Part shown: piece by piece, positions 1 through 64,000 of the stretch
Numbering within the stretch: position 1 is the stretch's first letter
Layout: each line of letters opens with the position of its first letter
From: Synechococcus sp. CCY 0621
GTDB taxonomy: Bacteria; Cyanobacteriota; Cyanobacteriia; PCC-6307; Cyanobiaceae
Reading direction: 5' to 3'
Length of the DNA stretch: 64,000 nt
NCBI RefSeq assembly: GCF_019038465.1
Contig: NZ_JAFKRH010000030.1
Location: forward strand, 1 to 64,000
Made by a program: the position numbers and the translations under genes
Notes under the pieces: model-generated
The model's database searches: none
What the model was told of the DNA's origin: nothing
Seen by the model: only the letters and a program-made list of their open reading frames with translations

Positions 1-2
1 TC

Positions 3-365
<363 letters not shown>

Positions 366-409
366 TCCGCGATCGGCCAGGCCTCCCTGGCCTGGTGATC
401 CATCCCCTG

Positions 410-435
410 GCCCCCTCTGCGGAGGGGGCTTTTCT
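410..435 (+). terminator. Intrinsic terminator of psbA
   Basis: Bases 410-417 (GCCCCCTC) pair perfectly with 422-429 (GAGGGGGC) around a TGCG loop, followed directly by TTTTCT. It lies 45 bases after the psbA stop codon and before the mntC gene, so it should separate the two transcription units. Confidence 0.85.
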
Positions 436-513
436 GTGGGCTGGCCCGGTCACCGACCAGGGCGAACGGCCGCCAAACTGTTCACACCAAGCTTTCTTGC
501 TCCCCCCAGCGGC

Positions 514-1473
514 ATGCCCGAGCTCCGCACGGATGGCCAGGGCCTTCGCGGCCTCCGAACACATCTGACGCGGGCTCTGCTGGGCGCCGCCCTTGTCGTG
601 CCGATGCTGGCCGGGGGCTGTGGGAGCCAGGACACGGGCGGTACGCAGGACGGGCGGCCCCTGGTGCTCACCACCTTCACGATCCTGGCGGACATGGCCC
701 GGCAGGTGGCGGGCGAGCGGGTGCGGGTGGAATCGATCACGCGGCTGGGGGCCGAGATCCACAGCTACGAGCCCACCCCCAGCGACCTGAAGCGGGCCTC
801 GGGCGCCCAGATGGTGCTGGAGAACGGCTTCGGGCTGGAGCGATGGGCCGAGCGCTTCTACGCCAGCCTCCGGGATGTCCCCCGCGTGACCCTCACCAAG
901 GGGATCACCCCCCTGCCGATCGCCGGCGACGCCTACCAGGGCAAGCCCAACCCCCACGCCTGGATGTCCCCGCGGCTGGCGAAGGTCTATGTGGAGAACA
1001 TCCGCCGCGCCCTCACCCAGCTCGACCCCGCCGGCGAAGCCACCTTCCGCCGAAACGCCGCGCGCTACAGCGCCCAGCTGGACGGCCTCGACAGGGAGCT
1101 GAAGACCTCCCTGGCCAGGATCCCCCCTCACCAGCGGGTGCTCGCCACCTGTGAGGGGGCCTTCTCCTACCTGGCCCGCGACTACGGACTCACCGAGGCC
1201 TACCTCTGGCCGGTGAACGCCGAATCCCAGATCACCCCCCAGCGCATGGCCCGGTTGATCGCCCTGGTGAAGGAGCGGCGGGTACCGGCGGTGTTCTGCG
1301 AGAGCACGGTCAGCGCCGAGCCCCAGAAGCAGGTGGCCAGGCAGTCGGGAGCCCGCTTCGGGGGGGTGTTCCACGTCGACTCCCTCTCCCTTCCGGACGG
1401 CCCGGCCCCCAACCTGCTGGAACTGCAGCGTCATAACGTGGAGACCCTGCGAGCCGGTCTGGCGGGGAGCTGA
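514..1473 (+). CDS. mntC: Manganese ABC transporter, substrate-binding lipoprotein
   Basis: Periplasmic metal-binding protein (cluster A-I/ZnuA-MntC fold) that delivers Mn2+ to the MntA/MntB importer. The ATG at 514 gives 319 residues with a signal peptide ending in LAGGC (Cys36), a likely lipidation site; an upstream in-frame extension was rejected because it runs through the psbA terminator. Metal ligands His83, His148, Glu214 and Asp289 are present with the spacing of Synechocystis MntC (65, 66 and 75 residues apart). Cys213 and Cys262 match its redox disulfide. Gene order C-A-B equals that of Synechocystis. Zn2+ remains a formal alternative substrate, but the His-rich loop typical of ZnuA is absent. 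Confidence 0.92.
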   Translation: MPELRTDGQGLRGLRTHLTRALLGAALVVPMLAGGCGSQDTGGTQDGRPLVLTTFTILADMARQVAGERVRVESITRLGAEIHSYEPTPSDLKRASGAQMVLENGFGLERWAERFYASLRDVPRVTLTKGITPLPIAGDAYQGKPNPHAWMSPRLAKVYVENIRRALTQLDPAGEATFRRNAARYSAQLDGLDRELKTSLARIPPHQRVLATCEGAFSYLARDYGLTEAYLWPVNAESQITPQRMARLIALVKERRVPAVFCESTVSAEPQKQVARQSGARFGGVFHVDSLSLPDGPAPNLLELQRHNVETLRAGLAGS

Positions 1474-1477
1474 ACCC

Positions 1478-2272
1478 ATGCCCTCCGGCCAGCCTCCACT
1501 CCACGGAAACGAGCGCATCTCGGTCCGCCATCTCTGCGTCGATTACCACGGGGTGGTGGCCGTCCACGACGCTTCCCTGCATCTCGATGCCGGCAGCATC
1601 TGCGCCCTGGTGGGGATGAACGGCGCCGGCAAATCCACCCTGTTCAAGGCCCTGATGGGCTTCGTGCGCCCGTCGGCCGGCAGCATCGCCATCAACGGCC
1701 TGCCCCTGAAAGAGGCCCGCCGGGCCCGGGCGGTGGCCTACGTCCCCCAGACCGAAAGCGTCGACTGGAACTTTCCGGTCAACGTCCAGGAGGTGGTGAT
1801 GATGGGCCGTTACGGCAGCATGAATCTGCTGCGCATCCCCCGGCCGCTCGACCGGGAGGCGGTGAAGGAGGCCCTTGATCGGGTGGACCTCTGGCCGCTG
1901 CGCCAGCGCCAGATCGGTGCCCTCTCCGGCGGCCAGCGCAAGCGGGCCTTCCTGGCACGGGCCCTGGCCCAGGGAGCCTCGGTGATGCTGCTCGATGAGC
2001 CCTTCAACGGCGTCGACATCCGCACCGAGAAGCTGATGATCGAGCTGTTCGAGCAGTTCCGTCGCGAGGGGCGCACGCTGATGATCTCCACCCACGACCT
2101 GGCGCACGTCACCAGCTTCTGCGACCAGGTGGTGCTGATCAACAAGACCGTGCTCGCCTACGGCGAGACGTCCTCGGTGTTCACCAGCGAGAACCTGGCC
2201 CTGACCTTCGGCGGCCTGCGGCTCGAGGCCACACCCGCGGCAGCCACGGACCCCGATCGGCAGGCGCCATGA
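1478..2272 (+). CDS. mntA: Manganese ABC transporter, ATP-binding protein
   Basis: Cytoplasmic ATPase of the Mn importer, 264 residues. It shows Walker A GMNGAGKST, the ABC signature LSGGQRKR, Walker B VMLLDEP and the switch histidine in STHD. The start lies four bases after the mntC stop and the 3' end overlaps mntB by four bases (ATGA), so the three genes are one operon. Family knowledge: it pairs with one MntB-type permease and dimerises. Confidence 0.93.
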   Translation: MPSGQPPLHGNERISVRHLCVDYHGVVAVHDASLHLDAGSICALVGMNGAGKSTLFKALMGFVRPSAGSIAINGLPLKEARRARAVAYVPQTESVDWNFPVNVQEVVMMGRYGSMNLLRIPRPLDREAVKEALDRVDLWPLRQRQIGALSGGQRKRAFLARALAQGASVMLLDEPFNGVDIRTEKLMIELFEQFRREGRTLMISTHDLAHVTSFCDQVVLINKTVLAYGETSSVFTSENLALTFGGLRLEATPAAATDPDRQAP

Positions 2273-3141
2273 CCACCCTGCTCACCTGGTTGGTCGAACC
2301 GCTGCAGCAGGAGTTCATGGTGCGGGCCCTGCTGGTCAGCACCCTCGTCTCCTGTGTCTGCGGCCTGCTCTCCTGCTACATGACGCTCAAGGGCTGGGCC
2401 CTGATGGGCGATGCGGTGTCCCATGCGGTGATGCCCGGCGTGGTGATCGCCTACGCCCTGAACCTGCCCTTCGCGGTGGGGGCCTTTGTCTTCGGCGTCG
2501 GCTCGGTGGCTTTGATCGGCTACATCAAGCAGATGACCCGGATCAAGGAGGACACGGTGATCGGGCTGGTGTTCACGGGCTTCTTCGCCCTCGGCCTGAC
2601 GCTGATCTCCAAGGTGCGCAGCAGCATCGACCTGTCGCACATCCTGTTCGGCAACGTGCTGGGCATCAGCTCCTCCGACATCCTCCAGACCGTGCTGATC
2701 AGCCTGCTGGTGCTGACCGTGCTGGTGGTGCTGCGCAAGGACCTGATTCTGTTCTGCTTCGATCCCACCCACGCCCGCTCGATCGGCCTGCACACCGGCG
2801 TGCTGCACTACCTGCTGCTGTCGATGCTGTCGCTGGCGGCGGTGGCCGGCCTTCAGACGGTAGGGATCATCCTGGTGGTGGCAATGCTGGTGACGCCGGG
2901 GGCCACGGCCTACCTGCTCACCGATCGCTTCGACCGCATGGTGTGGCTCTCAATCCTGTCGGCAGTGCTCTCCAGCGTGGCCGGGATCTACTGGAGCTAC
3001 TGGATGGATGCCTCCACCGCCGGCTGCATCGTGCTGGTGCAGACGCTGCTGTTCCTGCTCTGCTTCCTGCTGGCGCCCCGCCATGGCCTGCTGGCCCAGC
3101 GGCGCCGTTCCCCGCGGGCGTCCCGCTTCCCGTCCGCGTGA
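2269..3141 (+). CDS. mntB: Manganese ABC transporter, permease
   Basis: Inner-membrane permease of the ABC-3 (MntB/ZnuB) family, 290 residues with about eight hydrophobic segments. The N-terminal region around MTLKGWALMGDAVSHAVMPG is the characteristic family block. It starts inside the mntA stop (ATGA overlap). Its own TGA at 3139-3141 is overlapped by the GTG start of the next gene, so four genes appear translationally coupled. Confidence 0.93.
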   Translation: MTTLLTWLVEPLQQEFMVRALLVSTLVSCVCGLLSCYMTLKGWALMGDAVSHAVMPGVVIAYALNLPFAVGAFVFGVGSVALIGYIKQMTRIKEDTVIGLVFTGFFALGLTLISKVRSSIDLSHILFGNVLGISSSDILQTVLISLLVLTVLVVLRKDLILFCFDPTHARSIGLHTGVLHYLLLSMLSLAAVAGLQTVGIILVVAMLVTPGATAYLLTDRFDRMVWLSILSAVLSSVAGIYWSYWMDASTAGCIVLVQTLLFLLCFLLAPRHGLLAQRRRSPRASRFPSA

Positions 3142-4346
3142 GCGAGCCAGCCAACGCCGCTGCGACGCCCTCGCCCGCCGACCAACGCTGGCCCTGGTGG
3201 CCCCTGCTGCCCCTCTACCCCTACGGCCGCCGCCGCACCCTGGTGCGGGAGCTGATCGCCGGGCGGCTGTGGAGCTTCGAGCAGGTTCAGGGGGTCTGGT
3301 ACGTGGCAGTGCCGATCCGCATGCTGGTGCTGCGGGTGCGCGAAGGGCTGCTGCTCTATGCGCCGGTGGCGCCCACCGCCGAGGTACTGGCCCGCCTGCG
3401 GGAACTGGAGGAGCGCCACGGGCCGGTGTGCACGATCGTGTTGCCCACCGCGTCGGGGCTGGAGCACAAGCTGCCGGTGCCGGCCATGGCCCGGGCCTTT
3501 CCCGCGGCCCAGGTGTGGGTATCGCCGCAGCAGTGGAGTTTCCCGCTGCCGCTGCCGCCCGCCTGGCTGGGCTTTCCCGCCGACCGCACCCGGGTGCTGC
3601 TCAACGATGGGGTGCCCCACGGCGATCAGCTCGACTGGTTGCCCCTGGGCCCCCTGGATCTGGGGCTGGGCACCTTCCTGGAGATCGCCTGCTTCGATCG
3701 GGTCAGCGGCAGCCTGCTGCTCACCGATGCCCTGGTGGCGATTCCGCCGGAGCCGCCAGCGGTGTTCGATCTCGACCCCACCCCGCTGCTGTTCCATGCC
3801 CGCGAGCGGGGCGATGAACCGCTGCTGGACGATCCCGAGCGGCGCCGCAGGGGCTGGTGGCGGTTGGTGCTGTTCGCCACCTACCTGCGCCCGCGGCCCC
3901 TGGAGGTGCTGCCCCTGGGCGAGGTGCTGCGCCACTGCCTGGCGCCTGGGTGCCGCGGGGCCAGGGCCCACTTCGGCTTCTACCCGTTCCGCTGGCTGCC
4001 CGGCTGGCAGGCCGATTTCGAGGCCCTCACACCAGGGGGCCGCAGCAGCCTGCAGGTGGCGGCGGTGCTGGAGCGGCTGGTGTTCCCCCGCCAGCGGGCT
4101 CCCCTGGTGGCCTGGATCCGCCAACTGGCGGGCCTGAAGGACCTGCGCTGGGTGGTGCCGGCCCACCACGATGCACCGGTGCCAACGTCAGGGGAGGAAC
4201 TCACCGCCCTGGGGGATCGGATCGAGGCGGGGGATTGGGCTCCTGATCAGGGAGCCTGGGAAACCCTGGCCGGCATCGACAAAACCCTGGTTCGCCTCGG
4301 CCTGGTGCCGGGTGAAACCCACCAGAGCCACAAGCCCCAGCCTTAA
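3138..4346 (+). CDS. DUF4336 domain protein coupled to the Mn transporter
   Basis: A 402-residue soluble protein resembling the DUF4336 family of cyanobacteria and plants, whose biochemical role is not known to me. The GTG at 3138 was chosen because it overlaps the mntB stop codon (GTGA) and the resulting protein begins with a short polar leader before WPWWPLLPLYPYGRR. Other notable blocks are PTASGLEHKLPVPAMARAFP and LRWVVPAHHDAPV. An in-frame start inside mntB was rejected. Coupling to mntCAB next to psbA suggests a role linked to Mn or photosystem II, but this rests only on position. The 3' end overlaps the convergent DUF760 gene by four bases. Confidence 0.75.
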   Translation: MSEPANAAATPSPADQRWPWWPLLPLYPYGRRRTLVRELIAGRLWSFEQVQGVWYVAVPIRMLVLRVREGLLLYAPVAPTAEVLARLRELEERHGPVCTIVLPTASGLEHKLPVPAMARAFPAAQVWVSPQQWSFPLPLPPAWLGFPADRTRVLLNDGVPHGDQLDWLPLGPLDLGLGTFLEIACFDRVSGSLLLTDALVAIPPEPPAVFDLDPTPLLFHARERGDEPLLDDPERRRRGWWRLVLFATYLRPRPLEVLPLGEVLRHCLAPGCRGARAHFGFYPFRWLPGWQADFEALTPGGRSSLQVAAVLERLVFPRQRAPLVAWIRQLAGLKDLRWVVPAHHDAPVPTSGEELTALGDRIEAGDWAPDQGAWETLAGIDKTLVRLGLVPGETHQSHKPQP

Positions 4347-4702
4347 AGCTCCAGCTCGCCGGGGTCGTCGTCGAGGCCAGCCTCGAAACCGCCGCTGCCG
4401 AGCATGGCCGATTCCAACTCCATGCGCTGCTCCATCTGGCGCAGGAAGTAGCCCGTCATCATCGCTGAGGCCAGCAGGCCGGCGAGGTTGTCACGGCTGG
4501 CCTGGATCTTCACCTCGAACTGCTCACCGGGGAGCATGCCCAGCAGGCCCTGGACGTTGTGGCGGATGATGTCCTGAATGTCGCCGGTGGCCGAACGGGC
4601 CACCCTCTGCAGCACGTCCGGGGACTGTTCCTGCAGGTACTGAATCAGCGAATTGTCGCTGATCGCCTCGTTATCGGCGGTCAGGAACTCCGGGTTGAAC
4701 AT
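4343..4702 (-). CDS. DUF760 family protein
   Basis: A 119-residue acidic protein of the DUF760 family, found in cyanobacteria and plastids. The family pattern is seen in the segments LIQYLQEQSPDVLQRVARS, LLGMLPGEQF and NLAGLLASAMMTGYFLRQME. No catalytic motif or membrane segment is visible. It converges on the DUF4336 gene, the two stop codons sharing bases 4343-4346 (TTAA). Function unknown. Confidence 0.8.
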   Translation of the reverse strand: MFNPEFLTADNEAISDNSLIQYLQEQSPDVLQRVARSATGDIQDIIRHNVQGLLGMLPGEQFEVKIQASRDNLAGLLASAMMTGYFLRQMEQRMELESAMLGSGGFEAGLDDDPGELEL

Positions 4703-4751
4703 GTGCCCTCCGGTGTGCTCTGCAACACGACACGCACCCTAACGCAGTCTT

Positions 4752-5360
4752 TCAAGCGCCCTCGGCTGGGTGGGGAGAGGAGAACCCAACCGGACCGAAC
4801 CGGGCCAGGGGCCAGTAGCGCCAGATGGCCGTGCCGATCAGATCCGCCTCCGGCAAGGGGCCCCAGAGGTGGGAATCGAGGCTGGCATTGCGGTTGTCCC
4901 CCAGCACCAGCACTTCGCCAGCGGGCACCACGAAGGGCTCCAGGGCGTAGGCCATCGGCTCCCGGGCCCAGTCCGGCTCGGCGGGGCTGCCGTTGCGCCA
5001 GAGCTTGCCGTCCCTCACCTCCACCTGATCGCCGGCCACCGCCACCACCCGCTTGATCAGGGCCGTGCGCGGGTCGTAGCCCGCCTCTTGCAGACGGGCC
5101 GGCGGGTGAAACACGACGATGCGGCCCGTGCGCACACCCGAGCCGATACGGGGCGTGAGCTTCTCCACCAGGATCCGGTCCTGGAGCTGCAGGGTGGGCA
5201 GCATCGAGCCCGACGGGATCCAGCGGGGCTCCACCACCGCCCAGCGCAGCAGCAGGGCCAGCAGCACCCAGAGCAGCAGCCGGCCGGCCTGCTGCAGCAG
5301 CCCGGTGGCCCCACCCTGGGGGCCGGAGGGGGGCTGGGTGATGGCGGGGCCGCTGGCCAT
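4752..5360 (-). CDS. lepB: Signal peptidase I
   Basis: Membrane serine protease that removes signal peptides from exported proteins. With the ATG at 5360 it has 202 residues, one membrane anchor (about 24-44), the catalytic serine in PSGSMLPTL (Ser52) and the general-base lysine in ALIKRVVAVAGD (Lys103), then the GDNRNASLDSHLWGPL box. A longer form starting at 5432 would run across the divergent menD start at 5414 and adds a low-complexity leader, so it was not used. The gene is divergent from menD with about 50 bases between the starts. Confidence 0.9.
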   Translation of the reverse strand: MASGPAITQPPSGPQGGATGLLQQAGRLLLWVLLALLLRWAVVEPRWIPSGSMLPTLQLQDRILVEKLTPRIGSGVRTGRIVVFHPPARLQEAGYDPRTALIKRVVAVAGDQVEVRDGKLWRNGSPAEPDWAREPMAYALEPFVVPAGEVLVLGDNRNASLDSHLWGPLPEADLIGTAIWRYWPLARFGPVGFSSPHPAEGA

Positions 5361-5413
5361 GGCGAAGCCGTCGATCAGGATGATTCCCCCATCCTGAACA
5401 GTGGAGCTCCCCG

Positions 5414-7213
5414 GTGGCCGGCCCCCCGTCATCGCTGGCCAATGTGCAGGCAGCCCTGACGCTGTTGCGTGCCCTGCGCCGGGGCGGCCTCAGCCATGCC
5501 GTGCTCTGCCCGGGCAGTCGCTCGGCGCCCCTGGCGGTGGCCGCCGCCCTGCTGGAGCCGGGCGGCCTGCGCCTGCACACGGCCATCGACGAGCGCAGCG
5601 CCGCCTTCTTCGCCCTCGGCCTGGGCCGGGGCAGCGGCCAGCCGGCGGCGGTGATCACCACCTCGGGCACGGCGGTGGCCAACCTGCTGCCCGCGGCGGT
5701 GGAGGCCGACTTCGGCTGCATCCCCCTGCTGCTGCTCACGGCCGATCGGCCGGCCGAGCTCAAGGGCTGCGGCGCCAACCAGAGCGTCAACCAGGAGGCC
5801 TTTCTGGCCTGCAGCTGCCGTTGGCTGGGCAGTGGCGCCCCCGAGGGGCTGGCGGCGATGGCCCCAGGGGCGCTCGAGGCGCTGGCCAGTGAAGCCCTGG
5901 CCGCCGCACGGGGGGATGGGGCCGGGCGCGGCGCCGGAGCGGTCCACCTCAACCTGCCCTTCGCCGAACCCCTGCACGCCGGCGGCGGAGAGCTGACCCA
6001 GCTGGCCGCCAAGCTCTCCAGCCAACCTGCGGACGCCGACCCCCCGCCCACGCCAGGCAACCCGCCGGCGCCTGCCCGCTTCGCCAGCGGAGACGCCGCG
6101 ACCCTGGACCCAGGGCGCGCGGGCGTGGTCGTGGCCGGCCCCTGGCGCGGCAGCCCCGCCGCCTGGCCCGCCCATGTGGAGGCCCTGCGGTGCTGGCAGC
6201 GGCGCAGCGGCTGGCCCGTGCTGGCCGATGCCCTCTCCGGCCTGCGGGGCCTGCCGGGGCTCGATGCCGTGACGGCCTACGACCTGATCCTGGCGGAGGG
6301 CGCCTCCAGCACGGCGGCGATCGGTGGCCTGCAGGTGTTGCGCCTGGGGCCCCTGCCGGCCAGCCGTCGCCTGCAGCGCTGGCTGGCGACCCAGGACGGG
6401 CCCCAGGTGCTGGTGAGCGAAGGGGACGGGCGCCCCCTCGACCCGCTGCGGCTGGTTAGGGCCCAGTGCGGCGCCGGCCTGGCGGCCTGGCTGGCGGGCC
6501 AACCGCAGGACATCTCGGCGGGCGAGCCCGCTGGGGAAGCGCTGGCGCTGGCGGATCGCTGGCGCCAGGTGGAGGCGGCGGTGCAGGCGCTGCTGGAGCA
6601 GGAGCTGACCGAAGAGCAAGGGGAACCGGCACTGGCCCGCCGACTCAGCCGGCTGCTGCCGGCAGGGGTGCCGGTGCTGCTGGCCAACAGCAGCCCCGTG
6701 CGCGACTGGGAAAGCTTTGCCCACCCAGGCGCCCCGCCCCGGCCGATGCACGGCTTCCGGGGGGCCTCGGGGATCGATGGCACCCTCTCGAGCGCCTGCG
6801 GCCTGGCCGAGGCCCTGGGCGAACTGGTGCTGGTGAGCGGCGATCTGGCCCTGCTCCACGACGCCAATGGCTGGCTGTGGCGAAGCCAGCTGGGGGGGCG
6901 GCTCACCGTGGTGCTGATCGACAACGGCGGCGGCGGCATCTTCGAGCAGCTGCCCATCCGCACCGAGCCGGCGACGGCGATGGATTTCGAGCGCCTGTTC
7001 GCCATGCCCCAGGCGGTGGATCCCCTGGCGCTGGCGGCGGTGCATGGGGTGCCGGGCCGGCGGGTTGAGGGCCTGGCGGCCCTGGAGAGCTCCCTGGCCT
7101 GGGCCCGGCAGCAGCCGATGGCCCTGCTGGTGATCTCGACCGACCGGCGACGGGATGCCGCCCTGCGGCAACGGCTGCGCACAATGGCCGCAGCCCAGGT
7201 CACGCCCCCATGA
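5414..7213 (+). CDS. menD: SEPHCHC synthase (menaquinone/phylloquinone pathway)
   Basis: Thiamine-diphosphate enzyme that joins 2-oxoglutarate and isochorismate in the pathway to phylloquinone, the photosystem I A1 cofactor. The 599-residue protein starts at GTG 5414. It has [10 protein letters not shown], the ThDP-activating glutamate in [10 protein letters not shown] (Glu60), [14 protein letters not shown], and the cofactor-binding block [13 protein letters not shown] near the C-terminus. It overlaps menB by four bases (ATGA), so the two are translated together. Confidence 0.93.
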
Positions 7214-8064
7214 CCCCCGTTCCTCCGCCCCCGCCGAACTGGACCAGCGCCGGCGACTACAGCGACATCCGCTTCGAGACCAGCGGCGATGGGATCGCCC
7301 GGATCAGCCTCAACCGGCCCGAGAAGCGCAACGCCTTCCGGCCGCTCACGGTGCAGGAGCTCTGTGATGCCTTCAACCGGGTGCGGGACGACCCCTCCAT
7401 CGGTGTGGTGCTGTTCACCGGAGCGGGCCCGGCCGCCGACGGCGTCTGGGCCTTCTGCGCCGGAGGCGACCAGAGCGTGCGCGGCGATGGGGGCTACCTC
7501 GACGCCTCGGGGCTGCCGCGGCTGAACGTGCTCGACCTGCAACGGATCATCCGCAGCCTGCCCAAGGTGGTGATCGCCCTGGTGGCCGGCTACGCCATCG
7601 GCGGCGGCCAGGTGCTGCACCTGCTCTGCGATCTGAGCCTGGCGGCCGAGAATGCCGTCTTCGGCCAGACCGGGCCGCGGGTGGGCAGCTTCGATGGCGG
7701 CTTCGGCGCCGGCTACCTGGCCCGGGTGGTGGGCCAGCGCAAGGCCCGGGAAATCTGGTTCCTCTGCCGCCGCTACGACGCCAGCCAAGCCCTGGCCATG
7801 GGGCTGGTGAACGCCGTGGTGCCCCTGGAGGATCTGGAGCGCCAGGGGGTGGCCTGGGCCCGGGAGGTGCTGCAGCACAGCCCCACGGCGATCCGCTGCC
7901 TCAAGGCCGCCTTCAACGCCGAAACCGACGGCTTGGCGGGCATCCAGGAGCTGGCGGGCCAGGCCACTCACCTTTTTTACCGGACCAGCGAAGGCCAAGA
8001 GGGGCGCAATGCCTTCCTGGAGAAACGGGACCCGGACTTTTCCGAGGCGCCCTGGCTGCCCTGA
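7210..8064 (+). CDS. menB: 1,4-Dihydroxy-2-naphthoyl-CoA synthase
   Basis: Crotonase-fold enzyme that closes the naphthoquinone ring in phylloquinone synthesis. The 284-residue protein has [10 protein letters not shown], the oxyanion-hole region [24 protein letters not shown], and [20 protein letters not shown], all typical of MenB rather than other crotonases. It starts in the menD stop. Downstream the order departs from what I recall for marine picocyanobacteria, where glgA follows menB closely; here glgA is 23 kb away. Confidence 0.92.
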
Positions 8065-8105
8065 ACGGCCCCGGGCCATACTTCGGTTTGTGGGAGCAAC
8101 GACCG

Positions 8106-9077
8106 GTGTCCGCCTATCCGATCCCGGACAACGAAGCTGAGCGGCAGGCGGCCCTCGACGACCAACACATTCTGGATGCGGAGTCCGATGAGGACTTCAA
8201 CCGCATCACACGCCTGGCCAGCCAGATGCTGGGCGTGCCGACGGCCCTGATTTCCCTGGTCGATCGCCAGCGGCAGTGGTTTCTTTCCCGGGTGGGCCTG
8301 GAGGCAAGTGAAACGCCTCGGGATCTGGCCTTCTGTGCCCACGCCATCTGCTCCGACGAGGTCATGGTCGTCAATGACGCCAGCCAGGATGAGCGCTTCA
8401 AGGACAATCCCCTGGTGACGGGGAACCCCAACATCCGCTTCTATGCCGGTGTGCCATTGCAGACCCCCTCAGGCTTCAATCTGGGGACGTTGTGTGTGAT
8501 CAGCCCTCAGCCGAGGCAGCTCGCCGGCAACGAACAACAACTGCTGCAGGACCTTGCTGGGATGGTGATCCAGCACATGGAATCGCGGCGCAACAGTTAC
8601 CTCTGCCCCCTCACGGGCCTCAAGAACCGAAGGCCCTTCTTCGATGCGGGTCTGCAAGAGTGCGTTCGGGCACAACAGAAAGGAGAACCGTTGACCTTGA
8701 TGATGTTCGGTCTCGATGATTTCCATGGTTTCTGCAGACAGTTAGGCCAACACCAGGGCGATCGGTTGCTTCAGCAACTGGCCAGACAACTGCAATCGGA
8801 CTTTGGAGAGAGCGCCTTCTTCGGGCGTGTGACTGATGACGAGTTCGCCGTGTTGCAGACAGGCTTGGTGGGGCAGGAGGCGGTAGCCAAGGCGGAGGGC
8901 TTCCGTTCCGGATTGGCTCTACAGGGCTGGGTGGTGGAGGGAATCCGCCATCCTCTGCCTGTCAGCCTGGGCACGGCTTGCCTCAACTCCGACGACACCA
9001 GCTTCAAGGACCTGTTCCAGCGGGCTGAAGCGGCCCTGAAGCAGGCCAGGCTGTCCGGAGCAAGCCTGCCGGGCTGA
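8106..9077 (+). CDS. GAF domain protein with degenerate GGDEF domain
   Basis: A cytoplasmic sensory protein of 323 residues. Residues about 20-165 form a GAF domain (SDEDFNRITRLASQ, LISLVDRQRQWF, FYAGVPLQTPSGFNLGTLCV). A GGDEF-like domain follows, opened by LCPLTGLKNRRPFF. The active-site loop reads RVTDDEF instead of R-x-GGDEF, so both glycines are lost; cyclic-di-GMP synthesis is unlikely, and it may act as a nucleotide sensor or scaffold. GTG 8106 was chosen because GGAG lies about ten bases upstream; TTG 8088 would add six residues. It is the first gene after menB and converges on the hybrid kinase at 9090. Confidence 0.82.
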   Translation: MSAYPIPDNEAERQAALDDQHILDAESDEDFNRITRLASQMLGVPTALISLVDRQRQWFLSRVGLEASETPRDLAFCAHAICSDEVMVVNDASQDERFKDNPLVTGNPNIRFYAGVPLQTPSGFNLGTLCVISPQPRQLAGNEQQLLQDLAGMVIQHMESRRNSYLCPLTGLKNRRPFFDAGLQECVRAQQKGEPLTLMMFGLDDFHGFCRQLGQHQGDRLLQQLARQLQSDFGESAFFGRVTDDEFAVLQTGLVGQEAVAKAEGFRSGLALQGWVVEGIRHPLPVSLGTACLNSDDTSFKDLFQRAEAALKQARLSGASLPG

Positions 9078-9089
9078 ACCGAGCAACAC

Positions 9090-10994
9090 TCACTGGGCCA
9101 GTACAGCCGCGTGGGCCCGGGACAGGGCGGCTTGCAGGGACTCGACCCTGATGGGCTTGCCGATGAAATCATTCATGCCGCTGGCCAGGGCCTCGGCACG
9201 GTCGCAGTCACGGATGTTGGCGGTGACCGCCACGATCCAGGGCCGCACCGTATTGCCGGCCTGCTCACGAATCCTGCGGGTGGCCTCAAAGCCATCAACC
9301 TTGGGCATGCGCAGATCCATCAGGATGATGTCCGGATCCAGCTGGCGATACTGGCTCAGGGCCTCTTCCCCATCGCGCGCCACGCTGACCCCATATCCGA
9401 GACGCTGCAGCATCAATTCGCAGACGCGGGCATTGACGACATTGTCTTCCGCCAGAAGAATCCGTAGAGGATGATCTTCGGGGAAGCTGGCTGTTGTCGG
9501 TCCACCTAGCGCTGCAGGTGATTCAGGGATCGCCACCGGCAGGATCACCGTGAAAAGGCTGCCTTGACCCGGTTCGCTCTCCACCTCAATCGCGCCGTCC
9601 ATGGCGACGACAAGATGATGGCAGATGGCCAACCCCAACCCTGCGCCGCCATGGACGCGGGTGGTGGTGGAATCCGCCTGCGAAAAAGGCTGGAACAGGG
9701 ACTCTCGGGCGGAGTCAGAGATTCCGGGCCCGGTGTCACGGACACGGAAGACCAAAGGAACCCTGCCATCGGGCAGGGAAGCCCGAGATGAAACGGTGAT
9801 GGACACCTCTCCGCTCAGCGTGTACTTGATCGCATTGCTGACCAGATTCACCACGATCTGACGCAGGTGGAGAGGATCTGACAGCACGACATCGGGCAGG
9901 GCGGGGTCGAGGGAGAGGGATAACAGCAGTCCTTTGGTCTGCGCTTGTTCGGCGAACAGCGTCATCACCTCGGCGAACAGAGGCCGAAGCTGGCAGGGAG
10001 CTGTGTCGATCACCAGGTGGCCGCTGTCGATCGCTGAGACGTCGAGCAGTTGGTTGAGCAACAGCAGCAAGGATTCCCCAGAGTTCCTGACCGTCTGCAG
10101 ACAGGATTGTTGGTGGGGGGTCAGGCCAGTGCTGAGCAGAATGTTGGTGAGGCCAATCACCCCATTCAGCGGCGTTCGCAGCTCATGGCCCATGGTGGCC
10201 AGGAAAGTGCTCTTGGCGAGGTTGGCCTGCTGTGATGCAGCCGCCGCTTGACGGGCCAGATCAGCCGCTTCCAGGCTGGATTCCAGGGCCGAAGCCGTGG
10301 ATCGCAGATAACGGCAGTGCAGGAAGCCGGCAAAGGCCGAAAGCAGGGCACTGCCTGCCAGTGAGAGACCCAGACTCAGGCGCAGGGGAAACAGTTGCTG
10401 ATTGAGGCTGGCCAGGGAGAGATCGACACCCACAATGGCCGTCGCCTTGCCGTCCTGGAATGGGGCATAGGCCGACAGGAAGGTGCCCCATTGATCGGTA
10501 TAGGCATCGGAACTGACCCTGGGCTTGGCAAGCCGGGCTGCGATCAGGGCATCGGCCGGGGCGTCTGCATAGAGCTGACCGACAACGGGGGCGCTGGAGT
10601 CGTCTCCCGGATTCTTGAAGAAGACCGTGCTGTCCAGACCAAATCGCAGAGGCTGTGATCGACCCCTCAAGGTGTAGGCGTAAAAGATCGCCGGCACCGA
10701 TGTCCTGAGCTGGATCAAGGGCTCGGAGGCCTGGCGATAGAGCTGGCTGCCCATCTGATCAGGACGGCGTACCTGGGTGTGCAGATCACCATCCATCTCC
10801 GCCGCGGTGACCATGGCCAGATCCAGCAGCCGTTGCTGGACAGACCTGAAGAGGGTCCGTTCAGCCACCCAGTAGGTAACCATCAGGGCAGAACCGGTAA
10901 TGGAAAAGATTCCCAAAGCCAGCAGGATGGAAGCCTGGGACAGCCGGCACCTTGACCCCGATGGAACATCAATGGTGCCCACGCCGCCCTTCAT
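9090..10994 (-). CDS. Membrane hybrid sensor histidine kinase (sensor-HisKA-HATPase-REC)
   Basis: A 634-residue membrane kinase. Membrane helices at about 21-44 and 203-228 flank a periplasmic region whose end (TFLSAYAPFQDGKATAIVGVD) resembles Cache-type small-molecule sensors. A coiled segment then leads to HisKA with phospho-acceptor His270 in MGHELRTPLNG, an HATPase with RDTGPGIS and GGAGLGLAI, and a C-terminal receiver with aspartate in IILMDLRMPKVDG. ATG 10994 lies eight bases after the stop of the upstream kinase; the longer frame overlaps that gene and was rejected. Third gene of the leftward unit 12992-9090. It has no DNA-binding output, so its phosphoryl group should pass to another protein. 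Confidence 0.88.
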   Translation of the reverse strand: MKGGVGTIDVPSGSRCRLSQASILLALGIFSITGSALMVTYWVAERTLFRSVQQRLLDLAMVTAAEMDGDLHTQVRRPDQMGSQLYRQASEPLIQLRTSVPAIFYAYTLRGRSQPLRFGLDSTVFFKNPGDDSSAPVVGQLYADAPADALIAARLAKPRVSSDAYTDQWGTFLSAYAPFQDGKATAIVGVDLSLASLNQQLFPLRLSLGLSLAGSALLSAFAGFLHCRYLRSTASALESSLEAADLARQAAAASQQANLAKSTFLATMGHELRTPLNGVIGLTNILLSTGLTPHQQSCLQTVRNSGESLLLLLNQLLDVSAIDSGHLVIDTAPCQLRPLFAEVMTLFAEQAQTKGLLLSLSLDPALPDVVLSDPLHLRQIVVNLVSNAIKYTLSGEVSITVSSRASLPDGRVPLVFRVRDTGPGISDSARESLFQPFSQADSTTTRVHGGAGLGLAICHHLVVAMDGAIEVESEPGQGSLFTVILPVAIPESPAALGGPTTASFPEDHPLRILLAEDNVVNARVCELMLQRLGYGVSVARDGEEALSQYRQLDPDIILMDLRMPKVDGFEATRRIREQAGNTVRPWIVAVTANIRDCDRAEALASGMNDFIGKPIRVESLQAALSRAHAAVLAQ

Positions 10995-11002
10995 CGCATC
11001 AC

Positions 11003-12637
11003 TCAGTATGATTCTGAAGTAGCCGAGTCTGTGGCTCGGCGCCAATCGCGATACCTGCTCAAGGCCAGTCGAAGATCGGCTAATCGAAGTGGTTTGGAGA
11101 GAAAGTCGTTCATCCCAGCCGCTGCACACTCCTGCCGGTGGGAGTCGAATGAATAGGCTGTCAGGGCAATGATATAGAGATCAGAGTAACCTTCACTGCG
11201 CAATTGGCGTGAGGCGGCCATGCCGTCAAGACCTGGCATGGCCACATCCATGAAGATGAGATCCACGCTCCCATTCCTGACGGACTGAATGGCCGCATTG
11301 CCGTCTCCCACCGCGTCTGCGGTTAGATGCAATTTGCCCAGCATCAATTCAAGCACCCTGCGGTTGACGCGGTTATCATCAGCAATGAGAATTCTGATTC
11401 CAGGCTCCAAGCTCTCTTCGGGATTGTCCCTGACAATCTCAGCTTGCTGCTGCGAAGCCAGCGTGAACGGCAGACTGACCGTAAAGCAACTGCCAGATCC
11501 GAGACTCGAATCGACGGAAATTTCGCCGCCCATCAATTGGCACAATCTTGAGCAGATGGCGAGGCCGAGGCCGGCACTTTGCTGCGTCTGGGCGGGATTG
11601 GAATGGCCAATGAATTCCTCAAAGATAAGAGGTAGAGCCTCCCTGGAGATGCCAATACCCGTGTCGGAAACATGGAACAGTAAGGATCTCACGTTGGCCG
11701 TGGCCTCCAAGGCATCAACGCCGAGACGAATCTCCCCCTCATTGGTATACTTACAGGCGTTCCCCAACAGGTTGAACAGGATCTGGCGCAGCTTGAGATC
11801 ATCTCCTACGAGCCATCTAGGCGTATCCGGTGGCATGCTGAGGTGCAAGCCAAGTTGTCTTGCAGAGGCTTGATACTGAAAGAGACGAATGATGTCATTG
11901 AGTAAACCATGAAGGTCGAAGGTTCTGGGGTTGAGTGCAAGTCGCCCGGTTTCAATCTGCGAGATGTCCAGAATGTCGTTGATCAGACTTAGCAGATACT
12001 CGCCGTTTCGATGAATCGTTTCGAGCATCTCCCGTTGCTGCCCCTCCATTGAGCTGCTGAGCAGTACATCCGTCATCCCGATTACAGCGTTCAATGGGGT
12101 GCGGATTTCATGGCTCATGTTGGCCAGAAACCGGGTTTTGGATTGGCTGGCTGCCAGGGCCTCATCGCGCGCCAGCTGCAACGCGCGGGTTCGCTCAACC
12201 ACCTGAGCCTCCAGCTGGTCACGGGCATCAATCAACGTGTCCTGGGCCTGGACAATCGCGCTTTTGTCCCGGAAGGTGAACACCAAAGACGGCTTGCCCG
12301 GCAGATCGACAGTCGCCCAGGACACCTCAATCACCTGGCGGAGAGGCGCACCCAAGAGTTCCCAGGTGGTGGATCCTTCTGATCCCGAGCTCCAGAACGG
12401 CAGGCCAGATCGGCTGTCGCTGAGCTCGTGGAGATAGGGCCTCGGGAGGATCTGGCTCAGGCATTGGCCAAGGCTCTGCAGGCGGGACAGCCCCACAAAG
12501 CGATCAAACGATGCATTCGTCCATTCCACGATTCCGTTGAGATCGGTGAAGGCAAGGGCCTCATCAACGGCTCCCAGCGCCGCCTCCAGCCTCCCGAGGG
12601 TGCTGCGAAGCTGGCCGACAAGGGTCTGATCCGGCAT
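11003..12637 (-). CDS. Cytoplasmic hybrid histidine kinase (PAS-HisKA-HATPase-REC)
   Basis: A 544-residue soluble kinase. Residues about 15-125 look like a PAS domain (LAFTDLNGIVEWTNASFDRF), followed by a coiled coil (about 127-168), HisKA with His176 in [14 protein letters not shown], HATPase with SDTGIGIS and SAGLGLAI, and a receiver with acidic pocket IADDN and phospho-acceptor Asp464 in IFMDVAMPGLDG. No membrane segment is present. It sits seven bases after the PAS-protein gene and eight before the membrane kinase, an arrangement that suggests one operon and possibly a shared phosphorelay. Confidence 0.88.
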   Translation of the reverse strand: MPDQTLVGQLRSTLGRLEAALGAVDEALAFTDLNGIVEWTNASFDRFVGLSRLQSLGQCLSQILPRPYLHELSDSRSGLPFWSSGSEGSTTWELLGAPLRQVIEVSWATVDLPGKPSLVFTFRDKSAIVQAQDTLIDARDQLEAQVVERTRALQLARDEALAASQSKTRFLANMSHEIRTPLNAVIGMTDVLLSSSMEGQQREMLETIHRNGEYLLSLINDILDISQIETGRLALNPRTFDLHGLLNDIIRLFQYQASARQLGLHLSMPPDTPRWLVGDDLKLRQILFNLLGNACKYTNEGEIRLGVDALEATANVRSLLFHVSDTGIGISREALPLIFEEFIGHSNPAQTQQSAGLGLAICSRLCQLMGGEISVDSSLGSGSCFTVSLPFTLASQQQAEIVRDNPEESLEPGIRILIADDNRVNRRVLELMLGKLHLTADAVGDGNAAIQSVRNGSVDLIFMDVAMPGLDGMAASRQLRSEGYSDLYIIALTAYSFDSHRQECAAAGMNDFLSKPLRLADLRLALSRYRDWRRATDSATSESY

Positions 12638-12644
12638 GCTCGCC

Positions 12645-12992
12645 TCAGGTCAACGGGCGCAGGGTTGCCGCGAACACCCAGCTTTCGCCACGGCGTTCGG
12701 CCACAATGAAATGCTCCGAGTTGATGGACCGGCTGTCTTTACAGATGGTCATCAATTGCAGGGGATGGTTGAGAATCTGTGATTCACCAACGATCTGAAA
12801 ACGGGAGAAGCCGAGATGGTGGGCGTCTTGATAAGCAGCCGGCAGAATCATGGAAAGAGAATGGCCCTTGAGATCGTCCAATGTCCATCCATAGGTCGTC
12901 TCAAACAGATCGTTGATCTCTACAATCAACCCTTCCTGGTCGGCAGCGACAAAGGGAAGAGATTGGCGTCGTAGCTCTTCGATCGTGACCAT
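12645..12992 (-). CDS. Small single-domain PAS protein
   Basis: A 115-residue protein consisting of one PAS-like domain: PFVAADQEGLIVEINDLFE, then YGWTLDDLKGHSLSMILP. ATG 12992 opens directly at the domain; the longer frame upstream would add 35 residues running into the divergent STAS control region and was not used. First gene of a leftward operon with two hybrid kinases. No output domain is visible, so it probably senses or docks to the kinases. The specific ligand cannot be read from sequence. Confidence 0.72.
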   Translation of the reverse strand: MVTIEELRRQSLPFVAADQEGLIVEINDLFETTYGWTLDDLKGHSLSMILPAAYQDAHHLGFSRFQIVGESQILNHPLQLMTICKDSRSINSEHFIVAERRGESWVFAATLRPLT

Positions 12993-13167
12993 GAACCTCG
13001 CGGCTGAAGCGGCCTGCCTGATTACGAACTGTAGCGCCGTCCTCCATTGGCTCCCTCCTACCCCCTTAGCGGCATGGGGACTTGTGGTCAGACCCACACC
13101 CGCTCGCCACCACCCAGGAGGCGGGTCTCAAGACCCCAGGCCCAGACGAATGGGCCTGCGGCGATGA
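12993..13167. promoter_or_regulatory. Divergent intergenic region between PAS operon and STAS gene, with two hairpins
   Basis: This 175-base region must hold the promoters of both the leftward PAS/kinase operon and the rightward STAS gene. Two hairpins lie side by side: GGGTCT (13123-13128) with AGACCC (13131-13136), and CAGGCCCA (13137-13144) with TGGGCCTG (13151-13158). The second ends nine bases before the STAS ATG. They could be operator or leader-RNA elements. No convincing -35/-10 pair was identified by eye. Confidence 0.5.
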
Positions 13168-13198
13168 ATGGTAAACTCATACGGATTTGAGTTTCCAT
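13168..13198 (+). promoter_or_regulatory. Hairpin covering the annotated start codon of the STAS gene
   Basis: AAACTCA (13173-13179) pairs with TGAGTTT (13188-13194), and ATGG (13168-13171) pairs with CCAT (13195-13198) with one bulged T. The ATG would be buried in the stem of the mRNA. Either this is translational control, or the working start is the in-frame GTG at 13201. Confidence 0.45.
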
Positions 13199-13545
13199 GT
13201 GTGGATGATCTGTGCATCCTGAAACCCATGGGCCTGCTCGACGCCAAGAGTGGCGCTGAGTTGCGGCAATCGGTCGGTTCAGTTCTGGCGGAGCAGGCCA
13301 GGGACATCCTGATTGATTGCCAGGGCGTTGACTTCATGGACAGCAGCGGATTCGGCGCTCTGGTTTCCGTGCTCAAACGGGTCAAGGAGCAAGGTCAGCA
13401 ACTGTTTCTTTGCGGTCTATGCAGCCAGGTCCGCATCGTTCTGGAACTCACCGGCACCGAAAAAGTGTTCACCACTTTTCCGAACAGCGAGGCATGCATC
13501 GCCGCGTTGGCTGCCGATCCATCGGACGGCTCAACCAACATCTGA
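13168..13545 (+). CDS. STAS-domain protein (anti-sigma factor antagonist type)
   Basis: A 125-residue single STAS domain of the SpoIIAA/RsbV class. The phosphorylatable serine lies in FMDSSGFGALV (Ser59, equivalent to SpoIIAA Ser58). In such partner switches a GHKL kinase phosphorylates this serine and a PP2C phosphatase removes the phosphate; the unphosphorylated form binds the kinase or another target. The gene converges on the REC-PP2C gene (22 bases between stops), which is the expected cognate phosphatase. Its core resembles the STAS domain of the 28396 fusion protein (shared KEQ, QV, TG-EKV blocks), hinting at common ancestry or a shared kinase. Start uncertain between ATG 13168 and GTG 13201. 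Confidence 0.85.
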   Translation: MVNSYGFEFPCVDDLCILKPMGLLDAKSGAELRQSVGSVLAEQARDILIDCQGVDFMDSSGFGALVSVLKRVKEQGQQLFLCGLCSQVRIVLELTGTEKVFTTFPNSEACIAALAADPSDGSTNI

Positions 13546-13567
13546 ACCACCAGAAGGCCAGGAAAGA

Positions 13568-14740
13568 TCACGACAGCAGAGCCCGGATCACCGAGTAGTC
13601 ATCGGTGAATGGCGCATTCTCCGTGACGTGGAGGATCTGATACAGCAACCGATCCAGGCCATCGTCATCAGCAAGCACGTCTTGGCACTGCTCCACCAGC
13701 TGCATGAAGTCGGGCAGCATCCCCATCCCACCACCGGGCCTGGGCACCTCATAGAGGCCATCGCTGTACACAAGCAAACAGCCCCCCTCTCCAACCTCCA
13801 GGCTCTCGGTGGCATAGGTCGAATCGTCGAACAACCCCACGGCCATGCCCTGACCCTTGAGCCAATGGCAGGGAAACGCCCCTGTACGACTCCACAGCAG
13901 GGCTGGGGGATGGCCCGCACTGGCGTAGCGCAGGGTTCGGCTGGAGGCTTGATACACCCCGTACCACAGCGTCAGATACCGACCCTGGTGACGCTCCATC
14001 GGAAACCCGGAGTTCAGGGTCTGCAGCACCGCGCCAGGATCACGCAGATCAACGGGCAGCGAGCGGGAGCGCAGCTGGTTGTGAACGGAAATCGAGGGGA
14101 AGGCCGCTGCCAGGCCATGGCCGGAACCATCGGCGAGGTAGAGGACGAAGTGGTCATCATCGAGCCAGAAGAAATCAAAGGAATCACCACCCAGTTCGTG
14201 GCAGGGCTCGAAACGGGAGTCCGCCCGCACGGCACCACCGATGGGCTCGGGCAGCAGGGATCGCACATAACTGGCCGCCTCCTCCAGCTCCTGATCCAGC
14301 CGCAGCTTCTGCTGATGCAACTCACTCGCCAGGAGCTTCAGCCGTTCATTGGCCTGGTGCAGGCGGATGCCGGAGCGGACCCGGGCCAGCAGCTCCTCAG
14401 GATCCACCGGCTTGCTGAGGAAATCATCGGCGCCGCAGTCGAGCCCCTCCACCCGGTCTTCCACCCGGGAGCGTGAGGTCAGCAGGATGAAGTGGGCCGA
14501 TTCCAGGGCCGGTTCCGCCTTGAACGCCCGGCAGACGTCCAGCCCATTCATACCTTCCATCAGCCAGTCGCAGACGACGACCGTGGGGGGGCAGAGACGG
14601 GCCTGCACCAGGGCACTGTCACCCGAATCCGCCACAACAATCTGGTAGCCCTGGGCGCGTAGACGGACCTCGAGGATGCGGGAATGGATGCGGTCGTCAT
14701 CCACCAGCAGGATCGAGATCGGTGCGGGACAACCTTCCAT
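13568..14740 (-). CDS. Receiver-PP2C serine phosphatase (RsbU/IcfG-like)
   Basis: A 390-residue response regulator. Residues 8-125 are a receiver with acidic pocket DDD (14-16), phospho-acceptor Asp58 and Lys110. A coiled linker leads to a PP2C/SpoIIE phosphatase domain (about 165-390) whose metal-binding aspartates are all present: GGDSFD (Asp186), ADGSGHG (Asp204), SDGLYE (Asp327) and TDDYS. It should dephosphorylate a STAS protein when its receiver is phosphorylated. It lies five bases after the H-NOX-associated hybrid kinase, the likely phosphodonor, and faces the STAS gene, the likely substrate. Part of the leftward run from 21951. Confidence 0.9.
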   Translation of the reverse strand: MEGCPAPISILLVDDDRIHSRILEVRLRAQGYQIVVADSGDSALVQARLCPPTVVVCDWLMEGMNGLDVCRAFKAEPALESAHFILLTSRSRVEDRVEGLDCGADDFLSKPVDPEELLARVRSGIRLHQANERLKLLASELHQQKLRLDQELEEAASYVRSLLPEPIGGAVRADSRFEPCHELGGDSFDFFWLDDDHFVLYLADGSGHGLAAAFPSISVHNQLRSRSLPVDLRDPGAVLQTLNSGFPMERHQGRYLTLWYGVYQASSRTLRYASAGHPPALLWSRTGAFPCHWLKGQGMAVGLFDDSTYATESLEVGEGGCLLVYSDGLYEVPRPGGGMGMLPDFMQLVEQCQDVLADDDGLDRLLYQILHVTENAPFTDDYSVIRALLS

Positions 14741-14745
14741 GGGGC

Positions 14746-17265
14746 TCAGGCGTCCATCGGCCGCCGCTGGCGCAGAGCTTCGGTCACCCGTCCAGACTCG
14801 ACAAGCAGCTGGTCGATTCTGACCTGGGGCCAGGCCGCCGAATCGGAGCGCAGGGACTCCTCAACCTGGCCGCACAGCGTGGCCAACCGCAGGGCCCCCA
14901 AGCTGGCACTGGGGGAGCGCAGCGAATGGGCGGCGGCAATCATCGCCGTGGGATCGTGATACTGGTGGGCCATCACCACCGCCGAAACAAGTCGCATCGC
15001 GTCGTCGAGGTAGAGGTCGATGAGCTCCTGGAGCACGGCCGCCGCCCCGTCTCCCATGGCTTGCTCCAATTCGTCCCAGGCGGCCGCGTCGATCGGGTCG
15101 GCCCCTCCCCCTGCTGGCGCTTCGGGTTGGTCGCGGGGCTGGTAGTGCTCCAGGGCGTAGGTGAGCTGGGCGGGCACGATCGGCTTGGCCAGAAAGTCGT
15201 CCATGCCGGCCTGGAGGCAGGCCTGGCGATCCTCCGGACGGCCATGGGCGGTCATGGCAATGATCCAGGGCTGCACGAAGGGAGCCGGCAGACACCGGAT
15301 GGCCCGCGTGGTCGCATAACCATCAAGCTCCGGCATCTGCACGTCCATGAACAGCACGTCGAAGGGGGTCGCCTGCACGGCCGCGAGCGCCTCTGAGCCC
15401 GAAGCCACGGCCTCGGCCCGGTAACCCAGTCGCTGCAGCAACTGAAGCGCCAACTGGCGGTTCACGGGGATGTCATCCACGACGAGCAGCCGCAGTGGCA
15501 GCCGGTCGGCGAGGCGATGGGGGCCGCCCTGGGGGGCAGATTCGCGCGTCAGCGTTGGCGGCCCAGCCAGCCGCCGCTCCAGCGGGCTCTGCCATTGCTG
15601 AATCAGGGCCAGGCGGAGCTGTTCGAGTCGCACAGGCTTGGAGAGCATCACAGCCGGCGTCTTGGCCAGCGATGCCAGCTCGGACAGCTTGCACCTGTCG
15701 GCCAGGACGATCCAGGGGCGCACCTGAAGCAAGGGGTCCTGCAGAAAGGCTGGCGGGGTTGTCTCCCCTTCGCAGCACAGCAGCCGCCCATCGATGACCA
15801 CCACCCCATGGCCGAGCTCGCCGATCTGGGACTGGGCGATTCGCATGGGGATCTGGCAGAGATCGGGAGCGATCACCGACAGCCCCATCCAGCCCAGCTG
15901 CTTCTGGAGCACGGCACGCAGGGTGGGATTACCGACCAACAGCAGGATGGCGGACGCCGGCGGCACCAGGGGCTCCGAACTGGTGCATGCCTGGGGGGCT
16001 GGATCAAGATTCAGCAGCACGTTGAAGGTGAAGACACTGCCTTTGCCTTCCTGGCTGGCCAGGTTGATCGAGCCCCCCATCAGCTCACACAGGCGCCGTG
16101 TGATCGCCAGACCAAGGCCCGTGCCTCCATAGCGGCGGGCCGTGGAGGGATCGGCCTGGCGGAAGGGCTCGAACAGCTGGGGAATCAGCGCGTCGGACAC
16201 GCCGATGCCGGTGTCTTGAATCTGAAACGTGAACCGGCAGGGGGTCGGCTGGCCGGCCTCAGCGGCCTGGGGCTCCGCTGAGACCCTGACGACGATCTCG
16301 CCCTGGGGGGTGAATTTGACGGCATTGCTCAGCAGGTTCCAGAGGATCTGACGCAGGCGGGTGAGGTCGCCGATGACGGCCGTGGGCAGGCTGGGCTCGA
16401 TGTCAAGGATCATTTCCAGCGGCTTGTCCAATAGGCGGGACATGCTCAGATCGAGGGCCTCTTCGATGCAGATGCGGAGGTTGAAGCGCTGTTCATCCAG
16501 CTGCATGGCGCCGGATTCGATCTTCGAAAAGTCGAGAATGTCATTGATGATTGTCAGCAGAGAGTCGGTGCTGCTGTTGATGATCTCGACATACTCCCGC
16601 TCCATGGGCTCCAGCTTGGCGTCCTGAAGCAGACCCGCCATGCCGATGATGGCGTTCATCGGGGTTCTGATCTCATGGCTCATCATCGCCAGAAAGGTAT
16701 CCTTGGCGGCATTGGCTGCTTCAGCGGCCTGCTTGGCCGCCTCCAGCTCCGTATTGAGCGAGGAAAGGCGCTGGGTCGACTCCCGTAACTCCCCCCGCTG
16801 TGCCGTGAGAATCTCATTGAGTTTCTGGCTTTCAGTGAGTGCCACATTCCTGGCCTGAAGCAGGAAAAGAAAGTCAACCAGGGAGTCATGCAGGGGGAAG
16901 TCATTGATCTTCAGACCAAGGGACTTCAGATCCTCCAGTTGCAGCAAAAAGGGCGTCCCCACAAACAGCAACTGGTTCTGCTCTTCAAGGCAACAGATCT
17001 GACCCTTGAGTTGCAACGGGATGGAGTCAGCCTTGAGGATCACATGCCGATCCAAGCAGTCACGCAGACTGGTGAATCCCATGGGCACATCCGGGCGCAG
17101 AAGCTGGAAGTGATTGTTGAGAAGCTGCCCCAACAGATCCGGGACAGGAAGGATGCGACGCAGGACAGAGCCGGCCGACTGAATCCGCAACTCACCGTCA
17201 ACGATGAGGTGAAAGGGGAACAGAGGTTCAAGAAGATGGGCCGGTAACGGCACAGATGGTGCCAT
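14746..17265 (-). CDS. H-NOX-associated hybrid histidine kinase (HNOBA-HisKA-HATPase-REC-REC-Hpt)
   Basis: An 839-residue soluble kinase. Residues about 12-140 match the HNOBA domain that partners H-NOX sensors ([33 protein letters not shown]). A coiled coil (about 140-190) leads to HisKA with His197 in [11 protein letters not shown], then HATPase ([16 protein letters not shown]). A first receiver (about 438-560) keeps an aspartate (Asp492) but has VGN in place of the acidic pair, so it is probably inactive. The second receiver is canonical (VVDD, Asp641). A C-terminal Hpt domain carries His780 in [14 protein letters not shown]. The gene is 16 bases after the H-NOX gene and five before the REC-PP2C gene. 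Family knowledge says haem ligation in H-NOX inhibits such kinases; the sign here is not known. Confidence 0.92.
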
Positions 17266-17281
17266 CAGGAACGATGAACCC

Positions 17282-17881
17282 TCATTCGTGCCTCACACCG
17301 GGGTCAGGCTGAGAAGCGTCTGGAGCTGATGCCGGGCACAGACGCACCTGGAAAAGGTCCGTGGCATCGCCCTGATCGCGAGACGCCATCTGATCGACCT
17401 CCACGGGGGTTTGAAAGCGTTTCCCCAGGCCGTGAAGCAGCCCAGTCACCATAGGCGCCAAGCCTTGGCGCTTGGATCGGTACTCCAGTTGCATGGACGC
17501 ATCGGTACTGTGCTCGCAACGAAACGAGGGCGGTTGCAGCTCAGGAAAGGCAACGGCGGCGCGGGCGTGCAGATTGTCAAGTTGATCCAGGAATTCCGGC
17601 AAGGTTTCACCCGTGCTTTCAAGAAGCTGCTCGTAACCCTCACTGGCCGTGTAGGTGATCCAGTACTCCCCAAAGGCCTGCATGATCTGATCGCCCGAAA
17701 GGCCCAGTTCCTGCGTGGCCGCCGCCACCAGCCGATGGGTCACGTCGTCAGGATAGGCCTGGTAGGTGGAGAAGAAATCCAGATCCTGGAGGTCGGCCCT
17801 GTCCTTGATGCGCTGCCACACCTCCTCACCATGGTGGGTGGTGACCATCTGCTGGATGGCCCGGTTGACAAGCCCGTACAT
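17282..17881 (-). CDS. H-NOX haem nitric oxide/oxygen sensor protein
   Basis: A free-standing H-NOX domain, 199 residues from the ATG at 17881 (MYGLVNRAI, the usual family start); ATGs at 17887 and 17890 are alternatives and the upstream extension is unlikely. It shows the proximal haem histidine in NLHARAAV (His105), PPSFRCE, and the haem-propionate motif Y-x-S-x-R (Tyr134, Ser136, Arg138). Such proteins bind NO, and some bind O2, and control a neighbouring kinase or cyclase. Here the next gene encodes an HNOBA kinase, a standard pairing. It lies 85 bases downstream of the Wzy-like gene on the same strand, placing gas sensing within the EPS gene run. NO versus O2 selectivity cannot be decided by eye. 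Confidence 0.93.
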
Positions 17882-17966
17882 GAACATCATTCTCACCATT
17901 CCAAATATTACTCGAAAGAAATGGCGCTGGTAGCACAACCGATGACCACGGCACAACAAAAAGAGC

Positions 17967-19361
17967 TCAGACGGTTGGATCTATCACCATGGCAACCTCA
18001 GCACTGGAACCATCAGCGCCGGGCAAAGAGCCCACAGGGTCTCCAAAAGTCTCCAGCAGAGACAACTTGTTTTCCTGTAAAGCCATACCCATCAAAATCA
18101 TTCCAGGCCAGTAGAGATAGACAAGAATCTCCAGGTTTTCCCCAAATGTGTAAAGAAAGAGAATCACGATCATGCTGAGGCCCACAGACCCGAGCTGATA
18201 GCGCGGATTTGATGCACGTCGCACAAGGTCTAACAGTGTGACTGCCATTGGCAACGCCAGCGAAAGGAAACCAACAGTTCCCTTGACAAACAACAGGCCA
18301 GCCCAGGTGTGATGGGAGCCAATCGGCATCGCCTCCACCAAGTGGGGGCCCGGTTCAACAATGCCATGACCCCAGAGAGGAGCATCGCGCTCCCAACGGT
18401 ACAAAGCAATCCGTTTCAGGGCCATGCGTACACGGGTTGAGCCTGCCCGCGCTCCCTTGAAACCTTCCCAGAAGTCACTAAAAAGCTGAAGCAGTAGCGG
18501 AGAGAGTATACCGCTAATATATGCAGTTGCACCTAACAATATCAATGTTGCTGGCTTGCGGATGCGTGCGACGATAAAGACGAAGATAGGGATAAGAATA
18601 ATCGCCACTTGTGCCAGTCTGGACTTGCAGATAAAACACATGAGGATCGAACCAAACAGGCCAGCGGCCTTCCAGGTTCGGTTCCTCTCCAGGAGGCTTA
18701 GCATAAAGTTCACATTGCCCACAAAACCCAGTGCAGGCCCCCAAGGGGTAAACAGTCGCCAGCGCAGATCGCCCGTGCTTCCATCAATCTCATAGAGGGG
18801 TACATCAAAGAATTCATTGCCGGGGCCGCCGATTGCCCTCAAAGGGGATACGTAGAGAACTTGGGGAAGACCCAAGTGAGGTGTGAGCAGCAGGATGGGA
18901 GTAATGATCAGAGTGTGCAAACCCAAAATGCAGATGGCACGACTGAGGAGCTGGCTGCGAATATTGAGGCAACCGGCAAGCGGGTACAAGGCAAGTGCAG
19001 CCCAGCCCTTGGCCCAGCCGATCGACGACTTGACAATCAGCGCAACGCCCAGATTAAAGTCAATATGCCCAAACAGCAGTGCTACTTCCATCATCAGCAT
19101 TCCGAGCACCCAAAGCCAGATCACAGGTGAGATTGTGATCTCCTCGTTTTCCTCTGGGTGATCAATCCATGCCAGCTTCTTAATTATTAGGCAAGCCAAG
19201 AGTAGCCAGCCAAGGACTGAACCAACCACATAAAGACCTCCGAACAACCAGATCGGATAGGTGTAGATGATGGCATACCAGACCAATCTCTCCGGCCAGT
19301 TCTGAGGTTGAATATCTGAGGAGGGAAAGAATGAAGGATGACTCCAGAACTTAATGCCCAT
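17967..19361 (-). CDS. Wzy/O-antigen ligase-like polysaccharide polymerase
   Basis: A 464-residue polytopic membrane protein with about ten to twelve hydrophobic segments. The loop block WGHGIVEPGPHLVEAMPIGS followed by HHTWAGLLFVKGTVG resembles the Wzy_C/O-antigen ligase region, where repeat units are joined in the periplasm. It lies 15 bases after the co-polymerase gene in the leftward export run. Codon use is more AT-rich than the flanking core genes, consistent with acquired DNA. It could be the EPS polymerase or a ligase; the full Wzx/Wzy-type gene set around it favours polymerase. Confidence 0.78.
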   Translation of the reverse strand: MGIKFWSHPSFFPSSDIQPQNWPERLVWYAIIYTYPIWLFGGLYVVGSVLGWLLLACLIIKKLAWIDHPEENEEITISPVIWLWVLGMLMMEVALLFGHIDFNLGVALIVKSSIGWAKGWAALALYPLAGCLNIRSQLLSRAICILGLHTLIITPILLLTPHLGLPQVLYVSPLRAIGGPGNEFFDVPLYEIDGSTGDLRWRLFTPWGPALGFVGNVNFMLSLLERNRTWKAAGLFGSILMCFICKSRLAQVAIILIPIFVFIVARIRKPATLILLGATAYISGILSPLLLQLFSDFWEGFKGARAGSTRVRMALKRIALYRWERDAPLWGHGIVEPGPHLVEAMPIGSHHTWAGLLFVKGTVGFLSLALPMAVTLLDLVRRASNPRYQLGSVGLSMIVILFLYTFGENLEILVYLYWPGMILMGMALQENKLSLLETFGDPVGSLPGADGSSAEVAMVIDPTV

Positions 19362-19376
19362 GAGCGCGGTGATACA

Positions 19377-20894
19377 TCACGATGAGATCAGGTTGGATAG
19401 TTTTCGAATCCATGGCTTCCGAATCCAGAGAATCCAAAGCCCCAGACTCGTAAATACTGAACCAATGGCAGATCCAGCCAGAAGCAGGCCCCTCTTAGGG
19501 GAACTGGGCTTCGTGGGCAGGCTCGGATCCACAGCCATCTGAATCAGTGGGAAGGCCGCAAAGACATCCGCTTGGCCAAGGTCAAGTTTGGCGAGAGTCG
19601 AGGCAAAGACGGCTTCGGCAATCTGTTCGTTCCGCCTGAGTCTCTCCAGGGTGGGCTGGCGTTGCGACATTCGCTCAAGCCGACCATCCAGTACAACAAT
19701 CTGCTGATCCAACTTATTAACCTGAGCTGCCGCTCCGATCGCCTCAGCTTGATACGTCACCAGATTCTGAAACAGGGCATCTCTTCCTGACCCGGAGCTG
19801 GCGAGGGCCAGTTGAGAGAGGGTACTGCCCATAGGCTTACGGCCCAGCACTTGCTGTGCGCGACGATCAAGAGCCAATTCGGCAGCCTTCTGACGCTTGA
19901 CCTCCTTGATAATGCGAGGGTGATTGGGCCCAAACTTGGCCGTCTGGACCTTGAGGATAGCCGTGGCTTCACTGAAATCCTTCAGGTTCTGCTGAAAGAT
20001 CTGGTCGACCTGCAGCTTGAAGGCCTCCGCTGCTTCAGTGGCATTGAGGCCAAGATTTCTACTGAGCTTCTGGAGTCGTCCTTCAGCTTGGGCCTGCTGG
20101 GCAGCAAACTCGGCGCGTTGGCGCCTCAGTTGCTCAATGTTAGTCGAAATGGTTTCAACCTGTTCCGTGGAGTTCAGGCCAGACTTAAGCTTATAGGCAG
20201 AAACTTCTTTCTGTGCCTCTTCCAGTTTGTCACGCGATTTCAAGAGGATGTCTTGTGTAGGCCCATCTCGCTGGCCCATCTCGCTGATCCGAAGCTGATT
20301 GAGCCGAGACACCATAGCGTCATAGAGAGCAAAAGCCTTGCGGCGTGACAACTGCGGCGACGATCCCGACACTTCAATCTGCATCAAAGTGGTATTGTCA
20401 ATATTCTTGATACGTGGTTCGCCAAACTCATCACTGGACAGACCAGCATTCTTTGCTGCCTGGCGAAGTACCTGTTCGCTCGTAAATATGAATTCATAAT
20501 TGGCCCTGGGATCAAAGGTAGACGTTGCCACACCCGCTGATCCGCTGGAGGCAGTCGCTTGCCCAATTTCCGGAAGATTTACATTCACCGAACTGATGCT
20601 TCCAGGCAGGATCAAAGCAAAGTCACTCTTATAAGTTGGTTTCACCGTAGCCAGGATCAGCAGGCTCGTTCCCCATATGAAGATATTTGCTGATCCACAC
20701 ACCAGGAGATAACGGCTCCAGCGCAACTTGTCCGTACGGCTCAGACTTTGCCACCAAGCACTGGGAGACTTTGGCCGAGGAAGGGCAACATTGCGCAACT
20801 GCTCGGTGAACAGCCGCTGCACCTTACGAACCGGCTCCAGTCGTGATGCAGACCCGCTACTTGGCGGTGGTGACTTGGGGGGGCCGTACGTCAC
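19377..20894 (-). CDS. Wzz/GumC-type polysaccharide co-polymerase without tyrosine-kinase domain
   Basis: A 505-residue inner-membrane protein. Membrane helices lie near residues 62-85 and 475-492, with a long periplasmic region between them containing extended coiled coil (about 205-420). The segment YKSDFALILPGS after the first helix and FGPNHPRIIKEVKRQ in the coiled region are typical of the chain-length family. The protein ends with WIRKPWIRKLSNLISS; there is no C-terminal Walker-type BY-kinase domain and no separate BY-kinase gene in the cluster. It sits ten bases after the export gene. Confidence 0.85.
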   Translation of the reverse strand: MTYGPPKSPPPSSGSASRLEPVRKVQRLFTEQLRNVALPRPKSPSAWWQSLSRTDKLRWSRYLLVCGSANIFIWGTSLLILATVKPTYKSDFALILPGSISSVNVNLPEIGQATASSGSAGVATSTFDPRANYEFIFTSEQVLRQAAKNAGLSSDEFGEPRIKNIDNTTLMQIEVSGSSPQLSRRKAFALYDAMVSRLNQLRISEMGQRDGPTQDILLKSRDKLEEAQKEVSAYKLKSGLNSTEQVETISTNIEQLRRQRAEFAAQQAQAEGRLQKLSRNLGLNATEAAEAFKLQVDQIFQQNLKDFSEATAILKVQTAKFGPNHPRIIKEVKRQKAAELALDRRAQQVLGRKPMGSTLSQLALASSGSGRDALFQNLVTYQAEAIGAAAQVNKLDQQIVVLDGRLERMSQRQPTLERLRRNEQIAEAVFASTLAKLDLGQADVFAAFPLIQMAVDPSLPTKPSSPKRGLLLAGSAIGSVFTSLGLWILWIRKPWIRKLSNLISS

Positions 20895-20904
20895 AACCTT
20901 CTTC

Positions 20905-21951
20905 TCATGGCGTAATGACGTCGTAAATCAATGCGCCTGGGACGACAAAATCCCTGATCAGTCCAAGGACATCACGGACGTTCGTGACGCCGGAATCATA
21001 ACAAGCTACGGCATCATTGGCCATCAGATAAGGATTGGAGAGACTGTCTTTGGAACGCCGTATGAGCTCTTCAACGCCTCGTTCCAGAACATTGGTTTTC
21101 CCTGTCTGTGGGTCGGTGGTGACCAGAATCGCGCGTCGGCGGGCATTGGTCCACAAAGCTCCACCGGCACAATTGCCAGATACCACGGCCTGGGAGAAGC
21201 GGGAGCCGTAGGGAAAGGAGGTGGCATCGCGACCAATCCCAGCTACAGCGTTGCCGGCGGCGGGAACGGTAAGGTTGGAGATAAAGATCTTAACTCCAAC
21301 CGGCGTGATCTGAGATGGTCGCACAATCAAAGGGTTGATGATTCCTGAATCGGGAACCACGACCTGATCGCCAGCGATAAGAGGCAAATCAATGAATGGT
21401 TCACCAGTAAAGATCCCTGTGAGATCAATTCTCTGACGTCGGCTGCCACGGATCAACTCAACAGATCGGATGTCTGCCGTGGGCATCACACCGCCAGCCT
21501 GTCGGATTGCTGAGGAAAGAAATCTTTTGAATGGGGCCTGCCCTGACTGCTGCACAGGCGCTTGCGTCTGCTCAGCATCGCTCCATTCGTTGATCATCAC
21601 TCGGCCTGGCTGAAAGGTGGAGCCCGTAACAAAGACTTCTACCGGGGCCCATTGCACGACGTTAACACTAACTTTCAAAAAGTTTGGCTGGAAGAATCTT
21701 TCCCTAATGAGTACTTCTCGAATTCGCTGTTCCACCTGATGGGGCTCCAATCCAGTAACAGGAATTCCTCTGACATAGGGAAGTTCAAGTTCTCCATGGA
21801 GATTGACATCGAATATCCCGCTGAATTCCTCACCTTCCGGAATGGTGACCTTTACCCGGTCTCCGGCCGACAGAGGCAACGCAAAGGCTTGACCCACTGT
21901 TGATGTCAGTGCCGCAAGCATGAATGCAAAAGAAGCCAGACGCTTCAGCAT
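20905..21951 (-). CDS. Outer-membrane polysaccharide export protein (Wza-like OPX)
   Basis: A 348-residue exported protein. The signal peptide MLKRLASFAFMLAALTSTVG ends near AFA; no lipobox cysteine is visible, unlike E. coli Wza. A Poly_export domain begins at LSAGDRVKVTIPEGEEFSG, followed by SLBB-type repeats (VEVFVTGSTFQPGRV). It forms or gates the exit channel for EPS. It is the first gene of the leftward run and is divergent from the pyruvyltransferase gene, with 178 bases between starts. Confidence 0.88.
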   Translation of the reverse strand: MLKRLASFAFMLAALTSTVGQAFALPLSAGDRVKVTIPEGEEFSGIFDVNLHGELELPYVRGIPVTGLEPHQVEQRIREVLIRERFFQPNFLKVSVNVVQWAPVEVFVTGSTFQPGRVMINEWSDAEQTQAPVQQSGQAPFKRFLSSAIRQAGGVMPTADIRSVELIRGSRRQRIDLTGIFTGEPFIDLPLIAGDQVVVPDSGIINPLIVRPSQITPVGVKIFISNLTVPAAGNAVAGIGRDATSFPYGSRFSQAVVSGNCAGGALWTNARRRAILVTTDPQTGKTNVLERGVEELIRRSKDSLSNPYLMANDAVACYDSGVTNVRDVLGLIRDFVVPGALIYDVITP

Positions 21952-22129
21952 TGGTAGTGATCAGGGGGCGACGAACGCATCTGAACTCAATTTAGGCTCA
22001 ACGGCACTTAAGAGGTATCATAGCCTAGATGCCGATGAAGCAATCATTGCTCTCCAGGAACGCAGAGGATAAGGCCAAAGGCTCACCGCTGATGCGCCCT
22101 AGCCAGCGAAGCTTCCGTCTTGACCCACG
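21952..22129. promoter_or_regulatory. Divergent control region of the EPS cluster
   Basis: The 178 bases between the export gene (leftward) and the pyruvyltransferase gene (rightward) must contain both promoters. The part around 21985-22025 is AT-rich for this genome. A possible rightward -10 is TATCAT at 22016-22021 with TTAGGC 18 bases upstream as a weak -35; this is a tentative reading. No clear operator repeat was seen. Confidence 0.4.
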
Positions 22130-23224
22130 ATGATGCAGATGACCTCCTGTCCGCCTGGGCAAATCGGGCTGATCAACGCCTACAGCACCCTCAATCTGGG
22201 TGATGCGGCTATCTATAGCGCCTTCAGTACCTTGATGCCTGAAGCAGTACTCGTGGCCTGCGTGCAGGACACCGAACCTGACGCCAAGCTCGGTGTTGCT
22301 TTCCAGCAAAGGCGGCCTCGACAATGTGCCGCCTACGTGAGCGTGGGTGGGGACATCTTCAATAATTCTAGAGAGTGGTTGATCACCAAGGCTTTCCTGC
22401 TGAACCTAGCTGAACTGACCCGCCACCCCAGCCGCACGATCCTTTTTGGCCAATCGATTCCGCGCTCCTGCCACGGCCTCAGCTTCTTCGCCCTGTGCCA
22501 GGGCCTGAAACGCCTGGCGGCTGTCTGTGTTCGTGATGCCGAAAGCCACCGCCGCTTGCGGCAGGCCGGGGTGGAGGCCCGGCTGTCGTTCGACACGGCC
22601 TTCGTTCTGCAGAGTTCAGACTCGGCGCAGCGTGCGGCAGTCTCTCTATTCAAGGGCATTGATCTCGATCCATCTCAGGCCGCGGTGGTCTCGGTGCGCG
22701 CCTTCGACAGCATGTACACCCACGACAACCAGAGTTTCGTCCAGCGGATGGCGGCCCTCTGTCGTGGGCTGCTGCAGGAGGGACTCACACCGACCATGCT
22801 GATTCAGTCGCGTGCCTATGGCGCCGACAACGATCTCTCGGTTGCCCACGCGATCCAGGTACAGGCCCCGGGAACCGCCGTGCTTGATCCGTTCCTTCCG
22901 GATGGGTTGGTGCCCAGCTGGCAACTGGCCATGGCCGTGTTCGCCATGGCCCATCGGGTAATCGCCGTCCGATACCACACCGCCGTTCTGTCCCTGGCGG
23001 CCGGCAAGGTCCCTTTCCACCTGCACTATTCCAACAAGGGGCGCGATCTGTGCCAACGCCTGCATCTGCCAGGTAGTGACCTGGGCCTGTTCGATCCGGG
23101 CCGAACCCTCGACGCCATCCTGGCGAGCCCACCCCAGGGCTTCGATCATCAGGCGATCAGGGATCAAGTACGGCGTGATTTCGCCTGGGCCATGGGGCAG
23201 CTTCCTCTGATGGGGTCACGTTGA
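22130..23224 (+). CDS. Polysaccharide pyruvyltransferase family protein
   Basis: A 364-residue WcaK/CsaB-like enzyme expected to add a pyruvate ketal from phosphoenolpyruvate to a sugar, giving the polysaccharide negative charge. Family blocks are IGLINAYSTLNLGDAAIYSA near the N-terminus and AVRYHTAVLSLAAGKVPFHL near the C-terminus. First gene of the rightward EPS run; only one base separates it from the next gene. The sugar acceptor is unknown. Confidence 0.85.
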   Translation: MMQMTSCPPGQIGLINAYSTLNLGDAAIYSAFSTLMPEAVLVACVQDTEPDAKLGVAFQQRRPRQCAAYVSVGGDIFNNSREWLITKAFLLNLAELTRHPSRTILFGQSIPRSCHGLSFFALCQGLKRLAAVCVRDAESHRRLRQAGVEARLSFDTAFVLQSSDSAQRAAVSLFKGIDLDPSQAAVVSVRAFDSMYTHDNQSFVQRMAALCRGLLQEGLTPTMLIQSRAYGADNDLSVAHAIQVQAPGTAVLDPFLPDGLVPSWQLAMAVFAMAHRVIAVRYHTAVLSLAAGKVPFHLHYSNKGRDLCQRLHLPGSDLGLFDPGRTLDAILASPPQGFDHQAIRDQVRRDFAWAMGQLPLMGSR

Positions 23225-23225
23225 G

Positions 23226-24215
23226 ATGCGAGTGCTGCATGTCCTTCCAAGTGGCGGCATGGGCTGGAGCGGCGGCATCCGACCCACCTTGCGCAGCCTC
23301 GCGGACTCTGAGCTGGGGAGGCACCACAGCTTTCAGGTGACTGGTCAGGATGAACTCAGGTCCAGCCTGGCCGAATGGCCTGCGGATCTGCTGGTCTGGC
23401 ACGGGGCCTGCTCCTGGCGAAACCTGCCGCGGCTTCTGAAACGGCCAGGACGGCGCCAGATCCTGTTTGAGCACCATTACTGCGCCGGGTTCGAACAACA
23501 AAGCGTCTCTTCCCCACGCCGATTCCGCGCCATGTTGCGACTGTCCTACGCCTGCATGGAACGGGTTGTGGCGGTTTCCGAAGCCCAGCATGCCTGGATG
23601 ACCCAGGCTCAGCTGTTGCCACCGAAGCGGGTCCGCCTGCTTCTGTCTTCCCGCCAACTGAACGATTTCCTGGCTCTGGCGCCTCCTTCGCCTGTGCCAT
23701 CAGGCCAGCCGCTGCGTTTGCTGGCCTACGGCCGGCTCACTCCCCAGAAGGGCTTCGATCTGCTGATTAAAGCCATGGCACGGTTACCCGAGGCTCCACT
23801 TGAACTTCTGCTTGTCGGTGATGGTCCCCAACGGCAGCAGCTGGAACAGCTAGCGGCCGCCGATGCACGCATCACCCTGCTGGGCTCCCGAGCTGACATT
23901 CCCCTGCTACTTGCCGACGCCGACATCGTGATCATTCCCTCTCGGTGGGAACCCTGGGGCAATGTCTGCCTCGAGGCACGCGCCGCAGCCAGGCCAGTGA
24001 TCGTGACGCCGGTCGATGGCCTTGTGGAGCAGGTCGAGGGAAGTGGTCTGCTCACGGAGGCTGCAACAGAACAGGCACTGGCAGCCACTCTCGAGTCCCT
24101 GCTGCAAAGCACCGAAGCGCAGCGCAGCCAATGGTCGCAAAACGGTCGCCGGTCTGCGGCCCGCTCCTGGCAGGGCTATCTGGACGGCTGGGCAGCGTTG
24201 TTAGCTGAGCCGTGA
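23226..24215 (+). CDS. Glycosyltransferase family 4
   Basis: A 329-residue GT-B enzyme. The C-terminal donor-binding half is clear: LAYGRLTPQKGFDLLIKAM, LLLVGDGPQ, and the E-x7-E motif EPWGNVCLE. The N-terminal HVLPSGGMGWSGGIRPT is an acceptor-side loop of the family. It adds one sugar to the growing lipid-linked repeat unit at the cytoplasmic face. It starts one base after the pyruvyltransferase stop and its TGA shares a base with the flippase start. Confidence 0.87.
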   Translation: MRVLHVLPSGGMGWSGGIRPTLRSLADSELGRHHSFQVTGQDELRSSLAEWPADLLVWHGACSWRNLPRLLKRPGRRQILFEHHYCAGFEQQSVSSPRRFRAMLRLSYACMERVVAVSEAQHAWMTQAQLLPPKRVRLLLSSRQLNDFLALAPPSPVPSGQPLRLLAYGRLTPQKGFDLLIKAMARLPEAPLELLLVGDGPQRQQLEQLAAADARITLLGSRADIPLLLADADIVIIPSRWEPWGNVCLEARAAARPVIVTPVDGLVEQVEGSGLLTEAATEQALAATLESLLQSTEAQRSQWSQNGRRSAARSWQGYLDGWAALLAEP

Positions 24216-25489
24216 TGACGCTCTTCGAACAGCTTCGGCAACGGTTGGCCGGCGATCGCTTTGTACGCAACACCGGCTGGATGGGCCTGGGTGAGGTGGG
24301 AATTCGTGTCTCCCGCCTGCTGGCCACGGTGATCCTGGCGCGACTGCTCAGCCCAGAGGACTACGGCCTTGCCGCCATCGTGCTGATGACCACGGAATTC
24401 GTACGCGTATTCACCCGCAACGGCATCGGCGACAAGCTCGTCCAGGCCGATGGGAAGGAAATCAAAGAGCTCTGCCAGACGGCATGGTGCATCAACTGGC
24501 TGATCGGCATTGGACTGTTCCTGTTGCAGCTGGCCGGATCATTCGTCGTGGCCCATTTCTACGGAAACGACCGTCTCACTTTGCCGATCATCGCCGTTGG
24601 CTTCACGTATCTGATCTATCCCCTGGCGATGGTACAAACGGCACTGGTGCGCCGCGACAACCGACTCAAGATCTTTAGTTTGACAAATTTAACCCAGGTT
24701 GTGGCTGACAACATCCTCACAGGCATCCTGGCCTTGCAGGGATTCGGCATGTGGGCGATCGTTCTGCCCAAGTTGCTGGTGGCGCCGGTGTGGGTGGGAA
24801 TGATGCTTCACTACGAGCCTTGGCGGCCTCGCGCGGTGTTCACTCTGCAACGATGGCGCAACATTCTGGGATTCGGCAGCCGCATCCTTGGGGTGGAACT
24901 GCTCAACACTTTTCGCGAAAACGTCGACTATCTCCTGATTGGTCGCTTCATCGGCATGAAGGCTCTTGGTGTGTACTATTTTGCCTTCAATGCTGGCCTT
25001 GGCCTAAGCCTGAGTGTCATCAATGCTCTAGGAGTGTCGCTCTACTCTGACCTCTGCGAAATCCGCTCCGATTCTGAGCTGTTGCGAAGGCGCTTTAACC
25101 AGAATCTGCTCACGATTGCAAAGGTTGTCTTCCCTTTGGTGATCATTCAATCCTTGCTGGCGCCCCTCTATGTTCCAATCATCTTCGGCCAGAAGTGGGT
25201 GGATCAGGGTGCCGTGCCGATCCTGATCATCATTTGCATCTCGGCACTCTCACGCCCATTTGCCAATGCGGCGTCGATGCTGTTCCGAGCCATCGGCCTG
25301 CCTCAGGTGGATCTTTGGTGGAATCTGGGATTCACCCTCTTGTTGACGGTGGCGGTGGTCTTTGGTGCCTCCTACGGCACCCTGGGAGTAGCGGTTGCCG
25401 TGATGGCTACCCACCTTATACTGCAGCCGCTCTACGCTGGCTGGGCGCGCCAGATCGTACTGACCAAACCGGCCGGCTGGGTGCGTTAA
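24215..25489 (+). CDS. Wzx-type oligosaccharide flippase
   Basis: A 424-residue membrane protein of the MOP superfamily (polysaccharide export branch) with about 12 helices. Recognisable segments are NTGWMGLGEVGIRVSRLLAT, ILARLLSPEDYGLAAIVL and GKWVDQG-like C-terminal loop residues. It should flip undecaprenyl-linked repeat units to the periplasm for the Wzy-like polymerase. ATG 24215 overlaps the previous TGA by one base; a GTG at 24212 would add one residue. Confidence 0.87.
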   Translation: MTLFEQLRQRLAGDRFVRNTGWMGLGEVGIRVSRLLATVILARLLSPEDYGLAAIVLMTTEFVRVFTRNGIGDKLVQADGKEIKELCQTAWCINWLIGIGLFLLQLAGSFVVAHFYGNDRLTLPIIAVGFTYLIYPLAMVQTALVRRDNRLKIFSLTNLTQVVADNILTGILALQGFGMWAIVLPKLLVAPVWVGMMLHYEPWRPRAVFTLQRWRNILGFGSRILGVELLNTFRENVDYLLIGRFIGMKALGVYYFAFNAGLGLSLSVINALGVSLYSDLCEIRSDSELLRRRFNQNLLTIAKVVFPLVIIQSLLAPLYVPIIFGQKWVDQGAVPILIIICISALSRPFANAASMLFRAIGLPQVDLWWNLGFTLLLTVAVVFGASYGTLGVAVAVMATHLILQPLYAGWARQIVLTKPAGWVR

Positions 25490-26446
25490 ATGAAGGGGTG
25501 TCCCGGGATCTCAGTCGTCATTCCGGCCTACAATGCTGCTGCATTTGTTGTCGACACGATTGCTTCCGTTCAAGCCCAGACCTATTCGGACTGGGAAGCG
25601 TTGATCATCGATGATGGTTCGACGGACGAGACCGCGACCCTGGTCAAGGAGATGGTGAACCGAGACTCTCGACTGAGGCTGCTTTCCGTTGAGAACCAGG
25701 GGGTTTCAGCCGCCCGAAATCTGGGTGTATCCCTGGCGCTTGCGCCCTGCATCGCCTTTCTCGACGCCGATGATTCCTGGAGGCCATCCAAGCTACGTCG
25801 ACATCTGGAGCATCTAGCATCACTACCAAATCTTGGCGTCAGCTTCGATCGGGTGGAGTTCCTTTCGTCTGCCGGCAAACCCACAGGCCATTTTTCCAAA
25901 TCTCGCCTTCATGACCTGACACCTCAGCATTTTCTCTATGAGAATCCAACCACCACCACATCCACGTGGGTTGTGCGGCGCTGCCTGTTTGAACAGGTTG
26001 GCGGCTTCCTGCCGGCGATGAGCTACTCCGAAGACCTGGAATGGCTGTTGCGGGTTCGCTGCAGTGGCTGGATGATTGCCGGATTGGAGGATGTGCTAAC
26101 GGGCTATCGCACCAGTGAAGCTGGGCTTTCGTCTGAGCTGAGCAAGATGGAGAAGGGATGGAATCGGCTGGTACAACAGGCCCGTGTTTACGCGCCTGAT
26201 CTTGTCAACCGCCATTTCGCAAGGGCCCAGGCTGTCCACCTTCGCTACCTGGCTCGCCGCAGCCTGCGCTTGAAAGCTTCCGAGGTCTCAGAGGGGGTGG
26301 ATTTCATGAACCGTGCGATCCAGTCCGATCCGACTCTGCTGCTGCGCCAGCCCTTGCGAAGCTGGTCCACGATGCTGGCTGTTCAACTTCGCTGGCTGCT
26401 GTCCAAGCTGGCAATGCCAGCTGCGAAGCGGAGAAGCGTGCCATGA
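25490..26446 (+). CDS. Glycosyltransferase family 2 (copy 1)
   Basis: A 318-residue GT-A enzyme with ISVVIPAYNAAAFVVDTI, IIDDGSTDET and the metal-binding FLDADDSWRPSKL. It starts directly after the flippase stop and overlaps the next gene by four bases. Its plan is shared with the next gene (the DITPQ/DLTPQ block, YLARR segment, and C-terminal LL-QPLRSW/LLEEPRRT region), so the two are probably tandem paralogues with different acceptors or donors. Confidence 0.87.
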   Translation: MKGCPGISVVIPAYNAAAFVVDTIASVQAQTYSDWEALIIDDGSTDETATLVKEMVNRDSRLRLLSVENQGVSAARNLGVSLALAPCIAFLDADDSWRPSKLRRHLEHLASLPNLGVSFDRVEFLSSAGKPTGHFSKSRLHDLTPQHFLYENPTTTTSTWVVRRCLFEQVGGFLPAMSYSEDLEWLLRVRCSGWMIAGLEDVLTGYRTSEAGLSSELSKMEKGWNRLVQQARVYAPDLVNRHFARAQAVHLRYLARRSLRLKASEVSEGVDFMNRAIQSDPTLLLRQPLRSWSTMLAVQLRWLLSKLAMPAAKRRSVP

Positions 26447-27471
26447 CCCAACCTCTCGTTTCAGTCATCATTCCTGTGTATCAGAGTGCCGCAACGGTGG
26501 CCGAAAGTCTGCAATCGGTAATTGACCAGACCTACAGCCACTTGGAGATCCTCGTGGTGGACGACGGTTCTATGGATCAGTCGATCTCCATCTGCGAGCA
26601 GTTTGATGATTCCCGAATCTGCATTCTGCATCAACAGAACCGGGGCCTGGCCGGGGCCCGGAACACAGGCATCCGGCAGGCCCAAGGGGAGTTCCTGGGA
26701 TTTCTGGACAGCGATGATCTGTGGCTGCCCACCAAGGTGGAGCGCCATGTGGCCCATCTGCAAGCGCGGCCGGAGGTGGGGGTCAGCTTTTCCCGCTCCG
26801 GATTCATCGATGAGGACTCCAGACCGATCGGGATCTACCAGATGCCGAGGCTGCAGGACATCACCCCGCAGATCGTTTTCTGCCGCAATCCGATCGGCAA
26901 TGGCTCGGCGGTGGTGATCCGCCGGGACGTCTTTAGCGCCATTCGCTTTGAGGCGAATCTCTATGGCGACGTGGAAGACTTCTACTTTGACGACAGCTTC
27001 CGTCAGTCCGAAGACATCGAATGCTGGCTGCGGATTGCGCTCCAGACCCACTGGCGCATCGAAGGCCTCCCCGAGGCGCTGACGCTTTACCGCATCAGCG
27101 ACGGTGGACTCTCGGCCAACCTGATGAAGCAGTACGCCTCCTGGGAGCGGGTTCTGCTCAAGACCGAAGCCACCCACCCGGAGTTCGTCGCCCAGTGGGG
27201 CTCCAAGGCCCGCGCCTATCAGCTGCGCTACCTGGCCCGCCGCGCCACCCGCCAGCGGGACGGCGCCTTGGCCGTGCGTCTGCTGCACCAATCCCTGGCC
27301 ACCGACTGGAGGGTGCTGCTGGAGGAACCGCGACGCACCCTGATCACGCTGCTGGCGGCCTACCTGCTGCGGCTGTTGCCGGAGGCTCCCTATCGCTGGC
27401 TGGAGGGTCTGATGCTGCGCTCCACAGGAGCCAGTCAGCAGCGGCGCATGCGTGGGGAACTGAGCCGATGA
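26443..27471 (+). CDS. Glycosyltransferase family 2 (copy 2)
   Basis: A 342-residue GT-A enzyme with VSVIIPVYQSAATVAESLQS, VVDDGSMDQS and FLDSDDLWLPTKVERH. It is related to the preceding GT2 along its whole length, with a longer insertion near residues 165-190 (FEANLYGDVEDFYFDDSFRQ). Start and end both overlap neighbours by four bases (ATGA). Predicted to add a sugar to the EPS repeat unit. Confidence 0.87.
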   Translation: MTQPLVSVIIPVYQSAATVAESLQSVIDQTYSHLEILVVDDGSMDQSISICEQFDDSRICILHQQNRGLAGARNTGIRQAQGEFLGFLDSDDLWLPTKVERHVAHLQARPEVGVSFSRSGFIDEDSRPIGIYQMPRLQDITPQIVFCRNPIGNGSAVVIRRDVFSAIRFEANLYGDVEDFYFDDSFRQSEDIECWLRIALQTHWRIEGLPEALTLYRISDGGLSANLMKQYASWERVLLKTEATHPEFVAQWGSKARAYQLRYLARRATRQRDGALAVRLLHQSLATDWRVLLEEPRRTLITLLAAYLLRLLPEAPYRWLEGLMLRSTGASQQRRMRGELSR

Positions 27472-27923
27472 AGGTCTTGCTGGTCTGCTCATCAGGGGGT
27501 CATTTCAAGGCGCTGCAGCAGTTGGCCGATTTCTGGCAGCGCCATCCCCATCTCTGGGTCACGTTTCGAACCGCCACCACGGAAACGGCCCTGGCCCAGG
27601 AGCAGGTGCTCTGGGCCCACAGCCCCACGAACCGCAACCTGCCGAATCTGCTGCGCAACCTCTGGCTCGCCTTGCAGGTGATCCGCACCGAGCGGCCGGA
27701 CGTGATCCTCTCCACCGGCGCGGGAGTTGCCGTTCCCTTTCTTCTGATCGGTAAACTGTTTGGGTGCAAGACCGTGTTCATCGAGTCCGTGACCCGCATT
27801 CAAACGCTCAGTCTTTCAGCACGAATCGTCCATCCATTTCTTGATATTCTCTACGTTCACTGGCCCCAGCTGCAGCTTCGTTATCCCCGCGCCGAGCTTG
27901 TCCAAAGCAAGATCGGATCATGA
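27468..27923 (+). CDS. PssD/Alg14-like glycosyltransferase subunit
   Basis: A 151-residue protein of the Alg14/PssD family. It begins MKVLLVCSSGGHFKAL and has PDVILSTGAGVAVPF and KTVFIESVTRIQTLS, the family blocks. In rhizobia PssD and PssE together add glucuronic acid to the first lipid-linked sugar; in eukaryotes Alg13/Alg14 make a split GlcNAc transferase. ATG 27468 overlaps the previous stop; the longer frame is a shadow of the GT2 gene. The partner gene follows with a four-base overlap. Confidence 0.85.
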   Translation: MKVLLVCSSGGHFKALQQLADFWQRHPHLWVTFRTATTETALAQEQVLWAHSPTNRNLPNLLRNLWLALQVIRTERPDVILSTGAGVAVPFLLIGKLFGCKTVFIESVTRIQTLSLSARIVHPFLDILYVHWPQLQLRYPRAELVQSKIGS

Positions 27924-28399
27924 TTCTCATCAGCGTCGGTACGGAGCAGTTCCCCTTCAACCGGCTGATGCAGTGGGTGGAGCTGTTGATCCAACAGGAA
28001 CTGGTCAACGAGGACATCGTTGTTCAGTATGGTACGTGTACCTTTCTCCCCAGTGGCAGCACGGTCTATCGGTTGGTGAAGGAAGACACCTTTCGGTCGC
28101 TGATTCGTAAGGCACGTGTGGTGATTGCCCATTGCGGGGAGGGCACCGTGCTGTTACTGGATGAGATGCAGCAGCCCTTCATTCTTGTGCCACGCAGCGT
28201 TCGCTACCAGGAGCATGTTGACGACCACCAGGTGGAACTCGCCCTGGCGCTGACGGAAATGGGTGTGCCGATTGCCTGGAGTCCGGGTGATCTGGTTCGC
28301 TTTCTCCAGGCCCCCTTCAAGACGTCGATCAGTGATGTTACGGACAGTTCCGCCCAGTCCCTGTGTCGCAGTCTCCAGAGCCATTTTTCTTCGACATGA
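27920..28399 (+). CDS. PssE/Alg13-like glycosyltransferase subunit
   Basis: A 159-residue catalytic partner of the preceding protein. MILISVGTEQFPFNRLMQWV and IAHCGEGTVLLLDEMQQP followed by VPR are the Alg13/PssE signature with the nucleotide-sugar site. Expected to add the second sugar of the repeat unit, directly after the phosphoglycosyl transferase encoded by the next gene. Overlaps both neighbours by four bases. Confidence 0.86.
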   Translation: MILISVGTEQFPFNRLMQWVELLIQQELVNEDIVVQYGTCTFLPSGSTVYRLVKEDTFRSLIRKARVVIAHCGEGTVLLLDEMQQPFILVPRSVRYQEHVDDHQVELALALTEMGVPIAWSPGDLVRFLQAPFKTSISDVTDSSAQSLCRSLQSHFSST

Positions 28400-29400
28400 T
28401 GGCGCGTCAGTCCCCCTCCCACCCTGCTTTCGTCAGGACCATCCAGAACGGCATCCTGTTTCTCCAGCTGCCATCACGGCTCACCGTGAGCGAAGCGGTG
28501 GCTTTCCGTGCCGGATTCGCCGATTGGCTGGCTGAGGTGGATGGTCTGCGGCAGGTGGTTCTGGATTTCGGCCGCACCGCCGTCATCGACAGCAGCGGCA
28601 TCGGTGCCCTGGTGGGCGCCATCAAGACCGCCAAGGAGCAGGACGTTCCCCTCTGCGCCTGGAGCCTGCACCGGCAGGTGTTCCTGGCGCTGCAGATGAC
28701 CGGCCTGGAGAAGGTATTGCCGGTGGCGGCCCATTCCGAGGGCCTGCTCCCCCAGCTCTCGCACGTCGAAGACCAACGCCCCCCCCTGACCCACCCATCG
28801 GTGCGTTCCGGACTCAAGCGTTTCATGGACATCTGTGGTGCGCTGATCGGACTTGGCGTCACGGCGCTGCTGATCCTGCCGATGGCGTTGGTCATCCGTC
28901 TGGACAGCCCGGGGCCGATCCTGTTCAGCCAGGTGCGCTGCGGTTGGATGGGCCGCCATTTCCGCATCTGGAAGTTCCGCTCGATGGTCAGCAATGCCGA
29001 GGTACTCAAAGGCACGGTGGCGAACCAGGCCCAGGGGGCGTTCTTCAAAAACGACAACGACCCCAGGATCACCAAAGTGGGGCGCATCCTGCGCAAGACC
29101 AGCCTCGATGAGCTGCCCCAGTTCTGGAATGTGCTGATCGGTGACATGAGCCTGATCGGAACCCGGCCAGCCACACCCGATGAGGTGCTTCGTTATGCCA
29201 TTCCAAGCTGGCAGCGCTTTGATGTGCGTCCCGGGCTGAGTGGCGAATGGCAGGTGAGTGGCAGGTCATCGATCCGTGATTTCGAAGATGTGATCAGGCT
29301 CGACCTCAGATACCAACAGAATTGGAGTCTGGCCTATGATCTAAAACTAATTGTCAAAACATTCCTTGTGCTTCTGAGCAAGGATTCGGGGGCGGCATGA
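28396..29400 (+). CDS. STAS domain fused to a phosphoglycosyl (sugar) transferase
   Basis: A 334-residue two-domain protein. Residues about 13-115 form a STAS domain with the phosphorylation motif VIDSSGIGALV (Ser66). Residues about 140-330 form a bacterial sugar transferase of the WcaJ/PglC class: a membrane-associated helix (near FMDICGALIGLG), KFRSM, the catalytic Asp-Glu pair in TSLDELPQFWNVL, and RPGLSGEWQVSGRS. Such enzymes place the first sugar phosphate on undecaprenyl phosphate. The usual N-terminal helical bundle of WcaJ is absent; a partner-switch domain takes its place. ATG 28396 overlaps the previous TGA. The gene overlaps the RsbW-like kinase gene by four bases. Direct control of EPS initiation by serine phosphorylation is inference. 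Confidence 0.92.
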   Translation: MMARQSPSHPAFVRTIQNGILFLQLPSRLTVSEAVAFRAGFADWLAEVDGLRQVVLDFGRTAVIDSSGIGALVGAIKTAKEQDVPLCAWSLHRQVFLALQMTGLEKVLPVAAHSEGLLPQLSHVEDQRPPLTHPSVRSGLKRFMDICGALIGLGVTALLILPMALVIRLDSPGPILFSQVRCGWMGRHFRIWKFRSMVSNAEVLKGTVANQAQGAFFKNDNDPRITKVGRILRKTSLDELPQFWNVLIGDMSLIGTRPATPDEVLRYAIPSWQRFDVRPGLSGEWQVSGRSSIRDFEDVIRLDLRYQQNWSLAYDLKLIVKTFLVLLSKDSGAA

Positions 29401-29897
29401 ACCCGGACTTATCAAACGATACAGGCCAAACCAACAGCGAACTGTCCGTCAACAGCGATCTCGGTGAACTGGACACCGTGCTGTCTTGGTTTAAACGACA
29501 ACAGCACCCTGACATTCCTTCAGATCTATGGATGCAGGCTCAGCTGGCACTGGTGGAAGGTTTCACCAATGCCGTTCGTCATGCCCATGCCCACCTGGCT
29601 GCCCCACCCCAGGTGCATCTTTCGCTACAGCGATCCAGCGAGGCCTTCTCTATTCAGATCATTGATCATGGCGAACCCTTCGCCTTCGCAGCGGCACTGG
29701 CCAGAGTGGAAGCGGAGATTGCAGCCAGTGGTCATGATCCCCTGGCCCGTGAGGCCCATTGGGGACTGGTGATGTTTCTGAAGCTTCAGAACGAGTATGG
29801 CTGGACCATCAACCATTGCAGGCGCGATGACGGGACCAACGGCCTAGCCTTGAGCCACCCCCTCAGGGCCGATGAATCGGTTGTCGGGTCATACTGA
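29397..29897 (+). CDS. RsbW-like GHKL serine kinase (HATPase_c_2)
   Basis: A 166-residue stand-alone ATPase of the anti-sigma-factor kinase class. The N-box is ALVEGFTNAVRHAHAH (Glu54, Asn58), the G1 box IIDHGEPF (Asp90), and AHWGLVMFLKL the GL-containing lid region. Such kinases phosphorylate STAS serines and often bind a second partner. It is translationally coupled to the STAS-transferase gene, making that STAS domain its likely substrate; the free STAS protein at 13168 is another candidate. No sigma-factor gene is nearby. Last gene of the rightward run; its 3' end overlaps an oppositely oriented ORF. Confidence 0.87.
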   Translation: MNPDLSNDTGQTNSELSVNSDLGELDTVLSWFKRQQHPDIPSDLWMQAQLALVEGFTNAVRHAHAHLAAPPQVHLSLQRSSEAFSIQIIDHGEPFAFAAALARVEAEIAASGHDPLAREAHWGLVMFLKLQNEYGWTINHCRRDDGTNGLALSHPLRADESVVGSY

Positions 29898-30327
29898 AAA
29901 ACTCCGGATGGCAGCGGGCAGGTTGGAAGACCGACCAACGTGTCCATAGGTGAAGATAATAATTGGTACCTTGCGGTCCCCATCCCCAACCATTGTCGAG
30001 CTTCTGGCCCCAGAGAATGTTGTTGGCTTGCAGCGATGCCCTCTTCTCCTTAGGGAGATTGATCAGATCGCCGCTGTAAAGAATTCTGCGGCCCTTGTAG
30101 TAGAAGCCTGGCTCCATGGCCAGGCCCCGGACCTTCTCATCGAGTCTGAACCAGACTTTCTTGCTCTTCTGGAGCAACCAGAAGCTCCTTGAGCAGGTTG
30201 GCGGTACGGCGTCGTTCTTGTAGCTGTAAAGAATGCCGGGATGGTGTTCCAGGGACCCAAGGGATGAAGCTGTGAGCTCCAGACCCATGAGCAGAGCGGC
30301 AGACGTCCTGGCAGCGATTGGATGCAA
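29863..30327 (-). CDS. Hypothetical protein at the right end of the EPS island
   Basis: An ORF of 154 codons from TTG 30327; ATG 30288 would give 141 residues. I do not recognise the protein. It is rich in aromatic residues and glycine in its second half (for example FYYKGRRILYSGDLINLP and GWGWGPQGTNYYLHLWT). Codons sampled over 30061-30170 have about 78 percent G or C at position three in this frame, against roughly half in the competing rightward ORF at 29950-30192, so this strand is favoured. The N-terminus could be a weak signal peptide. It overlaps the 3' end of the kinase gene by 35 bases, tail to tail, and may be a remnant of a longer gene. Confidence 0.5.
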   Translation of the reverse strand: MHPIAARTSAALLMGLELTASSLGSLEHHPGILYSYKNDAVPPTCSRSFWLLQKSKKVWFRLDEKVRGLAMEPGFYYKGRRILYSGDLINLPKEKRASLQANNILWGQKLDNGWGWGPQGTNYYLHLWTRWSVFQPARCHPEFFSMTRQPIHRP

Positions 30328-30458
30328 CCGTCCTCACCGCCCGGCCATCTCTGTCAACGTAGCCGGAAGGTTGGCTTGGCCATCCTTGGCCAAGGGCCCG
30401 TGGCCCCATTTCGCTGGCTACGATCAAGTGTCAGCCCCATGCCGACAGCCTCGTTACC

Positions 30459-30986
30459 GTGTATCGCCGAGCCATCCTGCCCCTGGCCGTTGCCCTGATC
30501 GGCTCGATCAGCGGGATGTTGGTGCCGGCGCCATCGCTCGCCGCCTCTCCCCCATCCGAGACGGCCACCGCCAGCCCGTCCGCACACCAGCTGGTGCTGA
30601 ACCGGCGCCAACGCCTGCTGATGGTGATGGAAGGGGAACGGGAGGTGCGCCGTTTCCGCGTCGGTGTGGGCATGCCCGGTTGGGAGACACCCGTGGGCTC
30701 GTTCAGCGTGATCGAAAAGACCGCCTATCCGATCTGGGAGCATCCGGCCAAGGGCGTGCGCATTCTCCCGGGCCCCACCAATCCGCTCGGTTCGCGCTGG
30801 ATCGGCTTCCACCGTGACTGCAAGGGACGGCGCGGTTTCAACGGCCAGGAGCATCTGGAGGTGAAGGGCTGCGTCACCTCCGGCTTCCATGGCACACCGA
30901 ATCGCAACAGCGTCGGCGGCGCCGTGTCCCATGGCTGCGTGCGGTTGCTTGACGAGGACGTCAAGGAGCTGTTTGAACTGGTTTAG
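30459..30986 (+). CDS. L,D-transpeptidase (YkuD domain), exported
   Basis: A 175-residue exported enzyme that makes 3-3 cross-links in peptidoglycan or attaches proteins to it. The signal peptide (residues 1-28) ends in SLA. The catalytic motif is HGTPNRNSVGGAVSHGCVRL with the nucleophile cysteine in SHGC. GTG 30459 is the start that gives a complete signal peptide. It marks the return from the EPS island to core genes; glgA follows 104 bases later. Confidence 0.88.
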   Translation: MYRRAILPLAVALIGSISGMLVPAPSLAASPPSETATASPSAHQLVLNRRQRLLMVMEGEREVRRFRVGVGMPGWETPVGSFSVIEKTAYPIWEHPAKGVRILPGPTNPLGSRWIGFHRDCKGRRGFNGQEHLEVKGCVTSGFHGTPNRNSVGGAVSHGCVRLLDEDVKELFELV

Positions 30987-31090
30987 GTGGGCACCCCGGT
31001 GACAGTGCTGCCCTGAGCCCGCTGACGCCGGCAGCCAGGACTCAGCGGTGCAGCCCGTAGAGTTCCGGGCGCACCAGGGATCGAGAGCGG

Positions 31091-32635
31091 ATGAGGGTTC
31101 TGTTTGCCGCCGCGGAGTGCGCTCCGATGATCAAGGTGGGAGGCATGGGAGATGTGGTGGGCTCCCTGCCACCGGCCCTGGCGGCCCTGGGCCACGACGT
31201 GCGCATCATCCTGCCGGGCTACGGCAAGTTGTGGAGTCGGCTGAAGATTCCCGCCGAGCCGATGTGGCGTGGCCATGCCATGGGCACCGATTTCGCCATC
31301 TACGAAACCCGCCATCCCAGCAGCGACCTGCCCATCTATCTCGTGGGGCATCCGGTGTTCGATCCGGAGCGCATCTACGGCGGTGAAGACGAAGACTGGC
31401 GCTTCACCTTCTTCGCCAATGCCACGGCTGAATTCGCCTGGAACGGCGGCTGGAAACCCCAGGTTCTGCATTGTCACGACTGGCACACCGGCATGATCCC
31501 GGTGTGGATGCACCAGGACCCCGAAATCAGCACGGTGTTCACCATCCACAACCTGCGTTATCAGGGTCCCTGGCGCTGGAAGCTGGATCGGATGACCTGG
31601 TGCCCCTGGTACATGCAAGGCGACCACACCATGGCCGCGGCCCTGCTCTATGCCGACCGGGTCAACGCCGTCTCGCCCACCTATGCGATGGAGATCCGCA
31701 CGCCCGAATACGGCGAGCGCATCGACGGCCTGCTCAACTTCATCAGCGGCAAGTTGCGCGGCATCCTCAACGGCATCGACACCGCGGACTGGGATCCGGC
31801 CACCGACCCCACCCTGCCGGAACCGTTCTCGGCCGACGACCTCTCCGGCCGCAGCGCCAGCAAACGGCTGCTGCAGGAACGGATGGGGCTGACCGTAAGT
31901 CCCCGCAGCTACCTGATGGGCATGGTGAGCCGGCTGGTGGATCAGAAGGGGGTCGACCTGCTGCTGCAGGTGGCCGACCGGGTGCTGGCCTACAGCGACA
32001 GCCAGTTCGTGGTGCTGGGAACGGGTGAGCGCGGCTATGAGTCGGGCCTGTGGCAGATGGCGGCCCGCCACCCCGGCCGCTTCGCCGTGTTCCTCACCTA
32101 CGACGACGCCCTCTCGCGCCTGATCTATGCGGGCAGCGACGCCTTCCTGATGCCGAGCCGCTTCGAGCCCTGCGGCATCAGTCAGATGCTGGCCATGCGT
32201 TACGGCTCGATTCCGGTGGTGCGCCGCGTCGGCGGGCTGGTGGACACGGTGCCCCCCAACGACCCCACCGCCGGCACCGGCACGGGCTATGGCTTCGATC
32301 GCTACGAGGCGATCGACTTCTACACCACGATCGTGCGCTCCTGGGAGGCCTACCGCAACGTGCCCAGCTGGCAGGACCTGCAACGCCGGGCCATGACCAC
32401 CGACTTCAGCTGGAACCGCTCGGCCCTGGAGTACGACGCCATGTACAGGGAGGTCTGCGGCGTCAAGGAGCCCACCCCCGACGCCGCCCAGGTGGAGCGC
32501 TTCTCCCAGGGCCAGGGAGCCGACCCGAGCCTGTTGCACGACGAGCCCAGGCCGGACGTGGTCACCAAGGAACCTCCGCCGGCCCCGCGGCCCCGCAACC
32601 CCCTGGCCCTGCTGCGTCGCCGTAACGACACCTGA
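31091..32635 (+). CDS. glgA: Glycogen synthase
   Basis: GT5 enzyme that extends glycogen from ADP-glucose. The 514-residue protein has the N-terminal ADP-glucose motif KVGG (residues 15-18), [23 protein letters not shown] and the C-terminal [20 protein letters not shown]. The C-terminal tail after about residue 465 is proline-rich and ends in basic residues. In related picocyanobacteria glgA lies near menB and murF; murF is still close by. Confidence 0.95.
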
Positions 32636-32646
32636 GTCCGGCGCCC

Positions 32647-33339
32647 ATGGCTGATCCGGTTCCGCCACCCTCCGATCTGCCGGCGCCCTACGCCAGTCCC
32701 TGGGGCCAGCTCGGCGACGCCGCGCGGGCCGTGCTGGCGTCCCTGCGGCTGAAGCTGCGCGAACTGTGGCGGCGCAACCGGGAGGGAGACCTGTCGGTGC
32801 CGGGCTTCTGGCCCCAGGGCCTGGCGCCCCTGTTCTGGCCCCTGCTGCTGGCGGCGCTGCTGGCGCTGGCCCTGGCGCTGGCAGGGCAGGTGGGGCGCGG
32901 GCTATCCAAGGCGGCGCCGCAGGCGCCTGGAGAAGCAACCCCTGCGGTGCAGGTGCAGGTCCCAGCCATCGCTGAGCCAGCACTCGAGGCCCCGGCCCCC
33001 GTGGCCGTGGACAAGTCCCTGCCCCTGCCGGAGCCTGAGCCACCACCGCCCCTGGAACTCGACCCCCTCCTGGCGCTCCTGGCGGAGGACGATCCCGACC
33101 ATCTGATCGCCTCGGCCCATCCCGCTCCCGCCGAGGGCCGGCTGGTGCTCACCATGGCGCCGACCTACACCGGCCTCGGCGAAGCGACCCGGCGGCGCTG
33201 GGCGGAGCGCTGGCAGCAGCGCGCCCTGGCCCTGGGCTACGAACGGCTGGAGCTGGTCGACGGCCGCCAGCGGCTGCTGGCCCGCAGGGCCCTGGTGGGC
33301 TCCGGCATGATCCTGCTCGATCCCGGTGCCCCAGGCTGA
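32647..33339 (+). CDS. Hypothetical membrane-anchored proline-rich protein
   Basis: A 230-residue protein not recognised beyond its layout: a proline-rich N-terminus, a basic helix (RLKLRELWRRNREG), one membrane segment (about 58-84), a proline/glutamate-rich linker (about 95-140) and a compact C-terminal domain (LVLTMAPTYTGLGEATRRRW). It lies between glgA and murF, sharing one base with murF (TGATG), so it is probably co-expressed with murF and may be an envelope protein. Confidence 0.72.
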   Translation: MADPVPPPSDLPAPYASPWGQLGDAARAVLASLRLKLRELWRRNREGDLSVPGFWPQGLAPLFWPLLLAALLALALALAGQVGRGLSKAAPQAPGEATPAVQVQVPAIAEPALEAPAPVAVDKSLPLPEPEPPPPLELDPLLALLAEDDPDHLIASAHPAPAEGRLVLTMAPTYTGLGEATRRRWAERWQQRALALGYERLELVDGRQRLLARRALVGSGMILLDPGAPG

Positions 33340-34760
33340 TGCCGCTGTCGTTCGCGTCCTTGCGCCAGCTGTGGGGTGAGCCCCTGATGGCCCCCGGAAC
33401 CAGCGCCCCGGAAGGCTTCGCCGGCGTGAGCACCGACAGCCGCGGCGACCTGGCCGGCGCCCTGTTCGTGCCCCTGGTGGGGGAACGCTTCGACGGGCAC
33501 CGATTACTGGCGGAGGCCCTCGCCGCCGGGGCGGTGGCGGCGCTGGTGCAGAGGGACCACCTGCCCGAGGCCAGCGTGGCGGAGCTGGTGGCCAGCGGCA
33601 GCGGCCCCATCTGGCTGGTGGACGACACCCTGGTGGCCTACCAGCAGCTGGCCCTGCTGTGGCGGCGACGGCTGGGGCTGCCGGTGGTGGCGGTGACCGG
33701 CTCGGCGGGCAAAACCACGACCCGAGAACTGATCAAGGCGGCCCTGGCCTCCCTGGGGCCGGTGGTGGCCAGCAGCGGCAACGAGAACAACGACGTCGGG
33801 GCGCCCCTCACCCTGCTGAAGGCCAGCGAGGCCACGGCGGTCCTGGTGGTGGAGATGGGAATGCGCGGCCTGGGGGAGATCGATCGCCTCAGCCGCTGCG
33901 CGGCTCCGGACGTGGCCGTGATCACCAACATCGGCACCGCCCACATCGGCCGCCTGGGCAGCCGCGAGGCGATCGGCCAGGCCAAGTGCGAGATCACCGC
34001 CGGCCTGGGGCCGGACGGGGTGCTGGTGATCCCGGCCGGGGATCCCCTGCTGGAACTCTCCCTGGCCAGGGTCTGGGGCGGACGGGTGGTGCGGGTCGCC
34101 CTGGAGGACGAGCTGGCGGAGTTCCCGGACGGAACAGCGTCGCCGGACCTGGTGGGGCGGCTGGACGATGGCCTCCTCACCCTGGCAGGCGGGCCGAGCC
34201 TGCGGCTGCCCCTGGAGGGCCGCCACAACGCCCGCAACCTGCTGCTGGCGGTGGCGGTGGCCCAGGAGCTGGGGGTGCCGGCTACCGCCCTGGTCGATCT
34301 GACGGTGGAGCTGCCGGGGGGGCGCTCCCGACGCTGGAACCTGGGCGGGGTGGATCTGCTCGATGAGACCTACAACGCCTCGCCGGAGGCGGTGCTGGCG
34401 GCCCTGGAGCTGCTGGCCGCCAGCAGCACCGCAGCGGGGGGCCGTCGCTATGCGGTGCTGGGCACGATGCTCGAGCTGGGCGAACGCAGCCTGGAGCTGC
34501 ATGGGCAGGTGGCAGCCCGGGCCAGGCAGCTGGGCCTGGACGGTCTGCTGGTCGTGGCCACCGGGGAGGAAGCGCAGGCGATGGAAGCGGCCGCCGCCGG
34601 GCTGCCGCGGCTGCAGCGGGTGGCCTCACCGGAAGCGGCGGCCGCGGTGCTGCTCGACTGGCTGCAGCCGGGGGACCGGGTGCTGCTCAAGGCCAGCCGC
34701 GGGGTGGCGCTGGAGCGGGCGATTCCGCTGCTGCAGGCCGCTCTCGCCCCAACGGCTTGA
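33339..34760 (+). CDS. murF: UDP-MurNAc-tripeptide--D-Ala-D-Ala ligase
   Basis: Cytoplasmic Mur ligase that adds the terminal D-Ala-D-Ala to the peptidoglycan precursor. The 473-residue protein has the ATP loop VTGSAGKTTTRELI, GNENNDVGAPLTLL, EMGMRGLGEI, GRHNARNLL and DETYNASPEA, all standard for MurF. The start overlaps the upstream stop by one base. Confidence 0.94.
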   Translation: MPLSFASLRQLWGEPLMAPGTSAPEGFAGVSTDSRGDLAGALFVPLVGERFDGHRLLAEALAAGAVAALVQRDHLPEASVAELVASGSGPIWLVDDTLVAYQQLALLWRRRLGLPVVAVTGSAGKTTTRELIKAALASLGPVVASSGNENNDVGAPLTLLKASEATAVLVVEMGMRGLGEIDRLSRCAAPDVAVITNIGTAHIGRLGSREAIGQAKCEITAGLGPDGVLVIPAGDPLLELSLARVWGGRVVRVALEDELAEFPDGTASPDLVGRLDDGLLTLAGGPSLRLPLEGRHNARNLLLAVAVAQELGVPATALVDLTVELPGGRSRRWNLGGVDLLDETYNASPEAVLAALELLAASSTAAGGRRYAVLGTMLELGERSLELHGQVAARARQLGLDGLLVVATGEEAQAMEAAAAGLPRLQRVASPEAAAAVLLDWLQPGDRVLLKASRGVALERAIPLLQAALAPTA

Positions 34761-34808
34761 AGCCCAGGCTCTGGCCCCCCAGGATGGGCTCTCAGCTCCA
34801 GTGACCCC

Positions 34809-35174
34809 ATGGTGAAACCCGTGTTCGTGACGACCACCTTCACGATCGAGGGCTACACGATCACCGCTTACCGGGGCCTGGTGCGCGGCATCGTCGTGCG
34901 CTCCCCCACCCTGGTGCAGGGTGTCCTGGGCGGGCTCAAGCAGATCGTGGGCGGCCGGATCGGCGCCTACACCGAAATGTGCGAGCAGGCCCGGGAGCAG
35001 GCCTATGAGCAGATGATCCAGCACGCCAGGGCCCTGGGGGCCAATGCGATCGTCGGCACCCGCTACGACGGCTCGGAGGTGCAGGGCGGCACCGCCGCCG
35101 CCACCGAGGTGCTCTGCTACGGCACCGCCGTGGTGGTGGAGCCCCGGCCCAGCAGCAGCGGCAGCAGCGCGTAG
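34809..35174 (+). CDS. YbjQ/UPF0145 family protein
   Basis: A 121-residue protein of the YbjQ family (heavy-metal-binding-like fold, function unsettled). Family blocks are TTTFTIEGYTITAYRGLVRG, REQAYEQMIQHARALGANAI and VGTRYDGSEV. Its last 58 bases are overlapped by the oppositely oriented membrane-protein gene. Confidence 0.85.
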   Translation: MVKPVFVTTTFTIEGYTITAYRGLVRGIVVRSPTLVQGVLGGLKQIVGGRIGAYTEMCEQAREQAYEQMIQHARALGANAIVGTRYDGSEVQGGTAAATEVLCYGTAVVVEPRPSSSGSSA

Positions 35175-35527
35175 AGGAGCAGCAGGGCCAGATACACGGC
35201 GCCGGAAACCGGGTCGCGGCCGATGAGGACGTCCTGCAGGGGGCGCTGCTGCAGCAACAGCCCCACCGCCAGCTCCGCCGCCACCATGAACGCCAGGGCG
35301 AGGGCCCCGGCGGCCGCCCGGGGGAGGGGGCCACGGCCGGGGAGCTGGCGCTGCACCACGAGCCGGGCGGCCAGCACCATGGCCAGGGCCATCCACGGCA
35401 TCTCCAGCAGTTCGGCCAGGCGCTCCCCCAGCCGCGGCACCAGCAGCGGCACCCGCACCGCCCCCAGAACGAATCCGGTGCCGAAGACCAGGGCGAAATA
35501 GGTGGCGGCGGCGCGCAGGATCCCCAT
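35117..35527 (-). CDS. Small integral membrane protein
   Basis: A 136-residue protein with about four hydrophobic helices (MGILRAAATYFALVFGTGF; MPWMALAMVLAARLVV; AGALALAFMVAAELAVGLLL; AVYLALLLLYALLPLLLG). ATG 35527 was chosen because the upstream extension is charged, low in complexity and runs into the next gene. Function unknown. It overlaps the end of the YbjQ gene on the other strand by 58 bases. Confidence 0.7.
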   Translation of the reverse strand: MGILRAAATYFALVFGTGFVLGAVRVPLLVPRLGERLAELLEMPWMALAMVLAARLVVQRQLPGRGPLPRAAAGALALAFMVAAELAVGLLLQQRPLQDVLIGRDPVSGAVYLALLLLYALLPLLLGRGSTTTAVP

Positions 35528-35617
35528 GGCAGCGACAAGGCGGCACGACCATGGTCGGCCGTCTGACGCCACTCCGGCGACCGTGTCCGATTGTGGAGAA
35601 CCAGCAGGAGACGCCCC

Positions 35618-36601
35618 ATGCCTTTCCCAACCAGCACGGCCCTGCGTCTGGGCGCTTGGGCAGGGGGCGCCTTCGCCACGGCCTCGCTCCTGGCGGGGGC
35701 GTCGCTGCCCCTTCATGCGGCCCCCGGGACTCCGCCGCTGCAGGGCACCAGCTGGCAGCTGGTGGGGATCCAGTCGATGGATGACGCCCAGGGCCTGAGG
35801 CGCCCGGCGGACCCCTCCCGCTACACCCTCTCTCTCCAGGCGGATGGGAAGGCCGTGCTGCAGCTCGACTGCAACCGCGCCATGGGCCGCTGGCAGGTGG
35901 AGCCCAGCGCTGACCCCGGCAACGGCGGTTTCCGCTTCGGACCCCTGGCCAGCTCCAAGGCCCTGTGCCCGGCGCCCAGCCTGGGGGAACTCCTGGCCCT
36001 TCAGCTTCCCTACGTGCGGGGCTACCTGCTGCGGGATGGCCGGCTGAACCTGAGTCTGCTGGCGGATGGCGGCATTCTGATCTGGGAACCCCGCTCAGGC
36101 GCCGGGCCCGGCTACAGCAACCGGCCCGATCCGGCGCTGGAGGTGGCGATCCTGGCGGCCTCCCCCGACCTGCGCCGCACCCTGGGGAGCGCCGCCGGGG
36201 GCATGGGGCGGATCAGCTACGTGCACGCCCGCACCGACCTCGATGGGGATGGCCGTCAGGACGTGCTCGTCTACCTGATGGGTCCCTACGTCTGCGGCAC
36301 CGGTGGCTGCACGCTCGAGGTGTTCCGCCAGGAGGCCCGGGGCTACCGCCTCATCACCAGCTTCCCCACCAGCCGGCTGCCGGTCATCGTCCCGGAGGCG
36401 CGCCGCAACCGCTGGCGCGATCTCTGGCGCCTTCAGTCCGGGGGCGGCGCCCCGGCCACCTGGGTGCGCGAGGTGTTCGACGGCCGGGGCTACCGCACCA
36501 AGGAACGGATCCCGGCCTCCGGCAGAGCACCGGCGGGCACCCCCGTGCTGAGGGGCGATCCTTCCCTGGCGGATGGGGCGCCGCTGGGGCCGCGCCCCTG
36601 A
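35618..36601 (+). CDS. Exported META (HslJ-like) domain protein
   Basis: A 327-residue exported protein. The signal peptide spans about residues 1-35 (ends LHAAPG). A META/HslJ-like domain follows (LQGTSWQLVGIQSM, LQLDCNRAMGRW, KALCPAPS) and then a C-terminal domain with an EF-hand-like loop DLDGDGRQDVLVYL, which could bind calcium. ATG 35618 has CAGGAG seven bases upstream. Function of the family is unclear; some members relate to antibiotic or stress resistance. Confidence 0.78.
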   Translation: MPFPTSTALRLGAWAGGAFATASLLAGASLPLHAAPGTPPLQGTSWQLVGIQSMDDAQGLRRPADPSRYTLSLQADGKAVLQLDCNRAMGRWQVEPSADPGNGGFRFGPLASSKALCPAPSLGELLALQLPYVRGYLLRDGRLNLSLLADGGILIWEPRSGAGPGYSNRPDPALEVAILAASPDLRRTLGSAAGGMGRISYVHARTDLDGDGRQDVLVYLMGPYVCGTGGCTLEVFRQEARGYRLITSFPTSRLPVIVPEARRNRWRDLWRLQSGGGAPATWVREVFDGRGYRTKERIPASGRAPAGTPVLRGDPSLADGAPLGPRP

Positions 36602-36628
36602 TCCATCCCGGCGACCATGGGCTGGGGC

Positions 36629-37696
36629 TCAGCCGTCATCGGCCAGCCGCCACGGCAGCACCTGACCGGCATGGAAGGGCACCAGGGTGCTGCCATGCAG
36701 GCGCGGCGGCACCGTGTGGGGCTCCCGCACCAGGGTGATGTGGCCGTCGTTCACCGGAAGTCCGTAGAAGGCTGGCCCGTGCAGGCTGGCGAAGGCCTCC
36801 AGGCGATCCAGGGCCCCCTCCTGCTCGAACACCGCCGCGTAGCTCTCCAGGGCGAAAGGGGCGTTGTAGATGCCCGCACAACCACAGGCGCTTTCCTTAG
36901 CCGAGCGGGGATGGGGGGCTGAATCGGTGCCCAGGAAGAAGCAGGGCTCCCCCGAGGTGGCCGCCTGGCGCAGGGCCAGCCGGTGCCGTTCGCGCTTGGC
37001 CACCGGCAGGCAGTAGAAGTCTGGCCGCAGCCCGCCCTGGAACATGGCGTTGCGGTTGATGTGCAGGTGATGGGGGGTGATGGTGGCGGCCAGGTTGGGG
37101 CCCGCCTGGCGCACGAAGGCGACGGACTCGGCGGTGGTGATGTGCTCGAGTACCACCTTCAGGCCCGGATACCGCGCCAGCAGCGGCGCCAGGTGGCGCT
37201 CGATGAACACGGCTTCGCGATCGAAGATGTCGATGTCGGCGTCGGTGACCTCGCCGTGGATCAGCAGGGGCATGCCGATCCTCTCCATTGCGGCCAGCAC
37301 CGCCTCGATCCGCGCCAGGTCGGTGACGCCGGCGGCGGCGTTGGTGGTGGCATGGGCCGGGTAGAGCTTGCAGGCGGTGAAGACCCCCTCACCGTGGCCG
37401 CGCTCGATCTCCGCCGGATCGATCGTGTCGGTGAGATAGGCCGTGAGCAGGGGGGTGAAACCGCTGTCCTCGGGCAGGGCGGCCCGGATCCGGGCGCCAT
37501 AGGCCACGGCGGCCGCCACTGTGGTGATCGGTGGGCTGAGATTCGGCATCACGATCGCCCGGGCGAACGAGCGGGCCGTGGCCGGTGCCACCAGCTCCAG
37601 CAGGGCACCGTCGCGCAGGTGCACATGCCAGTCGTCGGGACGGCGCAGCCGCAGGCGCTGGGGTGGGACGTTCAAGCCGGCTGGGGAAGCTGCCAT
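36629..37696 (-). CDS. pyrC: Dihydroorotase
   Basis: Zinc amidohydrolase of pyrimidine synthesis that interconverts carbamoyl aspartate and dihydroorotate. The 355-residue protein resembles the E. coli-type PyrC (348 residues). Metal residues are visible: DDWHVHLRDG, the carboxylated lysine in TACKLYPAHAT, LIHGEV, VLEHITT and GTDSAPH. It is preceded by the UPF0114 gene with a two-base gap. Confidence 0.93.
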   Translation of the reverse strand: MAASPAGLNVPPQRLRLRRPDDWHVHLRDGALLELVAPATARSFARAIVMPNLSPPITTVAAAVAYGARIRAALPEDSGFTPLLTAYLTDTIDPAEIERGHGEGVFTACKLYPAHATTNAAAGVTDLARIEAVLAAMERIGMPLLIHGEVTDADIDIFDREAVFIERHLAPLLARYPGLKVVLEHITTAESVAFVRQAGPNLAATITPHHLHINRNAMFQGGLRPDFYCLPVAKRERHRLALRQAATSGEPCFFLGTDSAPHPRSAKESACGCAGIYNAPFALESYAAVFEQEGALDRLEAFASLHGPAFYGLPVNDGHITLVREPHTVPPRLHGSTLVPFHAGQVLPWRLADDG

Positions 37697-37698
37697 CG

Positions 37699-38244
37699 TC
37701 AGGGAACCGTGCGGTTGCCATTGGCCGTGACCAGGTAGCCGCTCAGGGCCAGCAGCAGCACGCTCAGGCAGAAGAACGCCAGGGAAGGGCCGTCCTTGAT
37801 CGGCAGGGTGAGCATCGCCTTGAAGGCGGACACGATCAGGGCCACCACCAGCACCTTGACGAGCTTTTCCTTGAGCTGGTCGAGGCTGCGGATGTCCAGC
37901 AGGCCGCCACCGCCCTGGTCGTGCTCCCGGGCCGCCTCGATCGGTGAAATCAGCAGCTCATACACCCCGTAACCAAAAATCAGGAGGGCGATGCCGATCA
38001 GGTAGAGATCGATCCCCGACACGATCGCCCCCAGCAGTTCGGCCACGAACTCCTTATCAAGCTGATCCACCTTGCCGAACGCGGCCAGGGCCTTGCCGAT
38101 CTCCAGGGTGCCCAGCACAAAGGCCACCACGGTGCTCACCAGGCTCATGATCACTGGCAGGATGGCGACCAGGCGCAGGCGCCACAACACCCTCTCGAAG
38201 CGTTGCTCAAACCGCTTGAGGCGTCCTTTGAGCGCAGAAGCCAT
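37699..38244 (-). CDS. UPF0114/YqhA family membrane protein
   Basis: A 181-residue protein with four hydrophobic helices and a basic N-terminus. VLWRLRLVAILPVIMSLVST and IDLYLIGIALLIFGYGVYEL are the UPF0114 family blocks. The role is not established. Two bases separate it from pyrC, so the two are probably co-transcribed. Confidence 0.82.
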   Translation of the reverse strand: MASALKGRLKRFEQRFERVLWRLRLVAILPVIMSLVSTVVAFVLGTLEIGKALAAFGKVDQLDKEFVAELLGAIVSGIDLYLIGIALLIFGYGVYELLISPIEAAREHDQGGGGLLDIRSLDQLKEKLVKVLVVALIVSAFKAMLTLPIKDGPSLAFFCLSVLLLALSGYLVTANGNRTVP

Positions 38245-38285
38245 GCGGCGCCGATGCAGTCAGCCAACCCTAGGCAGCGCCCAGT

Positions 38286-39860
38286 TCAGCGCTGCGGACG
38301 TCCCAGAAGGAACACCACCGCCATCGCCAGATAGCCCAGGGCCCAGGGGGTGCCGCTGCCCCAGCCGGGGTCGAGGACGGTGTCGGCCAGGGTGAAGCTC
38401 CAGGCATGGATCAGGCCCAGCCAGGAGGCGGCCGCCGCCACCAGGGCGCAGGCGGCGGCGGCGCGGAAGCGCTGCTCAATCACGTAGACGAGCATCGCCG
38501 CCAGCAGCATCGCCGCCAGGATCTGGCCCTGCTCAAGGGCAAAGGCCCCCGCAGCCCACACATCCGCCTGTTGCAGCGGCGGCAGCAGCTGGGGACCGAA
38601 GGGATTCGCTGGGGTGCCGCTGCCGCCGGCCCGCAGCCCCGCCTTCAGCATCAGGGAGCCCCAGCCGGCCAGGCCCGGCAGGAGCCCCAGGGCGACGGCA
38701 GGGGCGTGGGCCGGCGGCGTGGCCTGGAAGGCCTGGGCCGCCATCACCAGGGCGATGTAGAGCACGATCGCCATGCCGGCCTCGATCGGCACCAGCTGGC
38801 CCACCACCCCGAACAGTCCGAACAGGCAGCCCAGGCCCATCACCAGGCCGTTGAGCCAGGAGTAGCCGATGCGGGCGCCCATGCCCTTCCAGCCGGGGTG
38901 ACCGATGTAAATGGTGGTGGGGAAGCAGGAGCCCAGCAGGGCGGCGGCGACCGTGCCGATGCCATTGATCAGCAGCGAACTCTTCACCGGGTAGGCATCG
39001 CCGGCCGCCTCGGCGCTCTCCAGGTTCTGCAGCGAGCCCAGCAGGTTGAACAGGCCCATGGGTACGGTCACCCCCAGCCAGGGCAACAGCTCATCGCGGC
39101 CGGCCCAGAGGGCGCCCACCTGGGGCAGGGGCAGGTGCAGCCCGACCTGGGCCAGGTTGGTCTGCCAGGTGGGGCCATCCAGCCGCAGCAGGCCCGTGGC
39201 CGCGGCCAGGACGATGCCCACCAGCACCGCCAGCACGCCGCCCGGCAGGGGCAGTCGGGCCTGGCCGAAGTAGGCCAGCAGGATCACCGCCAGCACCGCC
39301 AGCCCCACCACCGGGACGGCGTAGGTGCGCAGCAGGAAACCCAGCCCGATGTAACCGAGGGCAATGCCGGCCAGGGTGGAGAGCAGGGCCGCACGGGGTA
39401 GCCAGTGCCGCAGGGGGGCCACCAGGAAGGCACCCCCCGCCTCGATCAGCCCCGAGCCGAGGCATGCCAGCAGGCCGGCGCGCCAGGAGAGCAGCGAGGC
39501 GGCCTGGGAATCCAGGCCCTGGCCGATGGCCGCCAGCTTCACCGGCAGCATCACCAGAAACACATAGGCGAACAGGCTGACCGTGTTGATGCCGTAGGGC
39601 AGGGCGGTGCGGTCGTCCCGGCCTTCGCGCCGGCCCAGGCGGTGGGCCTGGACGGCATAGGCCACGTTGCCCACCACCAGGCTGATGCCCGTGGCCGGCA
39701 GGATCGTGCCGAAGATCAACCCATCGGGATACCCCAGCACGCCGCGGCAGAGGGCCACGATCAGCAGGATCTGGATCAGGTTGTCGAGCCCGAGGCCCAG
39801 GAAGCCGTCCAGGTCGCCGCGCACCCACCAGCGGGGTGTTGGCCTGACGAGCTCAGCCAT
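38286..39860 (-). CDS. NCS2-like permease (xanthine/uracil permease family)
   Basis: A 524-residue transporter with about 13 helices. Segments LDNLIQILLIVALCRGV, ALPYGINTVSLFAYVF, LFNLLGSLQNLESAEAAGD and CFPTTIYIGHPGWKGMGARI fit the NCS2/AzgA-like group. The substrate is not predictable from sequence alone. ATG 39860 gives a normal N-terminus and overlaps the def stop by eight bases; the longer frame is a shadow of def. Confidence 0.78.
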   Translation of the reverse strand: MAELVRPTPRWWVRGDLDGFLGLGLDNLIQILLIVALCRGVLGYPDGLIFGTILPATGISLVVGNVAYAVQAHRLGRREGRDDRTALPYGINTVSLFAYVFLVMLPVKLAAIGQGLDSQAASLLSWRAGLLACLGSGLIEAGGAFLVAPLRHWLPRAALLSTLAGIALGYIGLGFLLRTYAVPVVGLAVLAVILLAYFGQARLPLPGGVLAVLVGIVLAAATGLLRLDGPTWQTNLAQVGLHLPLPQVGALWAGRDELLPWLGVTVPMGLFNLLGSLQNLESAEAAGDAYPVKSSLLINGIGTVAAALLGSCFPTTIYIGHPGWKGMGARIGYSWLNGLVMGLGCLFGLFGVVGQLVPIEAGMAIVLYIALVMAAQAFQATPPAHAPAVALGLLPGLAGWGSLMLKAGLRAGGSGTPANPFGPQLLPPLQQADVWAAGAFALEQGQILAAMLLAAMLVYVIEQRFRAAAACALVAAAASWLGLIHAWSFTLADTVLDPGWGSGTPWALGYLAMAVVFLLGRPQR

Positions 39861-40347
39861 GGGGCATCCCCGCCGGCATCCGATCCGGGAACAGCACCCC
39901 ATCAAGGTGGTCGCACTCGTGCTGCACCACCCGGGCATGGAAGCCCTCCACCTGGCGCTCGAACGCCCGCCCCTGGCCGTCAAATCCCCGGTAGTGCAGG
40001 CGGCGCCAGCGGGGCACCCGGGCGCGCCAGCCGGGCACGCTCAGGCAGCCCTCCCAGGCGTCGTCGTCGATCGCCTCATCCAGGGGGGTGAGCACGGGAT
40101 TGATCAGCACCGTCTCCGGGATGGCGGGCGCCTCCGGGTAACGGGGGTTGCGGGTGATGCCGAAGATCACCACCCGCAGGGGCACGCCGATCTGGGGGGC
40201 CGCCAGGCCGGCGCCGTTGCTGGCGGCCATGGTGTCGCGCAGGTCGTCGAGCAGGGCCGGCAGGGCGGGGTCATCGAACCGCTGCACCGGCGCACTCACC
40301 TGCCGCAGGCGGGGATCTCCGATGGTCAGCACGTCACGGACGGCCAT
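39853..40347 (-). CDS. def: Peptide deformylase
   Basis: Metalloenzyme that removes the N-formyl group from new proteins. The 164-residue protein has all three motifs: GAGLAAPQIG, EGCLSVPG and QHECDHLDG (HExxH). ATG 40347 was chosen; an upstream extension is low-complexity. Overlaps the following NCS2 permease gene by eight bases. Confidence 0.92.
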   Translation of the reverse strand: MAVRDVLTIGDPRLRQVSAPVQRFDDPALPALLDDLRDTMAASNGAGLAAPQIGVPLRVVIFGITRNPRYPEAPAIPETVLINPVLTPLDEAIDDDAWEGCLSVPGWRARVPRWRRLHYRGFDGQGRAFERQVEGFHARVVQHECDHLDGVLFPDRMPAGMPHG

Positions 40348-40432
40348 GGGCGGCTCTGGATCGGTCCCACTGTGCCGCCTTCCGGCCGCCCCGTCCGTAC
40401 CATCCGCAGATGATGCTACGCCCGGCGACGCC

Positions 40433-41305
40433 ATGGCCGTGAGCTCCCTGCGGGTGGCCGTGCTCTGCTGCGACGGCCTCTACCAGCGCCACCTGATCCG
40501 GCGGGCAGCCGAGGCGTTCACCCTGGTGGGCGTGGTGCTGCAGGTGTCGCCACCGGCCAGCCGCAGCTGGCCGGCCCGGCTGGCGAAGTACCGCCGCCCC
40601 CTGCGGCTGCTGCGCCAGCTGATCGCCCGCGTCCTGCTGCGGCCCCACGACCGGCGGGGCGCGGCCCTGCAGCGGCAGCTGTTCCACCACAACGGTGTCC
40701 CGCCGGAGCTGCCGGCCGAGGTGCCGGTGCTGGTCACGTCGGCCATCAACGAGGAGCGCAGCGCCGATTTCCTGCGCCAGGTCGCCCCCGACATCGTCCT
40801 GGTGAACGGCACCCAGCTGCTGCGGGCGCCGGTGCTGGAGCTGATCCCCGCCATCCGCCACGGCATTGTCAATCTGCATACGGGGCTGTCGCCCTATTCC
40901 CGCGGGGCCAACTGCAACCTCTACATGCTCCTGGAGGGGCATCCCGAGCTGGTGGGGGTCACGGTGCACCACATCGACCCCGGCATCGACAGCGGCGACA
41001 TCATCCTGTCGGCCCACGTGCCGATCCAGCCCGACGACGACGTCGAGACCATCGAGGTGCGCAGCTTCCAGGTGGGCATCGAGCTGCTGATCGAGGCGGC
41101 CCGCCGGCTCGAGGCCGGCACCGCCCCGCGGGTACCCCAGTGGGAGAAGGGCAAGCTGTTCCTTAGGCGCACCGGCTACGTCTACGAGCCCTGGCAGCGG
41201 CTGCTGGCCAACCGCCGCATCGCCCGGGGGCTGGTGCGCGACTACCTGGCCGACCAGGGGCGCCGCGATGGGGCCGTGCGAGTGGTGCGGGGGGAGCAGC
41301 CATGA
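40433..41305 (+). CDS. Formyltransferase-family protein (possible sugar N-formyltransferase)
   Basis: A 290-residue protein of the folate-dependent formyltransferase fold. The catalytic Asn-His pair is in GIVNLHTGLSPYSRG and the aspartate in HHIDPGIDSGDII. It differs from Met-tRNA formyltransferase in its N-terminus and lacks its C-terminal tRNA-binding domain. It overlaps a polysaccharide deacetylase gene by four bases, which suggests that the pair modifies amino sugars (deacetylation and N-formylation). It could act on EPS or lipopolysaccharide; the substrate is inference. Confidence 0.78.
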   Translation: MAVSSLRVAVLCCDGLYQRHLIRRAAEAFTLVGVVLQVSPPASRSWPARLAKYRRPLRLLRQLIARVLLRPHDRRGAALQRQLFHHNGVPPELPAEVPVLVTSAINEERSADFLRQVAPDIVLVNGTQLLRAPVLELIPAIRHGIVNLHTGLSPYSRGANCNLYMLLEGHPELVGVTVHHIDPGIDSGDIILSAHVPIQPDDDVETIEVRSFQVGIELLIEAARRLEAGTAPRVPQWEKGKLFLRRTGYVYEPWQRLLANRRIARGLVRDYLADQGRRDGAVRVVRGEQP

Positions 41306-42309
41306 GCCGCCTGGGGCGGGCGGCCAACCGGGCGGCGGACCTGCTGTTCCTGCCGCCCCTGGATCGCCTCTGGCGCCGTCGCCTGCGGGGCAAGGTGCTC
41401 TGCCTGCTCTACCACCGGGTGGAGGAGCCTGGCCGGGTGCCCTTCCTCGACCGCTTCGGGGTGCCGCCGATCCCCCCCGCCGCTCTGGCGGCGGAACTGG
41501 GGTTCCTGCGGCGCAACGGCGCCCGCTTCCTTACCTATGCCGATCTGAGGGCGGGCCGCTTCCCTTCCGCTGAGGAGTTCGCGGTGATCGTCAGCTTCGA
41601 TGACGGCCTGCGCTGCAACTACGAGGAAGGGATGGACGTCCTGCAGGCGCTGGGCATCCCCGCGGTGTTCTTCCAGTCCACCGGGATGCTCGCCGGTGGG
41701 GAGCTGGTCTGGGAGCACGCCCTCTACTGGTACGCGGCCCACCCCACCCTGGCGCCCCGCCTGGAGGAGCTGGCCCGGCGCCGGCTGGATCTGCCGGCCG
41801 ACCTGCGGGGGGCAGCCCTGATCGCCCGGCTGCGGGATGCCACCCCCATGGCCGGGGTGCGGAATCTGCTGGCGGAGCTGGCCGAGTGCTGGAGTACGGC
41901 CGGCGCGCTGGTGGCGGCGGCCGATGGCCTTTACCCCAGCGAGGCCCACCTGCGCCGGGCCCGTGACGCCGGCCATGAGGTGGGCAGCCACGGCCACCAC
42001 CATGTCCCCCGCTGCAGCATCAGCCCGGCGGAGTTCGAGCAGGAACTGGTCCGATCAGGCGCCGTGCTCGGCGGGGTGCTGGGGGAAGCGCCCCGGTCGT
42101 TCTCCTACCCCTTCAACAGCCATCTGCCCGGCGACGGGGACATCTGCGGCCGCCACTACCTCCAGGTGGCCACCGTCGACGCCGCCCTGGTGACCCCCAC
42201 CACCCCGGCCCTGGAGCTGCCCCGCTTCACCTGGCCGGGGCCCCACGCCAACCCGCTGCGCCGCCGCCGCTGGCTCTGGACCGGAACACTGGCCTGGCCA
42301 GGGAGATAG
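41302..42309 (+). CDS. Polysaccharide deacetylase (NodB homology domain)
   Basis: A 335-residue CE4-family protein. SFDDGL contains the catalytic and metal aspartates, HGHHHVP the metal histidines, and SYPF follows. A large insert (about 135-210) separates the first and second motifs. No signal peptide is evident, though the N-terminus is basic. Coupled to the formyltransferase gene by an ATGA overlap. Confidence 0.83.
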   Translation: MSRLGRAANRAADLLFLPPLDRLWRRRLRGKVLCLLYHRVEEPGRVPFLDRFGVPPIPPAALAAELGFLRRNGARFLTYADLRAGRFPSAEEFAVIVSFDDGLRCNYEEGMDVLQALGIPAVFFQSTGMLAGGELVWEHALYWYAAHPTLAPRLEELARRRLDLPADLRGAALIARLRDATPMAGVRNLLAELAECWSTAGALVAAADGLYPSEAHLRRARDAGHEVGSHGHHHVPRCSISPAEFEQELVRSGAVLGGVLGEAPRSFSYPFNSHLPGDGDICGRHYLQVATVDAALVTPTTPALELPRFTWPGPHANPLRRRRWLWTGTLAWPGR

Positions 42310-42333
42310 GGTCTGGTTTCCTTCCTCGCTGCA

Positions 42334-42999
42334 ATGGCCTGGCCCCTGGCCATGTTTGACGGGACCATCAGCCTCACCACCCTGGAATCCCTGCTCCACG
42401 ACTGGGGGTACTGGGTGGTGTTCGGCGCCATGCTGCTGGAGAACGCCGGCGTGCCCCTGCCCGGCGAGACGGTCACCCTGCTGGCGGGCTACGCGGCCGG
42501 CAGCGGCCAGCTGCAGGTGCTCGGGGTGATGGGGGCGGCGGCCGGCGGAGCGATCCTGGGAGACAACATCGGCTACTGGGTGGGGCGCCGGGCGGGCTGG
42601 GGGCTGCTGCTGCGGGCGGGACGGCTGCTGGGCCGCAGTCCGGAGCAGATGGAGGCCCTGCGGGAGCGCTTTCTGCGCCATGCCGGCAAGTCGGTGCTGC
42701 TGGGCCGGTTCGTGGCGGTGCTGCGGGTGCTGGCCGGCCCGATCGCCGGGGCCGTGCGGATGCCCTACCGCCGTTTCCTGCTGTTCAACATGCTCGGAGC
42801 CGTGCTCTGGGCTTCGACGATGGTGGGGCTGGCCTGGCTCGGCGGGCGCTGGGTCCCCTTTGATCAGATGGTGAAGGGGGTCGTCGAGTTCGGCCTCGGC
42901 GCCCTGGTGCTGCTGGTGATCGTGCTGGTGGTGCCGAAGCTGGTGGCCCGCTTTGAGGAGGCCCAGCTGGAACAGGAGGCCAAGGATCCTCCCGCCTGA
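42334..42999 (+). CDS. DedA family membrane protein
   Basis: A 221-residue membrane protein of the DedA/VTT family; some members are undecaprenyl-phosphate or phospholipid flippases. The family blocks are LLENAGVPLPGETVTLLAG, LGDNIGYWVGRRAG and FLLGRF-type GRFVAVLRVLAGPIAGAVRM. It lies 24 bases after the deacetylase gene. Confidence 0.88.
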   Translation: MAWPLAMFDGTISLTTLESLLHDWGYWVVFGAMLLENAGVPLPGETVTLLAGYAAGSGQLQVLGVMGAAAGGAILGDNIGYWVGRRAGWGLLLRAGRLLGRSPEQMEALRERFLRHAGKSVLLGRFVAVLRVLAGPIAGAVRMPYRRFLLFNMLGAVLWASTMVGLAWLGGRWVPFDQMVKGVVEFGLGALVLLVIVLVVPKLVARFEEAQLEQEAKDPPA

Positions 43000-43020
43000 G
43001 CGACTCGGGCCGGCGGCCGC

Positions 43021-44841
43021 CTACAGGCCGAAGTGTCGGCAGATCAGCCACGGCACCACCAGGGCCAGCCCGATGGAAAGGGGGGCCCCGTAGCGGGCCA
43101 TGTCGAGGAAGCGGTAGCGGCCGGGGCCGAACACCATCAGGTTGGTCTGGTAGCCGATCGGGGTGAGGAAGCTCTGGCTGGCGGCGAAGGTGATCGCGAA
43201 GATGAAGGCCATCGGTGGCATCGCCAGCCCCTTGGCCAGTTCGGTGGCGATCGGGATCAGCAGCACCACGGTGGTGCCGTTGCTGAGCGCCTCTGTGAAC
43301 AGCTGACCCAGCACGAACACCACCAGCAGCACCCCATAGGCGGGCCAGCCCCTGAGGGACTGCAGAAGATCGGTGGCCAGGGCCTCCGCCAGGCCGGTCT
43401 TCTGCATCGCCACGCTGAAGCAGGAGAGGGAACCCAGCAACAGGATCACGTCCCAGCGAATCGAGCGCAGCAACTCCCCGGAGCGCAGGCAGCCCGTGGC
43501 CACCATCGCCACCATCGCCAGCAGCACCGAGGCCATCAATGGAAGGATCTTGAGCATCGGCAGCAGGATCATCAACGCCGCGATCCCCATGGCGATGAAC
43601 TTGCGATCGGTGGTGGGCAGGTCCTTCTCGAGCTCATCGAGCAGCACGAGGTCGTTGTTGGCCTGCATGCCGCGAATGGCATCCACAGGCGCCTGCAGCA
43701 GCAGCACGTCGCCGGCCTGCAGCACCACCCGGCCCAGCAGTTCCCGCAGCACCTGGTTGCCCCGCCGCACCGCCAGCAAGGTGGCGTTGTAGCGCTGGCG
43801 AAAGCGCATGTCCCGCACACTCGCCCCGGCCAGGGTGGAACCATTGGGCAGCAGCACCTCCACCACCCGCTGGGGGGAGGTCGTCTCGCCGGCCAGCTCG
43901 CGCAGGTCCTCCTCCTGCTCGCCGATCGGGGCGAGGGTGACGGTGTGCTCCTGCTGGAGACGCAGCAGGTTGTCGCGGTTGCAGCGCAGCAGCAGCCGGT
44001 CACCGGCCTGCAGGGGCAGGTCGGCCAGGGGGGCGGTGAAGCTGTCCTGGCCCCGGTGCAGCTCCAGCACATCCACGTCGAAGCGCCGCTGCAGGCGGCT
44101 GTTGTGGAGCGACTGGCCAATCAGCTCGGACTGCTCCGGGATCAGCACATCGGTGAGGTAGCCGTCACGGGCGAGGCCGCCGAGCAGGTCTTCATCGCCC
44201 TTGCCGCGGTCGGGCAGCAGCCGATCGGAGACCACCAGCATGTACAGCCCCCCCAGCAGCCACACAGGGATGCCGATGGCCGTGAAGCTGAACAGCTCCA
44301 GGGAACCGAAGCCCAGCTGGCGGCTCACATCGCTGGCCAGCAGGTTGGTGGAGGTGCCGAGCAGGGAGATGGTGCCGCCCAGCACGGTGGCGAACGACAG
44401 GGGCAGCAGCACCTTTGAGGGGGAAACGCCACGCCGGTGGCACCAGCCTTCGATCACCGGAAGCAGGGTGGCCACGATCGGGGTGTTGGGGATGAAGCCC
44501 GAGATCGGGGCCACCACCCCCACCATCAGGGCGATCATGCGCTTGGGGCTGCGCACGGCGTCGGAACCGATCAGGGCCCGCAACCGATCCAGGCCGCCAC
44601 TGCGGAACAGGCCGGCCGAGACGGCGAACAGGCCCATCAGGGTGATCAGGGCGGGGCTGCCGAAACCCTGCACCGCCTCATCCGGCTTGAGCACCTGGAA
44701 GCTGACCAGCAGGGCCGCCGCCAGCAGGCCAGTGACTTCCGGGGCGAGCCAACCGGTGACGAACAGAACCATCGCCCCGACGAACACCGCCAGGGTGATG
44801 AGGCCTTCCGGTGTGGCGGCGACCGTGAGGAACGCTGGCAT
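43021..44841 (-). CDS. SLC13-family carrier with two TrkA-C (RCK_C) domains
   Basis: A 606-residue membrane carrier. N- and C-terminal membrane halves (GFIPNTPIVATLLPVIEGWC; LLGTSTNLLASDVSRQLG; SNGTTVVLLIPIATELAKG) flank a cytoplasmic insert with two TrkA-C-like domains (about 215-380). Such carriers move Na+ with sulfate or dicarboxylates; the TrkA-C domains may bind a nucleotide or ion signal. ATG 44841 lies eight bases after the KimA-like gene stop, so the two are likely co-transcribed. Confidence 0.85.
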   Translation of the reverse strand: MPAFLTVAATPEGLITLAVFVGAMVLFVTGWLAPEVTGLLAAALLVSFQVLKPDEAVQGFGSPALITLMGLFAVSAGLFRSGGLDRLRALIGSDAVRSPKRMIALMVGVVAPISGFIPNTPIVATLLPVIEGWCHRRGVSPSKVLLPLSFATVLGGTISLLGTSTNLLASDVSRQLGFGSLELFSFTAIGIPVWLLGGLYMLVVSDRLLPDRGKGDEDLLGGLARDGYLTDVLIPEQSELIGQSLHNSRLQRRFDVDVLELHRGQDSFTAPLADLPLQAGDRLLLRCNRDNLLRLQQEHTVTLAPIGEQEEDLRELAGETTSPQRVVEVLLPNGSTLAGASVRDMRFRQRYNATLLAVRRGNQVLRELLGRVVLQAGDVLLLQAPVDAIRGMQANNDLVLLDELEKDLPTTDRKFIAMGIAALMILLPMLKILPLMASVLLAMVAMVATGCLRSGELLRSIRWDVILLLGSLSCFSVAMQKTGLAEALATDLLQSLRGWPAYGVLLVVFVLGQLFTEALSNGTTVVLLIPIATELAKGLAMPPMAFIFAITFAASQSFLTPIGYQTNLMVFGPGRYRFLDMARYGAPLSIGLALVVPWLICRHFGL

Positions 44842-44849
44842 CGGGCCGT

Positions 44850-46745
44850 TCAGAGGTAGAAGCCGACCGTAGTAACGACCCGGGTGCCGCGCTCTCGCAG
44901 GGCCCGCCGCAGGCGGATCGTCGACTGGTTGTGCAACAGGTTCTCCCAGCGGTGGCGGGTGACGAACACCGGCAGCACCACCATGCAGAAGGAGTGGCGG
45001 TCCTTGTGGTGCTGCTGCTCGAAGCGCCCCACGAACTGGGCCACCGGGTCCACCAGGGAGCGGTAGGGGGACTCCAGCACCTCCAGCGGAACGTCCGGCA
45101 GCTGGCGGCTCCACTGCTCGCGGAAGGCCTCGGCGCGGCCGTCACCGAGATCAACATGCACCGCCACCAGGTCGCTGGCGTTGCTGCGGGCAAAGCAGAG
45201 GGCCTCGAGGGTGCCGCGGTGCAGCTGGCCCACCAGGACCACCGTGGGGGTGCCGCCACCGGGGGGCGGCGAGGCCGGCAGTTGCAGGCGCTCAACGGTG
45301 TCAAGGCGCAGACGCCTGGCCACGGCGTCGTAGTGGGTGCGAATGCGGAGATACAGCATCACCAGCAGGGGGATCGCCACCACCACCACCCAGGCCCCAT
45401 GGGTGAACTTGCTGATCAGAAGGATCACCGCCACCACGGCGGTGATCGCTGCTCCGATGCCGTTGATCAGCGCCCGGGAGCGCCAGCCCCGGTCCTGCAG
45501 CTTCCACCAGTGCACCACCATCCCGGCCTGGGACAGGGTGAAACTGATGAACACCCCCACGGCATAGAGGGGGATCAGGCGGCTGACGCTGCCGTCGACG
45601 ATCACCAGCAACAGGCCGGCGAGGGCGCTGAGGGCAAAGATGCCGTTGCTGAACACCAGCCGGTCGCCCAGGGAGCACAGCTGGCGGGGCAGAAAGCCGT
45701 CCTGGGCCAGGAAAGCGGCCAGCCGCGGGAAATCGGCGTAGGCGGTGTTGGCAGCCAGCAGCAGGATCAGCAGCGTCGCCAGCTGCAACAGGAACAGCAG
45801 CGGACCATCTCCGAAGATCCGCTCCCCCAGCTGATAGAGCAGCGTGGGCCCGTTGTCCTCCACCACCAGCCCGGCCTGGCTGGCCAGGGCGCTGATACCG
45901 CTGAACATCAGGGCCAGCATCAGCACCATCACCACCAGGACGCGACGGGCGTTGCGCCATTCCACCGGCTTGAAGGCGCCGACACTGTCGCTGATCGCCT
46001 CGATGCCGGTGAGGGCGGCGCAACCGGAGCTGAAGGCCCGCATCAGCAGCAGGGGGCCAATGGCCTGCAGCCCCTGGCTGCCCTGGTGGGCGGCTTCCAG
46101 CAGCCGCTGCTGCTCCGCCAGCGGCAGGGGGGAGAGCTGGCCCAACCCCGTCTTGATGAACCCCGCCACCACGAGAGTGACGACGGCGCCCATGAACAGA
46201 AAAGTGGGCAGACTCAGCAACCTGGCACTGGAGCTCACACCCCGCAGGTTGGCGAGCATCACCAGCAGCACCGCCAGCAGGCAGAGGGGCACCCGTACCG
46301 CAGCCAGTCCGGGGACATAGGAGGTGAGGGCGGCGATGCCAGCGGCCACGCTCACCGCCACGGTCAGCACGTAATCAATGGAGAGCGACGCGCCGGCCAC
46401 CAGCCCCGCGGTCTGGCCGAGGTTCTGCTGCGAGACCCGGTAGGAGCCGCCCCCGTGCGGGTAGGCCTTGATCGTCTGCCGGTAGCTGCTGGCCACCACC
46501 AGCATCAGGGCCACGATCAGACCGGTGATCGGCAGGGTGAAGGGCAGGGCCGCCGCACCGCCCATCCCCAGCACCAGCACGATTTCCTGGGTGGCGTAGG
46601 CCACCGAGGAGAGGGCATCGGAGCTGAGGATCGCCAGGGCTTCGGCGTTGCTGTAGCGCTCCTCGTGATGGGCGCTGGTGGGCAGGGGAGAGCCGATCAA
46701 CCGGCGCCGCAGGGTGTCGAGGCGGGACATGCGGCGTCGGCCCAT
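44850..46745 (-). CDS. KimA-like potassium/APC-family transporter
   Basis: A 631-residue transporter closely resembling the plan of B. subtilis KimA: LAILSSDALSSVAYATQEI, YPHGGGSYRVSQQNLGQ, SIDYVLTVAVSVAAG, FSSGCAALTGIEAISDSVGA and ANTAYADFPRLAAFLAQDGF. KimA is a K+/H+ symporter inhibited by cyclic-di-AMP. The C-terminal soluble domain (about 485-631, VVLVGQLHRGTLEALCFARS) is a USP-like fold of the family. Start at ATG 46745 or 46730. Confidence 0.83.
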   Translation of the reverse strand: MGRRRMSRLDTLRRRLIGSPLPTSAHHEERYSNAEALAILSSDALSSVAYATQEIVLVLGMGGAAALPFTLPITGLIVALMLVVASSYRQTIKAYPHGGGSYRVSQQNLGQTAGLVAGASLSIDYVLTVAVSVAAGIAALTSYVPGLAAVRVPLCLLAVLLVMLANLRGVSSSARLLSLPTFLFMGAVVTLVVAGFIKTGLGQLSPLPLAEQQRLLEAAHQGSQGLQAIGPLLLMRAFSSGCAALTGIEAISDSVGAFKPVEWRNARRVLVVMVLMLALMFSGISALASQAGLVVEDNGPTLLYQLGERIFGDGPLLFLLQLATLLILLLAANTAYADFPRLAAFLAQDGFLPRQLCSLGDRLVFSNGIFALSALAGLLLVIVDGSVSRLIPLYAVGVFISFTLSQAGMVVHWWKLQDRGWRSRALINGIGAAITAVVAVILLISKFTHGAWVVVVAIPLLVMLYLRIRTHYDAVARRLRLDTVERLQLPASPPPGGGTPTVVLVGQLHRGTLEALCFARSNASDLVAVHVDLGDGRAEAFREQWSRQLPDVPLEVLESPYRSLVDPVAQFVGRFEQQHHKDRHSFCMVVLPVFVTRHRWENLLHNQSTIRLRRALRERGTRVVTTVGFYL

Positions 46746-46835
46746 CCTGTGAATGCCTTAGGACGCTAAGGGCCGTGGGCTCGACCGTCCTGCGCGCCCC
46801 AACCCGCCCGCTTCCGGCCTGGGCTGATCGGCGCC

Positions 46836-46943
46836 ATGGGACCAACCTCGCTGTTGAGCACCCTCCTAATCCTGTTGATGGGCGTGCTGCTGGAGCGGCG
46901 ATTGCAGCGCAGCGAGCCTGTCCTGGAGCGGACGCATCGCTGA
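46836..46943 (+). CDS. Possible 35-residue single-helix membrane peptide
   Basis: ATG 46836 opens a 35-codon frame encoding a hydrophobic helix (SLLSTLLILLMGVLLERR) followed by a charged tail (RSEPVLERTHR). The size and layout fit small cyanobacterial membrane peptides. It lies alone between the divergent KimA-like and P-type ATPase genes. No clear Shine-Dalgarno sequence is visible, so it may be chance. Confidence 0.35.
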   Translation: MGPTSLLSTLLILLMGVLLERRLQRSEPVLERTHR

Positions 46944-46975
46944 CGAACACCACTGCAGGGTGAGACTAATGTTCG

Positions 46976-46993
46976 GGCGATTCGTGAATCGCC
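46976..46993. promoter_or_regulatory. Perfect inverted repeat just upstream of the P-type ATPase gene
   Basis: GGCGATTC (46976-46983), GT, GAATCGCC (46986-46993): two perfect 8-base arms ending three bases before the TTG start of the ATPase. It covers the place where the ribosome binds, so it could be an operator or an RNA hairpin limiting translation. Confidence 0.5.
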
Positions 46994-46996
46994 ACG

Positions 46997-49762
46997 TTGA
47001 ACACCGCCACGACCGCGAGCCCCTGGCACGCCCTGGCTCCTGAGGAATGCCTCAAGGGCCTGGAGGCCAGCGCCGACGGCCTGAGCACGGCCCAATGTGC
47101 CGAGCGGCTGGCCAGGGTGGGGCTGAACCGGTTGGAGCTCAAGGCCGGCCGCAGCAACCTGCGCATCCTCTGGGATCAGTTCAGCAACGTGATGCTGATC
47201 ATGCTGCTGGCCGTGGCGGCGGTGTCGGCCGGTGTGGCCTATGCGGCCCAGCGCTTCCCCAAGGACGCGATCGCCATCGTGCTGATCGTGGGCCTCAACG
47301 CCCTGCTGGGCTACCTGCAGGAAAGCCGCGCCCAGCAGGCGCTGCAGGCCCTGCGCGACATGGCCCAACCCCTGGTGACCGTGCGGCGTGACGGCATCTG
47401 GGAGCGGCTGCCCAGCGAGCAGCTGGTGCCGGGGGATCTGATCCGGGTGGAAGCCGGTGACAGGGTGCCCGCCGATGCCCGCCTGCTGGAGGTGGCCGAG
47501 CTGGGCCTGCGGGAGGCAGCCCTCACCGGCGAGGCCGAAGCGGTGAACAAGCTGGCCATGCTGGTGCTCGATCCCACCACCCCGGTCCTGGAGCGCCAGA
47601 ACTGTCTGTTCCAGGGCACCGAAGTGGTACGCGGCCGCGGGCTGGCGGTGGTCAGCGCCACCGGCATGGACACCGAACTGGGCAAGATCGCCCAGATGAT
47701 CAACACGGCGGGTGGCGAGACCACGCCGCTGCAGGAACGGCTCGACGGGCTGGCCAACGTGCTGGTGGTCTCCGCCCTCGCCCTGGTGGCCGTGGTGGTG
47801 CTACTGGGCTGGTTGCTGGGGCAGCGCCTGCTGGATCTGCTGGAGGTGGCCCTGTCGATGGCGGTGGCGATCGTGCCCGAAGGGCTGCCGGCGGTGATCA
47901 CCGTGACCCTGGCGATCGGCACCCAGCGGATGGTGCAGCGCGCCGCCCTGATCCGCCGCCTGCCGGCGGTGGAAGCCCTGGGTTCGGTCACGGTGATCTG
48001 CACCGACAAGACCGGCACCCTCACCCTCAACCGCCAGGTGGTCCAGGAGCTGCGCAGCGGCACCACGGCGCTTGCGGTCAGCGGCAACGGCTACGACCCC
48101 CACGGGGACTTCCGGGCCACCGACCTGGCCCCGCCCGCTGGAGCCGAGGGCGGTCTGGCCCCAGGCGGCCGGAACCTGCTGCTCCAGGCCGGGGTGCTCT
48201 GCAGCGACGCCGAACTCAAGCAGGAACCCGACGGCCGCTGGGAGATCCTTGGCGATCCCACCGAGGGGGCTCTGGTGGTGGCGGCGGCAAAGGCCGACCT
48301 GGATGGTTTCGCCCTGCGCAGCCATTACAAGCGCGACGCCGAGATCCCCTTCAGCTCCGAGCGCCAGCTGATGGCTGTCTGGGTGCTGGACCCCGACGGC
48401 AGCCTGCAGGCCCCCCTGGGGGACACGGCGGCCGGCTCCACCACCTTGATGATCAGCAAGGGGGCCCCCGAGGTGATCCTCGGCACCTGTGATCGCTGGC
48501 TCGACGCCTCCGGCGTTGCTCCCCTGAGCGACGACCAGCGCCAGTGGTGGCTGGACCAGGCCCGCGATCTGGCCGCCTCCGGCCTGCGGGTGCTCGCCTT
48601 CGCCTGCGCCCCTCACCACCCCAGCCCCGAACACGAACTGGAGCACCAGGTGCTGCTGGGGCTGATGGCCCAGCTGGATCCGGCCCGCCCCGAGGTGGCC
48701 ATGGCGGTCGCCCGCTGCCGGGAAGCTGGCATCCGCCCGGTGATGATCACCGGCGACCACCCCCTCACGGCCCGGGCCATCGGCGTCAACATCGGCCTGG
48801 TGGAACCTGGCGCCGAAGTGGTGCTCGGCCGGCAGCTGGAGGAGGCCGATGCCGCCGGGCTGGCCGCGATCGTCGCCCGCTGCAACATCTATGCCCGGGT
48901 GCCGCCCGAACAGAAGCTGCGCATCGTCAAGGCCCTGCAGGGCCTGGGCCAGGTGGTGGCCATGACCGGTGATGGTGTCAACGACGCCCCAGCCCTCAAG
49001 CAGGCCCACATCGGCGTGGCCATGGGCATCACCGGCACCGAGGTGAGCAAGGAGGCTTCCGACATGGTGCTGCTTGACGACAATTTCGCCACGATCGTCA
49101 ACGCCGTGGAGCAGGGCCGGCTGGTGTACGCCAACATCCGCCGCTTCATCAAATACATCCTCGGCAGCAATGTCGGCGAGCTGATCACCATCGGCTCCGC
49201 CCCCCTGCTCGGTCTGATGGGCGTGCCGATGACCCCCATCCAGATCCTCTGGATGAACCTCGTCACCGATGGGGTTCCCGCCCTGGCCCTGGCCCTGGAG
49301 CCCGGGGAGGCCGGCCTGATGCAACGCCCCCCCGCCGAGCCCGGTGAATCGATCTTCGCCAGAGGGATCGGCAGCTACATCCTGCGCATCGGCGTGGTGT
49401 TCGCCGCCATCACAATCACGATGATGGTGCTGGCCTCCCGCGCTGGCGCCCCCTGGAAGACGATGGTCTTCACGATGCTGTGCCTGGCCCAGATGGGTCA
49501 TGCCCTGGCCGCCCGCAGCGACCGTCCGCTGGTGCAGGTGAATCCCTTCACCAACCCCTGGCTGCTCGGGGCGGTGGTCTTCACCACGCTGCTGCAGTTG
49601 TCCCTGCTCTACGTCCCGGCGCTTGCCAAATTCTTTGGCACCGTGCCGCTCTCGGCCCGTGATCTGGGCATCTGCGTGGGCTTCAGTCTGGTGTTCTTCC
49701 TGTACCTGGAACTGGAGAAAGTTTGGCGGCTGTGGCGCCGCCGCCGCAGCGCCAACGCCTGA
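46997..49762 (+). CDS. P2-type cation-transporting ATPase (Ca2+-ATPase/PacL-like)
   Basis: A 921-residue P-type ATPase. It shows TGEAEAVNK, the phosphorylation site ICTDKTGTLT, KGAPEVIL, MITGDHPLTARAIG and TGDGVNDAPALKQAHIGVAMG. Ion-site residues in PEGLPAVIT (M4), SNVGELITI (M5) and WMNLVTDGVPAL (M6) match Ca2+ pumps; the residue aligned with SERCA Glu908 in M8 appears to be Gln, pointing to one Ca2+ site as in SPCA/PMR1 types. It is expected in the plasma membrane. The start is TTG 46997, directly after a palindrome. Na+ or Mn2+ transport cannot be excluded. Confidence 0.85.
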   Translation: MNTATTASPWHALAPEECLKGLEASADGLSTAQCAERLARVGLNRLELKAGRSNLRILWDQFSNVMLIMLLAVAAVSAGVAYAAQRFPKDAIAIVLIVGLNALLGYLQESRAQQALQALRDMAQPLVTVRRDGIWERLPSEQLVPGDLIRVEAGDRVPADARLLEVAELGLREAALTGEAEAVNKLAMLVLDPTTPVLERQNCLFQGTEVVRGRGLAVVSATGMDTELGKIAQMINTAGGETTPLQERLDGLANVLVVSALALVAVVVLLGWLLGQRLLDLLEVALSMAVAIVPEGLPAVITVTLAIGTQRMVQRAALIRRLPAVEALGSVTVICTDKTGTLTLNRQVVQELRSGTTALAVSGNGYDPHGDFRATDLAPPAGAEGGLAPGGRNLLLQAGVLCSDAELKQEPDGRWEILGDPTEGALVVAAAKADLDGFALRSHYKRDAEIPFSSERQLMAVWVLDPDGSLQAPLGDTAAGSTTLMISKGAPEVILGTCDRWLDASGVAPLSDDQRQWWLDQARDLAASGLRVLAFACAPHHPSPEHELEHQVLLGLMAQLDPARPEVAMAVARCREAGIRPVMITGDHPLTARAIGVNIGLVEPGAEVVLGRQLEEADAAGLAAIVARCNIYARVPPEQKLRIVKALQGLGQVVAMTGDGVNDAPALKQAHIGVAMGITGTEVSKEASDMVLLDDNFATIVNAVEQGRLVYANIRRFIKYILGSNVGELITIGSAPLLGLMGVPMTPIQILWMNLVTDGVPALALALEPGEAGLMQRPPAEPGESIFARGIGSYILRIGVVFAAITITMMVLASRAGAPWKTMVFTMLCLAQMGHALAARSDRPLVQVNPFTNPWLLGAVVFTTLLQLSLLYVPALAKFFGTVPLSARDLGICVGFSLVFFLYLELEKVWRLWRRRRSANA

Positions 49763-49933
49763 AGCCTGGGCCGCCTTGCCCAGGGGGGCGGCCGCCTCAG
49801 AAGAGGGCTGACTGATAACGACAGCTTGCAGATCCCATAGGACTTTCCTTTTCGGAAAGGTCTCCGCCAGGCGCCCGGGATCTTAGTGTTCGCCACCACG
49901 TGGGCCATCTCCGGTCCCGATTGTTCTCCCGCC
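49763..49933 (+). promoter_or_regulatory. Upstream region of the CO2-uptake operon with two inverted repeats
   Basis: This 171-base gap contains GGCCGCC (49769-49775) pairing with GGCGGCC (49787-49793), a GC-rich hairpin without a T-run that may end the ATPase transcript. CTTTCC (49843-49848) pairs with GGAAAG (49854-49859) in a more AT-rich stretch that may be part of the operon promoter. CO2-uptake operons of this kind are usually controlled by LysR-type regulators (CcmR/CmpR), but I see no certain binding site. Confidence 0.4.
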
Positions 49934-51850
49934 ATGACCCTGCTCCTCGCCCAGACGGCCTGGCTGGTTCCGCTGTATCCGCTGTTGGCGTCCCTGCTGT
50001 CGCTTCTGTGGTCTCCGGGGCTGATCTCGCGCACGGGTCCACGCCCCTGCGGCTATCTCAACCTCAGCCTGGTGAGCGTGGCGTTCGTCCATAGCGCCGC
50101 CGCCCTGATGGCCCTCCATTCCAATTCCGCCGCCGGTGCCGCTGCCCTCTACAAGCCCCTCACCTTCGGCTGGACCTGGCTGGAGACCGCCGGGCTGAAG
50201 GTGGGCTTCGACGGCCTGATCACCGAGCCGGCCCTGATCGCGATGACGGTGATCACCGGCCTGCATGTGCTGGTGCAGATCTATTCCATCGGCTATCTGG
50301 AAATGGACTGGGGCTGGCCCCGCTTCTTCGGTTCCCTGAGCTTCTTCGAGGCTGGTCTGTGCGCCCTGGTGCTCACGGATTCGCTGTTCTTCAGCTATGT
50401 GATCCTCGAACTGCTCACCCTCGGCACCTACCTGATCGTGGGCACCTGGTACAACCAGCCCCTGGTTGTGAAGGGCGCCAGGGATGCCTTCCTCACCAAG
50501 CGGATCGGCGACCTGATCCTGCTGGCGGGCCTGATCGCCCTGCTGCCGATCACCGGCACCTGGAACTTCCACGGGCTGCAGGCCTGGGCCGCCGATCAGG
50601 TCAACAACGGCAACCCCCTTCCCCAGGTTCTGCCGTTGATCCTGCTGGCCTTGATCGCCGGGCCGATGGGCAAGTGCGCCCAGATCCCCCTGCACCTGTG
50701 GCTCGATGAGGCCATGGAGAGCCCCTTGCCCTCCACCGTGCTCCGGAACTCGGTGGTGGTGGTGGGCGGCGCCTGGGTGCTGCTGCGGCTCGAGCCCCTG
50801 ATCGAACTGAGCCCCCTGGTGCAGACCGTGCTCGTGATCGTGGGCGGAACCACTGCGCTGGTGGCCTCCCTGATCGCCCTCGCCCAGATCGATGTCAAAC
50901 GCGCCCTCTCCTTCCTGGTGAGCAGCTGGCTCGGCCTGCTGTTCGTGGCGGTGGGTCTGGGCGGCATCAGCGTGGCCGATCACCTGATGCTGGTGTATCC
51001 CCTGCCGATGGCGCTGATGTTGATGGTGATCGGCGCCATCGTGATCACCAACGTCACCCAGGACCTCACCCAGCTGGGGGGCCTGTGGAGCAAGCGTCCG
51101 CTGATGGGCCTGGCCTTCCTCACAGGCGCCGCCGGCCTGATGGCCTTGCCGCCGTTCGGTGGCTTCGCCGCCCTGCGCGAGCTCATGGAGCTGACGGCCG
51201 AGAGCTCCCATCCGGTGTTGCTCGGTTGCCTGGTGCTGTTCACCAATGCCCTGATCAGCGCCGGCCTGATCCGGGTGTTCGGACTGATCTGGGGCGGGCG
51301 TCCGTCGGTGTTCACCACCCGCTCCGCGGAGGTGCTGTGGCTGATGGCCCTGCCCACCTTCGTGCTCATGGGTCTGGTGCTGCACCTGCCGCAGCTGATG
51401 GTGATCAACGGCGTCTTCGCCCTGTCCCCCCTTCCGGGCTGGGGTCCGCTGGCGGTGCCTCTTCTGATCTCAACCCTCGTGGGCGTCGGCCTCTCGGCGG
51501 CCTTTTACCTGCGGCCCCACCCCCTGGCCCATCTGCCCGCCGCCCTCGGCGGCCTGCAGGACTGGCTGGCCCACGACATGCAGACCGAGCGCTTCTACCA
51601 CCGCACCGTGGTGTGGCTGGTGGTGGCCCTGGCCCGGCTCAGCGCCTGGTCGGATGACCGGCTGATCGAGGGCTTCAGTGGTGCCTCCGGCAGTGCCGCC
51701 CTCGAGGGTGCACGCCGTCTCAGCTTCACCACCTCAGGCCGCACCCAGGCCTATGCCCTCACCCTCGTTCTCGGGGTGCTGCTGATGGCCGCCTGGCTGC
51801 TGGCCTCCGCCCCTTCCGTTCCGTCCGAACTCATTCGCCCGTTCCGCTGA
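49934..51850 (+). CDS. ndhF3: NAD(P)H dehydrogenase subunit NdhF, CO2-uptake type
   Basis: A 638-residue antiporter-like membrane subunit of the NDH-1 complex specialised in CO2 hydration (NDH-1MS class). The NADH-5 core is visible (SLSFFEAGLCALVLTDSLFF, GPMGKCAQIPLHLWLDEAM with the conserved lysine, ALAQIDVKRALSF). ATG 49934 was chosen over an upstream frame. The downstream order D-CupA-CupS matches the inducible high-affinity system, hence the F3 label; assignment to F4 would need a phylogeny. Confidence 0.87.
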   Translation: MTLLLAQTAWLVPLYPLLASLLSLLWSPGLISRTGPRPCGYLNLSLVSVAFVHSAAALMALHSNSAAGAAALYKPLTFGWTWLETAGLKVGFDGLITEPALIAMTVITGLHVLVQIYSIGYLEMDWGWPRFFGSLSFFEAGLCALVLTDSLFFSYVILELLTLGTYLIVGTWYNQPLVVKGARDAFLTKRIGDLILLAGLIALLPITGTWNFHGLQAWAADQVNNGNPLPQVLPLILLALIAGPMGKCAQIPLHLWLDEAMESPLPSTVLRNSVVVVGGAWVLLRLEPLIELSPLVQTVLVIVGGTTALVASLIALAQIDVKRALSFLVSSWLGLLFVAVGLGGISVADHLMLVYPLPMALMLMVIGAIVITNVTQDLTQLGGLWSKRPLMGLAFLTGAAGLMALPPFGGFAALRELMELTAESSHPVLLGCLVLFTNALISAGLIRVFGLIWGGRPSVFTTRSAEVLWLMALPTFVLMGLVLHLPQLMVINGVFALSPLPGWGPLAVPLLISTLVGVGLSAAFYLRPHPLAHLPAALGGLQDWLAHDMQTERFYHRTVVWLVVALARLSAWSDDRLIEGFSGASGSAALEGARRLSFTTSGRTQAYALTLVLGVLLMAAWLLASAPSVPSELIRPFR

Positions 51851-53406
51851 TGGGATCGTCCTCGCTCCTGCTTCTCCTGGCCGCACCCCTGGCCGGCACC
51901 CTGCTGCTGCCCCTGCTGCCGGCAACCGTTCCTTCCGTTCGGGTCCGTGGCATCGCGGCCCTGTTCGGCGCCCTTCAGCTGCTGGTGGGCCTGCTCTGTT
52001 GGCAGCACCCCCCCGCCGACCTGCAGCTGTCCTGGCTGCCGAAACTCGGGCTCAGGCTCGATCTCGGTCTGGATGGCCTCTCGCTGCCGCTGGTGCTGCT
52101 CACCGCGCTGATCACCTCTCATTCGATCCTCTCGGCAGCGGCTGACCAGTCCCGGCCGCGGCTGTTCTTCTCGCTGATGCTGGCCACCAACCTGGGTGTC
52201 GTCGCGGGTTTGCTGGCCCGCAACGCCCTGCTGTTCCTCCTGGCCTTCGAGCTGGTGTTGATCCCGATCACCCTGCTGGTGGCGGTCTGGGGGGGCGAGA
52301 AACGGGCCGGTGCCGCGGTGCGTTTCCTGCTCTACAGCGCCGTCTCCGGCCTGGCCCTGCTGGCGGCCGTGCTGGCCTTCGCCTGGTTCAATCCCGCCGG
52401 TCCGCTCTTCGCCTTCGAGGATCTTCGCCAGGCCCAGTTCTCCCCCACGGCCCAACGCTGGATCCTGGCCTTGCTGCTGCTTTCCTTCGGCCTGAAGCTT
52501 CCCGTCTTTCCCCTGCACGGCTGGCAGCCCTTCACCTACGGCCAGGCCCCCACCCCTGTGGTGATGCTGCTGGCTGGCTCCGTCTCCAAGCTGGGCGCCT
52601 ACGGCCTGCTGCGTTTCGGCGTGGGCTTCCTCCCGGACACCTGGGCCGCCTGGTCGCCCTGGATCGCCGCCGCCGGCGCCATCAGCGCGGTGTACGGGGC
52701 GCTCAACGCCATCGCCCAGAGCGACATCCGCCGCCTGATGGCCTACAGCTCCCTCGGCCACATGGGCCTCCTGGTGCTGGGGCTCTCCGCCGCCACCCCC
52801 CTCAGCCTGCAGGGCGCGGTGGCCCAGATGCTCGCCCACGGCATGATCGTGGCCCTGCTGTTCGCCTGCGTGGGGCTGATCGAGCGCAAGACCGGCACCA
52901 CCGCCATCCCGGAGCTCTCGGGCCTGATGAATCCGCTGCGCGGGCTGCCCTTCACCATGGGCATGCTGCTGCTGGCCATGATGGCGGCCGCCGGCATCCC
53001 CGGCCTGGCGGGCTTCCCGGCCGAGCTGCTGGTGTTCGAGGGCAGCTGGACCACCTTCCCCCGCGCCACCCTGGTGAGCCTGATCGCCTCGGGCTTCACC
53101 GCCGTCTACGCCATCCGCCTCTTCAACAGGGTGGGCTTCGGCCGCCTCGACAACGAGCGTGCCGACTGGAGCTCCACCTGCTGGAGCGAGCGGGCGCCGG
53201 CCATGGCCCTCACCGTTCTGGTGATCGCGGCGGGGCTCTGGCCTACGGCCCTCACGGGCTGGAGTGAGACCGAATCCACGGGTCTGGCCCTGCGCACCCA
53301 GCCGTTCCTCAGCCGGGATGCCGCCCAGCCCCTCACCCTCGCCGCCGCCGCCTCCCCCCTGGTCGCCGTCACCCTCCCTTCCGCCTCGGAGCTGCGCACG
53401 TCATGA
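51850..53406 (+). CDS. ndhD3: NAD(P)H dehydrogenase subunit NdhD, CO2-uptake type
   Basis: A 518-residue membrane subunit with about 14 helices. LGLRLDLGLDGLSLPLVLLT, FAFELVLIPITLLV-like residues and IAQSDIRRLMAYSSLGHMG are typical of NdhD. It starts on the last base of the ndhF3 stop and overlaps cupA by four bases. It pairs with NdhF and the Cup protein in the thylakoid or plasma membrane to couple electron flow to conversion of CO2 into bicarbonate. Confidence 0.88.
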   Translation: MGSSSLLLLLAAPLAGTLLLPLLPATVPSVRVRGIAALFGALQLLVGLLCWQHPPADLQLSWLPKLGLRLDLGLDGLSLPLVLLTALITSHSILSAAADQSRPRLFFSLMLATNLGVVAGLLARNALLFLLAFELVLIPITLLVAVWGGEKRAGAAVRFLLYSAVSGLALLAAVLAFAWFNPAGPLFAFEDLRQAQFSPTAQRWILALLLLSFGLKLPVFPLHGWQPFTYGQAPTPVVMLLAGSVSKLGAYGLLRFGVGFLPDTWAAWSPWIAAAGAISAVYGALNAIAQSDIRRLMAYSSLGHMGLLVLGLSAATPLSLQGAVAQMLAHGMIVALLFACVGLIERKTGTTAIPELSGLMNPLRGLPFTMGMLLLAMMAAAGIPGLAGFPAELLVFEGSWTTFPRATLVSLIASGFTAVYAIRLFNRVGFGRLDNERADWSSTCWSERAPAMALTVLVIAAGLWPTALTGWSETESTGLALRTQPFLSRDAAQPLTLAAAASPLVAVTLPSASELRTS

Positions 53407-54713
53407 CGCCCCCCACCGCCACGGCCCCCGAGCCCGTCACTGCTCCCCTGATCCCGCCCTCCACCCATCGCTATGCCGATGTGATCCACCGGCTGGAGGC
53501 CGGCGGCTCGATGCTGCCGGACACGCCGGAGAACCTGATGCAGATCATCGGCATCTACAAGGCCTATGCCGTGCCGATGGACTTCTACTGGCGCGACCTG
53601 CTCTACATCGCCGAGCAGGTGTTTCTCGATCCCCTGCCGGCCTTCAAGTACTTTCCCAGTCAGGAGTACCTCGATCTCCCCAATTCCTACGCCGGCGATC
53701 AGTCGAAGCTGCGGATCTGGCGTGGTGGTGAAAAGGCCCATCCTGAACTGCTGGAGTTCATGGAGAAGGGCGAAACCGGCAAGATGTCGAAGCTGCTCCA
53801 TCACCTCTGGCACGACCGGATCAACATGGAGTTCGCCGAGGCATGCATGGAAGCCATGCTCTGGCATCAGGGCATGGGCGGCCGCTTCTACGACTATCTC
53901 GCCAGTGAGGCTTACCGGGCCAACGCCGACCGCGCCATCAAGGCCTACTTCCGCGGCAATCCGCTGATGCTCGGCCTCTATCGCCTGTTCCCTGAGATGT
54001 TCATGGAGCAGGTGAAGAAGATGAGCTATTACGCCAATCTCGGCCTGTTCTGGGAGGTGATGGCGCCGGTATTCTTCGAGATGAGCGACATCTACGACGA
54101 GGGAGGTTTCAAGGGTGTTCCCGACGCCATGAACTTCCTGGTCAACGGCATCTTTGCCGTAGCGGGCCGGCCCATCTATCACCACGTTTACATCAAGGGT
54201 GAGTGTTTCGAGATCATCCCCAAGAGCGAAGGCTTCACCTGGCTCTATGAAGCGGCTCTCCCCTACGTGGAGGCAGTCTTCTATCGCACGGCGCCATTTC
54301 GCGGCACCAAGAGCTACAACGCCCAGGCCTATCAGGTGCCTGCCGATCAGGCCGACTTTCACTACGGCATCCTCTATGCCGACGTGTTCCCCGTGGGCTC
54401 GGCCGGCATCCCTCCCACCCTGCTGATGCAGGACATGCTGCATTTCCTGCCGCCCTATCTGGAGGAGCTCTACAAGCAGCACAAGCGTGGCGATGAGGAC
54501 AAGCTCATCCAGCTGGGCATCACCTTCCAGCGCTCCATGTACAACGTCACCTCGGCGGTGATCCAGGCCCTGCGCTGCGCCCTGCTCTATCCGCTGGATG
54601 ACACCGATCCGGAACACCTGATGGCCAACCGGCGCTTCTTCGAGGCCCAGATGGACCGCTTCCTGCGCCCCGAGGCACGCCTGCCCCAGATCCAGACCCC
54701 GGACTACCGCTAG
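53403..54713 (+). CDS. cupA: CO2 hydration protein CupA/ChpY
   Basis: A 436-residue soluble protein that sits on the membrane arm of NDH-1MS and carries out vectorial, carbonic-anhydrase-like CO2 hydration. ADVIHRLEAGGSMLPDTPEN, MSKLLHHLWHDRINMEFAEA and FAVAGRPIYHHVYIKGECFE are conserved family segments rich in candidate metal-binding His and Arg residues. Coupled to ndhD3 by ATGA. The cupS gene follows 10 bases later with a strong Shine-Dalgarno (AGGAG). Confidence 0.92.
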   Translation: MTPPTATAPEPVTAPLIPPSTHRYADVIHRLEAGGSMLPDTPENLMQIIGIYKAYAVPMDFYWRDLLYIAEQVFLDPLPAFKYFPSQEYLDLPNSYAGDQSKLRIWRGGEKAHPELLEFMEKGETGKMSKLLHHLWHDRINMEFAEACMEAMLWHQGMGGRFYDYLASEAYRANADRAIKAYFRGNPLMLGLYRLFPEMFMEQVKKMSYYANLGLFWEVMAPVFFEMSDIYDEGGFKGVPDAMNFLVNGIFAVAGRPIYHHVYIKGECFEIIPKSEGFTWLYEAALPYVEAVFYRTAPFRGTKSYNAQAYQVPADQADFHYGILYADVFPVGSAGIPPTLLMQDMLHFLPPYLEELYKQHKRGDEDKLIQLGITFQRSMYNVTSAVIQALRCALLYPLDDTDPEHLMANRRFFEAQMDRFLRPEARLPQIQTPDYR

Positions 54714-54723
54714 GAGATCCCCC

Positions 54724-55125
54724 ATGGCCAACATCATCGAAACCGCCAAGGGTGCCGGCTGCTTCGGCACCCTGCTGACCGCCGTCGAGGTGGCCGGACT
54801 CACCGGGGCCCTCGAGAGCCCCGGCCCCTTCACCGTCTTCGCCCCCGTCGACGACGCCTTCGCCGCCCTGCCGCCTGGCACGGTCCAGACCCTGGTGGAC
54901 AACGTCCCCCAGCTGGCCCGGATCCTCAAATTCCATGTGCTCTCCGGCGCCTACCGGCGGGAGCAACTGATTGAGCAGCTGGAATGGGAGAGCCTGGAGG
55001 GGGCTCCGGTGGCGATCCGCCGGGCTGAACCCTTCGAAGTCAAGAACGCCACCGTCGTCTCCGCCGACATCGTCTGCGACAACGGCATCGTGCATGTGAT
55101 CGACCGGGTGATCCTGCCCGGATGA
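54724..55125 (+). CDS. cupS: Fasciclin-domain protein, CupS subunit
   Basis: A 133-residue single fasciclin domain without a signal peptide: AKGAGCFGTLLTAVEVAGLT, GPFTVFAPVDDAFAALP, LKFHVLSGAYRREQL and NGIVHVIDRVILPG. In Synechocystis the fasciclin protein CupS is a small subunit of the inducible NDH-1MS complex, and this position after cupA supports the same role. Its TGA overlaps the start of an amino-acid transporter gene by four bases, an unexpected coupling. Confidence 0.88.
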   Translation: MANIIETAKGAGCFGTLLTAVEVAGLTGALESPGPFTVFAPVDDAFAALPPGTVQTLVDNVPQLARILKFHVLSGAYRREQLIEQLEWESLEGAPVAIRRAEPFEVKNATVVSADIVCDNGIVHVIDRVILPG

Positions 55126-56171
55126 CCAGAGCGGGCCTGCTGGCACTGGCGGCACTCTTTGGCCTGATGGGCTGCGCCGCCGGCAACGAGTCCCCCGGCA
55201 GCCCCACCATGGCCAAGATCCGCGAACGGGGACGGCTGGTCTGCGCCGTCGATGGCGCGGTGCCGGGGTTCAGCACCGTGGGCCCCGGCGGCGCCTTCGT
55301 GGGCATCGACGCCGATTTCTGCCGGGCAGTGGCCGCGGCGGTGCTCGGGGATGCCACCAACGTGGAGTTCCGGCCGGTGACGGCCGGCGAGCGCTTCGTG
55401 GCCCTCAGCAGCGGCGAGGTGGACCTGCTCTCGATCAGCTCCACCCACACCCTCAGCCGCGACGCCCCGGGCGGCAACACCCTCAGCTTCGGGCCTGTCT
55501 TCTTCTATGACGGTCAGGGGGTGATGGTGCCCAGGGCCAGTGGCATCCGCCGCCTGCGGGATCTGGACGGCAAGCCGATCTGCGTCGAGAGCGGCACCAA
55601 CACCGAGCTCAACCTGGCCGATCGCATGCGGGAGCTGGGGGTCGCCTACCAGCCGCTGCGCTTCCAGTCGGGCGAGCAGGCCTACCCCGCCTACGAGCAG
55701 GGCCGCTGCGCCGCCATCACCAGCGACAGCTCCCTGCTGGCGGCCAAGCGCAGCGGCTTCAAGGATCCTGCCGCCCATGGGCTGCTCCCGGAGCTGCTGA
55801 GCAAGGAACCCAGCGCCAAGGTGACGGTGCAGGCGGATCCTGCCTGGGCTGATGCGGTGCGGTGGGTCACCCACACCCTGGTTCAGGCGGAAGAGAGCGG
55901 CCTCACCCAGGCCAACGTCGAGGCCCGTGCTGCCGCGGCCCGGCGTGACGCCAGCCAGGCCGAAGAGCGCCGCTTCCTGGGGGTGGAGGGGGATTTTGGC
56001 CGCCAGCTGGGCCTGCCGGCCGACTTCACGGTGCGGGTGGTGAAAGCGGTGGGCAACTACGGCGAGCTGTTCGAGCGGCACCTCGGCCGCGCCACCCCCC
56101 TGGGTCTGGAGCGGGGCCTCAACCGCCTCTGGACGCGCGGCGGTCTGCACATCGCGCCCCCCTTCCGCTGA
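55122..56171 (+). CDS. Amino-acid ABC transporter substrate-binding lipoprotein (divergent copy)
   Basis: A 349-residue AapJ/NatF-like protein. The signal peptide ends in GLMGCAAG with Cys18 as lipid anchor. PBPb domain blocks include GRLVCAVDGAVPGFS, CVESGTNTELNLADRMRE and FLGVEGDFGRQLGLP. The loop that in the next paralogue reads RNTTMTLSRD, and is RNTTW in AapJ proteins, is ISSTHTLSRD here, so ligand choice has probably changed. It starts inside the cupS stop. Confidence 0.87.
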   Translation: MTRAGLLALAALFGLMGCAAGNESPGSPTMAKIRERGRLVCAVDGAVPGFSTVGPGGAFVGIDADFCRAVAAAVLGDATNVEFRPVTAGERFVALSSGEVDLLSISSTHTLSRDAPGGNTLSFGPVFFYDGQGVMVPRASGIRRLRDLDGKPICVESGTNTELNLADRMRELGVAYQPLRFQSGEQAYPAYEQGRCAAITSDSSLLAAKRSGFKDPAAHGLLPELLSKEPSAKVTVQADPAWADAVRWVTHTLVQAEESGLTQANVEARAAAARRDASQAEERRFLGVEGDFGRQLGLPADFTVRVVKAVGNYGELFERHLGRATPLGLERGLNRLWTRGGLHIAPPFR

Positions 56172-56240
56172 GGAGGTTCCGGGCGGCCTACCTGTGCCGG
56201 CCCGCACCTGCAACAATGCGGCCACCTTAAGGAAGCAAGC

Positions 56241-57302
56241 ATGCTCTGGAACCGGACCCGCTCCCTCGGGGCTTCCCTGCTGGCAGCCGGCCTGCTCGCC
56301 GGTTGTGCTGGGGATGATGGCGGAGTGCAGAGCCAGAAGCTCTCCACGATCACGGGGCGGGGCAAGCTGGTCTGCGGTGTGGAAGGCAAGCTGCCCGGCT
56401 TCAGCTTCGTGGGCCCCGACGGCAAGTACCTGGGCCTCGACGTGGACGTCTGCAAGGCGGTGGCCGCCGCGGTCCTGGGGGATCCGGCCAAGGTGGAGTA
56501 CCGCGACCTGAACTCCAGCGAGCGCTTCGCGGCCCTGGCCAGCGGCGAGGTGGACCTGCTCTCGCGCAACACCACCATGACCCTGAGCCGCGATGCGGCC
56601 GGCGGCAACGGGCTCAGCTTCGCCCCCACCACCTTCTACGACGGTCAGGGCGTGCTGGTGCCCGTGGCCAGCGGCATCAAGGACCTCAAGGGCCTGGCCG
56701 GCAAACCGATCTGCGTGGAGAGCGGCACCACCACCGAGCTCAACCTGGCCGACCGGATGCGGGAGCAGAACATCCCCTACACGCCGCTGAAGTTCCAGAC
56801 CAGCGACCAGACCTTCGCCGCCTACCTCGGCGACCGCTGCGTGGCCGTCACCAGTGACCGCTCCCAGCTGGCCGGCAAGCGCACCAGCTTCCCCAAACCG
56901 GACGCCCACACCCTCCTGCCGGTGGTGATGAGCAAGGAGCCCCTCACCCCCGCCACCACCAACGGTGATCCCGCCTGGGCCGATGCGGTGCGCTGGATCG
57001 TCTATGGCCTGATGCAGGCCGAGGAGAGCGGCATCACCCAGGCCAATGTGGACGCCAAGCTGGCCGAAGCCAAGGCCAACACCAACCAGGCCGACCTGCG
57101 CCGCTTCCTGGGGGTGGAGGGTGACTTCGGCAAGCAGCTCGGCCTGCCGCCCGACTTCGTGGTCAAGGCGGTGAAGGCCGTGGGCAACTACGGCGAGATC
57201 TTTGATCGCAACGTCGGCCCTGCCTCCGCCCTCAAGCTCGACCGGGGCCTCAACCGCCAGTGGAAGGATGGCGGACTGATCTACTCGCCGCCCTTCCGTT
57301 GA
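56241..57302 (+). CDS. General amino-acid ABC transporter substrate-binding lipoprotein
   Basis: A 353-residue periplasmic binding protein of the AapJ/NatF type. The lipobox is LLAGCAGD (Cys22). It keeps the family loop RNTTMTLSRD and has CVESGTTTELNLADRMRE. It is closely related to the preceding gene, so the two arose by tandem duplication. GGAAGC lies before the ATG. Its stop shares a base with the permease start. Confidence 0.9.
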   Translation: MLWNRTRSLGASLLAAGLLAGCAGDDGGVQSQKLSTITGRGKLVCGVEGKLPGFSFVGPDGKYLGLDVDVCKAVAAAVLGDPAKVEYRDLNSSERFAALASGEVDLLSRNTTMTLSRDAAGGNGLSFAPTTFYDGQGVLVPVASGIKDLKGLAGKPICVESGTTTELNLADRMREQNIPYTPLKFQTSDQTFAAYLGDRCVAVTSDRSQLAGKRTSFPKPDAHTLLPVVMSKEPLTPATTNGDPAWADAVRWIVYGLMQAEESGITQANVDAKLAEAKANTNQADLRRFLGVEGDFGKQLGLPPDFVVKAVKAVGNYGEIFDRNVGPASALKLDRGLNRQWKDGGLIYSPPFR

Positions 57303-58339
57303 TGGCGCCGGTCCCCCCCGCCGACCCGTCCCCATCGCCACTGTCTGCCGCGAAACTGCCTGCCCCCAAGCCGCCCTGGTGGCGCGACCGCCGCGTCGTT
57401 CCCTGGGTGGTGCAGGCCGTTGTGGGTCTGCTGGTGCTGCTGCTGATAGCCTTCCTGCTCGGCAATCTGATCCGCAACCTGACGGCGGCCGGACTGCTGC
57501 TGAGCTGGCGCTGGCTGCAGCAGCCGGCCGGCTTCGACATCTCGGAATCGGTGATTCCCTTCAATGCCCAGCTGCCTTACTGGCGCGCCCTGGCCGCCGG
57601 CTTGGTCAACACGATCCGGGCGGTGCTGGTGGGTCTGGTGGGGGCCACCCTGCTGGGCACCCTGGTGGGTATGGCCTCCTTCAGCCACAACGGCCTGCTG
57701 CGGCGTCTAGCCAGGGTCTACGTGGAGGTGGTGCGCAACATCCCCCTGCTGCTGCAGCTGGTGTTCTGGTACTTCGTGGTGTTCCTCACCCTGCCGAACG
57801 GCCTGGCGGCGATCCAGCTCCCTGGGGTGGTGCTGGCCAAGTCGGGGCTGTACGTCGCCGGGCTGGGTGAGGGACTGCGCTGGATGGGCCCCACCCTGGT
57901 GAACGGGGTCTGGCAGGCCCCGCTCCGCCTGAGCGTCGAATTCGGCGCCCTGCTCACCGGATTGATCGTGTATTCGGGGGCCTTCATCGCCGAAGTGGTG
58001 CGGGGCGGCATCGCCGCCGTGCCGAAGGGACAGTGGGAGGCGGCCTCCTCCCTGGGCCTGAGCTGGTTCGCCACCCTGCGCCGCATCGTCCTGCCCCAGT
58101 CGCTGCGGGTGATCGTGCCGGGGCTGAACACCCAGTACATCTCCCTGGCCAAGAACTCCTCCCTGGCCGTGGCGGTGGGCTACACCGACCTTTATTCGGT
58201 GGCCGAAACCACCCTCAACCAGACCGGCCGGGCGGTGGAGGTGATCCTGGTGCTGCTGGCGGCCTACCTCACCCTCGACCTGCTGATCTCGGCTCTGATG
58301 AACGGCCTCAACCACCTTGTTCAGATCCGGGAGCGCTGA
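57302..58339 (+). CDS. Amino-acid ABC transporter permease (AapQ/NatG-like)
   Basis: A 345-residue inner-membrane permease. A long proline-rich N-terminus precedes the first helix. The large loop QQPAGFDISESVIPF and the EAA loop EAASSLGLSWFATLRRIVLPQ identify it as the AapQ-type subunit. ATG 57302 overlaps the binding-protein stop by one base; the earlier ATG is in the shadow of that gene. Confidence 0.9.
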   Translation: MAPVPPADPSPSPLSAAKLPAPKPPWWRDRRVVPWVVQAVVGLLVLLLIAFLLGNLIRNLTAAGLLLSWRWLQQPAGFDISESVIPFNAQLPYWRALAAGLVNTIRAVLVGLVGATLLGTLVGMASFSHNGLLRRLARVYVEVVRNIPLLLQLVFWYFVVFLTLPNGLAAIQLPGVVLAKSGLYVAGLGEGLRWMGPTLVNGVWQAPLRLSVEFGALLTGLIVYSGAFIAEVVRGGIAAVPKGQWEAASSLGLSWFATLRRIVLPQSLRVIVPGLNTQYISLAKNSSLAVAVGYTDLYSVAETTLNQTGRAVEVILVLLAAYLTLDLLISALMNGLNHLVQIRER

Positions 58340-58340
58340 G

Positions 58341-59552
58341 ATGAACTCCCAGCTGCGGCGGCTGCGCGCCGAACTCTTCGCCACCCCCGCCGACGCGGCG
58401 CTGAGCCTGGTCCTGATCACGCTTCTCGGCTTGGGGGCCTTCGGGTTCCTGCGCTGGGCCCTCACCCAGGCCCAGTGGGCCGTGGTGCGGGTGAACAGCA
58501 CCCTTTTCGCCGTGGGCCGCTACCCGGTGGAGCAGCAGTGGCGGCTTTGGCTGCTCACCGCCCTGCTGGTGGCAGCCAGCGGCGCCACCTGGGGCCTGCT
58601 GCGGGCCCACCCCCGCCCCGATCGCACCGGCGTGCGCTGGCCGCGCAACGACCGGCTGGCCGTGGGGCTGCTGGCCCTGATCGCCTTGGCCGTGCCCTGG
58701 GCCCTCGCCCTGACCCTGGCGATCCAGTCCCGCTGGTGGGGGCTGCTGCTGCTGCTGGTGCTCTGCCGCTGGCTGGCCGGCCGCCACGGGGCGAACCTTT
58801 CGCCCACCGGCCGGCGGCTGGCCGCCCTGGTGTGGCCGGTCATCTATCTGGTGGGCATGGTGCTGATCAGCGGCGGCCTGGGCCTGGTCACCGTCTCCCC
58901 CTCGGAGTGGGGCGGACTGATGCTCACCCTGCTGGCCTCCAGCTTCGCGATCCTGCTGTGTTTCCCGATCGGGGTGCTGCTCGCCCTCGGGCGCCGCAGC
59001 GACCTGCCCCTGCTGCGCTGGGGTTCGGTGCTCTACATCGAGTTCATCCGCGGAGCCCCCCTGATCACCCTGCTGTTCCTCGGCCAGAACATCCTCGGTT
59101 TTCTGCTGCCCGGCGGCCTGGCCCCCGAGCGGGTCTGGCGGGCGGCCTGGGTGCTCACCTTCTTCGCCGCCGCCTATCTGGCGGAGGCAGTGCGCTCCGG
59201 CCTGGCGGCCGTGCCCCGGGGCCAGCTGGAGGCCGCGCGCTCCCTCGGCCTCTCCTATCCGAAGGCCCTGCAGCATGTGGTTCTGCCCCAGGCCCTGCGG
59301 GTGGCCCTGCCGGCGATGGTGGGCCAGTTCATCTCGCTCCTGCAGGACACGACCTTGCTGTCACTGATTGGATTGCTGGAACTGCTCGGCACGGCCCGCA
59401 CCGTGATGGCCAACCCGGCTTTCTTGGGGCGGAACGGAGAGGTGTACCTCACCCTGGCGCTGCTGTTCTGGGGTTGCTGTGCCGCCCTCGGGCTGGGCAG
59501 CCGGGCCCTGGAGCGGCGCCTTGATCCCCACGCGGTGCCCAGCGCCACCTGA
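58341..59552 (+). CDS. Amino-acid ABC transporter permease (AapM/NatH-like)
   Basis: A 403-residue permease, partner of AapQ. The C-terminal half carries YIEFIRGAPLITLLFLGQN and the EAA loop EAARSLGLSYPKALQHVVLPQ. It begins one base after the AapQ stop. The extra N-terminal helices are typical of AapM. Confidence 0.9.
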   Translation: MNSQLRRLRAELFATPADAALSLVLITLLGLGAFGFLRWALTQAQWAVVRVNSTLFAVGRYPVEQQWRLWLLTALLVAASGATWGLLRAHPRPDRTGVRWPRNDRLAVGLLALIALAVPWALALTLAIQSRWWGLLLLLVLCRWLAGRHGANLSPTGRRLAALVWPVIYLVGMVLISGGLGLVTVSPSEWGGLMLTLLASSFAILLCFPIGVLLALGRRSDLPLLRWGSVLYIEFIRGAPLITLLFLGQNILGFLLPGGLAPERVWRAAWVLTFFAAAYLAEAVRSGLAAVPRGQLEAARSLGLSYPKALQHVVLPQALRVALPAMVGQFISLLQDTTLLSLIGLLELLGTARTVMANPAFLGRNGEVYLTLALLFWGCCAALGLGSRALERRLDPHAVPSAT

Positions 59553-59602
59553 GCAGCGTTCTTCATTCCCTCCTCCCCCGCACCGATCCCGCGTCCCGCC
59601 CC

Positions 59603-60352
59603 ATGAGCCAACCCAGCAGCGAACTGATGATCGAGGCGCGGGCCGTCGAGAAGTGGTATCCCAACGGCTTCCAGGCCTTGCGCGGCGCCAGCCTGACGGT
59701 GCGGCGCGGCGAGGTGGTGGTGATCATGGGCCCCTCGGGTTCGGGCAAGAGCACCTTCATCCGCACCTTCAATGCCCTGGAGGATTTTCAGAAGGGCAGC
59801 ATCACCGTCGACGGCATCGTGCTCTCCGACGACCTGCGCAACATCGACGCCGTGCGCCGGGAGGTGGGAATGGTGTTCCAGCAGTTCAACCTGTTTCCCC
59901 ACCTCTCGGTGCTCGACAACCTCACCCTGGCCCCGGTGCTCGTGCGCAAGCGGCCGAAGGCTGAGGTGGAGCAGCAGGCCTGGGCCCTGCTGGAGCGGGT
60001 CGGCATCGCCGAACAGGCGGGCAAGTATCCGGGCCAGCTCTCGGGGGGCCAGCAGCAGCGGGTGGCGATCGCCCGAGCCCTCTGCATGGAGCCCCGCATT
60101 TTGCTGTTTGATGAACCCACCAGCGCCCTCGACCCGGAGATGGTGCGGGAGGTGCTGGAGGTGATGCAGAACCTCGCCGCCGACGACATCACCATGGTGG
60201 TGGTGACCCACGAGGTGAAGTTCGCCCGCCATGTGGCCCACCGGGTGGTGCTGATGGCTGAAGGCGAAGTGGTGGAGGAGGCCGAACCGGAGGTGTTCTT
60301 CACCAACCCCAGCCACCAGCGCACCCGGCGCTTCCTGGATCAGATCCTCTGA
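59603..60352 (+). CDS. Amino-acid ABC transporter ATP-binding protein (AapP/GlnQ-like)
   Basis: A 249-residue ATPase with Walker A GPSGSGKST, Q-loop VFQQFNLFPHL, signature LSGGQQQRVAIARAL, Walker B ILLFDEPTSALDPE and switch histidine in VVTHE. Last gene of the transporter operon; it converges on the GH57 gene with six bases between stops. Confidence 0.93.
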   Translation: MSQPSSELMIEARAVEKWYPNGFQALRGASLTVRRGEVVVIMGPSGSGKSTFIRTFNALEDFQKGSITVDGIVLSDDLRNIDAVRREVGMVFQQFNLFPHLSVLDNLTLAPVLVRKRPKAEVEQQAWALLERVGIAEQAGKYPGQLSGGQQQRVAIARALCMEPRILLFDEPTSALDPEMVREVLEVMQNLAADDITMVVVTHEVKFARHVAHRVVLMAEGEVVEEAEPEVFFTNPSHQRTRRFLDQIL

Positions 60353-60358
60353 ATCGCC

Positions 60359-61924
60359 CTAGGAGCGCGTCGCCCAGTCGGCCGCGTTCAGCTCCGGGAA
60401 CAGGCCATCCTCGCGTAGCACCCCCACCAGCCATTCCTCGGGCAGGTCGGTGCCGTGCTCGAGGGCATCGATCAGGCGCCAGAAGCGGTCGAGGTGGCGG
60501 TGGATCCGCTCGCGGGCCAGGCCGGTGGTGGTGCCGGCCCTCAGGATGAAGCTCCAGTCGGAACTCTGGGCCAGCAGCAGTTCGCGTCCCGCCTGGGTCA
60601 GCAGGGCGCGTTGATCCGTGCTGCCCACTCCCCGGTTGACCCGCTGCACCATGGCGCGGGAGGCGCGCTGCCATTCCGCCACGACCCAGGCGTTGGTGTC
60701 GTTCAGCCAGTAGTCGTGGTACCCCCCCTGGCCCCAGCTGGAGGGGGCCGGCCGGCAGACCTGCAGGGCCCGGTTCTGGCTGAGCACGTCGCGCAGGTGG
60801 GTGAAGCCCACGCCCATCGCCGGGCCCTGACGGAACAGCTCGGCCAGGAACTGGGGCCCTTCAAACCACCAGTGGCCGAACAGTTCGGCATCGAAGGGCG
60901 CCACCAGCAGCGGTGGCGGTTCGATCGTGGCGGCGAGGTGGGCCATCTGCTCGGAGCGACCGCGAAGAAAGGCCGCCGCATGCTGCTTCACCTTGTCCGC
61001 CGCCCGCTCCGGGTCGTAGGGCTGCTTCAGCTCCAGGGGACAACCCTGGGCGCTGACCCGGTGCAGCTTGAGACCGAGGGGGCGCCGGTCGCGGATGCCG
61101 AAGGCGCCAAGCGCCTCTTCCGGCAGGTCCCAGCCCAGGTCACGGTGGAACTCCCGGTAGGCGCCATCGCCGGGATACCCCTGACTGGCACTCCACACCG
61201 GCAGGGTGGACTCACTGTCACGGGCGAAGAAGGCCACCCCAGCGGTGGAGCAGATCGGCGCATAGACCCCGTAGCGGGGACGGGGCAGGCCATGGAGCAG
61301 GCCATGGCCATCGAGCAGGGAGTAACGCAGGCCGCACTCAGCCAGGAGCCGGTCGAGGTCCTCGTAGTAGGCGCACTCCGGCAGCCAGATGCCCAGGGGA
61401 CGCACACCAAGCAGCCGCTGATGCTCGCGCACGGCGGTGAGCAGCTGGGCCCGCACTGCCTCCGGCGAATCCCGCAGCAGGGGCAGGTAGCCGTGGGTGG
61501 CGCCGCAGGTGATCAGATCCAGGACCCCCTGCTCCTGGAGCCGACGGAACCCGGGCAGCAGACTCCCCCCCTGCTGGCGCCACTGGGCCTCGATGGCCGC
61601 GAGCGTGGTCTGGAGCTGGCGCGCCGGCAGCACCAGCTCCGGTTCCGCCTGGTCGAGCAGGGTCCGGCGCAGGGCCAGCCAGGCCGGGAAACGGCTGTTC
61701 AGGGCCCTGTCGTTCAGCAGCGACAGCAGGGTGGGGGAGAGGCCGAGGGTGAGTTTCGGCCATTGCTCAGGGTCGGCGGCGGCCCGCTCCAGCACGGCCA
61801 GCAGCGGCAGATAGCATTCCTGCAGGGCCTGGAAGTACCAGTCCTCCTCCAGCGAACCCGGTTCTCCCGTTCGCACGTAGGGGAGGTGGGCATGCAACAC
61901 CAGGGCCAGATCGCCTGCGGCCAT
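60359..61924 (-). CDS. GH57 family 1,4-alpha-glucan branching enzyme
   Basis: A 521-residue glycoside hydrolase of family 57, close in length to the Thermotoga/Thermococcus branching enzymes. The nucleophile is Glu183 in GIWLPECAY and the acid/base Asp345 in APFDAELFGHWWFEG. The N-terminal LVLHAHLPYVRTGEPGS carries the conserved HxH. ATG 61924 opens at the domain; the longer frame was rejected. It probably acts on glycogen made by GlgA. Amylase activity cannot be excluded. Confidence 0.88.
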   Translation of the reverse strand: MAAGDLALVLHAHLPYVRTGEPGSLEEDWYFQALQECYLPLLAVLERAAADPEQWPKLTLGLSPTLLSLLNDRALNSRFPAWLALRRTLLDQAEPELVLPARQLQTTLAAIEAQWRQQGGSLLPGFRRLQEQGVLDLITCGATHGYLPLLRDSPEAVRAQLLTAVREHQRLLGVRPLGIWLPECAYYEDLDRLLAECGLRYSLLDGHGLLHGLPRPRYGVYAPICSTAGVAFFARDSESTLPVWSASQGYPGDGAYREFHRDLGWDLPEEALGAFGIRDRRPLGLKLHRVSAQGCPLELKQPYDPERAADKVKQHAAAFLRGRSEQMAHLAATIEPPPLLVAPFDAELFGHWWFEGPQFLAELFRQGPAMGVGFTHLRDVLSQNRALQVCRPAPSSWGQGGYHDYWLNDTNAWVVAEWQRASRAMVQRVNRGVGSTDQRALLTQAGRELLLAQSSDWSFILRAGTTTGLARERIHRHLDRFWRLIDALEHGTDLPEEWLVGVLREDGLFPELNAADWATRS

Positions 61925-62021
61925 GGGGAAACCTCTGTGGAGCCACTGTACGTTCCACTCCCGGAGCAAGGCCGTCGGGCGCCTAGAGTGCGCCTAACTC
62001 ATAGCTGTTCCGCTTAACCCC

Positions 62022-63647
62022 ATGGCCCGCGATCCCGGCCGGGTATTGATTTTCGATACCACCCTCCGCGACGGGGAGCAGTCCCCCGGCGCCAGCCTCA
62101 ACCTCGAGGAGAAGCTCGCGATCGCCCAGCAGCTGGCCCGCCTGGGGGTGGACATCATCGAAGCCGGCTTCCCCTTCGCCAGCAGCGGCGATTTTCACGC
62201 CGTTCAAAAGATCGCCGCCACCGTGGGCACCCCGGACGGGCCCGTGATCTGCGGCCTGGCCCGGGCCGCCAGCGGAGACATCAAGGCCTGCGCCGAAGCC
62301 GTGGCCCCGGCGGCCCACCGGCGCATCCACACCTTCATCGCCACCAGCGACATCCATCTGGAGCACAAGCTCCGCAAGACCCGCGCCGAGGTGCTCGCCA
62401 TCACCGCGGAGATGGTGGCCTACGCCCGCTCCCTGGTCGACGACGTGGAGTTCTCCTGCGAGGACGCCGGCCGCAGCGACCCTGAGTTCATGCATCAGGT
62501 GATCGAGGCGGCAATCAACGCTGGCGCCACCACCATCAACATCCCCGACACGGTGGGCTACACCACCCCGGCGGAATTCGGCGAGATCATCGCCGGCATC
62601 AACCGCTCGGTGCCCAACATCGACCAGGCGGTGATCTCGGTGCATGGGCACAACGATCTCGGTCTGGCCGTCGCCAACTTCCTCGAGGCCGTCAAGAACG
62701 GCGCCCGCCAGCTGGAGTGCACCATCAACGGCATCGGCGAACGGGCCGGCAACGCTTCCCTCGAGGAGCTGGTGATGGCGCTGCACGTCCGCCGCAGCTA
62801 CTTCAATCCGTTCCTGGGCCGGCCGGCGGAGCAGCGCGACCCTCTCACCAACGTGCGCACCGAGGAGATCACCAAGACCTCCCGGCTGGTGTCCAACCTC
62901 ACCGGCATGGCGGTGCAGCCCAACAAGGCGATCGTGGGCGCCAATGCCTTCGCCCATGAGTCCGGCATCCACCAGGACGGGGTGCTCAAGAACCGGCTCA
63001 CCTACGAGATCATCGACGCCCGCACCGTCGGCCTGGCCGACAACCGCCTCTCCCTCGGCAAGCTCTCGGGCCGCAGTGCCTTCCGGGCCCGGCTGGAGGA
63101 GCTCGGCTACACCCTGGAGCGCACCGACCTCGACGACGCCTTCGCCCGCTTCAAGGAGTTGGCCGACCGCAAGCGGGAGATCACCGACCGGGATCTGGAG
63201 GCGATCGTCAGTGAGCAGGTGCAGCAACAGGACGGCCCCCGTTACGTCCTTCAGTCGGTGCAGGTGAGCTGTGGCACCAACCTGCAGCCCACCGCCACCG
63301 TCACCCTTCGGGATGGCGATGGCATCGATCTGACCGAGGCGGCGATCGGCACCGGTCCTGTGGATGCGGTCTGCCAGGCGCTCAACCACCTGGCCCAGGT
63401 GCCGAACGAGCTGGTGGAGTTCAGCATCAAGTCCGTCACCGAGGGCATCGACGCCATGGGTGAGGTGACGATCCGCCTGCGCCACCAGGGGGTGCTCTAT
63501 TCGGGCCATGCAGCCGACACCGACATCGTCGTGGCGGCGGCCCAGGCCTTCGTCAACGCCCTCAACCGGCTCGTCTCCGGCAGCCAGCGCGCCCCGCTCC
63601 ACCCCCAGAAGACGGCCCTTCCGGTGGCGGAACTGCCGCGTCTGTGA
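62022..63647 (+). CDS. leuA: 2-Isopropylmalate synthase
   Basis: First enzyme of leucine synthesis, condensing acetyl-CoA with 2-oxoisovalerate. The 541-residue protein has the catalytic [15 protein letters not shown], metal histidines in [30 protein letters not shown], and a complete C-terminal regulatory domain (about 395-520) that binds leucine in the family. Its TGA is overlapped by the GTG of the next gene. Confidence 0.94.
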
Positions 63648-64000
63648 ACGCCCCCAACCGCTCCCCGCTGGCCACCGGGCTGCAGCTCGCCCTGCTGCTG
63701 CTGGTGGCGGTGCTGCTGCTGCTGCCCCTGCTGTGGCTGGTCAGCACCTCCCTGAAGGGGCCGGCGGAGGACATCTTCACCAGCCCCCCGGCCCTGCTGC
63801 CGAGCCAGCCGAGCCTGGAGGCCTACGGCCGCCTGTTCGCCGCCAATCCCATGGGCACCTACCTGCTCAACAGCACCATCGTCAGCGCCCTGGCGGTGCT
63901 GGCCAACCTGCTGTTCTGCTCCCTGGCGGCCTATCCCCTGGCCCGGATGCGCTTCCGCGGCCGCGGGCTGGTGCTGGCCCTGGTGGTGGCCACGATCCTG
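63644..64000 (+). CDS. Carbohydrate ABC transporter permease (MalG-like), 3' truncated by window end
   Basis: 119 codons of a permease beginning at GTG 63644 within the leuA stop. One membrane helix near residues 13-35 is followed by [20 protein letters not shown] and a second helix starting around [20 protein letters not shown], ending in [14 protein letters not shown]; this is the MalG/UgpE class. The rest lies outside the window, so the substrate is unknown. Confidence 0.85.

Follow-up and report, generated by a model that had tools for sequence, protein, structure and literature searches.

Genes for a probable serine phospho-switch acting on an exopolysaccharide-initiating enzyme in Synechococcus sp. 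CCY 0621

The stretch of DNA analyzed here, which we call the window (64,000 nucleotides of Synechococcus sp. CCY 0621), probably carries all the genes of a serine phospho-switch that acts on the initiating enzyme of exopolysaccharide synthesis. The genes with their domains and linkage are what we observe, and from them we infer the steps of the switch. Most of what is known of partner switches concerns the control of sigma factors. Here, a switch domain sits covalently on a priming transferase and so names a candidate target for polysaccharide-linked STAS proteins, within a conserved module that joins the fusion to its kinase, a phosphatase, a free STAS competitor, and, in part of the lineages, H-NOX. 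The genes in the window are as follows.

13168..13545, plus strand: free STAS-only protein with an MDSSG motif, candidate competitor or antagonist (Pfam STAS, E 3.7e-21; NCBIfam ant_ant_sig above cut-off)
13568..14740, minus strand: response regulator receiver joined to a SpoIIE/PP2C-type phosphatase, RsbU-like (Pfam Response_reg, E 1.2e-23; SpoIIE PF07228, E 1.5e-35)
14746..17265, minus strand: H-NOX-associated hybrid histidine kinase with HNOBA, HisKA, HATPase_c, REC, and Hpt domains (Pfam)
17282..17881, minus strand: H-NOX haem-NO/O2-binding sensor (Pfam HNOB PF07700, E 3.3e-53; solved-structure match)
17967..27471, both strands: polysaccharide repeat-unit and export genes (Pfam, NCBIfam, and home-made profiles), given singly in the lines down to 27471
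17967-19361, minus strand: Wzy_C-like, below the family cut-off (30.7 vs 31.7 bits)
19377-20894, minus strand: chain-length-like, below the family cut-off (34.5 vs 278.85 bits)
20905-21951, minus strand: export protein (family search)
22130-23224, plus strand: pyruvyl transferase (family search)
23226-24215, plus strand: glycosyltransferase, the label "GT4" being our own (reading and home-made profiles)
24212-25489, plus strand: flippase (family search)
25490-26446, plus strand: GT2-type (reading and home-made profiles)
26443-27471, plus strand: GT2-type (family search)
27468..27923, plus strand: Alg14-like/PssD-Cps14F subunit, probably of a second glycosyltransferase (Pfam Alg14 on 27492-27920; NCBIfam PssD 119.1 bits, cut-off 110)
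27920..28399, plus strand: Alg13-like/PssE-Cps14G-like subunit (Pfam Glyco_tran_28_C; NCBIfam PssE 79.2 bits, below the cut-off of 120)
28396..29400, plus strand: STAS-phosphoglycosyl transferase (PGT) fusion P0001, 334 aa (Pfam, alignments, structure model, fold search, and solved-structure search)
29397..29897, plus strand: RsbW/SpoIIAB-like serine kinase P0002 (HATPase_c_2), 166 aa (Pfam, box conservation, best matches to RsbW/SpoIIAB, and gene overlap)

The STAS-transferase fusion and its coupled kinase

An earlier note on this DNA had read positions 28396-29897 as a polysaccharide-initiating transferase with an N-terminal STAS domain, coupled to an RsbW-like kinase, and this span holds two genes, P0001 and P0002. 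Residues 15-113 of P0001 matched the Pfam STAS family (PF01740, E 2.5e-12, 46.9 bits against a cut-off of 22.6) and residues 141-327 matched Bac_transf (PF02397, E 7.8e-63), with a variable linker at about residues 114-131 followed by a conserved HPS at 133-135. The domain search that the earlier note had proposed as a check on the N-terminus thus returned STAS, and the claimed intact acceptor is borne out as well: the candidate phospho-acceptor Ser66 lies within VIDSSGIG and aligns with the serine of MDSSGLG in the solved SpoIIAA structure 1th8_B. In the structure model, the STAS half (residues 11-110) has block pLDDT values of 77-91 with a helix starting at Ser66, and Foldseek matched this half to SpoIIAA, TM1442, and RsbV chains. 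All blocks from residue 111 onward fall below 65, and the transferase half is therefore poorly modeled. Asp238-Glu239, which we take to be the catalytic dyad of the Bac_transf PGT, is intact in P0001, as had been claimed, and is present in 106 of 107 distinct fusion sequences; with its PF02397 domain and Asp-Glu dyad, P0001 is a monotopic phosphoglycosyl transferase. Ser66 is identical in all 107 distinct fusion sequences, including those without an adjacent kinase, as against a mean top-residue frequency of 0.57 across the STAS domain (109 rows), and as judged from these alignments its conservation in the fusions is more than chance.

The kinase gene follows directly, sharing the four bases ATGA with the fusion gene. 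All 20 of the kinases aligned share residues E54, N58, D90, G92, and G123, which presumably make up the N, G1, and G2 boxes. P0002 matched HATPase_c_2 above the cut-off (PF13581, E 1.8e-12), the best solved match of its profile was RsbW (6m36, E 6.7e-12), and its structure model (pLDDT 88) best matched SpoIIAB (1th8_A). From the Pfam match, the overlap, and the invariant residues, we conclude that the earlier note was right to call the next gene an RsbW-like kinase with intact boxes.

Its view that the STAS domain replaces the helical N-terminus of a WcaJ-class enzyme does not hold. Long PGTs of the WcaJ class have an N-terminal helical and CoA-binding-like region. P0001 has a STAS domain at this end and scores below the family cut-offs, far under for the WcaJ model TIGR03023 (217.6 bits vs 410.75) and also under for TIGR03025 (270.2 vs 295.55, both NCBIfam). 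In a tree built without identical PGT sequences, whose bootstrap has not settled, the 13 STAS-less rows closest to the fused group, chosen by hand from the top STAS-less matches, are short PGTs with open frames of 233-292 aa. Because these nearest STAS-less rows (L140-L151 and L157) are short PGTs, we reject replacement of a WcaJ N-terminus and conclude that a STAS domain was added to a short PGT. As judged from this tree, the fusion probably arose once.

Phosphatase, free STAS, and gas-sensor genes in the same window

Four further switch genes in the window had been overlooked: those for the free STAS protein, the REC-SpoIIE phosphatase, the hybrid kinase, and the H-NOX protein. The polysaccharide genes separate the two halves of the switch, and the Alg13-like/PssE-like gene at their near end overlaps the fusion gene by four bases. 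The free STAS gene is convergent with the phosphatase gene, and all 20 rows compared from related loci agree in F56, M57, D58, S59, and G61 of its product. From its domains, the REC-SpoIIE protein is a candidate eraser of STAS phosphoserine, and the hybrid histidine kinase likely feeds it by a phosphorelay. The H-NOX start at 17881 was placed by alignment, with a longer open frame reaching 17959. The sequence LDNLHAR, aligned with Alr2278, presumably carries the proximal haem histidine, and on sequence grounds the protein is a probable nitric-oxide sensor. It is 57% identical to Alr2278, the Nostoc H-NOX of PDB entries 4iae, 2o09, and others.

The window therefore holds all three kinds of Rsb/SpoIIA-type component, namely a HATPase_c_2 kinase, a STAS domain with an acceptor serine, and a SpoIIE-type phosphatase. 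These are the same three protein kinds, by fold and sequence matches, as in RsbU-RsbV-RsbW and SpoIIE-SpoIIAA-SpoIIAB, but the output there is a sigma factor and here an enzyme carrying STAS. The built-in gate on polysaccharide initiation proposed in the earlier note stands insofar as the initiating enzyme contains a STAS domain with its acceptor and is coupled to a kinase; what falls away is the WcaJ replacement and the absence of a described example. The gate reading gains strength from the other switch genes of the window, namely those for the phosphatase, the free STAS competitor, and the H-NOX input. Since the source genome encodes further SpoIIE and STAS proteins, cross-talk is possible.

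Sigma factors end the classical partner switches (PMC8256260, in the part available), so the switch might instead act on a sigma/anti-sigma partner, with the STAS-PGT as a feedback titrator that reports the amount of priming enzyme. We regard this transcriptional arrangement as very improbable, because the enzyme itself carries the acceptor domain and no sigma factor was noticed in passing among the window genes looked at.

Distribution and linkage of the module

The fusion is present in 15 of 42 genomes of the genus, the window's included (14 intact and G009 as two overlapping frames). Among 38 genomes from the class's other families, at least 17 carry it, 14 of them recognized by match span and G068, G082, and G096 added. 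We therefore reject a one-off or assembly-error fusion. The wider distribution, which draws on the best 80 loci, is a lower bound. The fusion was absent from 19 sampled genomes of the other genera of its own family, where the best match was no better than 2.4e-41. Neighborhoods were scored with home-made profiles built from the window genes and their relatives, and some of the compared loci were chosen since earlier matches already placed genes there.

Within the genus, a REC-SpoIIE protein of the window type occurs in exactly the same 15 of 42 genomes as the fusion (Fisher p 1e-11, with linkage and kinship ignored). The two genes share a contig, no more than about 20 kb apart, in 12 of these 15 genomes and stand on separate contigs in G002, G012, and G032; G009 and G014 have an interrupted REC-SpoIIE gene. 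The free STAS gene adjoins the phosphatase gene in all 14 fusion genomes that could be checked, the stretch from G003 being too short. The kinase is found in 16 of 42 genomes, these being the 15 with the fusion plus G034, whose kinase gene is preceded by a 57-aa frame with a match to the fusion profile. Outside the genus, Trichormus NMC-1 carries the genes for STAS-PGT, kinase, STAS, H-NOX, H-NOX kinase, and REC-SpoIIE head to tail on one strand; the six genes also adjoin one another in Richelia, in Tolypothrix, and in two Nostoc genomes, and in Calothrix 7103 they lie inside 12.4 kb.

Of the 15 genus genomes with the fusion, 10 have an H-NOX gene close to it, which in G003 and G018 is broken or fragmentary. 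In the other 5 none was found there, and two genus genomes have an H-NOX without the fusion; H-NOX as an obligatory part of the module is therefore rejected. Of 45 H-NOX matches in 388 genomes sampled from the class, 4 adjoin such a REC-SpoIIE gene and a free STAS gene, some stretches being short, and the fusion was seen at three of these four loci, the stretch from G383 ending before the fusion position. The H-NOX proteins of six heterocystous modules are 72-81% identical to Alr2278, and no gene identical to Alr2278 was present among the regions compared. At L209, an Alr2278-like H-NOX (75% identical) stands in a stretch from which the module is absent.

The fusion also occurs in the purple sulfur bacterium Rhabdochromatium. 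Contamination is made unlikely there by full-length matches (73-100% identity) in 4 of the 147 genomes from its order, Rhabdochromatium being one of the four, and each of these encodes STAS and PGT within a single frame.

The earlier note had suggested searching for the STAS plus Bac_transf architecture with adjacent HATPase_c_2 genes. The architecture proved widespread, but a kinase gene lay within 1.2 kb in only 40 of 108 fused rows (the window's own included, some stretches ending near the gene), so that about two thirds have no adjoining kinase. In the Rhabdochromatium genome, with its intact fusion (L092), no kinase of the P0002 family was found at E 1e-8 or better. Conversely, this kinase family is present in class genomes without the fusion and thus serves other targets too. 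The fusions lacking a kinase would suit a passive STAS domain that docks or oligomerizes, for example to keep the PssD/PssE-like pair at the PGT, while the neighboring partner switch governs a sigma factor or some other target. The STAS domains of MlaB and SulP hold partners, and at L031, L152, and L153 the STAS-PGT is joined with Alg13/Alg14-like parts in one open frame (Pfam domains for L153), which also fits. We give this passive role little credence, because a passive domain would not obviously need a serine that is invariant with or without an adjacent kinase, and because the fusion is tied to phosphatase and kinase within the genus.

A proposed mechanism and its relation to known systems

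In the mechanism that we propose for the switch, a diatomic gas, most likely NO, would bind H-NOX, which would control the neighboring hybrid histidine kinase. By way of its receiver and Hpt domains, the hybrid kinase would pass phosphate on to the REC-SpoIIE receiver and thereby set the phosphatase activity of that protein. The RsbW-like kinase would phosphorylate both STAS domains, at Ser66 in the PGT and at the corresponding serine in the free protein, the phosphatase would strip phosphate from both, and the unphosphorylated free STAS would compete for the kinase as RsbV does. With its STAS domain unphosphorylated, the PGT would load the first sugar-phosphate onto the lipid carrier, and phosphorylation or kinase binding would stop it. 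We infer the phosphorylation of Ser66, its direction, and the NO input. In the available parts of PMC4517449 and PMC8256260, SypA of Vibrio fischeri has its acceptor serine, S56, in the STAS domain. Both SypA, which is linked to biofilm, and HmpV, which is linked to motility and polysaccharide, are described there as STAS proteins under phospho-control, and their targets are said to be unknown. The active-when-unphosphorylated sign for the PGT would follow by analogy with these two.

The opposite logic is unlikely but has several points in its favor. Here, the kinase bound to the unphosphorylated STAS domain would block the PGT, and the enzyme would be freed in active form once Ser66 is phosphorylated or free STAS captures the kinase. 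The four-base overlap of kinase and enzyme genes suits a stoichiometric inhibitor, the module contains a second, free STAS, and phosphorylated BtrV binds its kinase (PMC8256260, in part), so that the sign differs among systems. Against it, SypA and HmpV, the nearest polysaccharide-linked cases, are described in those sources as active when unphosphorylated.

Returning to the gate that is open when unphosphorylated, SypE/SypA is a close likeness, in that a serine kinase/phosphatase under response-regulator control determines whether a STAS protein is phosphorylated and in this way governs a polysaccharide biofilm. As those sources describe it, however, SypA is STAS-only and SypE combines kinase and phosphatase in one protein, whereas in the window the STAS domain is part of the PGT, two separate proteins serve as kinase and phosphatase, and an H-NOX phosphorelay apparently provides the input. 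In the cyanobacterium Nostoc punctiforme, HmpU/HmpV/HmpW (Riley et al. 2018, via PMC8256260) likewise make up a set of phosphatase, STAS protein, and kinase, with links to hormogonium motility and to polysaccharide, but the available description, on which this comparison is based, mentions no STAS-enzyme fusion and no H-NOX.

Tentatively, then, we suggest a gas-sensing partner switch that ends in an enzyme, running from H-NOX through a phosphorelay and a PP2C phosphatase to a STAS serine and giving a direct, fast gate on the first committed polysaccharide step, with the initiating PGT also the target of SypA and HmpV, and with an output for H-NOX of the Alr2278 type. If this is true, the fusion would be a "Rosetta stone" for those trans-acting proteins, an output would be on offer for the much-crystallized Alr2278-type H-NOX family, and cyanobacterial slime, biofilm, and bloom formation would gain a simple handle. 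In many cyanobacteria the starting enzyme carries a switch domain of its own, which, together with the partner genes in the window, suggests that slime production may be switched directly at this enzyme, and the proposed switch is open to testing by one mutation (S66A/S66D) in culturable cyanobacteria.

In the open-licence literature, we found no description of the coupled STAS-PGT/kinase module, which is a weak absence, no match for STAS fused to a sugar transferase or phosphoglycosyl transferase or for anti-anti-sigma with sugar transferase in cyanobacteria, and no statement of a downstream target for Alr2278. H-NOX together with SpoIIE was not among the matches listed in the open-licence cyanobacterial and biofilm literature, and the synechan paper does not mention STAS. 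Among the papers that matched H-NOX with anti-sigma, one has the H-NOX term in its reference list.

The earlier note knew of no described example of such a domain pairing, but the available part of a 2021 review (PMC8256260, citing Wang et al. 2007) names all4160 of Anabaena PCC 7120 as a glycosyltransferase with an N-terminal STAS domain, so the bare STAS-glycosyltransferase pairing is not new. The likeness lies in the order of the domains and in the polysaccharide, since the heterocyst envelope polysaccharide needs all4160, whose expression is treated in the part of PMC4390870 available. The difference is that these partial sources mention no switch or kinase coupling and give its catalytic domain, by description, as a glycosyltransferase. 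The kinase-free fusions of the Nostocales would be natural candidates for orthologues of all4160.

The STAS-transferase fusion and its acceptor serine

The window belongs to a unicellular cyanobacterium whose nearest named relatives, among the best 80 fusion loci of our genome scan (79 cyanobacterial and one from Rhabdochromatium), are Cyanobium and Synechococcus. Four of its genes follow one another, with successive genes joined by ATGA overlaps:

27468-27923, plus strand: Alg14-like protein, PssD/Cps14F by NCBIfam
27920-28399, plus strand: Alg13-like protein, PssE-like, with a score under the NCBIfam PssE cut-off
28396-29400, plus strand: P0001, STAS domain (aa 15-113, Pfam E 2.5e-12) and Bac_transf phosphoglycosyl transferase (PGT) domain (aa 141-327, Pfam E 7.8e-63)
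29397-29897, plus strand: P0002, RsbW-like HATPase_c_2 serine kinase (Pfam E 1.8e-12)

The Pfam domains and the overlap bear out the earlier note's observation that a STAS domain is fused to a PGT and coupled to an RsbW-like kinase gene. Neither Pfam nor NCBIfam shows a family spanning STAS and PGT together, and in a search of solved structures none of the 24 matched sequences covers both halves of P0001; SpoIIAA, RsbV and other STAS chains are hit by the STAS half, WbaP and PglC by the PGT half.

The putative phospho-acceptor Ser66, which that note had read as intact, is identical in 107/107 distinct fusions of loci L005-L114 (frameshifted L019 was excluded); the residue after it is variable (102 Ser, 3 Cys, 1 Met and 1 Thr). 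Asp238 and Glu239 of the transferase are retained in 106 of these 107 fusions. The remaining fusion, one of two in a single polysaccharide locus and the second there (L100:11681-12649), has His-Lys instead and may be a catalytically dead regulatory copy. A kinase gene lies ≤1.2 kb from the fusion in 39/108 fused rows as counted by script, or 40/108 after the window's row is corrected. Ser66 is kept even where no kinase is adjacent, an argument for phospho-control of these enzymes in trans or for another role of the serine.

The STAS half of P0001 is well modelled, with Ser66 starting a helix, and its closest folds are SpoIIAA, TM1442 and RsbV. SulP-type STAS domains also occur in the lower ranks of this fold-match list, so the fold by itself is no proof of signalling; the conserved serine says more about signalling than the fold does. 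The kinase is modelled with good confidence (pLDDT 88), its matches being SpoIIAB and RsbW; the model of the PGT half is poor (20 sequences).

In a tree of 131 PGT domains (108 fused and 23 not; bootstrap not settled), the nonfused label needs two changes, one of which is the frameshifted G009 copy, so that a single origin of the fusion is the simplest explanation. The PGTs without STAS that are nearest to the fused group are short, and thus STAS was joined onto a short enzyme and did not, as the earlier note had proposed, replace the helical N-terminus of WcaJ-class enzymes. Within the order of Rhabdochromatium the fusion is found in 4 of 147 genomes, which suggests transfer from cyanobacteria; no kinase of the P0002 family was found in the Rhabdochromatium genome at E 1e-8.

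Further switch genes in the window and the genus

The remaining switch genes lie 11-15 kb upstream of the fusion, beyond polysaccharide genes:

13168-13545, plus strand: free STAS protein (STAS E 3.7e-21), facing the REC-SpoIIE gene
13568-14740, minus strand: REC-SpoIIE phosphatase (Pfam domains)
14746-17265, minus strand: H-NOX-associated hybrid histidine kinase with HNOBA, HisKA, ATPase, receiver and Hpt domains
17282-17881, minus strand: H-NOX protein adjoining the hybrid kinase (HNOB E 3.3e-53), 57% identical to Alr2278

The Hpt domain would fit a phosphorelay to an external receiver, the nearest being that of the phosphatase. Beside these genes, window positions 8088-13097 hold a GAF-GGDEF protein, two hybrid histidine kinases and a small PAS-like frame seen by eye (no Pfam match), and in G383 (L232) receiver-containing frames also adjoin the module; such GAF-GGDEF, hybrid kinase and receiver neighbours are possible further inputs. 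A further set of STAS, kinase and SpoIIE genes lies in the window's own genome (G000:C40:15393-17379), a possible source of cross-talk or a possible control for specificity tests.

Among 42 genomes of the genus, the window's own among them, the fusion is present in 15 (14 intact; in G009 it is spread over two overlapping frames), and these 15, but no others, have a close REC-SpoIIE (Fisher p 1e-11, with kinship and linkage ignored). The two lie within ~20 kb on one contig in 12/15 and on separate contigs in G002, G012 and G032. The kinase occurs in 16/42: besides the 15 with the fusion it is found in G034, close to a contig end and downstream of a 57-aa frame that matches the fusion profile. 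The free STAS gene adjoins the phosphatase gene in 14 of the 15 fusion genomes, the fifteenth being G003, where the sequence stretch ends early. H-NOX is in the same region in 10/15, two of these copies being damaged (a broken one in G003, a fragmentary one in G018), and occurs without the fusion in G020 and G030.

In the G009 locus (L133), the fusion is split between STAS and PGT and a TAG interrupts REC-SpoIIE; the 14.5-kb stretch yielded no flippase, polymerase, chain-length or export gene. Switch and pathway seem to have decayed together here, or the assembly contains errors. When window 17.9-26.5 kb is compared with L126 of G004, both regulatory flanks are 93-96% identical, and the intervening glycan genes are 66-72% identical where matching and differ in order and orientation. 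From these alignments, the switch appears to form a fixed frame within which repeat-unit genes can be exchanged (EPS cassette exchange).

Arrangement in other cyanobacteria and proposed H-NOX input

In heterocystous cyanobacteria the switch genes adjoin one another. In Richelia, Tolypothrix, Nostoc UCD121 and Nostoc FACHB-280, STAS-PGT, kinase and STAS are followed by REC-SpoIIE, H-NOX kinase and H-NOX on the opposite strand; Calothrix 7103 has the switch parts inside 12.4 kb, and in Trichormus NMC-1 all six genes point the same way (L240, 8182-16328). Five fusion-free loci (L235-L239), selected beforehand for phosphatase and kinase matches lying together, have these two genes adjacent in 5/5 and a free STAS in 2/5. 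Three of their genomes (G061, G069 and G086) carry the fusion at another place, and the genome search for the fusion did not find it in G074 and G084.

Single open frames of 674-741 aa in L031, L152 and L153 join Alg13-like, Alg14-like, STAS and PGT parts (L031 by profiles, L153 by Pfam, and L152 by profile for STAS-PGT and by likeness for the Alg parts); one polypeptide would then carry the switch together with the first two transferases. At L042:9503-10186 the free STAS is tandemly duplicated, with two STAS domains in one open frame.

H-NOX was found in 44/388 class genomes sampled (45 matches). Four matches (G000, G009, G383 and G270, apparently the Richelia genome of L037) adjoin a REC-SpoIIE and a free STAS like those of the window, and the fusion is seen in three of these loci, the G383 stretch ending before its expected place. 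The module was not found in the remaining 41 H-NOX stretches, some just 3-6 kb long, which include L209 with an H-NOX 75% identical to Alr2278. H-NOX would be an optional input of the switch.

Proposed working of the switch

The gene set, domains, linkage and conservation of acceptor and catalytic residues established here partly support the earlier note's interpretation of the fusion as a gate on polysaccharide initiation, of which we infer the phospho-control itself, and the further switch genes enlarge it to a partner switch whose effector enzyme itself carries the STAS domain, plus a putative H-NOX input in some lineages. The kinase would phosphorylate Ser66 of STAS-PGT, REC-SpoIIE would remove the phosphate, free STAS would compete for the kinase and NO would be the signal. 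If it follows SypA (S56A functional, S56D not; PMC4517449) and HmpV (unphosphorylated form active; PMC8256260), STAS-PGT would be active when unphosphorylated.

The earlier note knew of no described example, but the STAS-glycosyltransferase pairing is already in print: PMC8256260 presents all4160 of Anabaena as a glycosyltransferase carrying STAS at its N-terminus, and heterocyst envelope polysaccharide requires it (PMC4390870). In our searches of open-licence papers we found no description of the kinase-coupled form or of H-NOX upstream of a partner switch. The targets of SypA and HmpV are described as unknown in PMC4517449 and PMC8256260, and the fusion makes a PGT a candidate target.
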